Below, one piece after another: positions 1-42,538 of a DNA stretch of 42,538 nucleotides. A program made the translations under genes and the position numbers. How positions within the stretch are numbered: position 1 is the first letter of the stretch; each line of letters opens with the position of its first letter. This DNA is from a virus. Below the pieces are notes generated by a model. That model was not told where the DNA came from. It did not search any database and was given only the letters and a program-made list of their open reading frames with translations. The stretch lies in the IMG/VR virus record IMGVR_UViG_3300037585_001111, positions 1 to 42,538 of that record; one strand, written 5' to 3'.

Positions 1-2
1 GT

Positions 3-365
3 GATGCTTCTCGTGTAATGTTGTCACCAAAGTTACGACGTGACTTCTCAGACCTAATGGTTTCTGACACTGGTGTTCGTAGAAATATGGACGCAGACGG
101 AAAACTACGACAGTCTGTAGACGTTTATATGTCTGACTTCGGAGATCTAATGGTAGTTCCAAACTACATCATGGGTCTTGGCACACTTGCAAACGAAGCT
201 GCATTTATCTACGATCCTCAGTGGTGGGCTATCGCTACACTACGTCCGATGCAGGAAGTAGAAGTTGGTCAGAAAGGTGACTCAACTGTAGGTATGTTCG
301 TTGAAGAATGTACACTAGAGTGTAAGAACCCATTGGGTTCAGGAGCTATCTACGGATTAGCATAA
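3..365 (+). CDS. Major capsid protein, C-terminal part (partial)
   Basis: The reading frame is open from the left edge of the window, so the first ATG at 18 is almost certainly internal and the gene begins upstream. The last ~120 residues read like the end of the SU10/DUF5309 type of HK97-fold capsid proteins: a WWAIATLRPMQEVEVGQKGD segment, then a TLECKN strand close to the C-terminus. In that family the same place holds a conserved 'LRP..t..lAKtGDs...veyTLe.kN' pattern. The protein would form the icosahedral shell. It is followed directly by a strong terminator, as is usual for a very highly expressed capsid gene. The family match is from memory of the pattern, so the name is likely but not proven. 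Confidence 0.72.
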   Translation, partial: DASRVMLSPKLRRDFSDLMVSDTGVRRNMDADGKLRQSVDVYMSDFGDLMVVPNYIMGLGTLANEAAFIYDPQWWAIATLRPMQEVEVGQKGDSTVGMFVEECTLECKNPLGSGAIYGLA

Positions 366-372
366 ACTATTT

Positions 373-406
373 AGAGGGGAGGAGAATATCTTCCCCTCTT
401 TTTTTA
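373..406 (+). terminator. Rho-independent terminator after the capsid gene
   Basis: AGAGGGGA (373-380) pairs perfectly with TCCCCTCT (392-399) around an 11-base loop, and a run of T follows to 405. It lies 8 bases after the capsid stop codon. It would reduce read-through from the capsid gene into the tail genes. Confidence 0.85.
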
Positions 407-431
407 TTCACATTATCGATAGGAGAAAGAT

Positions 432-731
432 ATGTACGTAATACAATATTATAATAAAACTGGCAGCACTGTAGCAAGTGCTTTTGATAACAACACCACA
501 CATTATATACCAGCAGACATGTGCGCTTTTCAAACTGTAGCTACTTCAGGTGGCGGTTATGAATTAAGCAGGGTAGTATTCTTTGGGGGAAACGCTGCAG
601 GTGTTGACTTAACACCGTTAGCAGACGATAACGACAACGCTACGTATTCCGAAGCAACTTTAGGATATATCGGTAAGTCAGGTAGATTTGTTGCGATAAC
701 AAATAAACAGACAACTGGTTTAGACGCCTAA
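432..731 (+). CDS. Hypothetical protein, probable virion protein
   Basis: This is a 99-residue protein that I do not recognise. It starts at the ATG preceded by AGGAGAAAG. It is rich in Gly, Ala, Asn and Thr, has no membrane segment or signal peptide, and contains an aromatic start (YVIQYYNKTGS) and a Gly-rich middle (SGGGYELSRVVFFGG). It is the first gene after the capsid terminator. A capsid decoration or head-completion role is possible from position alone; nothing in the sequence shows it. Confidence 0.6.
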   Translation: MYVIQYYNKTGSTVASAFDNNTTHYIPADMCAFQTVATSGGGYELSRVVFFGGNAAGVDLTPLADDNDNATYSEATLGYIGKSGRFVAITNKQTTGLDA

Positions 732-748
732 GATAGAAGGAGAGGACA

Positions 749-1090
749 ATGGCTAAATGGATAGTAACTCCAGAAACAAATAAGTCTGAGAACTTTAAGG
801 CATCTATATCGTATGGAGATAACCCTGAAGACACTCGTTATGCAATCTACCAAGACGTAGATAAAATCATAGAAGAAGTAAAGTATGATAAACAATTACT
901 GGACTCAGGTGCTAAGAAGCAAATGGGTTGGCGTAAAGCTTTTACCATACCTGATCTTGTAGCTATTGAGATATTAGAAAATCATTCACTAGATGTACAT
1001 GCACAGAACTTCTTTAAAGATAAGGATAAGATGAAAAGACTTAAATACATTATAAAGACGGAGTATCCATACTTGCTCATCAGCACTTAG
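749..1090 (+). CDS. Hypothetical protein in head-tail region
   Basis: This is a 113-residue, highly charged soluble protein (many Lys, Asp and Glu) that I do not recognise. AAGGAGAGGACA precedes the ATG, a strong ribosome binding site. The C-terminal half looks helical, with NFFKDKDKMKRLKYIIKTEY as a clear amphipathic segment. It sits between the capsid gene and the head-tail adaptor gene, so a role in head completion or assembly is plausible, but this rests only on context. Confidence 0.6.
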   Translation: MAKWIVTPETNKSENFKASISYGDNPEDTRYAIYQDVDKIIEEVKYDKQLLDSGAKKQMGWRKAFTIPDLVAIEILENHSLDVHAQNFFKDKDKMKRLKYIIKTEYPYLLIST

Positions 1091-1100
1091 GAGGAGTAGC

Positions 1101-2024
1101 ATGGCAACGTATACACAATTAGTAGATATGGTATCTGACTGGTCTAATAGAGACACAGCAGTTTTATCATATGCAACTATAAAGACGATGATAAACTTTG
1201 CAGCAGATAATGCTTACAGGACTTTACGAGTTCCTGCGTTAGAAGGACTAAAGCAGTATGATGCAATAACTATTGACTCATCAATAACAAATAATAAATT
1301 AGCAATACCTAATGACGCTATTGAGTTTATACAACTACGTAAGAAATCTTCAGATCACGTATACTCTGATTACGATATCTACGCTAGTAAACTTGATGTT
1401 AAGAGTTTCTATCAAGATTGGATGGATACTGATCAAAGGTATTTCTATACAAGAGAACAAAACAATCTTGTAGTATTTCCAGATCAAAAAGCTGGAGAGC
1501 TATATGAATTATATTACTATAAAAGATTACCAGAAACTAATGCTAGATACTCAGTGGTATCTGGTAATGGTCATAGTACTAGTAACTTTGCAGATCATAA
1601 AGCAGATAATACATTTCAAATGAATTCTTATTTGTGGAAAGGATCTACTAAAACTAATTTAATGAATGGTATAAAGGTAGCAACTAACGATGCTAGTTAT
1701 CCTGCAGAGGGTCCAAATGTATTTACTAGAGATCCAGATTTAGAAGATCAAATATTTGAAGTAACCAGTAGTAACACTACTACAGCGTTACCTACTGGAT
1801 TTTACTTAGGTAAACTAGCTGCTAATTGGTTAAGAGATGATAACGAAAAGATACTATTGTATGGTGCATTAAATGAAGCGTTTACATATCTTAATGAACC
1901 AGCGCAAGCTCAACTATATACAGCTAAATTTGATACAGAAATTAAATTGCTTAATGACGAAGATAAAACTCGTGGATTGAAAGGTGGTATTGTTACTGCA
2001 CATTACGATTCACACTTAATATAG
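1101..2024 (+). CDS. Head-tail adaptor protein (gp4/gp11-like)
   Basis: The 307-residue protein begins MATYTQLVDMVSDWSNR and continues with a helical bundle (FAADNAYRTLRVPALEG), then the strand pattern KLAIPNDAIEFIQLR. This layout is typical of the podovirus adaptor that forms a ring under the portal and joins head to tail (T7 gp11 or P22 gp4 role). Its place after the capsid gene and before the fibre gene fits. About 70 residues in the middle (roughly 150-220) are Ser/Thr/Asn-rich and look like an insertion compared with the compact members of this family. GGAGGAG lies upstream of the ATG. The assignment is by pattern and context. Confidence 0.55.
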   Translation: MATYTQLVDMVSDWSNRDTAVLSYATIKTMINFAADNAYRTLRVPALEGLKQYDAITIDSSITNNKLAIPNDAIEFIQLRKKSSDHVYSDYDIYASKLDVKSFYQDWMDTDQRYFYTREQNNLVVFPDQKAGELYELYYYKRLPETNARYSVVSGNGHSTSNFADHKADNTFQMNSYLWKGSTKTNLMNGIKVATNDASYPAEGPNVFTRDPDLEDQIFEVTSSNTTTALPTGFYLGKLAANWLRDDNEKILLYGALNEAFTYLNEPAQAQLYTAKFDTEIKLLNDEDKTRGLKGGIVTAHYDSHLI

Positions 2025-2034
2025 GGAGAATATC

Positions 2035-4926
2035 ATGGTAGGTATAACAGGTGAAGACTCTCCCGGTGGTTTATTTGGTGGTGGTAGTGGTGACGCTACT
2101 ACTACTGCAACGGCAGAGCAATCTCAAATAGCAGCAGCTGCAAGTGAAACAGCAGCAGCAGCATCCGCTGCAACAGCAAGCACACAAGCATCTAATGCTA
2201 GTACTTCTGCATCAACAGCTTCTACTCAAGCATCTAATGCAAGTGGTTCAGCTACAGCCGCAGCAAGTTCAGCCACAGCAGCAGCAAGTTCTGCATCAAC
2301 TGCTTCTGGTCATAAAGATACAGCTACAACAAAAGCAAGTGAAGCTGCTACGAGTGCAACTAATGCTGCGTCATCAGCGACTACAGCTAGTACACAGGCG
2401 TCTAACGCCAGTACTTCTGCAAGTACAGCTACTACACAAGCTAGCACTGCAACTACACAAGCTAGCGCTGCAACTACAAAAGCAAGTGAAGCATCAACAT
2501 CAGCTACTAACGCTGCGTCATCAGCAACTGCAGCTGCAAGTTCAGCGACAGCGGCAGCAAGTTCAGCTACAGCAGCAGCAGGATCTGCCACAACTGCGTC
2601 AGGTCATAAAGATACTGCGACCACAAAAGCAAGTGAAGCTGCTACGAGTGCAACTAACGCAGCGAACTCAGCGACTACAGCAAGCACACAAGCAACTAAC
2701 TCAAGTAACTCTGCTTCAACTTCTAGTACTCAAGCAACTACTGCTACTAATAAAGCAGCTGATGCAGGTAAATATGCAGTTCACGCAGAAGACTCACAGT
2801 TTACTTTAGCTAATGGTAGTACTACAGGATACTCTGCACTACACTGGTCAGCGAAAGCAGAAGATCATAAAACGGCAGCAGCAACCTCTGCGACTAACGC
2901 AGCTAGTTCTGCAACGGCAGCGGCTAGTTCTGCAACATCAGCAGCAAGTTCTGCAACTACAGCAACTACACAGGCAACTAACGCAAGTAACTCAGCGAGT
3001 ACAGCTACAACTCAAGCTAACACAGCGACTACACAGGCTAGTACAGCTACAACTAAAGCGAGTGAAGCAGCGACTTCAGCTACTAACGCTGCTAGTTCTG
3101 CTTCAACAGCAAGTACTCAAGCTACTAACTCTAGTAACTCAGCAACCTCTGCAGCATCTTCTAATACAGCTGCAGCAGCAGCGAGAGATGCAGCGTTAGC
3201 AGCACTCGATTCATTTGATGACAGATACTTAGGAGTTAAAAGTTCAGGCCCATCAGTTGATAACGACGGAAATGCGCTAGCTCAAGGAGCATTGTACTTT
3301 GATTCTGGCACAGACTCTATGAAAGTCTATGATGGTAGCAGCTGGCTAAATGCTTATGCTTCTTTGTCAGGTGCTTTGATTGCTACAAATAACTTATCAG
3401 ATTTAAACAATGCAGGTACTGCAAGAACTAATCTAGGTGTTGCAATAGGATCTAATGTTCAAGCTCACTCTAGTGTTCTTGATGGTACTCAACAATCTTT
3501 TACTACTACACTAAAGAATAAACTTGATGGTGTAGCAACTTCAGCAAACGCTTATGTGCATCCTAATCACAGTGGAGAAGTAACTTCTACTGCTGATGGT
3601 GCAACTGTAATAGCTGACAATATAGTAGATGAAGCAAATCTTAAAGTATCTAATACACCTACTAATGGTTATTTCTTATCAGCACAATCAGGAAACTCTG
3701 GTGGATTAACATGGGCTGTTCCAACTAATACAACATACTCTGTTGGAGATGGTGGGTTAACACAAAATAACTTTACGAATACTCTTAAGTCTAAATTAGA
3801 TGCTATAGAAGCTAGTGCGACAGCTGATCAAACTGATGCTGAAATACGAGCAGCTGTAGAAGCTGCAACAGATTCTAATGTGTTTACAGATGCTGATCAT
3901 AGTAAGTTAAATGCTATAGAAGCAAGTGCAACTGCAGATCAGACTGCAGCTGAGATTAGAACTTTAGTTGAAAGTGCTAGTGATAGTAATGTATTTACCG
4001 ATGCTGATCACAGTAAGCTTGATGCTATAGAAGCCTCTGCAGATGTAACCGATGCAACTAATGTGACGGCTGCAGGTGCATTAATGGACAGTGAAGTTAC
4101 TAATCTTGCACAAGTAAAAGCATTTGACTCTAGTGATTATGCTACTGCGGCTCAAGGAACACTTGCCACAAACGCCTTACCTAAAGGCGGTGCCACTATG
4201 ACAGGTAATATTACTACCAATGCTCAAGTTAAATTTCAAGACTTAGGTAAGGCTACCTTTGGTGCTGGTGATGACTTAGAAATTTATCATAATGGGTCTA
4301 AGAGTTATATAAAGGATTCTGGAACTGGTAATTTAGCTATATTAACAAATACTTTAGAACTAAATAATGCTGCTGATTCTGCAAATATGATAGTTGCTAG
4401 TGAAGGTGGGTCAGTTACACTTTATAACAATGGTTCGGCAAAAGTTGCAACAGATGCGGCAGGTGCTAATGTAACAGGTACGTTAGACGTAAGCTCTCGT
4501 GTAGTTGTAGCAGGTGGTACAGAAGCAACAAGTACTTCAGATGGTTCTATAGCTACTGCAGGTGGTTTATCTGTAGCTAAAAGTATTGTTACAGCAAGAA
4601 CTAAATCAGTACAAGCTACAGTAGCGGCTAACAGTTCATCAACAGCGTTAGACTTTGGTGCAACTAATAACTTCATGGTAAACATGACAGCCGATACTAC
4701 CTTCTCGTTTTCTAACTTAAGTAGCTCGATTGGATGCTCTGGTAATATTATTATTGTGCAAGACGCAACAGGTAGTAGAGACTTTACACTACCCTCAGAA
4801 GCTAAGACACCTGTTAACGGTGCAACCATTGTTCAGAACACAGGAGCAAACGAAATCAGTGTACTAAGCTACTACGTAATGAGTTCTTCACAAGTACTAG
4901 TTAACTACATAGGAGACTTTGCATAA
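2035..4926 (+). CDS. Tail fibre with long Ala/Ser/Thr coiled coil
   Basis: This is a 963-residue protein. Roughly residues 25-395 are nearly pure Ala/Ser/Thr in 7-residue units (for example ATTQAST, ATTKASE, AASSATA), with small residues at the a and d positions, as in the trimeric coiled-coil shafts of phage fibres. One non-repetitive insert (about 245-285, with YAVHAEDSQFTLANGSTTGY) interrupts the shaft and is a pattern common in tail fibres. The second half has NLSDLNNAGTARTNLGV, a frequent phage-fibre motif, three DADHSKLxAIEASA units, and a C-terminal beta-rich part (about 790-963) that could be the receptor-binding tip. No T7 gp17-like N-terminal attachment domain is evident; the start is Gly-rich. 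GGGAG precedes the ATG. Its stop overlaps the next start (TAATG). Confidence 0.75.
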   Translation: MVGITGEDSPGGLFGGGSGDATTTATAEQSQIAAAASETAAAASAATASTQASNASTSASTASTQASNASGSATAAASSATAAASSASTASGHKDTATTKASEAATSATNAASSATTASTQASNASTSASTATTQASTATTQASAATTKASEASTSATNAASSATAAASSATAAASSATAAAGSATTASGHKDTATTKASEAATSATNAANSATTASTQATNSSNSASTSSTQATTATNKAADAGKYAVHAEDSQFTLANGSTTGYSALHWSAKAEDHKTAAATSATNAASSATAAASSATSAASSATTATTQATNASNSASTATTQANTATTQASTATTKASEAATSATNAASSASTASTQATNSSNSATSAASSNTAAAAARDAALAALDSFDDRYLGVKSSGPSVDNDGNALAQGALYFDSGTDSMKVYDGSSWLNAYASLSGALIATNNLSDLNNAGTARTNLGVAIGSNVQAHSSVLDGTQQSFTTTLKNKLDGVATSANAYVHPNHSGEVTSTADGATVIADNIVDEANLKVSNTPTNGYFLSAQSGNSGGLTWAVPTNTTYSVGDGGLTQNNFTNTLKSKLDAIEASATADQTDAEIRAAVEAATDSNVFTDADHSKLNAIEASATADQTAAEIRTLVESASDSNVFTDADHSKLDAIEASADVTDATNVTAAGALMDSEVTNLAQVKAFDSSDYATAAQGTLATNALPKGGATMTGNITTNAQVKFQDLGKATFGAGDDLEIYHNGSKSYIKDSGTGNLAILTNTLELNNAADSANMIVASEGGSVTLYNNGSAKVATDAAGANVTGTLDVSSRVVVAGGTEATSTSDGSIATAGGLSVAKSIVTARTKSVQATVAANSSSTALDFGATNNFMVNMTADTTFSFSNLSSSIGCSGNIIIVQDATGSRDFTLPSEAKTPVNGATIVQNTGANEISVLSYYVMSSSQVLVNYIGDFA

Positions 4927-6548
4927 TGTTTAACATTGGTTTTTCCGAAAAGGTAGAGTGGTCTACTACGGTATCAACCAGTAAGGCCACTAATACAACA
5001 GCGAGTACAAGTAAATCTACAACAACTACGTGGTCGACTAGTAATAGTACAACGACCACGTACAATACTAGTAAGTCTACTACGACTACTTATAACACTA
5101 GTAATAGTACGACTACGACATATAATACGACTCGTGCTACAGCAACGACAACTACGTTTAATACAAGTCATAGTACTACAACTACTTATAATACCAGCAG
5201 TAGTACTACAACTACTTACAATACGACTCGTGCTACAGCAACGACAACTACGTTTAATACAAGCCATAGTACTACTACAACGTATAACACGACTCGTGCT
5301 ACAGCAACTACGACTACATTTAGTACGAGTCATAGCACCACTACGACGTATAATACGAGTCATAGTACAACGACTACTTACGGAACTAATACAACTAGGA
5401 GTACTACAACTACTTACAACACAAGTCACAGTACTACTACAACTTATAGTACAAGTAAAAGTACTACTACGACTACAACATTCAATACTAGCCACAGCAC
5501 TACTACAACGTATAATACAAGTAAGAGTACTACAACTACGTATGGAACGAATACAACTCGCAGTACTACAGAGACATATAATACTAGCCATAGTACTACT
5601 ACAACGTATAATACAAGTAAGAGTACTACAACTACGTATAGTACAAGTCACAGTACTACAACTACGTTTAATACAAGTCAGAGTACTACAACTACGTATA
5701 GTACAAGTAGATCTACAAGTCACATGACTTGTAATTACTGTGGTACTAAAGGTCATCAGGATTTTAGTACTTCGTATACAACTACGTTTAATACAAGTAA
5801 GAGTACTACTACAACTTGGAGTACAAGTAAAAGTACTACAGAGACATATAATACTAGCCATAGCACTACAACGACGTATAGTACAAGTAAAAGTACTACT
5901 ACAACTTATAGTACAAGTCATAGCACTACTACTACGTTTAGTACAAATACAAGTCACAGTACTACTACAACTTATAGTACAAGTCATAGCACTACAACAA
6001 CTTACAGTACATCTAGAAGTACAAATACGACTACGACGTATAATACGAGTCACAGTACAACGACTACTTATAGTACATCACATAGTACGACAACAACGTA
6101 TAGTACGAATACTACTAAAAGTACTACGACAACTTATAGTACAAGTAAAAGTACTACTACAACATATAATACAACTAGAAGTACAAATACTACAACAACT
6201 TTTAGTACAAGTCATAGTACGACAACAACGTATAGTACGACTAGGAGTACAAATACTACTACAACTTTTAGTACATCACATAGTACTACTACAACTTGGA
6301 GTACGTCACATAGTACTACTACAACGTATAGTACAACTAGAAGTACTAATACAACTACGACTTTTAGTACGTCACATAGTACAACAACTACGTATAGTAC
6401 GTCACATAGTACTACAACTACGTACAGTACATCACATAGTACAACGACTACATTTAATACAAGTCAGAGTACTACAACTACGTTTAATACAACGTCTAGT
6501 ACTACAACAACTTTTAACACACAAAGAACAACTAACTTTTATTCATAA
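4926..6548 (+). CDS. Thr/Ser-rich tandem-repeat virion protein with a CxxC-x4-H insert
   Basis: Almost the whole 540-residue protein is made of about 10-residue units of the form (N/S)TS(H/K/N/Q/R)STTTT(Y/F/W), with some longer units that add a TTRATA or TTRSTN segment. One aromatic residue closes each unit. The only break is at residues 266-282, where C269, C272 and H277 form a CxxCx4H pattern like an incomplete zinc knuckle. The N-terminus (MFNIGFSEKVEW) is the only other non-repeat part. There is no signal peptide or membrane segment. The gene is coupled to the tail fibre by TAATG and followed by a putative glycosyltransferase. I infer an extended beta-fibre or mucin-like stalk on the virion; similar low-complexity proteins occur in marine phages, but I know of no proven function. 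Confidence 0.7.
   Translation: MFNIGFSEKVEWSTTVSTSKATNTTASTSKSTTTTWSTSNSTTTTYNTSKSTTTTYNTSNSTTTTYNTTRATATTTTFNTSHSTTTTYNTSSSTTTTYNTTRATATTTTFNTSHSTTTTYNTTRATATTTTFSTSHSTTTTYNTSHSTTTTYGTNTTRSTTTTYNTSHSTTTTYSTSKSTTTTTTFNTSHSTTTTYNTSKSTTTTYGTNTTRSTTETYNTSHSTTTTYNTSKSTTTTYSTSHSTTTTFNTSQSTTTTYSTSRSTSHMTCNYCGTKGHQDFSTSYTTTFNTSKSTTTTWSTSKSTTETYNTSHSTTTTYSTSKSTTTTYSTSHSTTTTFSTNTSHSTTTTYSTSHSTTTTYSTSRSTNTTTTYNTSHSTTTTYSTSHSTTTTYSTNTTKSTTTTYSTSKSTTTTYNTTRSTNTTTTFSTSHSTTTTYSTTRSTNTTTTFSTSHSTTTTWSTSHSTTTTYSTTRSTNTTTTFSTSHSTTTTYSTSHSTTTTYSTSHSTTTTFNTSQSTTTTFNTTSSTTTTFNTQRTTNFYS
4960..6540 (+). repeat. Degenerate ~30-base tandem repeats inside the Thr/Ser gene
   Basis: At DNA level the gene is a run of units close to AGTACTACAACTACGTATAA followed by TACAAGTCAT. 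The units keep frame but use mixed ACT, ACA and ACG codons for Thr. The codon mixing lowers identity between neighbours, yet several adjacent units still share runs longer than 15 bases, so unequal recombination could change the copy number. Confidence 0.8.
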
Positions 6549-6560
6549 TGAGGACACACT

Positions 6561-7481
6561 ATGAAGATGTTTAATAAACACACTTTACAAAAACAAATAG
6601 GTGATATGCCTAAATCAAATACACTAGAACATTTAAGACAAGTAGAAAGGTATTTTTTAAAAGAAATTAAAAAGCTACCATTAGAACAAGACTACGATGT
6701 CGTTGCTAACGAAGTACCTTGGTTTAGGACAATAAGTTATACAGAATTTGCACATTGTTTTATTATGTATCCACTATCTCCGATCATAAAAGATCGTCAG
6801 ATACGAGAAGCATATGATGATGCATCAACTATTAATTTAGATTATATAAGTTATCTAAAAGATAGAATAACTAACAATACAGTTAACAAGTATAGCCATA
6901 TAAAAGATTCTAAGATAACCCCACGAGATCATTTAATTGTTCCAGTAGGTAGTAATAAAATTAAAGAAACTGTTTGTATGAATAAGTTACGTTACATTAT
7001 AAACACACATGGTGAAGATGAAGTATATTTAAAGCCACATCCTTTAACAACACATCAGATCGTAGGAGAACTACGAGATATGCTTGGTGAGGATGTGGTA
7101 CTAAATAGAGATGATGATCTTTATAAGTTATTAGTTGATGCTGAAGTTGTTTATACTAGTCATAGAAGTGAGTCTATAGCTTATGCAGTTGCGTTAGGAA
7201 AAGAAATTGATTGCATTGATGTTTATCAAAAAGTGCATGAAGGTTCTTTTTATCATATAGCTAATGGCATTTTTAATGCTGGTCCAAAAGTAGAGGATCA
7301 ACAAACATTTATACAAAGAACATTTAATAGTTATAAAAGTGGTATTGTTAATCCTATATTAGATGAAAATTGGAAAGACAGAATAGATCAATACTTAAAT
7401 TACATAATGACTATTAGAGAAGAGTATAGGTATAAATATTTATGGAACGCAGAAGGAACTATGGAGAGATCTAAAAAATGA
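6561..7481 (+). CDS. Putative GT-B-fold glycosyltransferase (capsule-synthesis-like)
   Basis: This is a 306-residue soluble protein. The second half resembles the nucleotide-sugar-binding half of KpsC/KpsS and CDP-glycerol-transferase-type enzymes: KPHP at 158-161, a following helix, the LLVDAEVVYTS strand, then S203-E204-S205 leading into AYAVALGKEIDCIDV. In those families the HP motif and the S/E-x-A...GK segment bind the donor. The N-terminal half is less clear. GAGGAC precedes the ATG. It directly follows the Thr/Ser repeat protein and overlaps the next gene by 4 bases, so the product may modify that virion protein or the host surface. Both the enzyme class and the substrate are inference. 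Confidence 0.45.
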   Translation: MKMFNKHTLQKQIGDMPKSNTLEHLRQVERYFLKEIKKLPLEQDYDVVANEVPWFRTISYTEFAHCFIMYPLSPIIKDRQIREAYDDASTINLDYISYLKDRITNNTVNKYSHIKDSKITPRDHLIVPVGSNKIKETVCMNKLRYIINTHGEDEVYLKPHPLTTHQIVGELRDMLGEDVVLNRDDDLYKLLVDAEVVYTSHRSESIAYAVALGKEIDCIDVYQKVHEGSFYHIANGIFNAGPKVEDQQTFIQRTFNSYKSGIVNPILDENWKDRIDQYLNYIMTIREEYRYKYLWNAEGTMERSKK

Positions 7482-8047
7482 GTATAGTATATGACGTAGG
7501 TAAAATGTCAGCTTTAATGAATACAGATGACATTATAAATGAATGTGTTGCAGTAGCTACATCAGCAATGGGGTCTACTGACAGTAATTGGTTTAGTTTA
7601 TGGAAAGATGGATATAGGGATTCTTTTGATCTTTCAGTAGTACTTGCTAAAGATGATGCAGACTCGAATAAACTTGTAGGTATGTTTGGTTTTGGAGATA
7701 TTTCTCAATACCCATTATTATCTGGTACATATTCTAGAAATAGATATCCTTGGGTTAATACAATGAGAGATGCTATAACAGCAAAAGGTATAGACTTAGC
7801 AAAAGTCGATGCAGCCTCTGCTATATATGTACATGATGATTATACAGGTCAAAGCATAGCTACAACTATGATGGGTAAAAGAGCTACACATCAATTAGCA
7901 CGAGGTATAACACATGCTGTTTCTTTTGCTTATGAGTCTGTAGATATTAAAAATTGGAGTGGTACAAGAACAAGTGCCGAAGAAATAGGAACTGATGGTG
8001 ATGAGAATAAAATATATTTCTTTGATCTTGATCAGTTAAAAATGTAA
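7478..8047 (+). CDS. Putative GNAT-type acetyltransferase
   Basis: The 189-residue protein has a hydrophobic strand and turn (AASAIYVHDDYTGQSIATTM) followed by a helix and a late segment FAYESVDIKNWSGTRTS. This matches the order of GNAT motif A (acetyl-CoA pyrophosphate loop, usually Q/R-x-x-G-x-G/A) and motif B. The loop here is TGQSIA, so one expected Gly is Ser. The gene overlaps the putative glycosyltransferase by ATGA and shares one base with the next start. A sugar or protein N-acetyl transfer step following glycosyl transfer is a reasonable guess. The family call is moderate at best. Confidence 0.38.
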   Translation: MSIVYDVGKMSALMNTDDIINECVAVATSAMGSTDSNWFSLWKDGYRDSFDLSVVLAKDDADSNKLVGMFGFGDISQYPLLSGTYSRNRYPWVNTMRDAITAKGIDLAKVDAASAIYVHDDYTGQSIATTMMGKRATHQLARGITHAVSFAYESVDIKNWSGTRTSAEEIGTDGDENKIYFFDLDQLKM

Positions 8048-8379
8048 TGTGGCCTTTCACTAAAGCAAGGAATATGTTTGGTCCTCCTCGTTGGGGAGTT
8101 CACAAATATCGTGTATTTAATATATCACTAGTAGATGTAGGTTTAGCCTTATTCTTAGCGTATATATTTAATATTTATCTATTCCCTGAGTGGAGTTACA
8201 TTATAGTTATGATAGGAACATTTATGTTAGGTATATTTTTACATAGGCTCTTTGGAGTAAAGACAACAATAGATAGATTACTGTTTAAACGATGGTATAA
8301 GAAAACTAGAAAAGAAGCATTTGCTCGAAAGAATAATCATGGAACTATTATTATATGGGATAACTGTTCTGACAAATAG
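8047..8379 (+). CDS. Small two-TM membrane protein
   Basis: This 110-residue protein has two hydrophobic segments (about 26-45 and 49-68), a positively charged N-terminus and a strongly basic C-terminal tail (RLLFKRWYKKTRKEAFARKNN). By the positive-inside rule both ends should face the cytoplasm. Its ATG shares a base with the stop of the preceding gene (TAATG). It opens a run of six small envelope-directed genes. I do not recognise a family; a lysis or membrane-remodelling role is suggested only by context. Confidence 0.6.
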   Translation: MWPFTKARNMFGPPRWGVHKYRVFNISLVDVGLALFLAYIFNIYLFPEWSYIIVMIGTFMLGIFLHRLFGVKTTIDRLLFKRWYKKTRKEAFARKNNHGTIIIWDNCSDK

Positions 8380-8408
8380 AAGATAATTAAATTAAATGGA
8401 GAATCAAT

Positions 8409-8513
8409 ATGAGTAAATATAAATGGATATTAATAGGTTTAGTATTAGTTATAGCAGCTGGTATAATATTCTATGGAACTAGCGCAACTATGTGTGAACC
8501 TCCCTGTCTCTAA
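8409..8513 (+). CDS. 34-residue single-TM protein
   Basis: This short frame is ATG-started, has GGAG 7 bases upstream, and ends exactly one base before the ATG of the next gene. The product is MSKYKW, then a hydrophobic stretch of about 16 residues, then a short polar tail ending MCEPPCL. The two Cys and two Pro in the last seven residues are unusual. It could be a small holin- or spanin-like peptide; no family can be assigned. Spacing, ribosome binding site and tight packing argue that it is real. Confidence 0.5.
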   Translation: MSKYKWILIGLVLVIAAGIIFYGTSATMCEPPCL

Positions 8514-8819
8514 ATGGGTAAAGGACTTACACCACAACAAAAGTCTACAATGACTTGGCGGTGGACTGCATTGATAATTTATTTATTGATATGTTTTTAT
8601 GACTTCATGTTCGTGCCGATCTGGTACGGGATTAATAGACCAGACATATCTCAATTTATGGATATAATAAATTCAACTACAGAACCTATGGTTCAAATGG
8701 AATTAATGAAAAAGCTTACAGGTCAACATAATCCTTTTACTCTTATGGGTGGTGGGTTGTTTCATCTAGCTTTTGGAGCTATTTTGACAGGCTCTGCTTT
8801 TGCTAAAAACGAGGATTAA
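8514..8819 (+). CDS. Putative holin-like membrane protein
   Basis: The 101-residue protein has hydrophobic segments at about 17-38 and 78-96. Between them lies a conserved-looking soluble stretch with PIWYGINRPDI and QMELMKKLTGQHNPFTLMGG. The MTWRWTALIIYLLICFYDF start is reminiscent of holin-like proteins of marine phages. The gene starts right after the stop of the 34-residue gene and ends one base before the next start. Holin is a guess from size, topology and neighbours. Confidence 0.45.
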   Translation: MGKGLTPQQKSTMTWRWTALIIYLLICFYDFMFVPIWYGINRPDISQFMDIINSTTEPMVQMELMKKLTGQHNPFTLMGGGLFHLAFGAILTGSAFAKNED

Positions 8820-8820
8820 A

Positions 8821-9144
8821 ATGTCTAAGAAATTACAAGCAGATAGTAAATATGCTGTCGCTGACACAGATGGCGATGGTATAATTACTGATGAAGAAAT
8901 GGATCGACATGAACGGTGGATTCGTTTAGAGAACGAAGATAAGTTAATGGACACACAAAGGATAATGGCATGGGTTGCTATGATAGCTACGATATTAGCT
9001 GTGGTAGTTTTACTTACACCTATTATATCTACAGATAGAATGTCTGCTGTATCAGCATTTTTAAACACCTTTATAGTTGCTCAACTAGGTGTGGTTGTAG
9101 GATTCATGGGAGCTACAGCTTTGAGCAAAACAAAAACTAAATGA
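8821..9144 (+). CDS. Small membrane protein with an EF-hand calcium loop
   Basis: I chose the ATG at 8821, one base after the preceding stop; an earlier ATG at 8800 would overlap the upstream gene by 20 bases. The 107-residue product carries DTDGDGIITDEE at residues 15-26, a textbook 12-residue EF-hand loop (Asp at positions 1, 3 and 5, Thr at 9, Glu at 12). An acidic and basic helix follows, then two hydrophobic segments at about 48-70 and 80-100. The loop should bind Ca2+ on one face of the membrane. Similar small proteins occur in marine phages, but no function is known to me. It overlaps the next frame by ATGA. Confidence 0.6.
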   Translation: MSKKLQADSKYAVADTDGDGIITDEEMDRHERWIRLENEDKLMDTQRIMAWVAMIATILAVVVLLTPIISTDRMSAVSAFLNTFIVAQLGVVVGFMGATALSKTKTK

Positions 9145-9161
9145 TGGAGTATCATAACAAA

Positions 9162-9506
9162 ATGAAAACACTACTTATTGCAGGTACTATAGTTACCTTA
9201 CTAGGAGTTTCTGCAAATGCAGAAGCTGTTTCGTCATCTATTAAACCAGATGCATCTGTTGAGTACGCATTTAAATCACAGAAGTGGTCTGGAGATGTGG
9301 GAATGACAACAAGCTTTAATGGACTATCTATACGACCTTCACTAGACTGGTCATATACTAGCGCTGACTCTATTGCAGTTGATGGTGCTAAAGTGAAAAG
9401 CACACTGCCACTAGATAGTAACTTATCAATTTACTCAGAGTTATCTTTGAGTAACAAGTTAAAGTATGATAGCGTATCAATAGGACTATCATATACTTTT
9501 GAATAG
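9162..9506 (+). CDS. Exported beta-rich protein, outer-membrane-barrel-like
   Basis: The frame is open from an ATG at 9141 that overlaps the previous stop, but the ATG at 9162 gives a clean signal peptide (MKTLLIAGTIVTLLGVSANA) with GGAG 12 bases upstream, so I prefer it. The mature part of about 94 residues is a chain of alternating hydrophobic/polar strands (VEYAFKSQKW, LSIRPSLDWSY, YDSVSIGLSYTFE). It ends close to an aromatic residue, as outer-membrane barrels do. It is too short for more than a 4-6 strand barrel. It may insert in the host outer membrane, for example to block superinfection, but that is inference. Confidence 0.5.
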   Translation: MKTLLIAGTIVTLLGVSANAEAVSSSIKPDASVEYAFKSQKWSGDVGMTTSFNGLSIRPSLDWSYTSADSIAVDGAKVKSTLPLDSNLSIYSELSLSNKLKYDSVSIGLSYTFE

Positions 9507-9515
9507 GAGAATTAA

Positions 9516-9704
9516 ATGGATTGGATTAAATCACGGTTAAAAGAACCATCAAGTTATGGAGCAGCAGGTATTGCTGGACTAGGACTTGGGATTATGTTTA
9601 CACTGCCAATATTAAGTTGGGCAGGAATAGTATGTGCTATCTTCGCATTAGTTATGAAAGAAGAAGGATGTACTTGTGATAAGAGTAAAAAGAAAAAGAA
9701 ATAA
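9516..9704 (+). CDS. 62-residue single-TM protein with a basic Cys-containing tail
   Basis: The protein starts MDWIKSRLKEPSSYGAAG, has one long hydrophobic segment (about 16-46) and ends with EEGCTCDKSKKKKK. This pattern of a short amphipathic start, Gly-rich membrane helix and charged tail is common among small proteins of marine phages. AGGAG lies upstream of the ATG. It closes the run of small envelope genes. A holin-related role is possible but not shown. Confidence 0.55.
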   Translation: MDWIKSRLKEPSSYGAAGIAGLGLGIMFTLPILSWAGIVCAIFALVMKEEGCTCDKSKKKKK

Positions 9705-9731
9705 GATACTCCCCTTATAGGGATGAAATGT
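9705..9731 (+). promoter_or_regulatory. Candidate phage promoter or small hairpin before the reductase gene
   Basis: The gap ahead of the reductase contains ACTCCCCTTATAGGGATGA. It ends in a TATAGGGA core identical to the start-site side of T7-type promoters and also forms a weak 4-base stem (TCCC/GGGA). No other + strand gap between 500 and 33000 is clearly longer. A true promoter would need the same block at other late genes, which I see only weakly (around 405-427 and 2008-2030). Confidence 0.22.
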
Positions 9732-9753
9732 ATATATAAATTGAGGACATCAA

Positions 9754-11523
9754 ATGAACAATACTTATTACAATGGACCAACAGTAGAAATATCAAAAGA
9801 AATAGACAAGATGAAGTATTGTCAAGAAGACGAGTCATTTGATGATAAAGTACGACGGATAGCAGGTTCATTATCTGACGGACAAGAGCATAAGTACGAA
9901 CTGCAGGATATTCTAGGTGAGATGAGATTCTTACCAGCTGGCAGGGTACAAAATGCAATGGGATCTAGGCGGATTACAACCGCATACAACTGTTTTGTAT
10001 CAGGTACAATCGAAGATTCTATGAGTAATATAATGGAACGGGCCACAGAGGCTGCAGAAACCATGCGACGAGGAGGAGGTATCGGATATGATTTTTCATT
10101 ACTCCGTCCAAAAGGGGATCTCATTAAGTCCTTGGATTCCAAGTCGTCTGGGCCCGTATCTTTTATGGGCATATTTGACTCTATTTGCCAGACGATTGCA
10201 AGTTCGGGACATAGACGGGGCGCGCAGATGGGTGTTTTACGGGTGGACCATCCGGATATTAAAGACTTCCTTACTGCTAAACGTAATTCTGATAAGCTTA
10301 CTGGTTTTAATATTAGTGTTGGTATAACAGATGCGTTTATGGAATCACTTAAATTTGGTGATAACTATGAACTAATATTTGAAGGTATTGTCAGAGGTGA
10401 AGAGAGTGCTTCTGAAATATGGGAAATGATAATGGAGAGTACGTGGGACTGGGCAGAACCAGGCGTACTATTCATAGATAGAATAAAAGAAATGAATAAT
10501 CTTTATTACTGTGAAGATATATCGGCTACAAATCCTTGTGGAGAGCAGCCGCTACCACCTTACGGTGCTTGTCTATTAGGTTCATTTAACTTAACTGGAT
10601 ATGTTTATGAGAATACACCTAATGGTAAAGCACCTTATGTATTCGATTTTCAACAGTTTAAAAAAGATATACCTGCGGTAGTTAGAGCTATGGATAATGT
10701 AATAGACCGTACAATATATCCATTAACTCCTCAAGCAGATGAAGCAAAGAATAAAAGAAGGATGGGGTTAGGACTTACAGGACTAGCGAATGCTGGAGAG
10801 ATGATCGGATATCCTTACGGATCTGAAAGTTTTCTAGCATGGGCAGAAAAAGTATTTGCATGTTTAAGAGACAATACATATAAAGCTTCTGCAAAGTTAG
10901 CTAAAGAGAAGGGACCATTCCCTATGTATCGAGAAGAGTATTTAAAAAGTAATTTTGTCAGGTCTTTACCTGCTTCAGTTAAAAAGGAAATACGCAAACA
11001 TGGCATCAGGAACTCACACCTTACCTCGATTGCTCCAACTGGTACCATCAGCTTGGTGGCGGACAACGTCAGTGGAGGAATTGAACCAGTCTTTTCACAT
11101 CACTATGACCGTACCATCCAGACTTTTGACGGACCGATCGTTGAAAGAGTTGAGGACTATGCGTACTCAAAAGGAATCGAAGGACGAACCGCAAACTCAA
11201 TTACAGTTCAAGAACATTTAGCTGTTCTTCTATTAGCACAACACTACGTTGATTCAGCTTGTAGTAAAACTTGTAATGTGGGGGACGACGTATCGTATGA
11301 AGAGTTCAAACAGGTCTATATGGATGCCTGGAGTGGCGGGGCGAAGGGATGTACAACGTTCCGAGCAGCGGGGAAAAGATTCGGAATCCTCAATGCGCCC
11401 GTGGAAGAGGAAAAGAAGAATAAGAGCGAGACTCAAAACACTGGAGAGACGAGTGAGACGGAAGAAGATACGTATATGGCTTGTTTCATTGACCCGCAGA
11501 CCGGTCAGCGAGAGTGTTCTTGA
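9754..11523 (+). CDS. nrdJ: Class II (adenosylcobalamin-dependent) ribonucleotide reductase
   Basis: The 589-residue enzyme makes deoxyribonucleotides for phage DNA synthesis. Seen: RFLPAGRVQNAMGS near the N-terminus, NCFVSGTIEDSM with the redox Cys at 80, a GGGIGYDFSLLRPKGD block, and NPCGEQ at 260-265 giving the catalytic N260, C262 and E264. SKTCNVGDD and GAKGCTTFRAAGKR lie near the end; these match class II enzymes rather than class I NrdA. No ATP-cone and no small-subunit gene are present. The C-terminus has Cys residues around a 10-residue spacer, not a clear Cys pair. It is shorter than most bacterial NrdJ. GAGGAC lies before the ATG. Base composition changes sharply along the gene, suggesting mosaic origin. 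Confidence 0.88.
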   Translation: MNNTYYNGPTVEISKEIDKMKYCQEDESFDDKVRRIAGSLSDGQEHKYELQDILGEMRFLPAGRVQNAMGSRRITTAYNCFVSGTIEDSMSNIMERATEAAETMRRGGGIGYDFSLLRPKGDLIKSLDSKSSGPVSFMGIFDSICQTIASSGHRRGAQMGVLRVDHPDIKDFLTAKRNSDKLTGFNISVGITDAFMESLKFGDNYELIFEGIVRGEESASEIWEMIMESTWDWAEPGVLFIDRIKEMNNLYYCEDISATNPCGEQPLPPYGACLLGSFNLTGYVYENTPNGKAPYVFDFQQFKKDIPAVVRAMDNVIDRTIYPLTPQADEAKNKRRMGLGLTGLANAGEMIGYPYGSESFLAWAEKVFACLRDNTYKASAKLAKEKGPFPMYREEYLKSNFVRSLPASVKKEIRKHGIRNSHLTSIAPTGTISLVADNVSGGIEPVFSHHYDRTIQTFDGPIVERVEDYAYSKGIEGRTANSITVQEHLAVLLLAQHYVDSACSKTCNVGDDVSYEEFKQVYMDAWSGGAKGCTTFRAAGKRFGILNAPVEEEKKNKSETQNTGETSETEEDTYMACFIDPQTGQRECS

Positions 11524-11545
11524 CGATATTTTAAAGGAGTAAACA

Positions 11546-12067
11546 ATGTTATTTGGATTACCAACGGCTTTGGTCAGTTCAGGATTTGGAGCCATTACTG
11601 GCTTTGCAGGTAAGATCTGGAGCCAAAACCAAGAAGTGAAAGCTTCTGAAAGAAAGCATCAAATGGACATGATTGTTGCTGTATCAAAAGCAAACAGTGA
11701 TGCTGCTGATACTGAAATAAAATTAATGGAAGCTAAGATTAAATATGAGAAAGGCTTATCAAAGACAGATCCACATAGGTCTGTAGCTCGACGAGTTCTT
11801 GCATATGGATTATTAATAACACTAGCATTTGGTATACCCTATATGGTAGTAATGTATGACTTCCAATGGTTTGATATAAAAACAGTTATGGAAGAAAGCA
11901 ATGGAATATTTGGCATAGGTAAAAGTAATAAAGAAATACAAGAGGTCACTACAGTTATTGGATTACCAATGATATGGTTAATGACTTTACTAGACGTGTT
12001 TGCTGGTATCATATCGTTCTACTTCGGTGGATCAATAGCCAAGTTTAGAAATCCATACGCGAAATAA
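11546..12067 (+). CDS. Three-TM holin-like protein
   Basis: This 173-residue protein has hydrophobic segments at about 2-22, 84-104 and 136-161. A charged, likely coiled-coil stretch (23-80, rich in Lys, Glu and Ala) and HRSVARRVLAY precede the second segment. The end, DVFAGIISFYFGGSIAKF, is a pattern I associate with phage '3TM holin' proteins (Gly-rich last helix ending YFGG). It would sit in the inner membrane and could time lysis. AAAGGAG precedes the ATG. No endolysin gene is adjacent; the only peptidoglycan hydrolase seen in the window is a domain in a virion protein. Confidence 0.5.
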   Translation: MLFGLPTALVSSGFGAITGFAGKIWSQNQEVKASERKHQMDMIVAVSKANSDAADTEIKLMEAKIKYEKGLSKTDPHRSVARRVLAYGLLITLAFGIPYMVVMYDFQWFDIKTVMEESNGIFGIGKSNKEIQEVTTVIGLPMIWLMTLLDVFAGIISFYFGGSIAKFRNPYAK

Positions 12068-12079
12068 TAGGAGGTTCTC

Positions 12080-13927
12080 ATGGCAGGACAAGTTATACCA
12101 ATAACAGACCTAGCGTCTTTAGGTGTAATGCTCGATGCATCATCATCTGCACTACCACCTAATGCATTTTCAAATGTGAGTAATGTAAGATTTAATGCTG
12201 GTGCTGTACGTAAAATGGAAGGTGAACTAGCAATTAGTTTAACTAACTGTCCTACATCAGGAATAGAATATGTAGCTTACTGGCAAGGTCCAACAAATAA
12301 TTATTATATTGTTGTTCATGTTGCTAGTACTACAGCTACTATATATGCATGGAATACAACTGCATTAGGTACAAGAATTACTGCAGGTACTATGACAACT
12401 AGCACTTCAGCTAAATGGTCTCACACTACGTTTAATGGTGGGTTTCATTTTATTATTAATAACAGTATTGATAAACCAAAGTATCTAGCAGATCCTGTAA
12501 GTACTAGTACGTTAGCTGACTTACCTAATTGGGATTCATACTTATCACAGACAGAAGTAATAAATATGCAGTGGGATGAGTTTAATGCTGATATATCTTT
12601 AGGTAGATTTTCTATAGACTTTAGTACACAAAATCTTTTGTATACTGTTATACCTATAGATCCTAACACACCTGTATTAAACTTTAAGATGACAAGTCTT
12701 AATCCATCCGGTACACCTGTTACTATAAATAATAATGCAGACAGTAGTACAGAAAATACAGCAACACCTAGGGCTAGAACAGACACGTTAACTGGTGCAT
12801 TACCGGGAGATACTATAAGAATATCTATACAAGATACACCTACTATTAATGTAAGGTGTGGGGTAATTAAGTCTTATGGTAACTCGTTAATAGCAGGAGA
12901 TCTTACAGAAACTAATGCTTCTACTTCTGCTGTGATAAGAAAACTTCCAGGTGTTATAAGAACTTCTGATGTCGCAGCACCAGGAAATATCCCTACCAGT
13001 TGGAATCCATTTAGAGATGGAGCTAATACAGCTGACGAATTTACATTGTCAGGTACAGGTACTGTTAGAGACATGGCTGAAATGCAAGGAGTAATGTATG
13101 TATATACAGACAGTTCTATTCACTCTATACAAAGATCAGGTGGACTTATACCTTACTCTGTATCTCCTGTAACAGAAAGCTATGGAGCTAATTGTTTAGG
13201 AGCAGTTAAAGAGTTTGACGGTAGACATATAGTTGTTGGTAGTGATGACGTATACGCATTTTCAGGACATCCAGGAAATATAGAATCACTAGCTGATTTA
13301 AAAGTTAGACACTACTTACATGGTACAACTACTACATTAGATCCTGATAATATAAAAATATTAAGAAATAGAAGATATGATGAACTTTGGTTTTACACAC
13401 CGTCTACTAATGCTAATAACAATGAAGTATTAATATGGAATTATAGAACTCAAGCATGGACTAAACGAGCACAAACAAATATAGTATCTGCAGATGTAGC
13501 ACCTTATTCTGGAGATGATAATTCATCGATACCTATAATAACAAATGCTGCAGCGGTATTCTATGGTGATGTTCCCGGAAATTATACACTAAAAGATGGA
13601 TCTACTGTCTACGATTCATTTGTTGAAAGAGAAAGATTAGCCTTAACACCCGAGTTTGATACTGAAGAATTAAGTTCTATTGCTATACTTATGTCTGGAT
13701 CTCAAGATTTAGATATAGAGTTAAAAGGAACTTCAAGACCTCAAGATGAAACAGGTGTAACTAGTGGCTCATCATTTACATTTAATTATGCAACTGATTA
13801 TAAGGTAGATACTAGAATACAAGGTAGATTCTTAAACTATAAGATAGGTGATCAGTCTGCTACATCAGGAGTAGCTTGGGATATAACAGGTTATCAACTA
13901 GAAATAATTAAAGGTGGTACAAGGTAA
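12080..13927 (+). CDS. Tail nozzle / packaged-DNA stabilisation-type tail protein
   Basis: This is a 615-residue protein. The start, VIPITDLASLGVMLDASSSALPPNAFSNVSNVRFNAGAVRKMEG, followed by beta-propeller-like strands, is the pattern of podovirus tail proteins that extend the tube below the adaptor (T7 gp12 or P22 gp10 role). Later parts (DMAEMQGVMYVYTDSSIHSI, FDGRHIVVGSDDVYAFSG, DELWFYTPS, VLIWNYRTQAWT) look like propeller blades. TAGGAGG lies upstream of the ATG. It is coupled to the next tail gene by TAATG. The role is by pattern and context. Confidence 0.62.
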   Translation: MAGQVIPITDLASLGVMLDASSSALPPNAFSNVSNVRFNAGAVRKMEGELAISLTNCPTSGIEYVAYWQGPTNNYYIVVHVASTTATIYAWNTTALGTRITAGTMTTSTSAKWSHTTFNGGFHFIINNSIDKPKYLADPVSTSTLADLPNWDSYLSQTEVINMQWDEFNADISLGRFSIDFSTQNLLYTVIPIDPNTPVLNFKMTSLNPSGTPVTINNNADSSTENTATPRARTDTLTGALPGDTIRISIQDTPTINVRCGVIKSYGNSLIAGDLTETNASTSAVIRKLPGVIRTSDVAAPGNIPTSWNPFRDGANTADEFTLSGTGTVRDMAEMQGVMYVYTDSSIHSIQRSGGLIPYSVSPVTESYGANCLGAVKEFDGRHIVVGSDDVYAFSGHPGNIESLADLKVRHYLHGTTTTLDPDNIKILRNRRYDELWFYTPSTNANNNEVLIWNYRTQAWTKRAQTNIVSADVAPYSGDDNSSIPIITNAAAVFYGDVPGNYTLKDGSTVYDSFVERERLALTPEFDTEELSSIAILMSGSQDLDIELKGTSRPQDETGVTSGSSFTFNYATDYKVDTRIQGRFLNYKIGDQSATSGVAWDITGYQLEIIKGGTR

Positions 13928-16900
13928 TGACAGTAATTAAACCCCCAATAACAGGAGACTTAGTATTAGATTCATGGACGAATCAGATTACTCAAGCACT
14001 AAACGCAGGTATAGCTGGTATGGGTGTAGGCGGAACAGGACGAATTAGTTCTGGAGCAAGTGGGTTTAATACAGCAACAATATATCTATATGCAAGAACA
14101 TCCACTGACTCTGCACCTTCAGCAATGAATGAAGAAACTACATACACTTATAAGACAGGTGTATTAACTAATGGGTCTAGTCATGATGGTGTATCAAATG
14201 GTATTGGACCTAATGACGTATGGTTTAGAGATGTTCCATCAGGAACTGGTGGATACCTGTGGGTAACTACAGTACATGTAGCTGATACAGGAGCTATTGA
14301 AACGATAGGATCAAGCTCTTGGTCATCTGTTACAAAGTTAGCAGAAAAAGGAGATCAAGGTAAGTTTGCTGTTGAGCTATATATTAGATCTAGCAGTACA
14401 CCTTCAGCTCCTACAGATGTCACATGGACATATGCTACAGGTGCATTAAGTGGTACTAACTCTGCAAGCTGGGCATTAGCAGTGCCGTCAGGATCTGATC
14501 AGGTATGGATAACAAGTACAATATTTGATCCATCAACAAGTGCAACTAGCATTACATCTTGGGGTACACCATTCCAAGGTGGAACTACAGGACCAGCAGG
14601 TGCTGCAGGAACTAACAATGCTACAGTAGCTATTTATCAAAAGAATACTGATGCAAGTTCTGCACCGTCTAATCCTAGTGGTACATTTACATATACATTT
14701 TCAACAGGTGTACTATCTGCAGGAACTTTTAATAGTTGGACACAATCATTACCTACATTAGCTAAAGGCGAATACCTTTGGATGAAGCATGCGACTGCAT
14801 CATCTACAACTAATACAGATTCTATACCTACTTCAGAGTTTTCTACTGCAGCTGTCACTGGAGCGTCAGGTATTGACGGTAATAGTGTTGCCGTTGTTGA
14901 ACTATTCCAAGTAAGTACAAGTAACTCGTCAGCTCCTGCTGATCCGTCTGGTACTTTTACATATACTTTTTCTAATAATACATTATCTGGTGGTACATTA
15001 AATAGTTGGACTCAATCTATACCTACTGTACCTGCAGGTCAGTATCTATGGGTAATTCAAGCAAGTGCAGTAAGTGATACAAGTACAGACTCTATAGCTG
15101 CATCAGAGTTTTCTACAGCAATAGTAGTTAGTGCAGCTGGTGCAGCTGGTTCTGACTCTATCGCTGTAAAGTTAACTTCATCTAAATATGTTATTGCTTA
15201 TGATGAAAATGGTTTAAACCCAAGTCCATCATCAATCACGTTAACAGCTACAGCATCTAATGTTACTAATGGATTCTTTAAATTTACTGGTGATGAGATA
15301 TCAGATGAGTCTAGTTTTACAGATGGCTCTTCAGCTTTATCAGATACTTTTTCTGTATCTGTACCTGCAGCGTTTGCTGATTGGACTAATCCTTCTACAT
15401 TAAGAGTAGGTGTGTCAGAAGCAGATCAAAATGAATTAGCATTTGATACAATAAGTATACCTGCTATACAACAAGGTGCAGATGGCTATACTGTAGTTGT
15501 AACTAACGAGTCGCACACATTACCTGCGTCTAGTGCAGGTGTGGTGTCAAGCTACTCAGGGTCTGGTACAACTATTTCAGTATACAAAGGAGCAACACAG
15601 CTTACAGGAATTACATCAGGTACACCTAGTGCAAGCCAATTTACAGTAACTGTAGCAAATAACTCAGATATAACTGAAGGTAGTCAAAGTGCGTCGAGTA
15701 ATAATATTGTTATAGCTGACCATTCAGGAATGTCTAACTCTGTTGACTCATTAAAAATAGATTATACTATAACTGTTAGACCAGCTAATAGTAACTTAAC
15801 TTTTCTTAAGTCTCAAACTCTTACTAAATCAAAAGTAGGATCAACAGGAGCTACAGGTTCTCAAGGACCAGCAGGGTCTGATGGATCTGATGGGTCAGAC
15901 GGATCTGATGGAGCTACAGGACCAAGACAAACAGTGGGTAGAGTATATAGGACTGCTACAGATGCTAACGCACCTACAGCTCCAACAAACTCTAATAGTA
16001 CATTTTCATTTAGTAGTAATGCATTCACAACATTACCTAGTGGTTGGTCACAGACACCACCTACACCTAATACAAGTGATAGTAATCCTTATTGGCAATG
16101 TACATTTTCAGCTGTAGAAGCATCTGCAGGTGGAACAGTTACAGAAACTTTCGGATCACCTGTTAAGGTTATTGAGTTTGACGGCATCGTTAAGTTTACT
16201 AATAGTAATACTTTATCAGATGGTTCAACATCTATTGTTCCTCCTAAAGTATTTAGACAAACAGGTACACCAACAGCTATATCAGCTGGAGATCTTTGGA
16301 TTGATACAGATGATGACAATAAGTTATATGTAGCTAGTGGCTCTGGAACAAGTAACTGGAGTTTAGCTCAAGACTCAACAGCCGCAAGTGCATTAGCAAC
16401 TGCAGCTCAGAATACTGCAAATAGTAAGACAGCAACCTTTCGACAAGATGCTGTACCTACCTCTTTAGCAGTTGGTGATATATGGGTTGATACTGATGAT
16501 GGTAACAAAATGTATATTGCTCTTGCAGCAGGAGCCGATCAAGTAGCTTCTAACGAATGGATTACTGTACAAGATGCAGCTATAGCGACTGCACAAGCAG
16601 CTGCTAATACTGCACAATCAGCTGCAGATAGTAAAGCTAAAGTGTTTAGACAAGACTCTACACCTACAGCTACTGCAGCAGGTGATATATGGATTGATAC
16701 TAACGATAATAACGAAATGTATATTGCTTCAGGATCAGGTACAGGTAACTGGGTTCGTGAAGACTTTGTTAATTTAATTAATAATAATACAACTACTATC
16801 GATGGTGGTAAGATTACTGCAGCTAGTATAGTAGCAGCTCAAATAGATTCTAATGCTATTACAGCAGCTAAGTTACACGCAGATGCAATTACAGGTAAGA

Positions 16901-17520
16901 ATATTCTTATAGGTGATCTTGCAGTAAATACAAGTACAGGAGCTGTTACTAGTGGTGAAGGTTTTAAAGCTATAGGTACTGGAACAGGTGCTGGTATAGT
17001 TTCAATGGGTGATGCTACAACTAATATAACAGTACACCCTAGTTCTGGATTATTAACATTAAATGGTAACATTGTAGGTACAGCTAATATCAATAGTGCA
17101 GCTGTAACAAATACAATTAATGCTTCTTTATCTTCTGCAGAAGAGTACACAGGTACTGAAGAAACTTTACTTACTGTTGGACATACTAATGGTACTAATC
17201 CTAGTGCTTTTATTGGATCATTTAATATAAATTTCCAAACAGGTTCTAAAGCAGCACAATATAATCCTGCAAATACAACAACTATAAAAATAAAACTTAA
17301 TGGATCTACAATACTTGAAAGAGATTTTACTCATACAGGTAGTAGTAGTTCTTTAAGCGATGAAACTTATGCTGCTACATTCTATGTATCTAATACTTCA
17401 ACAGGTAACAATACATTTACTGTTACTATACAAGGTGAAGCGAACTTTGGTGGAGGTGGTGATACTACACCAGAAGTAGCTGCAGGATCTAGTTTAGTTG
17501 TACAGGAGTTTAAACGATGA
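13927..17520 (+). CDS. Large repeat-built tail tip or fibre protein with a collagen-like stretch
   Basis: This is a 1197-residue protein. After a short N-terminus it has four related beta-sandwich-like units of about 85-90 residues starting near 48, 146, 230 and 319 (pattern: lY...sT.sSAP..P...tfTYtfstg.Lsg...SWtqs.P....YLW). Two more Ig-like regions follow. A Gly-X-Y stretch of about 25 residues (near 638-666, GSTGATGSQGPAG then GSD repeats) comes next, then a fifth unit near 667. Three short units with FRQ...P....AGDiWiDtdd.N.mYiAsg start near 774, 836 and 905. The C-terminal part (DGGKITAASIVAAQID...AITAAKLHADAITGKNI) is typical of central fibre or tip proteins. It likely contacts the host surface. 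The tail assembly chaperone gene overlaps its end. Confidence 0.68.
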   Translation: MTVIKPPITGDLVLDSWTNQITQALNAGIAGMGVGGTGRISSGASGFNTATIYLYARTSTDSAPSAMNEETTYTYKTGVLTNGSSHDGVSNGIGPNDVWFRDVPSGTGGYLWVTTVHVADTGAIETIGSSSWSSVTKLAEKGDQGKFAVELYIRSSSTPSAPTDVTWTYATGALSGTNSASWALAVPSGSDQVWITSTIFDPSTSATSITSWGTPFQGGTTGPAGAAGTNNATVAIYQKNTDASSAPSNPSGTFTYTFSTGVLSAGTFNSWTQSLPTLAKGEYLWMKHATASSTTNTDSIPTSEFSTAAVTGASGIDGNSVAVVELFQVSTSNSSAPADPSGTFTYTFSNNTLSGGTLNSWTQSIPTVPAGQYLWVIQASAVSDTSTDSIAASEFSTAIVVSAAGAAGSDSIAVKLTSSKYVIAYDENGLNPSPSSITLTATASNVTNGFFKFTGDEISDESSFTDGSSALSDTFSVSVPAAFADWTNPSTLRVGVSEADQNELAFDTISIPAIQQGADGYTVVVTNESHTLPASSAGVVSSYSGSGTTISVYKGATQLTGITSGTPSASQFTVTVANNSDITEGSQSASSNNIVIADHSGMSNSVDSLKIDYTITVRPANSNLTFLKSQTLTKSKVGSTGATGSQGPAGSDGSDGSDGSDGATGPRQTVGRVYRTATDANAPTAPTNSNSTFSFSSNAFTTLPSGWSQTPPTPNTSDSNPYWQCTFSAVEASAGGTVTETFGSPVKVIEFDGIVKFTNSNTLSDGSTSIVPPKVFRQTGTPTAISAGDLWIDTDDDNKLYVASGSGTSNWSLAQDSTAASALATAAQNTANSKTATFRQDAVPTSLAVGDIWVDTDDGNKMYIALAAGADQVASNEWITVQDAAIATAQAAANTAQSAADSKAKVFRQDSTPTATAAGDIWIDTNDNNEMYIASGSGTGNWVREDFVNLINNNTTTIDGGKITAASIVAAQIDSNAITAAKLHADAITGKNILIGDLAVNTSTGAVTSGEGFKAIGTGTGAGIVSMGDATTNITVHPSSGLLTLNGNIVGTANINSAAVTNTINASLSSAEEYTGTEETLLTVGHTNGTNPSAFIGSFNINFQTGSKAAQYNPANTTTIKIKLNGSTILERDFTHTGSSSSLSDETYAATFYVSNTSTGNNTFTVTIQGEANFGGGGDTTPEVAAGSSLVVQEFKR

Positions 17521-17909
17521 AGACCTATACAATATATAAAAATAGTGATGGTTCAATTCTTAGATGTATTACAACGACAGCTGATAACATAGCTGTAAAT
17601 GTACCTTCGGGATATAGTTCTATAGAAGGATCAAGCCATCCGAAAAAACATGTTGTTACTAGTGGATCTATTGTTAGTAAGTCAGATTCTGATATTACTG
17701 CTTACGATACTTTAAAAGCAAGTAATATCGTTAGGGTTGAACGTGATCGTTTATTATCAGTTGATATAGACACATTGAATCCTATTAGATGGAATGCTTT
17801 GTCTTCTACTAAACAGACAGAGTGGACAACTTACAGACAAGCATTATTAGATATACCTGATCAATCAGGATTTCCTGATAGTGTAACATGGCCTACAAAG
17901 CCAACATAA
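17517..17909 (+). CDS. Tail assembly chaperone-like protein
   Basis: This 130-residue protein's C-terminal part reads RWNALSSTKQTEWTTYRQALLDIPDQ and ends DSVTWPTKPT. This is the pattern of the phage tail assembly chaperone family (YRqaLrDiPdQ..FP..v.WP..P). Such proteins help fold or assemble the fibre encoded next to them, here the 1197-residue tail protein whose stop codon it overlaps (ATGA). The N-terminal half is less conserved. Confidence 0.6.
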   Translation: MKTYTIYKNSDGSILRCITTTADNIAVNVPSGYSSIEGSSHPKKHVVTSGSIVSKSDSDITAYDTLKASNIVRVERDRLLSVDIDTLNPIRWNALSSTKQTEWTTYRQALLDIPDQSGFPDSVTWPTKPT

Positions 17910-17919
17910 GGAATACATA

Positions 17920-18321
17920 ATGAGGATGTTAGGACACGAGGAGTTAACCCTTAGATGGGGAGAGATAGCTCCTGAAGTAGAGAAATCATTAGCACATGGA
18001 CTAGGAGATATAACTTCCTATGACTTGTTCATTGAAAATCTCAAGGGAATCGCACAGTGTTGGGTTCTCGAAGATGAGGGCAAACTAAAAGCTGTAGCTA
18101 TGACACGAATACTTGAGTACACTAAGTACAAAGAGTTCGTTATAGTTACTACAACTGGTAAAGGTTGGTTCAAGTATGGACCACCTATACTTAAGAAATT
18201 TGAAGAGTTTGCAAAAGAGATGGGATGCAAGTACGCATCTGTCTATGGCAGAAAAGGTTGGGCAAGAGCCTTGCCAAAAGAATATAAACAACCTTTTACG
18301 GTTTTAATGAAGGAGTTATAA
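17920..18321 (+). CDS. T7 gp13-like internal virion protein (GNAT-like fold)
   Basis: This is a 133-residue protein. The pattern FEEFAKEMGCKYASVYGRKGWARALPKEY is the hallmark of a small protein found just upstream of the internal core genes in T7-like phages (DUF2833 / gp13 family, with a GNAT-like fold but probably no activity). WVLEDEGKLKAVAMTRI fits the central strands of that fold. AAGGA precedes the ATG. In T7, gp13 is needed for assembly of the internal core. The position directly before the gp14-like gene supports the call. Confidence 0.55.
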   Translation: MRMLGHEELTLRWGEIAPEVEKSLAHGLGDITSYDLFIENLKGIAQCWVLEDEGKLKAVAMTRILEYTKYKEFVIVTTTGKGWFKYGPPILKKFEEFAKEMGCKYASVYGRKGWARALPKEYKQPFTVLMKEL

Positions 18322-18322
18322 T

Positions 18323-19015
18323 ATGGCTGGTGGTGGAGATAAAACGACAATTAGTAATACAGGTGTTCCTGACTGGTTGCGTCCCCAAGTAGAAGCAGCA
18401 ACTAAGGCTGCAACGAATATGTATGACAGTGGTAAGATGAGTCATGTTGAAGGTTTATCGCAGGCACAGCAAGATGCATACAAAAGAAAGTTAGCATTAG
18501 GTCAACGGGGTGGTATGCTAGATCAGCTAGGTGTTGACTCATATCAAGCAGCTGGCGCTTACAGAGATGCAGCTCAAGGTAAGGGTTTGTTTGGAGCTAA
18601 TGCTTTAGGCGATCAGATTACCGCAATGAAAGATACCATTGGTGATGCGCAGATGGCTCAGTTAGGGCAGCTGCAAGGTAACGCATCAATGGGTGGAAAC
18701 TTAGGTAGCGCAAGATCACAAGCTATGAATGCTTCAGCTTTAACTAAGACTGCAGGTGATATGGCCTCTCAACAGTTAGCTAGCAGACAGAAGCAAGCAT
18801 TAGCAGGTGCTCAAGGAGTATTAGGATCTGGATCTACTATTGCTGATCAGTTCGGTAAAGGTATTGCAGCTACTGAAGGTGTTGGCTCTGCTATGCAACA
18901 ACAGAAACAGAATGAAGCTGACGCAGCTTATCAAGGTATATCAAGATTATTTGGCTTGTACGGAGCTCCTGCTGTGGGATCGAAGACAGAGAAAGTATCT
19001 TCTGGAGGCAAGTGA
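18323..19015 (+). CDS. gp14-like internal virion (DNA ejection) protein
   Basis: The 230-residue protein is rich in Ala, Gln and Gly, with little aromatic content. It begins GGGDKTTISNTGVPDWLRPQVEAATKAATNMYD, followed by GLSQAQQDAYKRK, the usual start of podovirus ejection proteins encoded after the gp13-like gene. Long Ala/Gln helices (LTKTAGDMASQQLASRQKQA) fit insertion in the host envelope during DNA entry. Its end overlaps the next start by ATGA. Confidence 0.58.
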   Translation: MAGGGDKTTISNTGVPDWLRPQVEAATKAATNMYDSGKMSHVEGLSQAQQDAYKRKLALGQRGGMLDQLGVDSYQAAGAYRDAAQGKGLFGANALGDQITAMKDTIGDAQMAQLGQLQGNASMGGNLGSARSQAMNASALTKTAGDMASQQLASRQKQALAGAQGVLGSGSTIADQFGKGIAATEGVGSAMQQQKQNEADAAYQGISRLFGLYGAPAVGSKTEKVSSGGK

Positions 19016-19353
19016 TGGGCCAAGGAACGACTGGCGCGATGGTGCCAACTCCCGCTGTTATGCCTCCTCAACAAAGTATAGGTCAAGGACTAGGAAGTCC
19101 ATTAGTACCACAAAGAGGTGGATTAGGCCAAGGAACATTTATGCAGCAACACAACATGATGCATAATCAAATGGATATGACTAAGCAAATGCCAGCTCCT
19201 ATGACTCCTATGCTTGCTTCAGCAGGAGGAGTAGGTGCAGCTGTAAGTCAGGGACCAGGTATGTCAGGTATGCAGACTTTAGATATGCAAGCTAATAATT
19301 ATAATCCAATGGCAACTACAAATCAAATTAAACCTGCTGGAGGTGCAAAATAA
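19012..19353 (+). CDS. Gln/Met/Gly-rich hypothetical virion protein
   Basis: This 113-residue, low-complexity protein is rich in Met (about 17), Gln, Gly and Pro, with no clear fold (for example MQQHNMMHNQMDMTKQMPAPM). It overlaps both neighbours (ATGA and TAATG), so it is translated together with the internal virion proteins. I do not recognise it. A disordered linker or scaffold for the internal core is possible. Confidence 0.5.
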   Translation: MMGQGTTGAMVPTPAVMPPQQSIGQGLGSPLVPQRGGLGQGTFMQQHNMMHNQMDMTKQMPAPMTPMLASAGGVGAAVSQGPGMSGMQTLDMQANNYNPMATTNQIKPAGGAK

Positions 19354-22100
19354 TGGCACAGATATTACAAGGTGCTGGTGGAACTCCAGTGTTAAATGAC
19401 GATATGTTAGAAAAAATGAGAGCCTCAGGCGGTGCTTATGCCTTAGAAGGCGATGTCTTAGAAGGCGAAGATCCTCGTATAATACAAGCAGGATCTATTG
19501 GTAACGCAACGATACCTATGGCACAGTACGTAACTGGTACAGGTCCAGAGATTGACTTGGGTTATACGTATGAACCATATATACCTGAAGATAAGATAGC
19601 TGATCTTATGGCGGAACAAGAAGGCGAAGGTAGCTCAGATGATTCAGATGACTACAGCGATCTTGTAACACCGTCAGGTACACCTATGCCAGGGCATCCT
19701 GACTACGCAGCGTGGATGACGGCTGGTGGTGAAGGTGCTCCAGATACTCAAGCATCAGATGGTCTGTCTAGTTCTTATACAAGTATTGGAGATATGTTTG
19801 ATGGCGGAGGTGCAGGTTCTAGCGGTAATACATTTAAAGGTGGTACATACTCAGGTGCTCTTAATGCTCTCGGTGTAACTCCTTACGGTTGGAATCAACC
19901 TACATACACAGGATCACCAAATACATTTCAATCTCTTGAAGAGAGTGGTGCTTTAGATATGTTTAGCGATGATCAAGGTAATATATCTATTCCTAATACA
20001 GGTCCTCCAGGCGGTGGTATGGACGTTAGTGGTAGTGGTTCTTCATCAAGTGGTAGTAGCGCTGCTCCTGATATGGGTCCTCCCGAAGGTTGGAACACAG
20101 GCGGACAAATAAAAGGATACGTTAATGGTGGACGTATAGGTAACTGGTGGAATAGATTTGCTGGTGATGCTGACTATTGGAAAGAAAAGGATAAAGGACA
20201 AAAAGCTAAATGGAAAGAATCATTAGAGACTGGAGAACCAATGTACTCTGGCAGAGAAATGGGAGCTTTCTTACCTGTAGTAGGTGATGCAATTGCAGCT
20301 GAAGAAGTATATAAAGAAATGAAAAAGCCAAATCCTAACTGGCTATTAATAGGCGCTTTAGGTGGAGCTACCATAATAGGAGCAATTCCAGGTATAGGTG
20401 ATGCAGCCGCCGCCCTTATAAAGAAAGGTGCTAAAGCTGGATTAGAAGGTATTGGTCAAGCTGGTAATTTAGCAAGAGCTAAAATAGCTTCAAAGATAGA
20501 AAGTAAGCAAGCACTAGAAGCAACTAGCCCTGGAGGTCCATTAGATCCTTTTAGAAATGTATCTAGTAAACCTGATTTGGACTATGAGTATAGTGTTGGA
20601 AAGGCAGAAGTTAATGATCCTGATGCCTGGTTATACGATTATGATCCATCTGACGTTAAAAGAATAAAAGACGATATTGCAGATTATAAAGCTAGGCATA
20701 AGGATTGGACACCTGAAGACATAACTGAATTAGAAGCCATGTGGCATACTGCTTTGAGTCCAGAAGATAATCCATTTTATTACAAAAACAACGGTGGACA
20801 AATAAAAGGATACGTTAATGGCGGGCATGTATACGGTGAAATAGAAGAGGAAGATCCTAGAAGAAATCCATATGCGATTGCTCCATTAGCTAAACCAGCA
20901 AAAGTAGTAGATCTTGGTGGTCCTCTAAGAACTGGAGATCCTACACATGAGAAGGAAAGCCCTTGGTATCAAGATGTAGGCCTGGAAGTAGGCTCAGGCG
21001 TTATTGGTAACGCTCTGCTGGGAGGCGCAAAATTTGCTGGCACAACGCTCGGGTTTCCTGGTTGGATTACAGGCTTATTTGGTGCTAATAACGGTGGTGA
21101 AGTTAAAGGGTATAACGGTGGTGGTCCGATTCAAGGGGTTGGTCCTATTGGTTTTAATCCTCCGATTGGTAAAGGCGGTCACTATAAAACCTGGAAAGAA
21201 GAGATTGCTTGGAAGCAAGCTGAGGCTAAGATTAAATTAGACAAAGAGAAAGCTGCTGCTAAGATAGACTTAGATAAGAAGAAAGCGATGGCGGATCTTA
21301 AAATTAAAATTGATGATAAGAAAATACCAAACTATGGTAGTTATAGGGATTCTACTGATAGCGTACTTGGAGATCCAAATATACCTGGTTTACATCAAGA
21401 CTATTTCAAACAAGTTCATAGACCTAACATGCCTGCGTTTGATAAAGCTTATAATATGCAAGCTAACGCTTATGAGTATCCAAACACGAAGAAATCTCTA
21501 GGTGCTGAAACCATTAGTTCTGGGAAGTCATTTATACGAACACCAGTGTCATATGATCCTATGTTTGCCAATTACCGCAGTTTTCCTGAGTCGGCTTTTA
21601 ATTCTGCACAAGAACAAAGAAATAGACAGTTCAATGAAGATAGAAAGGCTATACAAGAAAAGTACCATGGAGATACTATGATGTGGAGAGATGATAGGTA
21701 TGCTGACGGGTATACAGAACCTGGAGCTGGCCGTGGTGGAGATGGTTTACTTTCTAGAGTTGAACTCAATTCATTATTTGCAAAGTATGCTGATGATATA
21801 AATGCTCTTAGAGAATATGGAGCAGGCGCACAGAGAGATAGAAACTTTGGTCGAGCACATAGGCCTGATTCACCATTTGCTAAAGAACCAGATGTTGATT
21901 CATCATTTGGTCAGATGGTAACTGGCGCTAAAAAACAAGTTCCTTATAGAAATTGGTATCAACCTCGTTGGTGGCGAGATGATAAGTCTTATAAAGAAGA
22001 AGTTGCTAAGGATGCTAAGATTAGAAGTTATGATGATAAAGTTTTAGACGATATTAGATTAAAAATGTCACTAAGAAAGGGACCTTTACAAGGAGAGTAG
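19353..22100 (+). CDS. Gly-rich internal virion protein with GGQIKGYVNGG repeats
   Basis: This is a 915-residue protein. The first ~230 residues are Gly/Ser/Asp-rich and probably flexible. Two exact copies of GGQIKGYVNGG (near 251 and 482) and a variant GGEVKGYNGGG (near 580) mark domain borders, as do similar 'GG.v.Gy..GG' motifs in other phage internal proteins. A hydrophobic Gly/Ala stretch (GALGGATIIGAIPGIGDAAAALI, about 330-353) may cross a membrane. A Lys/Ala/Asp-rich coiled coil (KAEAKIKLDKEKAAAKIDLDKK-type, near 625-660) follows. It lies within the internal core block, so a DNA-ejection or core role is likely. I know no precise homologue. Confidence 0.5.
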   Translation: MAQILQGAGGTPVLNDDMLEKMRASGGAYALEGDVLEGEDPRIIQAGSIGNATIPMAQYVTGTGPEIDLGYTYEPYIPEDKIADLMAEQEGEGSSDDSDDYSDLVTPSGTPMPGHPDYAAWMTAGGEGAPDTQASDGLSSSYTSIGDMFDGGGAGSSGNTFKGGTYSGALNALGVTPYGWNQPTYTGSPNTFQSLEESGALDMFSDDQGNISIPNTGPPGGGMDVSGSGSSSSGSSAAPDMGPPEGWNTGGQIKGYVNGGRIGNWWNRFAGDADYWKEKDKGQKAKWKESLETGEPMYSGREMGAFLPVVGDAIAAEEVYKEMKKPNPNWLLIGALGGATIIGAIPGIGDAAAALIKKGAKAGLEGIGQAGNLARAKIASKIESKQALEATSPGGPLDPFRNVSSKPDLDYEYSVGKAEVNDPDAWLYDYDPSDVKRIKDDIADYKARHKDWTPEDITELEAMWHTALSPEDNPFYYKNNGGQIKGYVNGGHVYGEIEEEDPRRNPYAIAPLAKPAKVVDLGGPLRTGDPTHEKESPWYQDVGLEVGSGVIGNALLGGAKFAGTTLGFPGWITGLFGANNGGEVKGYNGGGPIQGVGPIGFNPPIGKGGHYKTWKEEIAWKQAEAKIKLDKEKAAAKIDLDKKKAMADLKIKIDDKKIPNYGSYRDSTDSVLGDPNIPGLHQDYFKQVHRPNMPAFDKAYNMQANAYEYPNTKKSLGAETISSGKSFIRTPVSYDPMFANYRSFPESAFNSAQEQRNRQFNEDRKAIQEKYHGDTMMWRDDRYADGYTEPGAGRGGDGLLSRVELNSLFAKYADDINALREYGAGAQRDRNFGRAHRPDSPFAKEPDVDSSFGQMVTGAKKQVPYRNWYQPRWWRDDKSYKEEVAKDAKIRSYDDKVLDDIRLKMSLRKGPLQGE
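20103..20128 (+). repeat. Direct repeat, copy 1 (26 bases)
   Basis: An identical 26-base block recurs at 20796-20821. It encodes the GQIKGYVNG core of the Gly-rich motif. The identity at third codon positions suggests a recent duplication or gene conversion. Confidence 0.8.
20796..20821 (+). repeat. Direct repeat, copy 2 (26 bases)
   Basis: This is the second exact copy of the block at 20103-20128, in the same reading frame of the same gene, 693 bases downstream. Confidence 0.8.
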
Positions 22101-22103
22101 CAG

Positions 22104-25100
22104 ATGAAGAGTTTAACAGACCCTACAAACAGGGATACTGAACTAGCTATGGTGACTAAAGGAGAATTTGTTTCTCCAAAGGAAACTATGGAGATTTATG
22201 GTCCGACACTAGCAGCACAAAGGAATCATGGGCTTGCTCTAAGAGCAGCTCGTAATAAAGCTTTCTTAGAAGGCAAACCTATACCTAAGATAGTACCTCC
22301 TCCTCCTGAGATAACTGCAATGAACTCAGGTGGTATAATGTTATCAGATGAAGACAAAGATCTATTAATTAGAATGGCTGCTGCAGAAGCTAGAGGTGAA
22401 GACCTTACATCACAAGCTGGTGTTATGTATGTTGCTTTAAATAGACAAAAGGCAAATAGAGAAGAGCATGGTGGTGATAAACTACATGATATAATAAAGA
22501 AAAAGCATGCGTTTACTTCTACACTAGATCCTACAAATAGCTACTGGTACGATAAGAAGAATACTGATATAAAAACGTCTGCAGAATATAAGAAAGCTGC
22601 AAGTATTCTCGAAGGTATCTTAAGTGGTGAGATAAAAGATCCTACTAATGGAGCTGAATTCTTTTTAAATGAAGAGCTTACTAGACAGCAACGTAAAGAT
22701 GGTAAATTACCTGGGTGGTATGACAATGTGAAAGCTAAGAAGCGTCTCGGTAAACATACATTTGCTCAGCATCCTGATTATGTAGAAAAGGTAACTAAAT
22801 CTATTGTACCTTCAGTACGCGGTGCGCAAAATCGTATTATACCAGAATATAACCCAGGTGGTTTTGTTGGAGGTTTACCCATGGAAGAAGAAGAAGAAGA
22901 TCCCATAATGAATTTCATGAAGAACCATCAAGGTAGGTTAGGTGACGTTAATCCTGAAGATGTAGCAGCTGGTATAATATCAGATGAGTATCTACTACAG
23001 AACTCTTCAGATTCAGGAGCCAATAGCTTTAGGGAAGCTAATCAAATGCAGTATGGAGATCCAAGACAATCTATCTCTATGCCTGGCGCATTCATGGGAA
23101 ATATGACAGATGCTCAATCGTTACGTGGTGGTAATATTAGACCTGACATGATGCCTCCTGGTTATGTTCCACCTAAACCAGAAGTAATTCAACGTACTAC
23201 ATCGCCTCAAGGTGGTGCAGATAGAATTGCTTTTAATAACATAACATCTAATTTAGATTTACAAGTTCCTCGCAGTGGTGGATTGATGAATGCTGTTGTA
23301 CCTCCTGCTAATGCAGGTGTAGGTGATTGGATTGAAAACTGGAAAGCTGAAGTAGCTAAGTACAAAGCTATAATGAACAATCCTGATATGTATAATAGAA
23401 TGAGTCCTGCAGAAAAAGAGCTTATGATCTCTAAAAGAAAAGAGTTAGAGAATAAGATAGGTGAAAGTAATAGAGCTAAACTAACTCAAATACCTTACAT
23501 GGATATGGCTAACCCAACAAACCGTAAGATGTATCCAGCAGCAGATGGCTATGATTTAAATAACGAAATGCCATTACAATCTAGCTCTGAATACACTCCT
23601 CTATATCAAAACATGTTTATGCACGGCGGTGATGGAACCACTGGATTTGAAAGAGATGCTGCTATTGTTAAAAATAATCCTTTAGGTATATTTACTCCTG
23701 AGAATGAAAAGGCATATGCAGAAAAGGCTTTAGAAATAGCTCAAGATCAACTTGAAAACTTAGATGGTGAAACAACTCTTAATCCTTTTAGTGCTAACTT
23801 TGATTTTCGACTGTTACCTAACCCAGGTGAAGTTATAGAAGAAAGAGCTAACCGAGCATTAGAAGCTAAGAACAAAGCGTTAGCAGATATAGCAGTAGCA
23901 GATGAAAAGATAAAAGCAAAGAATGAAGAAGAAGCCCGTAAAGATGTTGACAGAATAAATAGAAGAATACAATCTTTAGAGAATGCTAAGCTAAACACTA
24001 ATTCACCTGAAGCAAAAGCCGCTTTGGATAAAGAAATTAATAAGCAGAAAAGCTTACTGAATGATCTTAATGACGAATTTAATTTTGATGATGATAAGAA
24101 AGGTGATGATACACCAACTGATCCTTATGCAGGCACACAGGTAGATAAGATTGTAGCTGAGCTTGCTAAGAAGAACGGTGGTAGATTTCCTGCTAACTTA
24201 GAAGATGCTGCTGCTAAGGGTAAACTAGAAGATGCAGGAAGAAGAGTAAATCCTAAGAGTAAAACATGGGAAAAAGCTAAAAGCTTCTTAAAAGATCTGT
24301 TTGGAGATATCTTTAATAAGAAAGATCTTGGTAAAGCAATAGCTATATACCTAGGTGCTAGAATATTTGGCGCTTCACCTAACCAAGCAGGTGCTATGGC
24401 AGGTAAATATTACTTAGCTAGACAAGATAAGCATGAAGCTAACGTTGCAGCCTACATGAAGGCTGGTAAACATAAGCCTTCTTCTATCGCTAAGTTCGCT
24501 AAGACTAGGAATTTAAATGATTTAGAACTTATTGGTACATTAGTTAGTCCTACTAATACATATGAGACTTTTTACAAACGTCTTCGTAATGGTAAAGAAA
24601 TTAAGGTAATGGCTAGAAAGTATAAGATAGGTGAGGATGGTTCTGGTTGGAAGATTCAAATAGATGATCCTGATAATCCAGGAAAACGTATATGGGTAGC
24701 CTTCGATCCTACTCAAGGCTTTACTACTGATGGTAGTAGGTTTAGGTCTGGTGGTGATGAGTATACTAAGGAAGTAGCTAGACTACAAAAGCTAGGTGCA
24801 ACATTAGTTAAACCAGAATTGTCAATTCTAGATGATAAGGGTGTTGAAAAGAGAATCTTTGAAAACTTTAATGAACAGAAGGCTGGTGTTCAATGGGGAG
24901 CATGGCTTATAGATAATAATATACCTGCTGATACTGGAACTGAAATGCTTAACATGGCTGTTACTATGATGAAGCAAGAGAAGAAAAGAGATCCAAAGAA
25001 GAAAGCTGGTTATGGTTCTATAAAACCTTACTTAGATAAGACATTTGTTATAGTTAAGACTGAAGGTACTGGAGTTAGTGGTGTAGCATTTAAGAACGCT

Positions 25101-25406
25101 GATGGTGAATATATTCCTGCTACTGATTTAGATAGAGCTATTTCTAATGTACGCGCGACAGCTATAAAAGCTAATCCTGAGATAGCAAATTATAATCCAG
25201 TTATGGTAGATACAATGATTGTTAAGAATGCTGGTATAAACTATCAAGCATACTTAGATAGAATACTAAAGAACAAGCCTACAGATATGAGTGATATAGA
25301 TTTCTTAAATGAGAACGATGATTTTAGAATTAGAGCTCAGAATATGGACCCTCAGACTACTCCTTTGTACGAGTTCATGAGAGCAGGTGGTATTAACGCT
25401 ACATAG
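22104..25406 (+). CDS. Virion protein with a SleB-like cell wall hydrolase domain
   Basis: This is a 1100-residue protein. The N-terminus has AMVTKGEFVSPKE, a motif seen at starts of phage tape-measure or internal proteins. Residues about 84-225 look like a Hydrolase_2 / SleB domain: LLIRMAAAEARGEDLTSQAG with E95 as the likely catalytic acid, VALNR, then GAEFFL and KHTFAQHPDY near the end. Such domains cut peptidoglycan; in a virion protein it would open the wall for DNA entry. A charged coiled coil follows (about 590-680, ending in DDDKKGDD), then a basic, Ala-rich part and a soluble C-terminal domain. GGAGAG lies before the ATG. Confidence 0.62.
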   Translation: MKSLTDPTNRDTELAMVTKGEFVSPKETMEIYGPTLAAQRNHGLALRAARNKAFLEGKPIPKIVPPPPEITAMNSGGIMLSDEDKDLLIRMAAAEARGEDLTSQAGVMYVALNRQKANREEHGGDKLHDIIKKKHAFTSTLDPTNSYWYDKKNTDIKTSAEYKKAASILEGILSGEIKDPTNGAEFFLNEELTRQQRKDGKLPGWYDNVKAKKRLGKHTFAQHPDYVEKVTKSIVPSVRGAQNRIIPEYNPGGFVGGLPMEEEEEDPIMNFMKNHQGRLGDVNPEDVAAGIISDEYLLQNSSDSGANSFREANQMQYGDPRQSISMPGAFMGNMTDAQSLRGGNIRPDMMPPGYVPPKPEVIQRTTSPQGGADRIAFNNITSNLDLQVPRSGGLMNAVVPPANAGVGDWIENWKAEVAKYKAIMNNPDMYNRMSPAEKELMISKRKELENKIGESNRAKLTQIPYMDMANPTNRKMYPAADGYDLNNEMPLQSSSEYTPLYQNMFMHGGDGTTGFERDAAIVKNNPLGIFTPENEKAYAEKALEIAQDQLENLDGETTLNPFSANFDFRLLPNPGEVIEERANRALEAKNKALADIAVADEKIKAKNEEEARKDVDRINRRIQSLENAKLNTNSPEAKAALDKEINKQKSLLNDLNDEFNFDDDKKGDDTPTDPYAGTQVDKIVAELAKKNGGRFPANLEDAAAKGKLEDAGRRVNPKSKTWEKAKSFLKDLFGDIFNKKDLGKAIAIYLGARIFGASPNQAGAMAGKYYLARQDKHEANVAAYMKAGKHKPSSIAKFAKTRNLNDLELIGTLVSPTNTYETFYKRLRNGKEIKVMARKYKIGEDGSGWKIQIDDPDNPGKRIWVAFDPTQGFTTDGSRFRSGGDEYTKEVARLQKLGATLVKPELSILDDKGVEKRIFENFNEQKAGVQWGAWLIDNNIPADTGTEMLNMAVTMMKQEKKRDPKKKAGYGSIKPYLDKTFVIVKTEGTGVSGVAFKNADGEYIPATDLDRAISNVRATAIKANPEIANYNPVMVDTMIVKNAGINYQAYLDRILKNKPTDMSDIDFLNENDDFRIRAQNMDPQTTPLYEFMRAGGINAT

Positions 25407-25419
25407 AATGGAGTCATAA

Positions 25420-28400
25420 ATGGCAGAAATAGAAGAACAAGACTTCCTACAATCTATAATTGATTACAAACCTAATATGATTGGAGTTATGGAAGCTGTT
25501 GACGGTGATACTGTTATTCACCCTGACATAGATAAGCCTGTTAGACTTGAAGGCTATGATACACAAGAAGTACCTAAGTGGATTGAAGGTGAATATAAAG
25601 CTGGTACTGCAGGTGGTGAAACAGAAGCTAATGTATTAACTCGTCTTGCAAATGAGATGGGTTATACTGAACTAAGGTTACGTCGTGATAGTCGCGGTAG
25701 ACCGATAATAGATAGTACTAAGAAGAGATACTTAGGGGATCTATATAATGACAAAGGTCAATCATGGAAACGTAAGTTACTTAGTGAAGGTATACAGAAT
25801 CCTACTAAATATACATCTCAAGAAAATAGAATATTCTTTGAATTAGAACAACAAAGAAGACAAGAAGAGTTTTCAGCAGGTCTATATGAAGAAGATGAAT
25901 GGTCTCGTGCAAGAGAAGATATACTAGCTGCGTTAGATAGAGAAGGGTATAGGAAAGCAGGCATAAAGCTTATAGCTCAAGATGAAAGAGAGTTAAAGTA
26001 CATGAGAGATATGGGGCTAGGTAATTACTTTACTGATGCTGAAGTTGTATCTCGAAGTGGTGATAGAACTCTTCTCAATAAAGCTTTAGATCCTACAAAA
26101 GATACTTGGAATAAAACCTGGGTAGGCGTAAGAGAAGCATCGTTTGGTGTTGTTGAAGCGTTCGGTGATCTAACACATTGGGATGCTGTTTCACAAATAG
26201 GTGAGATGGGAGTTGAAAGAGCACGTAGACAAGTTGAACCTTATGCTGAGTCTATACAGTCTTATAAAGATGTAGATGGTTTTTATAGCGGTTTAGAATA
26301 CTTTACTAATATGTTAGCTATGTCTGTACCTTACATGGGTATAACAGCAGCTGCTTACTTTGCTGCTCCTGCTACTATGGGAGCATCTCTAGCAATACCT
26401 TCATCATTGTATGCTGGTCAAACTTATAATGAGATGGACGATAAGAATAAGAATGTTGGCGTTGCAGCTATATCAGGTGTAACTCAGATGGCATTAGATA
26501 TGCTGGGTCTTAGATATATTATGAAGTCTCCTATAGCTAGTAAAGAGTTATTTCAAAAAGCTTATAAAGAACTAGTGAATAAAGGTATGGCTCCAGCTCA
26601 AGCTAGACAAGAAATAGGTAGAGCAACAAGAGTATCTTTAGCTAAGTTTGCAGGTGATGCAGCTAATGAAGCATCTAAGCAGTTAGCTGCTAAACAAGTA
26701 TTCATAGACTTAATTAAGAGACAAGCTAAATCTGGTACTATGGAAAGTGTTACTGAAGGACTACAAGAAGCTACAGCTTATCTTGCAGCACACCATAAAG
26801 ATATTGGTGAAGGTGTAATAAACATGGAAGAGCTAGTCTCTCGTACTACAGAAGGTATGGTTGCAGGCGCTGTGTTAGGTGGTGGTATAGCAACAATGGG
26901 TGGTGTACAGAACTATGCTGGCTGGACTGATGTTAAGTATAGATTAGCACCTGCTCATGAGAAAGATTTATCTACTGCTTCTATGTTATCAGAGTTAGAA
27001 GCTAAGTCTAAAGAAGGAATGAAGTCTAATGAAGAGAATGCTGCTGATGCAGCTGCAAGGCATGAGACGTACAAGAGAGCTGGCGGATATGATACTTTAT
27101 ATAGTGAACCTGAACATCTTATAGTTAGGACTGATGAAGAATTAGCTCGTCGTAAGGAGCAAGGTCTTTTCGAAGAGGCTAAAGAAAGGTTTATGAATCC
27201 TCTAGGATTATTTCAAGGTTCTGTTCCTAATGCTATAAGTAATTCTGATGCTATACAGTATAGAGCATTAAGAAGATTAAGAGACTTACTTGGTGGTGTA
27301 CTACAAAGAGTGTATGATGGTGAAAACTTCATGTCAACTAAGCATCATGCTGTTGCTATATATAAGAATATGGTTGCTCCAGATAAAATGTTCTTTAAAG
27401 AAATGGGAGAAACTGGTAGACTTAATATGAAAGCAAGAGAAAGAGCTAGTCATAATCTAATAAACTTTACTAAGAAGTATGCTGGAAATAGTAAGGTTCC
27501 TCGATCTGAAGAAGAGATAGATAAACATTATGAGAAGACTGTACCTAAAGATTTACCTAATAGAACTAATTTAATAAAGCATGCTAAGCTTATAGAATTA
27601 CTTTCTAATAAACTACGTAGAGATCAGGTAGCTGCTGGTGCTAAGATGGGATATATTCCTAACTACTTATTTAGATTTAAAGCTCCGAATAAGCGTGCCA
27701 TATATAAAGATAAAGCAGAGTTTCAGAAGTTACTTCAAGAAGAATATAACTATACTCCTGATGCAGCTAAGAAAAGTACTGATGAGTTAATAGATAATCA
27801 TGAAGTATATGATCTAGACTCTGCAACGTTTAGTGTTACTAACCAAGGTATTGTACCTTCTGCTCATAGAAAGAGATCATTAAACCTATCAGAGAATCCT
27901 AAGTTTGATAAGTTTATGGATCAAGATATATACAATAATATTAGTCAATCATCTAAACAAGCTGCTAGATTTATAGGACATCGTAAGTTTATAGGTGAGA
28001 ACGCTAAGATTATAAATACTTTACTTCATGAAGCTGAATACGAAGATGGCGCTCCTAGAGCGAAAGTAAACAAGATAGCTAGACTAGTTAAAGATGTACT
28101 TGATTCAGACTCAGGTAACTATAACAGACCTACCACAGAGATGGGTAAGAAACTTATGAGGTTGCAAAGAAACTTCTTAACACTAAGTACCTTTGCATCA
28201 CTACCGTTAGCTGCTATATCATCTTCAGTTGAGTTAGGTCTTGTAACTAAAGGCTTGACAGCTGATGAAATATTTAGTACTAAGAAAGGTAAAGATGGAC
28301 AGCACTTAGGATTAAGAGGTATAGGTAGAGAGTTAGGTAAATCTATATGGGATGGAACTAAAGAGATAGCAGACTTAGGTACTCAAAGATCTTCTGATGA

Positions 28401-29502
28401 TATATTCTCTTGGGGTCAGCAAAGACTTCGAGAGTTAGGTCTATATGATTGGTCAGTTGGTGCGGCTACAGTTACAGGTGTTACTGAAACTAATGCAGCA
28501 CAACAGATGTACTTCGAAGCTTTCTTTAAATGGAATGGTTTAACTGGTATTACTAACTTACCTAGAGCTATGAGAGCTTCTTTATTCGGAGACTTCTTAT
28601 ATAATAGAGTAGAAGAAATACATTTACATCGTCAAAGTGGAGACCCTAAGACAAGATCTGTACAAGAAGCTGAGCAACAACTACGTGATTTAGGTGTTCG
28701 TATAAGCGGAGACAATAATATTGTTGATCTAATGTTTGATTCAGATCTAATAGCTACTGGTAAAGACTTAACAGCTCTTAATCCTACTGGAGAAGGAACT
28801 ATATCTATTAAGTTGACAGGAAATAATCCACTGGCAATTGATCGTGTTAAGTTTAAAGAAGAAATGCTAGGTAAGCAAGTACAAGAAGCTACCTTTAATT
28901 TTATTAGAGATGCTGTTGCATTACCTGATGCTGCCAACAGACCATTGTTCTATCAAGATCCTCGGTTTGCTTTGTTCTTTCAGTTTCAAGGTTTTATAGC
29001 TACATTTACAGCTAACCATATACCTAAGTTATGGGGTGAGTACATTAAACGAGGTACTCCAGCATTAAAGTATAATGCATTTGCTACTATGTCAACTATG
29101 ATTATGCTTAGCTTTGCTTCACAGTATCTTAAAGATCTACTTAAATACGGAGAGTCTACTCCTTACTTAGATGATGCTGAGTATTATCAGAGAGGTATAA
29201 GATCTTCTGGATTATTAGGTACAAGTGAAAGGATTATAGATCAGTTCATGCCTTTGTACGATTATAGATCTGGATCAGGTCCTAGTGCTTGGGTGTTTGA
29301 TACAACAACAAGTGAGGCTCCTGCTTTAGGCTATGCTAAAAGAACGTTAGGTGCTATGCGCAAATTCTCTGAAGGTGATGTAGGAGAATCAGTAAGACTA
29401 GGTACTAAGCTACTTCCTGTTGTTGCACCGTTTAATCAGATCGGTAATCAATGGGGTAAATTCGCAGATAGATGGAACTTTAACAATAGTGGAATAGAAT
29501 AA
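25420..29502 (+). CDS. gp16-like DNA ejection protein with an N-terminal SNase-like nuclease domain
   Basis: This is a 1360-residue protein. Residues about 20-125 match staphylococcal nuclease: D28-G-D30-T, R42-L-E-G-Y-D47-T-Q-E50, and R103-Y-L-G-D-L-Y...G...LLSEG. These positions correspond to the Ca2+-binding Asp residues and the catalytic Arg-Glu-Arg of the family. The rest looks like the largest internal core protein of T7-like phages: a Gly/Ala hydrophobic stretch (PYMGITAAAYFAAPATMGAS, about 305-325), long charged helices, and a C-terminal part with QDPRFALFFQFQGFIATFTA and a Gly/Leu helix, typical of gp16-type proteins that form the trans-envelope channel. It is followed by a TAATG overlap with the next gene. 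The nuclease assignment is from the residue pattern; activity is not shown. Confidence 0.62.
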   Translation: MAEIEEQDFLQSIIDYKPNMIGVMEAVDGDTVIHPDIDKPVRLEGYDTQEVPKWIEGEYKAGTAGGETEANVLTRLANEMGYTELRLRRDSRGRPIIDSTKKRYLGDLYNDKGQSWKRKLLSEGIQNPTKYTSQENRIFFELEQQRRQEEFSAGLYEEDEWSRAREDILAALDREGYRKAGIKLIAQDERELKYMRDMGLGNYFTDAEVVSRSGDRTLLNKALDPTKDTWNKTWVGVREASFGVVEAFGDLTHWDAVSQIGEMGVERARRQVEPYAESIQSYKDVDGFYSGLEYFTNMLAMSVPYMGITAAAYFAAPATMGASLAIPSSLYAGQTYNEMDDKNKNVGVAAISGVTQMALDMLGLRYIMKSPIASKELFQKAYKELVNKGMAPAQARQEIGRATRVSLAKFAGDAANEASKQLAAKQVFIDLIKRQAKSGTMESVTEGLQEATAYLAAHHKDIGEGVINMEELVSRTTEGMVAGAVLGGGIATMGGVQNYAGWTDVKYRLAPAHEKDLSTASMLSELEAKSKEGMKSNEENAADAAARHETYKRAGGYDTLYSEPEHLIVRTDEELARRKEQGLFEEAKERFMNPLGLFQGSVPNAISNSDAIQYRALRRLRDLLGGVLQRVYDGENFMSTKHHAVAIYKNMVAPDKMFFKEMGETGRLNMKARERASHNLINFTKKYAGNSKVPRSEEEIDKHYEKTVPKDLPNRTNLIKHAKLIELLSNKLRRDQVAAGAKMGYIPNYLFRFKAPNKRAIYKDKAEFQKLLQEEYNYTPDAAKKSTDELIDNHEVYDLDSATFSVTNQGIVPSAHRKRSLNLSENPKFDKFMDQDIYNNISQSSKQAARFIGHRKFIGENAKIINTLLHEAEYEDGAPRAKVNKIARLVKDVLDSDSGNYNRPTTEMGKKLMRLQRNFLTLSTFASLPLAAISSSVELGLVTKGLTADEIFSTKKGKDGQHLGLRGIGRELGKSIWDGTKEIADLGTQRSSDDIFSWGQQRLRELGLYDWSVGAATVTGVTETNAAQQMYFEAFFKWNGLTGITNLPRAMRASLFGDFLYNRVEEIHLHRQSGDPKTRSVQEAEQQLRDLGVRISGDNNIVDLMFDSDLIATGKDLTALNPTGEGTISIKLTGNNPLAIDRVKFKEEMLGKQVQEATFNFIRDAVALPDAANRPLFYQDPRFALFFQFQGFIATFTANHIPKLWGEYIKRGTPALKYNAFATMSTMIMLSFASQYLKDLLKYGESTPYLDDAEYYQRGIRSSGLLGTSERIIDQFMPLYDYRSGSGPSAWVFDTTTSEAPALGYAKRTLGAMRKFSEGDVGESVRLGTKLLPVVAPFNQIGNQWGKFADRWNFNNSGIE

Positions 29503-32500
29503 TGTCAAAATTTAATCGTGGATCCAGGTCGACCCGTTCTCAACCAATAGCGAGAGGTGGAGATGCTGAAAAAGCATTAAGAGATAAAACAGCTAGAGCA
29601 TTTGTAGGCGAACAGTTAAGCCAACAAGATCCTGAAGTAAGAGCTTTCTTTGAGAGTATTATAGGTATAACTCCTGAAGAGATAGAACAAGCTCAAGTAG
29701 AAGGTGCTAATATAGATAAGAACTTTAGAGGAGATACCTTTACTGGTACTCCTGATGTAAGGTTCACTGACGAAGATGTGAATGAAGGTGTAGTTCCAGA
29801 TGAGCTATACCGACCAAATATAAAGGAGCGTCAAGCAGCTTCAAGAGCTGGGGAGACTCCTAACTATCAGTTAAGACGTCCAGAAGAAAAGCCTACTAAG
29901 AGTAGATACTTTGCTGGTAAGGAGTTTAAGAGTGCTTCTAGTTACGATGGTGGTTTAACGAATCGTCTTAAGAAAGGATTAATTAATATACACACTAATG
30001 GATTGTTTAGACTAGGTACTAATCCAGTAGGTCAGACATATCCTGATGCTGCTAAGGTTGGTAAAGGTACTAACATTGATGGCGTGTATACTCCACCACC
30101 GCAACAGTCAGTTAGTCCTAAGATACAGCAGGCTGCAGTACAAGAGCAAACTGGAAGTAATAAGTCTGGTGACTATGATCTTAAGTTAGTTAGAGCTATC
30201 ATGAAAGGTGGAGGTCTAGCTTACAATAAAGATGTAGCTGAAGGATCTCATATGCCTTCACAAGACTACGATAGAGTAGCTTTACTTGTAACTGAGAATG
30301 CTATTGCTGATAGAACCTATTTAGCTGTAGATGATTTTGAAGTTGATCCTATTACTGGTGAGAAAATAACTGATGAGACTAGAGAACAATTGCTTGCACG
30401 AGAGCAAGTAGCTGCAGAAGAGAAGCGTTTAACAACAGGTGTTTCAGTTACTATGGCTGCAGGTAATGGAGCTTTAGGTAATCAGATACACCAAGAGTGG
30501 TTACGTCTTAATCCTGATCTTGAAAAGACTAAACTAACTAGAGAAGAAGCAGAGACATTAGGTTCAGGTTATAAAGAACTATATGCTAATCTAAATCCTG
30601 ACATACTACAACGTGTTGAGACTAAGTTTGAACAAACAGAGTTTAGACTACTTGATAGCGCTGTACCTGATCTTATAGCAGGTCAGTCTATACGTCAAGC
30701 ACTATTCCCTAAGCAGGTTATAAAACCACTAACAGCTCCTATGTTCTCTGGTACTATTAGTGAAGGAGATATGGCTAACTTTACTAAGGTAGTATTAGGT
30801 CCTGTAGGTGAGAAGCAAGTAAAAGAAATACTTAAAGCATTTAAAAACTTAGGATCTGTTGGTCATGTAGTTGATAAACGTAGGAATAAGATACTTCTTT
30901 CAACATTACTTAGACACTTAAATAATAATGATGTTATGTCTTGGGAAGCTGAGATACATGGTATGGGTGAGACTAAAAATAAAGAGTATCTTGCTAAAGA
31001 GAAGTTTGATACTAGACAGATGCTTTTAGATGGTTATGTATACAACGATGAAATAGGTTATTACACACACCCTAATGAGAGTTATCCTGATATACATCCA
31101 AGCTATATGTATAATGCTAGTGAGGTTATGAACAACTCATTAGATAGTTATGCGCAACAAGTTCATGCTATACAAGCAGCAAGGAATCAAATAAGTTATT
31201 TAACATTTGCTGCCTTAGGGTATAACCAACGTCTTATACCTCAGCAAACTCACTTTAATCCTGTTACATCTAAAGTAACTAGGTATGTAACTAGAGCTGC
31301 TAGACCTGACGTAATAAAACCTGCGTCTATAGAAGAGAATAACTTACGACAGATGTATGCAGCTATATTAGTTGATGGTACAGCTAAGAAACTAGATAGA
31401 GTAAGAGAAGAGAAGCTAAGAGCAGCAACTCCAAAGTTAAGAGAGTGGGGTAATATATTAAGAGAGCTACAGCAAGTAAGTGATAGCGACTACGAAATGG
31501 TTGCTGATGCTATAGCTAATAAGATACCTCTCAATGATCCTGCGTGGCCTGTTGATGCAGCTAATAGAGTTGCTGGTAGTCTTCAGTTAGATCCACAACA
31601 GCATGGTGAACTCATGGCTGCTATTAAAGCTAAAGGTGGCTTTGAAGGTTTAGTATACATAGATGGTTTAATAGACTTTGCTAACTACATGGATGCAAGG
31701 ACAGCTGGTAAGAACTTTACTACATTCTTTAATGCTTATCCTGATGGTATCACTAATGGTATTGCATCTAATGCTGTACAGATGGGTCATAGACAGACAG
31801 CTAAACGTACTGGTATCATAAGAGAGAATGATGTAGGTGATTTACTTGATGACGGCGATATTAGAGATGCTGTTGCTAGAACTTCTCTTGCATCTATAGG
31901 TGACGGCTGGAATAATATTAAACAAGATAGTGAAGAAGGTATCACCATGACTTCACACTTGAACACAGTAGCTAATGAACTATATGGTTTTAAAGACTTA
32001 AATAAAAGTACTACCATGGTTTATGGTTATGGTATGGAGTTGCAGAGTTTCTGGATTAAGTTTAGAGATAGTCTTAACTTAAAGTTAGAATATGATAACC
32101 CAGATTTAAAACACGCATATGAATACCTGATGAGTAAAGAAGCTTTTGACAATGATTTAGACGCTTTATCTGTGATTTTAAATGAGAAGTATTCTGTATC
32201 GCTTGAAGACACTATGTCTACTGATGCGATACAATCAAGACGATTAGTACGTGCAGCTGCTGGTATGCATATAGCGTTAGACGAGAACTTTAGAATTGAC
32301 TTGCCACTAGGTAAAGGTGCTTATGGTAGGTATGTATCTGAAGGTCAAGCTACTGCTGATGTAACTACATTTAATATATATGAACCAGAAGGTTATGATG
32401 CTGAAGGTAACGTACTTCCTGATCCAGAAACTGGTAAGCCTAGACTTAAGAAGCAGGCTAGAAAATCAGTACACTATAAGAGACGTATGACTGCAGCTGC

Positions 32501-33350
32501 TGCTAAACCTGCTGGAGGTGGTAAGACCTTTGGTAAGTATGCTTATGGTGGTGCTTTACCTGGACCTATACAAGCGCTTGACGCTGTTACAATTGTAAAG
32601 ACTGCAACAGGTAAATCATGGAACGATATATCTAATGCAGGTGGTGGTAACCCTTACATGTTTAGTATATATGATGCTGTTAAAGTAACTGCAGGTAATA
32701 TGCACGTAGTATTAGATGAGATAAATAATAACTGGTTTAACGAGTCTATGAAGTACTCTTATCTACAAGCTATGAGAGATGCTACTGTAGCTAACATGAA
32801 AAAGTTTAGACAGAACAAAGCTAAAGTTCTTAAAGAGATGGGTGATCAACCTATACCTATAATTAAAGCTGGATACATGCATCAGGTACTACAACCTACA
32901 GAGTTTTATGTTCAGAAGGATGGTAGTAAGAAACCTAACTTTGCTAAGTCACCATTAACTAAACAGTTAAGTAAAATGGCTGCTAAACCTGAAGGTAAAG
33001 TAGATGCGGTTACTGGAAGACCTATAACTACAGACAGTCAAGCGTTCTTCAATCAAGTAAGAGACTTTGCTAGAGGAATGTATGCTGCTCTTAAAAAAGT
33101 AGGATTTGATTATCGTATTAATGAAGAAGACTACGGTCTTCCAGAATTAGAAGAGTTTGCAGCCAATACAACTTACAGACAATACTATGCTTTTGTTGAA
33201 GAGTTCTACAGACTATTAGACTTTGAGAGCCGTATGAACAAGATGATAGCTAAGACAAATGCTAATAAGAAGTTGTTAGCTGAAGAGCTAAAGAAGAATG
33301 GTCATAAGTCAAGAAGTGGACGTATGGTACCTAGACAATACGAACTTTAA
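29502..33350 (+). CDS. Candidate virion RNA polymerase (divergent single-subunit RNAP)
   Basis: The 1282-residue protein shows, in order, the four landmarks of T7-family RNA polymerases. (1) YNQRL at 574-578 then FNP at 585-587 aligns with the T7 'DWRGRVY...MFNPQ' block. (2) FANYM...FNAYPDGITNGIASNAVQMG aligns with motif A, the metal-binding Asp being D748. (3) K835-STTM-VYG-Y843-G aligns with motif B (K-x3-M-x3-YG), but Lys replaces the usual Arg four residues before. (4) PGPIQALDAVTIV then SIY1057-D1058-AVKV aligns with motif C, with Tyr for His before the second catalytic Asp. About 550 N-terminal residues have no clear match. It is the last gene of the internal-virion block, so it may be packaged and injected as N4 vRNAP is; N4's is about 3500 residues. 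Found by eye, not by search. Confidence 0.6.
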   Translation: MSKFNRGSRSTRSQPIARGGDAEKALRDKTARAFVGEQLSQQDPEVRAFFESIIGITPEEIEQAQVEGANIDKNFRGDTFTGTPDVRFTDEDVNEGVVPDELYRPNIKERQAASRAGETPNYQLRRPEEKPTKSRYFAGKEFKSASSYDGGLTNRLKKGLINIHTNGLFRLGTNPVGQTYPDAAKVGKGTNIDGVYTPPPQQSVSPKIQQAAVQEQTGSNKSGDYDLKLVRAIMKGGGLAYNKDVAEGSHMPSQDYDRVALLVTENAIADRTYLAVDDFEVDPITGEKITDETREQLLAREQVAAEEKRLTTGVSVTMAAGNGALGNQIHQEWLRLNPDLEKTKLTREEAETLGSGYKELYANLNPDILQRVETKFEQTEFRLLDSAVPDLIAGQSIRQALFPKQVIKPLTAPMFSGTISEGDMANFTKVVLGPVGEKQVKEILKAFKNLGSVGHVVDKRRNKILLSTLLRHLNNNDVMSWEAEIHGMGETKNKEYLAKEKFDTRQMLLDGYVYNDEIGYYTHPNESYPDIHPSYMYNASEVMNNSLDSYAQQVHAIQAARNQISYLTFAALGYNQRLIPQQTHFNPVTSKVTRYVTRAARPDVIKPASIEENNLRQMYAAILVDGTAKKLDRVREEKLRAATPKLREWGNILRELQQVSDSDYEMVADAIANKIPLNDPAWPVDAANRVAGSLQLDPQQHGELMAAIKAKGGFEGLVYIDGLIDFANYMDARTAGKNFTTFFNAYPDGITNGIASNAVQMGHRQTAKRTGIIRENDVGDLLDDGDIRDAVARTSLASIGDGWNNIKQDSEEGITMTSHLNTVANELYGFKDLNKSTTMVYGYGMELQSFWIKFRDSLNLKLEYDNPDLKHAYEYLMSKEAFDNDLDALSVILNEKYSVSLEDTMSTDAIQSRRLVRAAAGMHIALDENFRIDLPLGKGAYGRYVSEGQATADVTTFNIYEPEGYDAEGNVLPDPETGKPRLKKQARKSVHYKRRMTAAAAKPAGGGKTFGKYAYGGALPGPIQALDAVTIVKTATGKSWNDISNAGGGNPYMFSIYDAVKVTAGNMHVVLDEINNNWFNESMKYSYLQAMRDATVANMKKFRQNKAKVLKEMGDQPIPIIKAGYMHQVLQPTEFYVQKDGSKKPNFAKSPLTKQLSKMAAKPEGKVDAVTGRPITTDSQAFFNQVRDFARGMYAALKKVGFDYRINEEDYGLPELEEFAANTTYRQYYAFVEEFYRLLDFESRMNKMIAKTNANKKLLAEELKKNGHKSRSGRMVPRQYEL

Positions 33351-33403
33351 AAAAAAATAACCCCGATAGAAATCCACATGGAAATCTATTGGGGTTTTTT
33401 ATT
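33349..33403. terminator. Bidirectional terminator between convergent operons
   Basis: AACCCC (33359-33364) pairs with GGGGTT (33391-33396). The stem continues through ATAGA/TCTAT and TCC/GGA around a 4-base loop, with one 2-base internal mismatch. An A run lies before it (33349-33357) and a T run after it (33395-33400), so it works on both strands. It ends the late + strand unit and the - strand replication unit, whose last stop codon starts at 33405. Confidence 0.88.
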
Positions 33404-33663
33404 TAAAGTAATCCGTTCTTAGCGTATAGTTCTTTTATACCTCTTTCAGCTTCTTTCTTTTTCATAGTCGCATCTTCTTCTGATACACCTGCTTCTAAGT
33501 TTAGCTTATAAGTTATGTCTAGCATTATGTCATTAATTCTAGGTGTATACAATGCATCAGTTGGTATTTCAGGATACTCTTCCTGTAGTTCTACATCATC
33601 TACATCTACTCCTCGTAACGCTAAGTAATTATAATTTATTCTTTCTCCTTCTGTTGTGGACAT
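33403..33663 (-). CDS. Small acidic hypothetical protein
   Basis: This is the 86-residue last gene of the - strand operon, with a perfect AAGGAGGT ribosome binding site 5 bases before the ATG. The product is acidic in the first half (VDVDDVELQEEYPEIPTD) and charged and helical in the second (EEDATMKKKEAERGIKELY). It has no membrane segment. I do not recognise it. Being next to the RNA polymerase gene, it could be a regulator of either polymerase, but nothing in the sequence shows this. Confidence 0.6.
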   Translation of the reverse strand: MSTTEGERINYNYLALRGVDVDDVELQEEYPEIPTDALYTPRINDIMLDITYKLNLEAGVSEEDATMKKKEAERGIKELYAKNGLL

Positions 33664-33675
33664 ATTAACCTCCTT

Positions 33676-35973
33676 TTATGCGAAGAAATAATCAGAATCT
33701 TCTATGCCATTTATACTTAGGCTGCCTAACTCTGGTTGTTCAACGTCTATTTCTTCTTTATCTGTTATTATCTGTTCTTCTATGTAGTTGTAGAAGTTAT
33801 CTACATCGTACATATCTATGAACTTACGTTTAGTGTGAGCAAGTAATAGCTCTACATCACAAGCATGCGTTGAAAAACTATCGTGCACAGCGCCAAACTC
33901 TCCATTCCAATCGTCTATTACGAGTGCCATATGACTAGCGTCCATAGAGTGAACAAAGTTAGGTGATATTCCTGTCATAAATCCTCTTATACTAGGAAGT
34001 TTAGTTGCTACTTGGGCACAGTGTTGTACAACGCCACGTTTATTGTACGTAGTGTATCCACTTATAGTACCTTTAGCTTTACGCTTTTGCATTTGAAAAT
34101 TAGTATACTCTACTGGAAACCCTGATGGAGTTGTCCAGCATAGCTTATCTTTACCATTACCGTATACTAATCTAGATTCATATGAGTTTATAAATTGAAC
34201 TAGCTTACTCAACTCTTCTAGTTCCTCATCTGTCTTATCTTTCTTTATATAAAGTTCTTTCTGTCTGGCGATAACATCTGAATATTCTTTACCTGCTATC
34301 TCTCCCTCTGGAGAAAACTTTACATACTTTCCTATCTCAAATAGAGCTAGCTTCTGTAAGTATGACATAGTACTTAGTGGTCCTGGACATACTTTGTCTA
34401 TTGCTTTGATTAGAATCTTAGCAAACTTGTTACAGTCATCTTGTGTAATACCATATATAGTATGGTAGTCTTCTACTTTAGAATCAAAGAACATGTTCTC
34501 TGCAATCTTACTAGCACCTGCAGAATACGCTCTTGTCATTGATCCGCGTTTAGTTATACCCTTACGTATATGTTTCATAGGCATAGAGTTTAGTATGCTT
34601 TTTAATCTATCATCTTCAGTAAGCTTAATTAACTCTTTAGCTGCCTGCACGTAGAAATCTTTTTGTATTACAGTAGGTATTAACCCAACAAGATCGCCTG
34701 TCTGAGTATCCTTAGACATAGATCCTAAGTGCTGCCAACCGTTGTTGCTACCGTCGATAGGTATAGGTAAATGTGACATGTGTAGTCTATGATCTTTCTT
34801 AGCTTCATGGTAGTCGTACCATTCAACACAACACGCTAAGAATGATACAGTCTTTTCGCATGGTACAAAAGAAGTAGTACGTCCTAATTCAACTATCCAA
34901 TCCATGTTATTGTTTACCCAGTTAACTCTATCTTCTAAAGTCATTTTATCTACAGATATATCTTCTAGTCCTTCTGATTTAAGATAACCTTTATAGTCTT
35001 GCTCAGTCCACTCAGGTATCTCGTCTATCTTGTAGCTTTCGTTATAGCTGACAGCTGTATGCACTGCTAACCAGAATAAACCACTGTCTGTCATTGGCTT
35101 ACCTCTAGCAAACTTCAACATACCTCTAGATAAATCAGATCCTTGAAAGTTTAAGAAGGGTTCTATGTAATAGATTCTACCACGATAATCTGCATCTACG
35201 TATTGGTAAAACACATCATGATCCTTTAGTAGCTTAGCCTTAGATGTAATGAACTTCCATTCCATAACTTTACTACGTCGTTTCATTTCTTTTACATCGT
35301 TATTCTCATAAGGTTCTTCGCGTAAGAACGTACTCTTGCTATTAAGTAATGCGTCATATACTTTTCTATTTATACGCCAGCCAGTTTTCTGTAGCTTATT
35401 CATAGCATTTATATATGGTTGTTTTAGATTTAAGTGATCATCTTTTAACTTATTCTTAATAACTAAATGTCTATCATTCTGTACCATAGAAGTAATAGAC
35501 TTTGGTAACGTAGTTCTTGTAGCTGTTAAGTTAATACGTGTAGTAGCTTCGTGCAAGTCTGCTAACTCGATCCACTTAGGTGTAGCAGATATTATATGGC
35601 TGCTATCTCTTATTCTTGGGTAATATAAATCTATAAAACCACAGTTATAAAAGCCTTCGACAAACAGATCACCTAATCGTAACTCCATAGACCAAGGCAA
35701 CTTATCTCTTTTAAGCAGCCTATGTATATGTTGACCGATTTTAAATGATGTGTTAGTCAATTGTGAAGTACCTGCAGGGCTATCACTTGTATCTTTAGTA
35801 AATAATATTTGTATAGTCTGCAGTGCGGAGTTAACAAATATATCCATGTCTTCTTTATAATTTTTATGTAACTTTAATAATACCCCACCAGAGTTAGCTT
35901 TCGGATTGTTTATATTTATTCCATCCACTTTCTCTAAGAGGTAGCTGGTTACTTGATCTATAGGTTTTGACAT
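33676..35973 (-). CDS. T7-type single-subunit DNA-directed RNA polymerase
   Basis: The 765-residue enzyme transcribes phage genes. Landmarks: DADYRGRIYYIEPFLNFQGSD (T/DxxGR block); PIDGSNNGWQHLGSM with catalytic D407 (motif A); KGITK475-RGSMTRAY483 (motif B); FVHSMDASHMALV and AVHD698-SF (motif C). It is shorter than the T7 enzyme (883), with a reduced N-terminal domain. The frame opens with TTG at 35976, but the ATG at 35973 has GAGG 5 bases upstream and is the better start. It overlaps the deaminase gene by 80 bases. It lies near the end of its operon, unlike T7 gene 1, which is the first major early gene. Confidence 0.93.
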   Translation of the reverse strand: MSKPIDQVTSYLLEKVDGININNPKANSGGVLLKLHKNYKEDMDIFVNSALQTIQILFTKDTSDSPAGTSQLTNTSFKIGQHIHRLLKRDKLPWSMELRLGDLFVEGFYNCGFIDLYYPRIRDSSHIISATPKWIELADLHEATTRINLTATRTTLPKSITSMVQNDRHLVIKNKLKDDHLNLKQPYINAMNKLQKTGWRINRKVYDALLNSKSTFLREEPYENNDVKEMKRRSKVMEWKFITSKAKLLKDHDVFYQYVDADYRGRIYYIEPFLNFQGSDLSRGMLKFARGKPMTDSGLFWLAVHTAVSYNESYKIDEIPEWTEQDYKGYLKSEGLEDISVDKMTLEDRVNWVNNNMDWIVELGRTTSFVPCEKTVSFLACCVEWYDYHEAKKDHRLHMSHLPIPIDGSNNGWQHLGSMSKDTQTGDLVGLIPTVIQKDFYVQAAKELIKLTEDDRLKSILNSMPMKHIRKGITKRGSMTRAYSAGASKIAENMFFDSKVEDYHTIYGITQDDCNKFAKILIKAIDKVCPGPLSTMSYLQKLALFEIGKYVKFSPEGEIAGKEYSDVIARQKELYIKKDKTDEELEELSKLVQFINSYESRLVYGNGKDKLCWTTPSGFPVEYTNFQMQKRKAKGTISGYTTYNKRGVVQHCAQVATKLPSIRGFMTGISPNFVHSMDASHMALVIDDWNGEFGAVHDSFSTHACDVELLLAHTKRKFIDMYDVDNFYNYIEEQIITDKEEIDVEQPELGSLSINGIEDSDYFFA

Positions 35974-36373
35974 CAAGTCCTCTTTCTTTTAAAAATTGTA
36001 GCGCGTAGCTATCATACATCTCGTCGTATACTACTCTAATAATCCCTGCTTGTAGTATTAGTTTAGCGCACTCAATGCAAGGCGAGTGTGTGGTATATAT
36101 TGTAGCTCCTTCAGAGCTGCCACCTGTTTTAGCTAACTTCATAAGCGCATTAGCTTCCGAGTGGATAACTTCAGGTTTAGTTATACCATCAGGATGTCTT
36201 GTGTGATTACACATACCTGTTGGCATACCATTAAACCCTTGCGAAAGCACCTGTCCATGACGGACTATGATGCTTCCAACTTTTATATCGTCATCAAACG
36301 ATAGCTGACTAAACACGTGAGCTACCGTTAAGTATATCTTATCATAACGTTCCTGTTTGGAATTCAAATCCAT
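35894..36373 (-). CDS. dCMP deaminase
   Basis: This 159-residue zinc enzyme converts dCMP to dUMP, feeding dTTP synthesis. Seen: H-S-E-A-N in VIHSEANALMKLAKT (zinc His and proton-shuttle Glu), then HSPCIECAKLILQAG with the two zinc Cys (PCxxC). DDDIKVGSIIVRHGQVLSQGFNGMPTGM before these is the usual first part of the fold. At the annotated ATG the GGAG touches the start codon; the TTG two codons on (36367) has GGAG at 5 bases and may be the true start. The gene overlaps the primase-helicase at one end and the RNA polymerase at the other. Confidence 0.88.
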   Translation of the reverse strand: MDLNSKQERYDKIYLTVAHVFSQLSFDDDIKVGSIIVRHGQVLSQGFNGMPTGMCNHTRHPDGITKPEVIHSEANALMKLAKTGGSSEGATIYTTHSPCIECAKLILQAGIIRVVYDEMYDSYALQFLKERGLDVKTYRSSNQLPLRESGWNKYKQSES

Positions 36374-37970
36374 CTCCTAATTTATTTAACCTTGTTGTAT
36401 TTATATCATACACAGCAGCACCTGCATTTCCTGTTAAACCTGTGAATCTAGATTTTAATACTCTAAACCGTATAGTGTTACGGTCTAAATCATCATCAGC
36501 AACTAGGTTTCTAGCAAAGCTAATTATATCAAATGATATTTGTTTAATAGAACCTGAACCTTTGATGTCGTCAATAGAAGCAAACTTACCTTCTTCAAAT
36601 GATGAAGCACCTGATTGAGACTTACGTAAGTGAGAGATTAATCCAAGCCATACGTTATGTTTCTTTACTATCTTCAGTAAATCAGACATCATCTTATCTA
36701 TAGCTTCATTACCTGATAAACCTTCTGTACCTTCTGATACAGCAATAGTAATATGATCTAGCACTAGATACTTACATCCCATGAGAGCCATATATTCTAT
36801 CTTATCAGTAAGACTTGAATCACCTACAGATCCTTGGTGATCTAATAGTACAAGCCTATCATCGCCAAATACAGCATCGAATCCTACTCTTAACTCTTTA
36901 TCAGTTAAAGGTGGTGGATCCATTACGGGTCTTTGTAACTGCATTGATATAAACTTCTCTGCAGTATCACCTACTGATTCTTCGAGAGATATAAGACCTA
37001 TCTTATCGTTAGTCTTTTCTAGTAAATCAAGTACAATCTCTTTGATTACAGTTGATTTACCTGAGCCTGTACCTGAAGTAAACAGAGTGATCTCACCTTG
37101 TCGTATACCTTTAACTTTACTATTAATTCCATCTAAGCAATCAGGATAGGGTATTGATTCAGTCTCTTGTCTTGATTTAAACTCAGTCCATATATCATCA
37201 CCAACCATTATGCCTGCAGGAGACCACTTCTGTGCTCCCCAGATGGCCTGTAGTATAGACTGAGGGCCATACTTATATAGAGATTCACAAGGATCTTTAC
37301 CTCTAAGAGAGGCTACTTTAACTTTACCTGCGCCTATTATCTTAGCGCATGCATCAAGTGATTTCTTACCTGCTTCATCATTATCTAACATCAATATGAC
37401 CGAGTCGAATTGATTTACCCATTCTCTCTGATCAAGCAGAGCACGAGTTCCTGTTGCAGATGGCAATGAAACTACAGGAAATATTCTGTCTTTATACTGC
37501 GATACGAATGCTTCAGCCACAGCCATACAATCGAGTTCACCTTCTGTTATTACTAAAGTCTTTGAACCAATTGCTTGGGCTTGACCAAATAATTCTGTCT
37601 TCTTAAAGTCTCCGTGTGTACGGAAATCCTTTGGTAGTATTCTTTCTTTGTAAGCTACTACTTGCCCATCCTTAGTATAAGGATAGAAGTGTGAACCCGG
37701 CTTACCATCTTGATTGATCGACATCTTTACATTAAAGTAATCTACTACTTGCTGTGATATCTTTCGTGAAGATATTGGAAAGCTTTTATATGTAGCTATA
37801 TCTTCAATGAATGTAAATGCGGATTCATTATCTTCTTCTATTATATCTTTCATATTATCTTCTTTCTTTTTAGTTGAGTATTGGCATGAGAAGCAGTAAG
37901 CTCCGTCATCATATATAGTGTACGCGTCTGATGAATCGCAGTGCGGACATGCTGTTTGTACATAAGCCAT
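36342..37970 (-). CDS. DNA primase-helicase (T7 gp4-like)
   Basis: The 542-residue protein unwinds DNA and makes primers at the fork. It has an N-terminal C4 zinc ribbon (C8, C11, C26, C29), a TOPRIM primase domain (VITEGELDCMAVAEA, then SVILMLDNDEAGKK), and a RecA-like hexameric helicase. The helicase shows Walker A TSGTGSGKST, LISLEES (H1a), YLVLDHITIAVS (Walker B) and LISHLRKS (H3). The length is close to T7 gp4 (566). The ATG follows directly after the stop of the small basic gene, with a GGA 6 bases upstream. It overlaps the deaminase by 32 bases. Confidence 0.92.
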   Translation of the reverse strand: MAYVQTACPHCDSSDAYTIYDDGAYCFSCQYSTKKKEDNMKDIIEEDNESAFTFIEDIATYKSFPISSRKISQQVVDYFNVKMSINQDGKPGSHFYPYTKDGQVVAYKERILPKDFRTHGDFKKTELFGQAQAIGSKTLVITEGELDCMAVAEAFVSQYKDRIFPVVSLPSATGTRALLDQREWVNQFDSVILMLDNDEAGKKSLDACAKIIGAGKVKVASLRGKDPCESLYKYGPQSILQAIWGAQKWSPAGIMVGDDIWTEFKSRQETESIPYPDCLDGINSKVKGIRQGEITLFTSGTGSGKSTVIKEIVLDLLEKTNDKIGLISLEESVGDTAEKFISMQLQRPVMDPPPLTDKELRVGFDAVFGDDRLVLLDHQGSVGDSSLTDKIEYMALMGCKYLVLDHITIAVSEGTEGLSGNEAIDKMMSDLLKIVKKHNVWLGLISHLRKSQSGASSFEEGKFASIDDIKGSGSIKQISFDIISFARNLVADDDLDRNTIRFRVLKSRFTGLTGNAGAAVYDINTTRLNKLGDGFEFQTGTL

Positions 37971-38159
37971 TTAATTCCATCTTTCTTCTCTGTGTAATCT
38001 CCTTACTCGTCTTTCTTTAGACGCCTTAAGTTTATTACTAATCCTCTTTTGTTTCTTTGATTTAATATTATTATATTCTTCAAGCTCCGTTATGGGAGGC
38101 AACTCTAATCCTGAGAAACTCTTCTCCCTTGCTAACGATTTCTTTGTGTAGTTCGACAT
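37971..38159 (-). CDS. Small basic hypothetical protein
   Basis: I start this gene at the ATG at 38159 (AAGG 6 bases upstream), giving 62 residues; the frame is open to a TTG at 38189. The product, beginning MSNYTKKSLAREKSF, is strongly basic, ending in ASKERRVRRLHREERWN. It could bind nucleic acid. It overlaps the end of the RusA-like gene by 80 bases and touches the primase-helicase start, so it sits in a translationally coupled chain. No family is recognised. Confidence 0.42.
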   Translation of the reverse strand: MSNYTKKSLAREKSFSGLELPPITELEEYNNIKSKKQKRISNKLKASKERRVRRLHREERWN

Positions 38160-38442
38160 AGTATACCTTGTTATCATTAAACTCTTCAAAGATACCTTGA
38201 TACGTATCTAAGATAGGTTTTATTACGTTATCAATGTCAGCTCCTCTATTAGATAAGCCGGCGTTTACAATGAATGAGACCTGATTAGCATCAAATGGCC
38301 AATCAGTTCCCATTAGGTCATCGCGTATCTCATTCTGATACGCAACATATTCAGGACTCTTGAATGTCCTCTTGCCTCTCGCTCCGAACATCCTGTTCGC
38401 AGACAGTGGCTTGGTCTTGAATGTGTTGTCTAACTTCTTCAT
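38080..38442 (-). CDS. RusA-like Holliday junction resolvase
   Basis: The 120-residue protein matches RusA in layout: KPLSANRMFG near the start, SPEYVAYQNEI helix, then GADIDNVIKPILDTYQGIFEEFND (the D-x-DN-x-x-K core with metal-binding Asp) and NDNKVYYVELHKEI. RusA enzymes cut Holliday junctions and branched DNA; here the protein would do the job of T7 endonuclease I (gp3) in resolving replication and packaging intermediates. It overlaps the exonuclease gene upstream by 92 bases and the basic-protein gene downstream. Confidence 0.75.
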   Translation of the reverse strand: MKKLDNTFKTKPLSANRMFGARGKRTFKSPEYVAYQNEIRDDLMGTDWPFDANQVSFIVNAGLSNRGADIDNVIKPILDTYQGIFEEFNDNKVYYVELHKEIVSKGEEFLRIRVASHNGA

Positions 38443-39199
38443 AATGTTTGTTTACTTCCTTAAGTAAATAAGAGTCATCAATCTGTTTTCTAATATCGTC
38501 ATATTCCTTCCATGATTTTAACATAGTTAGTAGTCGAAGACTTATACTTGGATCTCCTGCATTATGTTCTACCCATGCTTTCTCTACGTATTTGTATCGA
38601 TCTTTCATAGGTATGCCATCAAGTATCTTACGAGCTTTAACTTTACCTATACCTTTAATGCCTGGTATGTTATCACCAGAGTCTCCTATTAAACATTGCA
38701 TATGTAAGTTAAGATCAGCTTCGTCATCATTAATAAAGCTATGTTCTTTCTTATTAAAGTTATAATGATTACCTGGTATCTGAAGTAGATCTTTATCTAT
38801 ACCTACTACAAAGTAAGGCATGTCCATTTCTCTAGCTTCATAAGCCCATATAGCTACTAAGTCATCTGCTTCCATATCGTGTGCTTCAATAGCATCCCAC
38901 TTGGAAGTCATGTGTGCATGACCATAGCTTAAGGCTTCTTTTAGATCCTCATCTAGTTCTCTACGATTAGCTTTATACTCTTTGTATAAGTCTTTACGAA
39001 AGTTACCTTTACCTTTAACAGCTACTCGAAGCTTACCCATCATACAGGTAGCCTCTATCTCTGTCATTAGCTTATCGATATTCTTTCGTATATCGTTCTT
39101 CTTCTTTGACGCACACGCAGATCTAAAGTATATAGAGTCTGCATCAACTAAGACTACTGAGTCAGTTGATATAACGTCGTGGTTAGTGGATGTCTGCAT
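38351..39199 (-). CDS. 5'-3' exonuclease (FEN / T7 gp6-like)
   Basis: This 282-residue nuclease removes RNA primers and trims DNA ends. Seen: VVLVDADSIYFR (first metal-binding Asp), KGNFRKDLYKEYKANR, AHDMEADDLVAIWAYEA (acidic cluster), VVGIDKDLLQIPG, and QCLIGDSGDNIPGIKGIGK, the Asp pair followed by the helix-3-turn-helix DNA-binding motif. AAGGA lies 7 bases before the ATG. The gene overlaps the polymerase stop by 17 bases. Confidence 0.9.
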   Translation of the reverse strand: MQTSTNHDVISTDSVVLVDADSIYFRSACASKKKNDIRKNIDKLMTEIEATCMMGKLRVAVKGKGNFRKDLYKEYKANRRELDEDLKEALSYGHAHMTSKWDAIEAHDMEADDLVAIWAYEAREMDMPYFVVGIDKDLLQIPGNHYNFNKKEHSFINDDEADLNLHMQCLIGDSGDNIPGIKGIGKVKARKILDGIPMKDRYKYVEKAWVEHNAGDPSISLRLLTMLKSWKEYDDIRKQIDDSYLLKEVNKHYEEVRQHIQDQATVCEQDVRSERQEDIQES

Positions 39200-41009
39200 A
39201 AGATTTTCCTTTCATATAATCACCACCGTTCATACAGTTAATGTTGAACCACTTTGGTCCTTCAGTAAATGCATCTTGTAATATTTTACCTACTTTATCT
39301 GCATCATCAGGATGCGATGTAAATGCTAGCTCATCATGATAGAAGAGTCGGGGCTTAGCTCTAAGACCTTGACGATCAACCTCATTCATAGCATAGGAGA
39401 GTGCAGCCTTACAGCTGATACCTTCCATAGATTGTAGTAAGTAATTTAAAGTTTGATGTTCAGCAGGGCAGAATACAGGTCTACCATCTACAGCAGGGAA
39501 ATATCCTTCACCTGTACTGTGATTAGTATTATTCCATGTATAACTTAGTTTACGTTTTAATTCATCTAATCCTTTAATAGACTTAGCAAAATCGCTACGC
39601 GCTTGTCTGCCCTTAGCTGCATTCAGTTTACCAGTTAAACTCTGACCTAGCTTTGCATCACCAGCTCCAAATAGATATGCATACAAGAAAGTTTTCGCTT
39701 TATTTCTATCGGTTCTTAGTACATCTGCGTTGCGCTGATGTTGATCACCGTATATAACTTCCTTAGTAAAGTCTGCGTTGTTTACATAATGACATAAACC
39801 TCGCAGCTGATTACCTGATGAGTCAGCTCCAACTAAGACTTCTCCTTCGTCCGCTTTGAATACTTCTCGAAGCTCTTTGCCCCAAGCAGCAGATACCGCA
39901 GGTAGATTAACAATAACCTCGTGCCTTGCGCGGAATGTCGGTGTACCAATAGTCCACATATTACCATGGAGGCGATTATCACGAAGGCACTCAAGCCAAG
40001 TACTAAGTACAGAACGACGGTTCCGAAGTGTATAGTAATCATCAATCATTTCTCCTATCTTACCCATCTTATGTAAAGATGTTGATGTTAATTTAGGACC
40101 AGTAGTTACCCATTGAAATCCTACTTTCTTCTTTTGATACTCATCTGGAACCCAGCCTTTAGTAATCAGCCAGTCTTTAACAAGATCCATAGATCCTAAT
40201 GTAACATCTTCTATTTTATATCTTTGAAATGTGTGACCTGGTGGCATCATATGTGTATCCCAAGCCATTACTTCTTTATCGAAGTATTCACGTAACATTC
40301 TTATAGTAGTTGTTGTATACTCTCCGTTCTTCTTAAACTTAGGAGTTTTAGGTTCTTTATCTATGAATACTTTTCTAGTACCCAATTGAGGTTCTATTTC
40401 GTATTCAATCTCGTTCATACGAATAGTCATATTCATTACTGATTGCTTAGCTTTATCAATATCAAAGTTCCAGCCATCAGTTCTACAACGAGCATTGAAT
40501 TTAGCAGTATCTAATTCTATTGATAAACCCTTTGCTATCAAGGGGTTACGTTCACTAATTAATCTAAATTCTTCTAGTAATTTATCATAAACTTTAGCAT
40601 TCAGTTCAACATCTTGGACACAGTATCTCATCATTTCTTTAGAGTACTCTTCCCAATTATCGAAGTCTATTTTAGAATTATTAATGTGCTCACCCCAGCC
40701 TTTTAAACCGTGCTTATGAGTACGTTTATATCGTAATGTCATACTCATTATCCACGTATCATGGCATCGCTTTGAGTTTAACTTAGTACCATACAGTTTA
40801 TCTATTTGGACGTTGTCGAATCCGATGATGTTGTGCCCGATAAGTAGTTCGGCGTTTTCGAGGAGCCTGACTCCATCAATGATGTTCGCATACCTAACAC
40901 TTTCATCTGCAAATTTGTATATAGTACCCGTTTCAAGGTTCTTAGCAACAAGGCAATGTATTTTTGTAGCATCTAGTCCATCCGTTTCTATATCATAACA
41001 TAGTTTCAT
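39183..41009 (-). CDS. Family A DNA polymerase with 3'-5' exonuclease
   Basis: This 608-residue replicative polymerase is T7 gp5-like (704 in T7). The exonuclease domain has CYDIETDG (D6, E8), LIGHNIIGFDN and CVQDVELNAKVYDKL. The polymerase domain has motif A VGADSSGNQLRGL, motif B RNKAKTFLYAYLFGAGD, and motif C FYHDELAF. Motif B carries Tyr at the place of E. coli Pol I Phe762, as in T7. AAAGGA lies 6 bases before the ATG. The thioredoxin-binding loop of T7 cannot be judged by eye. Confidence 0.95.
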   Translation of the reverse strand: MKLCYDIETDGLDATKIHCLVAKNLETGTIYKFADESVRYANIIDGVRLLENAELLIGHNIIGFDNVQIDKLYGTKLNSKRCHDTWIMSMTLRYKRTHKHGLKGWGEHINNSKIDFDNWEEYSKEMMRYCVQDVELNAKVYDKLLEEFRLISERNPLIAKGLSIELDTAKFNARCRTDGWNFDIDKAKQSVMNMTIRMNEIEYEIEPQLGTRKVFIDKEPKTPKFKKNGEYTTTTIRMLREYFDKEVMAWDTHMMPPGHTFQRYKIEDVTLGSMDLVKDWLITKGWVPDEYQKKKVGFQWVTTGPKLTSTSLHKMGKIGEMIDDYYTLRNRRSVLSTWLECLRDNRLHGNMWTIGTPTFRARHEVIVNLPAVSAAWGKELREVFKADEGEVLVGADSSGNQLRGLCHYVNNADFTKEVIYGDQHQRNADVLRTDRNKAKTFLYAYLFGAGDAKLGQSLTGKLNAAKGRQARSDFAKSIKGLDELKRKLSYTWNNTNHSTGEGYFPAVDGRPVFCPAEHQTLNYLLQSMEGISCKAALSYAMNEVDRQGLRAKPRLFYHDELAFTSHPDDADKVGKILQDAFTEGPKWFNINCMNGGDYMKGKSYADIH

Positions 41010-41021
41010 GCTATGTCCTTT

Positions 41022-41171
41022 CTATTTATCTTTATTATTGTTACTGCATTTAGGACAGATTCTTCCTTTGTCCATTAGCATACGGTTAAATTTCTTCTTA
41101 CACTTTAAACATGTGTAAATCTTTTGGTCTTGTTCTGCAATGAAATCATATGGCGCTTCTGACATCAGCAT
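41022..41171 (-). CDS. Small zinc-ribbon protein
   Basis: The 49-residue product, started at the ATG at 41171 with GGAGG 5 bases upstream, contains CLKC and CPKC (residues 21-24 and 39-42), a C4 zinc ribbon. The frame is open far upstream, but that part is out-of-frame sequence of the neighbouring gene. Zinc ribbons of this size often bind nucleic acid or partner proteins. It overlaps the end of the upstream gene by 26 bases. Confidence 0.6.
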   Translation of the reverse strand: MLMSEAPYDFIAEQDQKIYTCLKCKKKFNRMLMDKGRICPKCSNNNKDK

Positions 41172-41628
41172 AGAATCCTCCCCATTTACCTCTTGAGATT
41201 TGTATAATGTTTGCAAGATCTGTGTAGGATATCTGTCCGACAGGTCTGACTTCCACTGTATCTCCTTCTTGTAAGGGTCTGTCATATTCTTCAACCCATT
41301 CCATGAAGATATATAAATCAACGATGTCATGTTGTTTAACAAAGTTAAGCATCTTCGTGTTAGATATGTTGTACCATTTCTTAATAAATTTAACATCCAC
41401 ATTATACCACGCTGTATTCTTATCAATTGGATCGTATACCTGAGCATCAACTCGCCAATCATTATGTGGCTGCCATTCTCCGTTATCAATCTTATACCAT
41501 TCATATATCTCGCAGTCAAGATCCATAAGGAATCTATTATGATCTCTACCACGTTTGTTATATAGACTCTCTTTTTCTGCTCTGTGCTTTATAAAATTAT
41601 CTGTTACTTGTATCTTAGTCGTCAACAT
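41146..41628 (-). CDS. Hypothetical protein, possible PD-(D/E)XK nuclease
   Basis: The ATG at 41628 has AAGGA 7 bases upstream; an earlier in-frame ATG at 41649 has none. The 160-residue product is soluble. LDCEIYEWYKI, then WRVDAQVYD, then WYNVDVKFIKKWY gives a Glu, an Asp on a strand, and a D-x-K on the next strand, the layout of the PD-(D/E)XK nuclease core. The last 50 residues form an SH3-like or beta-rich tail (DTVEVRPVGQISYTDLANI). The nuclease call is a weak pattern-based one. Confidence 0.5.
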   Translation of the reverse strand: MLTTKIQVTDNFIKHRAEKESLYNKRGRDHNRFLMDLDCEIYEWYKIDNGEWQPHNDWRVDAQVYDPIDKNTAWYNVDVKFIKKWYNISNTKMLNFVKQHDIVDLYIFMEWVEEYDRPLQEGDTVEVRPVGQISYTDLANIIQISRGKWGGFYADVRSAI

Positions 41629-41812
41629 TTGTTGTCCTTTCTGATGCATCTCTAACTGTTCTATGTACGTCTATCACTGATCTAGCAATACTTTCTATAT
41701 CACCTCTACATAACCCAATATCTTTTAGATCTCTATCACTTAGTCCTGATAAAGTTTTTATAGTATTATTTAGATTACGTCTACGCCTTATCATTTCTGT
41801 TATACTAAACAT
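41615..41812 (-). CDS. DUF1127-domain small protein
   Basis: The 65-residue protein has an Arg-rich helix (MIRRRRNLNNTIKTL) followed by LSGLSDRDLKDIGLCRGDIE (residues 21-40). This is the core DUF1127 (YjiS-like) pattern 'L..Ls.r.LkDIGlsRgdI'. DUF1127 proteins are abundant in alphaproteobacteria, where some have been linked to RNA maturation or turnover and to phosphate or carbon metabolism. GGAGGA lies 8 bases before the ATG. It overlaps the methyltransferase stop by 8 bases. In a phage it might alter host RNA metabolism; this is inference. Confidence 0.75.
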   Translation of the reverse strand: MFSITEMIRRRRNLNNTIKTLSGLSDRDLKDIGLCRGDIESIARSVIDVHRTVRDASERTTNVDD

Positions 41813-42538
41813 TGAGTAAGTCCTCCCATTTATCTGACGATCCTAGTCTATGAGTATAGTTCCTCATCTCAGGAAACTTTGTAACTGTAGGACCTATGCT
41901 TTGAGGTACACACTTCCATATTACATTACGTGAATGTTCAGGATATAAGGGCGCAAAGATAGTAGCAAGATAGTTTGTATCATAGTATTCTCTAAGGCTA
42001 TCAAACATTAACCTTGTTGCTTCATCCATATGAGGTTTATAGTCTTTCATTGAAGCAAATGTACCATAGTGTTCTACAATATGATAACCTCTAGCTTCTA
42101 ACAAAGAACCGACAGCTTCATATGTCATTTCGTTAACATGATTATCTGCATGACCTACCTTTTCATCGTAACATGGTGTTGAAAAGTAGCATACACCTGA
42201 TGGTCCTACAACTTCAGACATCTTATCTATTATAGCTATAGCTTTAAGTGGTTCAACATGTTCTAATACTTCTAAGCATACGCCTACATTAAATGTTTCA
42301 TCTTGAAACTCTAGTTCTGTAAAGTCTACATCTTGTATTAATTCAGGTTTAAATTTAGTATTATCAAACATAGATGGTAGCTCCATCTTATTGTACTCAA
42401 TACCTGTATAAGATCTAGGTGCCATGCGACTAGTCATAAGAGTTCTAGCTAGTGGCATATCTTTACCACAACCTACATCTATGATGTCAGATGTTTTATA
42501 TGCAGCACCTTTATTCAGATCTTTACAGATCTTAGTCC
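41805..42538 (-). CDS. SAM-dependent methyltransferase, class I (partial, runs off right edge)
   Basis: The frame stays open past the ATG at 42458 to the window edge, and the extra codons read SDIIDVGCGKDMPLA, the SAM-binding motif I; the true start is therefore outside. Further on, TGIEYNK fits motif II and FNVGVCLEVLEHVEP fits motif IV, the pattern of Methyltransf_11-type enzymes. VGPSGVCYFSTPCYDE follows. The substrate (nucleic acid, protein, sugar or small molecule) is not shown. It is the first gene visible of the - strand operon. Confidence 0.72.
   Translation of the reverse strand, partial: TKICKDLNKGAAYKTSDIIDVGCGKDMPLARTLMTSRMAPRSYTGIEYNKMELPSMFDNTKFKPELIQDVDFTELEFQDETFNVGVCLEVLEHVEPLKAIAIIDKMSEVVGPSGVCYFSTPCYDEKVGHADNHVNEMTYEAVGSLLEARGYHIVEHYGTFASMKDYKPHMDEATRLMFDSLREYYDTNYLATIFAPLYPEHSRNVIWKCVPQSIGPTVTKFPEMRNYTHRLGSSDKWEDLLNV

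Follow-up and report, generated by a model that had tools for sequence, protein, structure and literature searches.

The window, that is, the whole stretch of viral DNA analysed here (42,538 nucleotides), encodes a large ejection-type protein of marine podoviruses whose N-terminus probably constitutes a complete, Ca2+-dependent nuclease of the staphylococcal nuclease (SNase) fold that may act in the cell envelope, outside the DNA channel. The open reading frame for this protein of 1360 residues is a real gene, with an ATG 13 bases past the stop codon of the upstream gene and a GGAG ribosome-binding site approximately 10 bases 5' of the ATG. The parts of the protein and its neighbours are listed in Table 1.

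Table 1. Coordinates in the window of the SNase-bearing protein, its parts and the adjacent genes.
Feature	Coordinates	Strand	Evidence or remarks
Upstream neighbour, probable muralytic ejection protein; Cell Wall Hydrolase domain at residues 98-221	22104..25406	+	PF07486, E 5e-8, above curated cut-off
Large virion/ejection-type protein with SNase domain, 1360 aa	25420..29502	+	Open reading frame; homologues in CRP-7 (gp34) and many IMG/VR contigs
SNase-like domain, residues ~22-148	25483..25863	+	Family alignment, PDB profile search, AlphaFold model, fold searches
DGDT, residues 28-31 (SNase D19-T22; D30 corresponds to Ca2+ ligand D21)	25501..25512	+	D28, D30, T31 invariant in 19 loci; G29 varies (A, Q)
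RLEGYDTQE, residues 42-50: R42, D47, T48, E50 (SNase R35, D40, T41, E43)	25543..25569	+	R42, D47, E50 invariant
R103 (SNase R87)	25726..25728	+	Invariant in 19 loci; alternative R94 not
Linker between SNase domain and virion-protein body, residues ~149-242	25864..26145	+	SNase match stops at ~148; SCYZ1 orf39 homology starts at 243
Body, LUZ24/PaP3-type particle protein homologue, residues ~243-1280	26146..29259	+	hhalign to SCYZ1 orf39; phrog_6958 matches in relatives
Downstream neighbour, 1282 aa, candidate virion RNA polymerase	29502..33350	+	Motif A D748; motif B K835/Y843/G844; motif C D1058

The motifs that first drew attention to this N-terminus, DGDT at residues 28-31, R-x4-D-T-x-E at residues 42-50 and an R-x-L-G-type region from residue 103, are found where the original prediction had placed them, and RYLGDLYNDKGQSWKRKLLSEG spans residues 103-124 of the protein. 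The domain itself was located correctly, but its end was set too early, at position 25800 of a region starting at 25420, while the domain reaches approximately 25863.

Searched by itself, the window sequence stays below the threshold of the Pfam SNase model (PF00565), and single-sequence searches of Pfam, PHROG and PDB with the domain returned WD40/cytochrome noise or a weak match to the endonuclease family phrog_452, which were for that reason given no weight. A family alignment was therefore needed to show homology. Homologues were gathered from IMG/VR by several routes and from one isolate, Roseobacter phage CRP-7. HMM searches of homologous loci recovered the protein at full length from six lineages, with identities of 20-27% between most of them; 14 N-termini were aligned, and an extended set comprises 19 loci with 15 distinct N-termini. 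When the family-alignment profile was compared with all PDB sequences, SNases made up all 60 matches listed (best E 4.9e-7), and the catalytic residues were aligned with one another. The Pfam model recognizes the N-termini of 4 of 14 relatives (best E 2.2e-5), and one full-length homologue (L037) scores 21.1 bits against a curated cut-off of 21. The missing Pfam match of the window reflects a limit of detection and not the absence of a defining residue.

Structure prediction leads to the same family. An AlphaFold model computed with five sequences was of low confidence (pLDDT 46), and its top Foldseek matches were nonetheless SNases. With 14 sequences, pLDDT rose to 78.5 and pTM to 0.71, and a Foldseek search of this model against PDB listed 50 matches, all of them SNases (best E 8.8e-5, probability 1.00). 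Structural re-alignment gave a VIA Z of 8.8 over 117 residues, with an rmsd of 4.4, for model residues 22-148. In the structure library, the best match among viral models has 1368 residues, as many as CRP-7 gp34. The viral structure ranked fourth against residues 1-160 (BFVD A7KUR9_2, E 1e-3) covers 965 residues of a large viral protein, which may represent another virion protein with an SNase-like part. The Pfam search suggested with the original prediction thus fails for the window alone but succeeds for some relatives, and the family profile retrieves solved SNases; the predicted fold is the SNase OB-fold, as had been anticipated. With the single-sequence match lacking and a different fold contradicted, the claim of an SNase-like domain on this protein survives, carried by the family profile, the Pfam matches of relatives, the fold and the invariant catalytic set. 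SNase fold and homology are virtually certain for residues ~22-148.

Catalysis by SNase depends on D21, R35, D40, E43 and R87. The only invariant columns of the 14-sequence alignment are D28, D30, T31, R42, D47, E50, G62, R103 and G113, that is, nine of the 160 N-terminal residues in relatives that are approximately 20-29% identical to the window, and the same nine are retained across the 19 loci with 15 distinct N-termini. All five catalytic equivalents (D30, R42, D47, E50 and R103) are among them; by chance, five named positions would fall among nine of 160 with a hypergeometric probability of approximately 1.5e-7, a figure that ignores relatedness and is indicative only. The complete catalytic set that had been claimed is therefore present at every one of the 19 loci, including R103 as the equivalent of R87. 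R94 was rejected for this role, as it is confined to the window and the closest relative. Among relatives, position 48 is occupied by T, A or G, a variability that is expected because SNase T41 ligates through its backbone carbonyl. The domain is under purifying selection, with dN/dS values of 0.07-0.18 in five pairs. From the conserved residues, it is very likely to be catalytically active and Ca2+-dependent. It shares with the SNase family (PF00565; micrococcal/thermonuclease) the OB-fold topology, the equivalents of D21, R35, D40, E43 and R87 and a length of approximately 130 residues. In contrast to the members of this family, which are secreted or stand-alone, it forms the N-terminus of a virion-type protein of 1360 residues, and the window lineage contains additional residues ahead of R103.

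The remainder of the protein points to the virus particle. From residue 243, the body aligns with Pseudomonas phage SCYZ1 orf39 over 791 columns (hhalign E 1.3e-21). This protein is part of the LUZ24/PaP3 family, whose members are annotated as "phage particle protein", as in the case of LUZ24 gp50, or "virion structural protein". In addition, relatives of the 1360-residue protein match the virion structural protein family phrog_6958 (up to 2e-18). By homology, the body thus belongs to a podoviral virion-protein family. LUZ24 gp50, PaP3 orf19 and SCYZ1 orf39 occupy the same site before convergent replication genes, but they are shorter (approximately 1040 residues). Since LUZ24 gp50 and its relatives lack the SNase domain, this domain is a modular addition to an otherwise shared podoviral virion protein. 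In the LUZ24-type homologues SCYZ1 orf39 and BroderSalsa (L097, 10213-13344, and L098, 10447-13566), two copies of a short LDERAAEIMAKR-like repeat stand at the start of the protein, the place of the SNase in the marine family. The gene lies at the end of the structural block, beside those of other large internal proteins, and this position is conserved. The hydrophobic segments of the body are weak on the Kyte-Doolittle scale, so that any membrane insertion is presumptive.

A protein of this size, encoded near the end of the structural block and made up of an N-terminal enzyme and a long body, resembles T7 gp16 (internal virion protein D). The two proteins can be aligned colinearly over approximately 320 C-terminal columns with P 0.017 (whole protein P 0.39; reversed control 0.3). 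Direct comparisons with T7 gp16 and gp15 were not significant, and the protein is therefore named a gp16-position ejection-type protein rather than a proven gp16 homologue. The description as gp16-like holds as far as the clear homology to LUZ24/PaP3 particle proteins and the position of a last ejection protein are concerned, but sequence homology to T7 gp16 itself is no more than suggestive. Furthermore, the N-terminal enzyme of T7 gp16 is a transglycosylase and not an SNase, so that the classification refers to the gp16 position. The gp16 homologues of P22 and Sf6 also lack the N-terminal transglycosylase (PMC8954989), and the ICP3 homologue matches T7 gp16 from residue 185 onward only. In T7, gp16 residues 1-156 (the transglycosylase) form the wings of a periplasmic tunnel, and the C-terminal part is located in the inner membrane and cytoplasm (PMC8954989). 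Muralytic N-terminal enzyme domains swap between ejection proteins, and the N-terminal enzyme slot is described for peptidoglycan hydrolases, with no nuclease named in the main review (PMC8954989).

In place of the Cell Wall Hydrolase domain, the upstream counterpart in CRP-7 carries a lysozyme-like Pesticin N-terminal domain, so that muralytic domains have been exchanged at that position; a search with these two domains gave matches in the same two lineages only. With a muralytic domain present in the upstream protein (two lineages tested), the SNase fills the N-terminal enzyme slot of the gp16 position. In the upstream protein of the closest relative (L001, 2643-5987), a region aligns with window residues 198-459 at an offset and overlaps the N-terminal match, which suggests a local duplication or rearrangement between the hydrolase domain and the body. 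In the downstream protein, D748 is invariant, K835 is near-invariant with Y843 and G844, and together with D1058 these residues fit motifs A, B and C of single-subunit RNA polymerases (13 sequences, six lineages). Comparison with the N4 vRNAP family gave an hhalign P of 0.008, aligned on motifs A and B. This protein is a candidate virion RNA polymerase, to be regarded as a lead only. A separate T7-like RNA polymerase is encoded at 33676-35976 on the minus strand.

Taken together, the kinship of the body and the gene position make it likely that the 1360-residue protein is part of the virion and is delivered into the host. It would be housed in the capsid and pass out through the tail when a cell is infected. 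The N-terminal SNase would then remain at the periplasmic side of the DNA channel, as the enzyme domain of T7 gp16 does, and the C-terminal part would reach the inner membrane and cytoplasm. In the marine periplasm, the SNase could then meet millimolar Ca2+ and cut nucleic acid outside the channel, such as the DNA of a rival or superinfecting phage or any DNA or RNA otherwise lying free, and the phage's own DNA would be shielded by passing inside the channel. Classical SNases need millimolar Ca2+, which is scarce in the bacterial cytoplasm. Because of this need and of a presumed T7-like periplasmic N-terminus, cutting in the envelope is thought likelier than its main rival, attack in the cytoplasm; a periplasmic N-terminus would suit a Ca2+-dependent enzyme and would argue against a simple attack on the host chromosome. 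By analogy to T7, the chances that the site of action is the envelope rather than the cytoplasm would be about even. It also counts against this best explanation that the nuclease would share the capsid with the genome in Ca2+-rich seawater, a problem of self-damage that the sequence does not explain. The earlier idea that the SNase is the first part of the protein to reach the cell is speculation.

Alternatively, the delivered nuclease may act in the cytoplasm, where an early breakdown of host chromosome or RNA would shut down the host and supply nucleotides for phage replication. SNases cleave both DNA and RNA, and the phage invests in nucleotide supply and DNA processing. It encodes a ribonucleotide reductase as well as a dCMP deaminase, a RusA-type endonuclease and a 5'-3' exonuclease (35894-36373, 38080-38442 and 38351-39199, respectively; all on the minus strand), which lie beside a DNA polymerase and a primase-helicase. 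This route is nevertheless rather unlikely, given the scarcity of Ca2+ in the cytoplasm, the few copies of ejection proteins that enter and the danger that an unshielded nuclease would present to the incoming genome as well. By analogy with T7, the N-terminal enzyme domain would also be periplasmic (PMC8954989). A role on the phage's own DNA, such as cutting or trimming when packaging or ejection finishes or freeing the genome end from the ejection complex, would agree with the link to a probable DNA-conducting protein and with strict conservation in six lineages. However, the LUZ24/SCYZ1 homologues manage without an SNase, which speaks against a core step of ejection, and nucleases of this type, lacking sequence specificity, are a poor fit for trimming; such a role appears improbable. 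Slightly less probable still is a non-catalytic domain that only binds nucleic acid or a partner, as a tether for the leading DNA end or as a structural plug. Nucleic-acid binding is common in OB-folds, and catalysis has been lost in certain SNase-fold domains (extended Tudor), but here the Ca2+ ligands, the general base and both arginines never vary and the rest of the domain has diverged almost throughout, the opposite of what loss of catalysis would produce. Finally, a chance resemblance of the motif in a domain that is not SNase-like, for which the lacking Pfam match of the window and the pLDDT of 46 of the first model could be quoted, is practically excluded by the profile match (E 5e-7), the Pfam matches in relatives, the confident fold and the invariance of the catalytic residues.

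The SNase-bearing protein can also be compared with other known systems. CRP-7 gp34, a direct homologue, agrees with it in the SNase domain, the catalytic residues and the gene order, but is only 23% identical overall, is annotated as "hypothetical protein" and has a different muralytic domain in its upstream neighbour. CRP-7 is a podovirus by TEM (PMC6918029). A tblastn search against named phages with the SNase-type domain retrieved CRP-7 or noise only, and no relative turned up when bacterial and archaeal genomes were scanned. Kolga EXVC016S and DSS3_VP1 share replication genes with the window but, as annotated, not the structural block. Like the present protein, the BtI1 hub protein is a virion protein that begins with an SNase-related domain, and its role is described as obscure by the authors (PMC2147016). 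It differs in being a baseplate hub from a single prophage-like element of Bacillus thuringiensis, a relative of phage 0305phi8-36 with a Gram-positive host. No description of an SNase, or of any other nuclease, fused to a podoviral ejection or internal virion protein was found in the open-access literature searched. Therefore, an SNase on a podoviral ejection-type protein seems to be undescribed, with the BtI1 hub as the one precedent found for an SNase on a virion protein.

Podovirus infection requires ejection proteins, whose N-terminal slot has so far been known for peptidoglycan hydrolases, and virions of this marine podovirus family may deliver a nuclease at the very moment of infection. 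A conserved and apparently active nuclease, present in uncultured phages and in the cultured CRP-7, makes its delivery, its site of action and the sparing of the phage's own genome in the capsid and during entry accessible to testing. As a far more tentative and on balance doubtful extension, widespread marine podoviruses could carry an active nuclease outside their trans-envelope DNA channel, arming the envelope against any nucleic acid located outside it. If true, this would be a virion-delivered device for superinfection exclusion or DNA interference that takes effect immediately and needs no gene expression.

Follow-up and report, generated by a model that had tools for sequence, protein, structure and literature searches.

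A compact single-subunit RNA polymerase of the virion RNA polymerase (vRNAP) type, 1282 aa in length, is encoded at 29502..33350 on the plus strand (ATG start) of the window, the whole stretch of DNA analysed here. The window is a 42,538-base IMG/VR virus record, a fragment of a marine phage genome that ends short of the early-gene region and lacks roughly 15 kb. We estimate a probability of roughly three in four that this protein is a vRNAP that is made late, packaged and injected, and that would transcribe the early genes from hairpin promoters. This reading is built on computed homology and fold, conserved catalytic residues, the place of the gene in the late operon, the presence of two RNA polymerases (RNAPs) in the genome, and hairpins that recur before the early genes of close relatives. 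In the proposed mechanism, the protein would be a DNA-dependent RNAP cut down to roughly its catalytic core and expressed late, from the final gene of the internal/ejection-protein operon. It would be packed into the particle and injected together with the DNA, and in the new host it would recognise extruded DNA hairpins before the first genes (an 8-bp stem with a CCAAGA loop in the window's clade). Early transcription would be driven from these hairpins, and the T7-like RNAP, once synthesised, would take over at its own CTATAAGG-type promoters.

Searches with the window protein as a single sequence returned nothing from Pfam, PHROGs, PDB or the phage collection (tblastn), and the family profile likewise found nothing real among PDB sequences. 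The family itself was collected by IMG/VR scans, which yielded first 7 and then 32 relatives; upwards of 30 relatives are available with identities of 22-97%, and the full-length ones comprise 1116-1385 aa. We compared a 30-sequence family profile with a profile of 20 Schitoviridae vRNAPs using hhalign, and obtained a match with a probability of 95.9 and an E-value of 5.3e-9 over 696 columns. In this alignment, the motif pairs R577/R424, D748/D559, K835/K670, Y843/Y678 and D1058/D951 (window/N4) are co-linear. The 20-sequence vRNAP profile was required for this result, as hhalign gave no match to the N4 mini-vRNAP (1106 of the 3500 residues of the complete protein) used as one sequence. Among the controls, the reversed vRNAP profile scored an E-value of 0.43 against the family profile, and two neighbouring virion-protein families matched neither the family profile nor the vRNAP profile. 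An alignment to the N4 mini-vRNAP had been suggested as a check in the earlier note, and homology was found at the level of profiles.

The T7-like RNAPs encoded in these genomes were also compared; they matched the vRNAP profile (E 2e-8), whereas direct comparison with the family of the 1282-aa protein gave no match (E 0.39). Among known proteins, the N4 vRNAP is therefore the one most closely related to the window family. The link between the 1282-aa family and the T7-like RNAPs runs via the N4 vRNAP. When 27 family members were searched individually, 14 of them, more divergent relatives included, matched phrog_414 (‘RNA polymerase’), albeit weakly, and one matched phrog_2206 (‘virion RNA polymerase’). 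Those phrog_414 matches that we inspected cover the region from motif A to motif C. In addition, the divergent relative L034 matches Pfam RNA_pol weakly.

The motifs of single-subunit RNAPs follow one another in the right order on the plus strand and are conserved across the family. The counterpart of the TxxGR block, located by the hhalign alignment and by conservation, spans residues 565-600 (31194..31301) and includes R577, K591 and R594, corresponding to R424, K437 and R440 of N4. Motif A occupies residues 738-764 (31713..31793) with D748 in a DGxTNG context, as at D559 of N4. Motif B covers residues 826-850 (31977..32051) with K835, M839, Y843 and G844 (N4 K670 and Y678), and motif C covers residues 1048-1066 (32643..32699) with the pair Y1057-D1058 (N4 F950-D951). 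Across 33 aligned family members, D748, G749, G753, M839, Y843, G844 and D1058 are invariant, while K835 is kept in 31 of them and replaced by Arg in the other two; no variation is seen at R577, K591 and R594 among the 30 members that cover those positions. The DGxTNG form of motif A is found in most sampled vRNAPs, in contrast to DGSNNGWQ in the T7-like RNAPs of the same genomes.

The order of the T/DxxGR, A, B and C motifs had been proposed in the earlier note from the single sequence. The residues it listed (D748, K835, M839, Y843, G844, Y1057 and D1058) and R577 of its T/DxxGR block are all at the positions claimed, and its spacings of 87 residues for D748-K835 and 223 for K835-D1058 are correct. 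Conservation in the family confirms, at the level of sequence, that these motif residues are not chance matches. The absence of the usual motif B Arg and motif C His, also pointed out in that note, holds for the window protein (K831 and Y1057) and does not extend to the family as a whole. Position 831 is Arg in 28 of 33 relatives, and position 1057, which is Tyr in the window and Phe in N4 (F950), is His in the divergent relatives L029, L033 and L034; therefore neither oddity is fixed in the family. The same two residues could be expected of a catalytically dead polymerase relative that acts as a structural ejection protein. We consider this very unlikely, because both catalytic Asp residues, the Lys, Tyr and Gly of motif B, and the Arg, Lys and Arg of the TxxGR block are kept down to ~22% identity, and because a motif C without His (F950-D951) is found in the N4 vRNAP too, which is nevertheless active (PMC4496689).

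The structure of residues 225-1282 was modelled with AlphaFold2 from a 27-sequence alignment (pLDDT 77, pTM 0.76). Of the 71 PDB matches that Foldseek gave for this model at E <= 0.001, the 50 listed are without exception single-subunit RNAPs, including the yeast and human mitochondrial RNAPs, T7 RNAP and N4 mini-vRNAP, with E-values from 1e-15 to 1e-12. Significant matches in the viral model library include annotated vRNAPs. The global TM-scores are modest (0.4-0.5), so the placement of domains is approximate. The right-hand polymerase fold, for which the earlier note had proposed to look, is thus present in the predicted structure. One might still suppose that the motif matches are coincidental and that the gene encodes a virion protein unrelated to polymerases, as the failure of the single sequence in Pfam, PHROGs and PDB would allow. 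This supposition is contradicted jointly by the profile match, the fold, the PHROG matches of the relatives and the residue conservation, and its probability is negligible.

The gene is preceded by two large genes on the same strand. The first of these (22104..25406) encodes an internal protein of 1100 aa with a cell wall hydrolase domain (PF07486). The second (25420..29502) lies directly upstream of the vRNAP-type gene and encodes an internal/ejection-type protein of 1360 aa, the C-terminal part of which has ~24% identity to a ‘particle protein’ of Vibrio podophages; its stop codon overlaps the ATG of the vRNAP-type gene (TAATG). The vRNAP-type gene is the last of the internal-core block, as had been noticed from the sequence alone, and follows two large virion-protein-like genes. 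On the other side, at 33676..35976 on the minus strand, a convergent gene encodes a T7-like RNAP of 766 aa, identified by PF00940 (E 3.6e-53), phrog_414 and synteny. A small conserved ORF of 86 aa (33403..33663, minus strand) lies between both polymerase genes and is present in many relatives.

The relatives share this gene order, with internal proteins and the vRNAP-type gene followed by the convergent T7-like RNAP, primase-helicase, exonuclease and DNA polymerase. The T7-like RNAP was present in each of the ten longer relative records that we searched. As the vRNAP-type gene faces it, there are two RNAPs per genome. The N4 genome has the same layout, with the vRNAP gene at the end of the late block and the opposite operon converging on it. 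Altogether, the profile match, fold, conservation, PHROG and Pfam matches and gene order support the initial proposal of a divergent single-subunit RNAP in the style of the N4 vRNAP and much shorter. The window also encodes a DnaB-type primase-helicase and a DNA polymerase. Judged by the T7-like RNAP, Roseobacter phage CRP-7 is the nearest cultured phage, with a full-length identity of 35%. The description of the phage as a T7-like podovirus does not hold for its capsid genes, since the major capsid protein (whose gene is cut by the window edge) and the adaptor protein both match the SU10 family.

Because the window ends before the early region, we read onward in its 97% relative, contig G008, the far end of which runs into the capsid gene that opens the window. 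This contig contains five hairpins, each with a stem of exactly 8 perfect bp and all with the same loop, CCAAGA, in the direction of the early genes. In 40 shuffled sequences no loop recurs (at most one hairpin of a kind in each). A scan of the collection with a pattern that leaves seven stem positions free retrieved no more than four contigs, in each of which the stem at the element is a perfect 8 bp. In the 10 distinct elements 100% of the cells pair, and compensatory changes occur in six of the eight pairs. The covariation score is 0.550 versus 0.169 in shuffles (none of 500 reaching the observed value), and sliding the partner abolishes the signal.

The element of the window's clade can be written as [stem]CCAAGA[stem]TTATATACA, and in most copies a block TTNNATA(C/G)A is found at a fixed distance after the stem. 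A Shine-Dalgarno sequence and an ATG are located ~39-68 nt downstream of nearly every hairpin, the exception being L097 1274. The same scan applied to N4 found hairpins at 90, 557 and 4546, some ~29-64 nt before gp1, gp2 and gp15, which we interpret as the early promoters P1-P3 described for this phage (PMC4496689). The DNA folding energies of the relatives' hairpins are similar to those of the N4 hairpins. Scans of the G003/G006-type clade, G005 and CRP-7 revealed no recurrent loop. The recurrence of a DNA hairpin before the early genes in close relatives of the window phage is a new observation, and by its resemblance to the N4 vRNAP promoters we suggest that it provides candidate promoters for the 1282-aa enzyme.

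A different origin of the hairpins would be compatible with a packaged polymerase: they could serve as sigma-70 promoters of the host combined with an operator dyad, or act at the RNA level. Use by the host sigma-70 factor is the main alternative, because a -10-like TA(C/G)AWT follows the stems at a fixed distance, and one copy scores 9/12 as a sigma-70 site (TTGCCC-17-TACAAT). On the other hand, a variant with a CAAAACAC arm lacks a -35-like hexamer, and the spacing from the hairpin to the Shine-Dalgarno sequence and ATG is as in N4. An operator was rejected because the arms covary and the invariant part is the spacer, a non-palindromic 6-nt loop, which is the opposite of what an operator would be expected to show. 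Terminators were rejected as well, as the stems are AT-rich, have no U tract and were left unflagged by the terminator scan. We therefore regard this group of explanations as possible but doubtful, and continue to treat the hairpins as putative promoters of the 1282-aa enzyme.

A second clade has a hairpin of its own, CAGCAA-TCGTNATGG-TTGCTG followed by TTTCATAAACACTTA, with 24 copies in 16 stretches. A Shine-Dalgarno sequence and ATG lie 39-50 nt downstream in all but one copy. The stem of this hairpin is identical in all copies and hence carries no covariation signal. Both strands carry repeated copies of a distinct motif, CTATAAGG(A/G)..., in the clades that we examined; this motif is likely the promoter of the T7-like RNAP. 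In the window, the candidate for such a promoter is CTATAAGGGGAGTAT at 9706..9720 on the minus strand, recognised by the relatives' consensus and antisense to structural genes.

These promoter classes bear on where the polymerase would act. An active but unpackaged divergent RNAP could transcribe late genes, or aid replication or packaging, beside the T7-like RNAP; its gene does sit in the late operon, and CTATAAGG-type promoters are found in both orientations also in the structural region, which makes the assignment of promoters to polymerases tentative. Such a role seems unlikely to us, given that the gene lies directly behind two large internal/ejection-type proteins, like that of the N4 vRNAP, and that an enzyme made late reaches hairpin promoters of early genes only if it is carried by the virion. 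With a polymerase in the late operon and a hairpin class confined to early genes, packaging and injection offer the simplest explanation, as in N4, and the hairpin promoter candidates before the relatives' early genes appear to strengthen it. For the group as a whole, we favour on balance a model in which marine podoviruses outside Schitoviridae inject a minimal vRNAP (~1,120-1,390 aa) that reads clade-specific hairpins (CCAAGA or TCGTNATGG), and then use a T7-like RNAP with CTATAAGG-type promoters.

If this is true, a natural vRNAP of ~1,300 residues would reveal the parts of N4 gp50 that packaging and ejection do not need. The 1282-aa family would be intermediate between the N4 vRNAP and T7 RNAP, with a T7-like Met in motif B, an N4-like motif A and, in some members, an HD in motif C. 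It would also add a second system of hairpin promoters, where the co-evolution of the polymerase with its promoter loop could be studied, and may help to explain how transcription starts in such marine podoviruses before the T7-like RNAP exists.

In N4-type phages, the single-subunit RNAPs known to be packaged in the virion are giant proteins. The vRNAPs of Schitoviridae were delineated by a length of 2,842-3,820 aa and an ExDGxxxG motif (PMC10654107). By these published criteria of length and motif, the 1282-aa protein is not a Schitoviridae vRNAP (PMC10654107). The same survey discarded candidates of less than 2,500 aa and those without ExDGxxxG, and would thus have missed this phage group (PMC10654107). 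The open-access literature searched yielded no description of a stand-alone vRNAP of ~1282 aa, nor of the hairpins of this group; to the earlier note, likewise, no characterised example of this size in such a phage was known.

In common with N4 gp50 and the Schitoviridae vRNAPs, the protein has an RNAP core with the TxxGR, A, B and C motifs in order and a DGxTNG motif A. It further resembles N4 in a motif C without His, in a convergent gene that comes last in the internal-protein block, and, in close relatives of the window phage, in candidate promoter hairpins before early genes. Unlike the Schitoviridae vRNAPs, it has no Glu two residues before the motif A Asp: the window sequence reads Y-P-D-G-I-T-N-G, with Y746 at that position, and none of the relatives has Glu there. 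Schitoviridae vRNAPs are fused to one or more metallopeptidase domains (PMC5512222), whereas the window protein has no HExxH, and among its relatives only L007 does (an HEVMH insertion). In contrast to the N4 vRNAP, motif B of the window protein contains M839, as in T7. The hairpin loop has 6 nt in the window's clade versus 3 nt in N4, and the SU10-type capsid is unlike that of N4. Finally, the window phage pairs the 1282-aa enzyme with a one-chain T7-like RNAP, while N4 has the heterodimeric RNAPII (PMC4496689).

The T7-like (autographivirus) RNAPs, including the one encoded at 33676..35976 in the window, have the same fold and motif order as the 1282-aa protein. They differ in their DGSNNGWQ motif A, HD motif C and location in the replication operon, as opposed to the location of the 1282-aa gene among virion genes. 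In CRP-7, gp33 (MK613349, ‘hypothetical protein’) occupies the same place, behind a 1368-aa core protein and facing the T7-like RNAP, and it holds an IHDAL stretch that resembles motif C of L033 and L034. We make no claim of homology for gp33, for which the profile gave an E-value of 0.2, PHROGs were uninformative and AlphaFold2 models of its relatives had a pLDDT of 38. A vRNAP of 2,083 aa, longer than the 1282-aa protein, has been reported in Alteromonas phage R22Y, and the relative compared in that study is an Alteromonas schitovirus (PMC11705849). By its description alone, R22Y can be likened to the window phage as a marine podovirus with a shortened vRNAP and two predicted RNAP genes (PMC11705849). 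A known infection strategy appears to exist beyond the N4 family, with a far smaller polymerase.

In the contig of a 97% relative that reaches the early region (G008, with sequences L091/L100), and in the related sequences L097, L098 and L099, the early genes are preceded by a recurrent 22-nt hairpin, with a covarying stem of 8 bp and an invariant CCAAGA loop. The window has no CCAAGA hairpin because it is truncated. The structural regions of the window and of three related contigs (G001, G003 and G004) each contain one CTATAAGG-type site, a candidate promoter of the T7-like RNA polymerase, that is opposed to the structural genes; in the window it occupies positions 9706-9720 on the minus strand.

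The structural gene block also includes a ribonucleotide reductase large-chain gene (9754-11523). A 540-aa ORF (4926-6548) consists over nearly its whole length of Ser/Thr/Tyr/His-rich repeats (TTTTYNTSHS-like) and matched no Pfam family. The 1360-aa core protein encoded directly upstream of the vRNAP-type polymerase (25420-29502) begins with VDGDTVIHPDIDKPVRLEGYDTQEVP, a start resembling, by eye, staphylococcal-nuclease-type domains; this N-terminus had no match in Pfam.

In the cultured Roseobacter phage CRP-7 (L035), the counterpart of the polymerase by position, and a possible homologue, is gp33 (17859-21566), annotated as hypothetical. Two further polymerase relatives, L102 and L103, are encoded on contigs binned in Dehalococcoidia and Bacteroidetes MAGs, which are probably phage contigs within these bins. 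Another relative (L030, 9326-13480) carries an inserted NADAR domain at residues 967-1074; its match to PF08719 (E 1e-4) falls short of the cut-off set by Pfam, and its match to phrog_1017 has an E-value of 2.5e-9. The vRNAP-type protein of L007 (2449-6444) has an insertion C-terminal to motif C with HEVMH at residue 1197, a metallopeptidase signature like that reported for other N4-like RNA polymerases.

Follow-up and report, generated by a model that had tools for sequence, protein, structure and literature searches.

A candidate compact virion RNA polymerase and a single-chain T7-type RNA polymerase in a CRP-7-type podovirus suggest an N4-like transcription relay

The injected virion RNA polymerase (vRNAP) of the N4 type has been described as a feature of the Schitoviridae alone (PMC12633501), and according to a 2015 survey it is accompanied by a two-part second RNA polymerase (RNAP), or, in two cases, by one that is split further (PMC4496689). 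The late genes of N4 need the host sigma70 (PMC4496689), and the absence of cysteines from the vRNAPs of LUZ7 and LIT1 has been tied to the passage of these proteins through tail and periplasm (PMC3715699). In the phiKMV-like phages, the genome organisation of which is similar to the one considered here, the host RNAP serves the early genes and a T7-type RNAP the rest (PMC5537680). The DNA analysed in this study, referred to as the window, is a linear fragment of 42.5 kb (42,538 nucleotides; IMG/VR record, labelled G000), the best isolate match of which is not an N4-like phage; its closest isolate is Roseobacter phage CRP-7 (MK613349, 58.1 kb), which represents a new podovirus group with an RNAP less than 25% identical to those of the Autographivirinae (PMC6918029).

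The window belongs to the CRP-7-type group by virtue of a common gene order and homologous DNA polymerase, RNAP, primase and capsid-tail genes: in CRP-7, as in the window, some 9.7 kb of small genes, the DNA polymerase, exonuclease, primase and RNAP (gp30) genes and two small genes are met by the convergent genes gp33 to gp35. The features of the window on which the analysis draws are as follows.

9705-9721, + strand: T7-type promoter-like site GATACTCCCCTTATAGG, with one mismatch to the motif of the clade, ahead of the ribonucleotide reductase gene (9754-11523)
18323-33350, + strand: presumed ejection cassette of six consecutive genes, including the candidate vRNAP; 5000 residues, no cysteine
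22104-25406, + strand: 1100-aa cysteine-free protein with a cell-wall hydrolase domain (Pfam PF07486, E 5e-8), probable T7 gp16-like ejection protein
25420-29502, + strand: 1360-aa cysteine-free protein, probable ejection protein
29502-33350, + strand: candidate virion (injected) RNAP, 1282 aa, last gene of the late operon and convergent with the RNAP operon
33351-33402: terminator-like inverted repeat at the convergent junction, with T runs on both strands (AAAAACCCC...GGGGTTATTTTTTT; judged by eye)
33403-33663, - strand: 86-aa ORF with no assigned function, last of the replication/RNAP operon, kept in all ten records compared
33676-35973, - strand: T7-type single-chain DNA-dependent RNAP, 765 aa (Pfam PF00940, E 3.6e-53; PHROG 414, E 4.7e-98)
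35894-36373, - strand: dCMP deaminase (PHROG 174, E 1e-43; Pfam PF00383)
36342-37970, - strand: DNA primase-helicase (PHROG 239, E 2.4e-149)
38080-38442, - strand: RusA-like Holliday junction resolvase (Pfam PF05866, E 4.5e-5; PHROG 34, E 4.7e-6)
38351-39199, - strand: 5'-3' exonuclease (Pfam PF02739, E 2.7e-18)
39183-41009, - strand: DNA polymerase family A with 3'-5' exonuclease (PHROG 17, E 1.2e-92; Pfam PF00476)

A preliminary description of this DNA had placed the T7-type RNAP gene near the far end of the replication operon, and this was borne out: the gene is next to last, behind those for DNA polymerase, exonuclease, RusA, primase-helicase and deaminase, with just the 86-aa ORF after it, and it occupies the same position in CRP-7 and in the relatives G001 to G011. 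The right edge of the window is not the genome start, as the window is a fragment with the early region beyond that edge. Two relatives that overlap the window DNA, G001 (34.5 kb, RNAP 99% identical) and G002, reach through the early region to the divergent terminase gene, and in G001 the early region extends about 7 kb further upstream, up to the point at which terminase and early genes diverge. The RNAP ORF spans 33676-35976 with its first ATG at 35973, and its product, which contains nine cysteines, is 35% identical to the CRP-7 RNAP over the full length. Residues D407, K475, Y483 and H697-D698, which we take to correspond to D537, K631, Y639 and H811-D812 of the T7 enzyme (T7 numbering), are present and conserved. 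With a Pfam RNA_pol domain and intact catalytic residues, this gene product is, by its sequence, an intact single-chain T7-type RNAP. The deaminase ORF and the start of the RNAP ORF overlap in different frames by 80 nt (35894-35973), unusually long for a coupled start; the arrangement is also found in G001, G002 and G008, and clade B has no deaminase at that place. The inverted repeat at the junction has a bulged stem, was not called by a simple scan, and recurs in G001 and, in a different sequence, in G003. In the 60-kb relatives the interval between the T7-type RNAP gene and the convergent junction holds a 625-aa cysteine-rich protein with no assigned function (G010 26528-28405, G011 25118-26992, in RNAP-forward orientation).

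On its own, the 1282-aa protein at the end of the late operon gave no useful match in Pfam, in PHROGs or by tblastn against 50,697 phages, and no RNAP model by HMMER; an HMM of eight rows of its family found no match among PDB sequences, and the homologue of G003 used as query returned only known contigs. RNAP-like motifs were first seen in an alignment with relatives. When a profile of 12 homologues was compared by hhalign with a profile of N4 gp50 and ten Schitoviridae vRNAPs, a match was obtained at Prob 97.9% (E 5.8e-13, 572 columns), with controls (the reversed alignment and two neighbouring proteins) at no more than 0.3%, and with only 3% in a direct profile comparison with the T7-type RNAP of the same phage. 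The motifs GR...NPxxxK, DGxTNG, K-x3-M-x3-YG and SIDA...IYDA of the candidate lie in register with GR...NPQxxK, DGxTNG, YG and SIDA/GDG...FDG/HDA of the vRNAPs, so that motifs GR, A, B and C appear in their vRNAP-specific form, with DGxTNG of motif A and a SIDA/FDG-like motif C in common; across the candidate family motif C reads [IV]Q/H-x-x-DA...IYDA. Catalytic residues (D748, K835, Y843 and D1058 in the window protein, with R577 in the GR motif) are kept in most homologues, down to 20-30% identity, and the motif letters are degraded in the most distant ones (CRP-7, G010 and G011). The homologue of one relative matches PHROG 2206, 'virion RNA polymerase', in the motif C region (E 0.0012). An AlphaFold2 model of residues 360-1282 was of moderate confidence (mean pLDDT 63, pTM 0.57), and all of the best 50 PDB matches listed by Foldseek for it are single-subunit RNAPs, with E values of 6e-8 for the mitochondrial RNAP, 4.5e-7 for T7 and 1.5e-5 for the N4 mini-vRNAP; with a second structure aligner N4 2po4 gave the longest alignment of the matches listed (Z 11.8, 458 residues). 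The giant size of gp50, about 3500 aa with large N- and C-terminal domains, is not shared by the candidate or its relatives (1167-1353 aa), among them CRP-7 gp33, annotated as hypothetical and only 15% identical to the window protein. Judged by sequence profile and predicted fold, the 29502-33350 protein is a second, very divergent and compact single-subunit RNAP of the N4 vRNAP lineage, and on the same grounds the T7-type RNAP is the second of two single-subunit RNAPs encoded by this phage.

The candidate gene closes a run of six + strand genes (230, 113, 915, 1100, 1360 and 1282 aa), none of which specifies a cysteine. Its homologues likewise contain none or one (0-1 across ten homologues; one in G010, none in G011). 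The late operons of N4 and DSS3phi2 end with the vRNAP gene, which faces the early/middle genes head to head, and the same holds in the window. By analogy of gene neighbourhood and lack of cysteine, the 1282-aa protein is probably packed in the virion with the other ejection proteins and then injected. Each of the 1360-aa and 1100-aa neighbours, considered as a vRNAP, was rejected (hhalign Prob 0.2-0.3). The N-terminal part of the former resembles a staphylococcal nuclease domain, and one relative weakly matches Pfam SNase (E 0.01). Cysteine is also lacking, with one exception at most, from the homologues of the three largest cassette proteins in CRP-7 and relatives, and its absence may be a simple marker of ejection cassettes.

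In the early region of G001 five hairpins with exact 8-bp stems and the loop CCAAGA, all on the early strand, begin in the terminase/early divergent region, as against 3.6e-4 expected for the record as a whole. Further loci were collected from relatives found via the terminase gene, bringing the set to 26 instances in ten loci with 11 stem sequences and the loop variants CCAAGC, CCGAGA, CCACGC and CCAAAA. Among 16 distinct hairpins every pair cell is paired (128/128, 100%), six of the eight pairs show changes on both sides, and 31 cells are changed on both sides as against 10.6 +/- 2.7 in shuffles. Most copies are followed at fixed spacing by an ATACATT box, and 23 of 24 hairpins are followed, at a distance of 38-88 nt, by an ATG that has a Shine-Dalgarno sequence. 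The exact pattern of loop, closing pairs and downstream box occurs in just 4 of 2.9 million IMG/VR contigs, all of the window's clade. The predicted single-strand DNA stability of the clade hairpins (-3.5 to -6.5 kcal/mol) compares with -2.7 to -6.1 kcal/mol for those of N4, in which the same kind of scan recovered hairpins before gp1, gp2 and the RNAP1 gene, presumably the known promoters P1-P3. The CCAAGA-loop hairpins are putative promoters for the vRNAP. Searches of clade B, CRP-7 and the 60-kb relatives G010 and G011, all of which carry the vRNAP homologue, did not detect them, and these groups may either have other hairpin forms in too few copies for detection or follow a different early transcription. 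Beside the early hairpins of L080, about 290-650 nt into the divergent region in the early direction, lie some five repeat copies of the type TCCTGAGTATAGACATTAAACTGC.

A second type of element is the sequence TATACTCYCCTTWTAGR, present five times in the 18.5-kb L021 part of G001 against 0.05 expected, a figure that is somewhat circular as the motif was drawn from the same sequences. The sites lie just upstream of the conserved terminase part, shortly after the terminase and within the early region, and two of them, arranged divergently, stand some 9 kb ahead of the RNAP gene; across the clade such T7-like promoters precede the replication/RNAP operon and the late genes. Clade B, with an RNAP about 62% identical, has its own form, TATATACCCCTTAAAGR, at the corresponding places, as would be expected if enzyme and promoter had changed together, and the sites of the clades resemble the T7 class promoter ACTCACTATAGGGAGA (clade A ...ACTCTCCTTATAGG, clade B ...CCCCTTAAAGGGAGA). 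The window site at 9705-9721, with 0.12 expected, is weak alone; G005 of clade B carries a variant of its own, TATATACCCCTTAAAGG, in the same position. We infer that the TATACTCYCCTTWTAGR sites are used by the T7-type RNAP, for which they are predicted promoters. At the head of the replication/RNAP unit of G001, preceded by tRNA-Trp and a strong terminator (L021 3234-3198), a T7-type promoter (15750) is followed 14 nt further by hairpin 5 (15780), an arrangement that would let the first enzyme initiate the unit and the second gain control of it later. In the early region, immediately ahead of the replication/RNAP unit, L021 3245-3318 (G001) and L080 862-935 hold a gene for tRNA-Trp (CCA) with a strong terminator behind it; CRP-7 is reported to carry tRNA-Arg instead. 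In L067 and L068 of clade B the divergent promoter region before the terminase holds a 20-bp inverted repeat with well-separated arms, TTCTATAGAACTCTTACGAT ... ATCGTAAGAGTTCTATAGAA.

From the position of the RNAP gene the preliminary description had argued that something else must transcribe the operon first, and from this an N4-like cascade. The premise is sound, but it is weak by itself, since phiKMV-like phages with a similar layout start from the host RNAP (PMC5537680), and the distal position alone is therefore insufficient for such a cascade. The cascade gains its support from the vRNAP homologue at 29502-33350, from the hairpins before early ORFs in clade relatives and from the promoter scan of the window, which found no phage promoter just before 36373, where one had been named as evidence against it. 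The search for start promoters beyond the right edge, also proposed there, led to the hairpins in the relatives, and sigma70-like sites showed no clear excess over shuffles. As for the notion that the T7-type RNAP would turn to the late genes, these do carry its predicted promoters, but it does not appear to be a late enzyme only, as promoters also lie upstream of its own operon.

The layout shared with phiKMV-like phages (PMC5537680) does lend itself to a scheme in which host sigma70 RNAP reads through the early/replication operon as far as the distal gene for the T7-type RNAP, and this enzyme then transcribes middle and late genes, the vRNAP-like protein being a relic or a structural ejection protein devoid of transcription activity and the hairpins operators or sigma70 promoters. 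Three of the G001 hairpins contain TTGCCC-N17-TACAwT, as such a scheme would have it, but the TTG hexamer is lost where the stem changes (TTACCC, TCACCC, ACACCC) with pairing and loop kept, and the arms vary around a fixed centre, when an operator bound by a dimer would show fixed arms and a free centre. Sigma70-like sites, moreover, are enriched neither in the early region (25 versus 19.7 +/- 4.6 in shuffles) nor in the operon (28 versus 36.8 +/- 6.0), under a sigma70 model that may not be that of the Roseobacter-type host, and most members of the vRNAP homologue family retain their catalytic residues; we consider a host-driven start of this kind rather unlikely. That the hairpins act instead as RNA, as nut-like or operator hairpins to which an antiterminator or regulator binds in an early 5' leader, the promoter being a separate one further upstream, appears quite unlikely. 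An invariant loop on a covarying stem would also suit an RNA-binding protein, and a transcript begun at the T7-type promoter some 14 nt before hairpin 5 would carry this hairpin in its leader, but most hairpins have no T7-like promoter before them, they sit individually before several ORFs at 38-88 nt, and the fixed spacing of ATACATT suits an initiation region better than an RNA element. Lastly, the 29502-33350 product might be an unrelated large internal virion protein with an RNAP match that is a low-information artefact, in keeping with the silence of the window sequence alone in HMMER and tblastn; this is highly improbable, as the profile match with its clean controls, the PHROG 2206 match of a relative and the RNAP-only result of the fold search agree independently.

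We therefore favour a relay of two phage polymerases, in which the compact 1282-aa vRNAP would be packed with the ejection proteins, injected, and initiate at the DNA hairpins ahead of early ORFs, with their 8-bp stem and the loop CCAAGA. One such hairpin, 14 nt downstream of a T7-like promoter, stands at the head of a unit with the replication and RNAP genes at its end, some 9 kb before the RNAP gene. Once made, the T7-type RNAP would recognise TATACTCYCCTTWTAGR and take over its own operon in a positive feedback, and it would also drive the late operon, whose final gene supplies the vRNAP for the next round. With a hairpin start and a takeover from its own promoter, the distal position of the RNAP gene would fit a delayed, self-reinforcing switch. 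Taken as a whole, this N4-like relay from an injected vRNAP to the T7-type RNAP is in our judgement probable, with packaging, injection, hairpin use and the relay itself deduced from the genomes. More tentative is the wider proposal of a CRP-7-type podovirus lineage outside the Schitoviridae in which a compact injected RNAP acting on 8-bp/CCAAGA hairpins hands over to a T7-type RNAP of one chain, which transcribes the late genes as well as its own operon, with host RNAP needed at no stage, and to this we give somewhat less than even credence. The literature searched yielded no description of a vRNAP from a phage of the CRP-7 type. In this marine lineage, one member of which has been isolated (CRP-7, host FZCC0042), a vRNAP of one third the size would represent the enzyme in its minimal form, and the lineage would allow the coevolution of vRNAP and hairpin promoter to be traced and would provide a natural relay of two single-chain RNAPs with two different promoter types.

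Among the known systems, CRP-7 has the same gene order and, in gp33, a homologue of the candidate vRNAP, but its RNAP is just 35% and gp33 just 15% identical to the window proteins, and CCAAGA hairpins were not found in it. The phiKMV-like and Fri1-like Autographiviridae resemble the window in having a single-chain RNAP gene downstream of the replication genes, but their early genes are read by host sigma70 RNAP, and we know of no vRNAP homologue in these phages. T7 shares the catalytic motifs of the window RNAP, but its RNAP gene is promoter-proximal whereas that of the window is distal. The likeness to N4 extends to the vRNAP gene (gp50) at the convergent end of the late operon, to hairpin elements before early ORFs on the early strand, as in the clade relatives of the window, and to a second, T7-like RNAP from early/middle genes. 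On the other hand, the N4 vRNAP has 3500 aa as against 1282 aa, its hairpins have stems of 5-7 bp and loops of 3 nt as against 8 bp and 6 nt in the clade, and its second RNAP is heterodimeric (gp15+gp16) and encoded before the replication genes, whereas that of the window is one chain encoded after them. The window phage is N4-like in its predicted way of working, yet on the features compared it is not a member of the Schitoviridae, as it has neither a vRNAP of that size nor a heterodimeric RNAPII (gp15 + gp16), but a single-chain RNAP of 765 aa. The late genes of N4 rely on host sigma70, whereas those of the window lineage carry predicted promoters for the T7-type RNAP, and both N4 and T7 need the host RNA polymerase, which, on the tentative host-independent reading, the window lineage would not.
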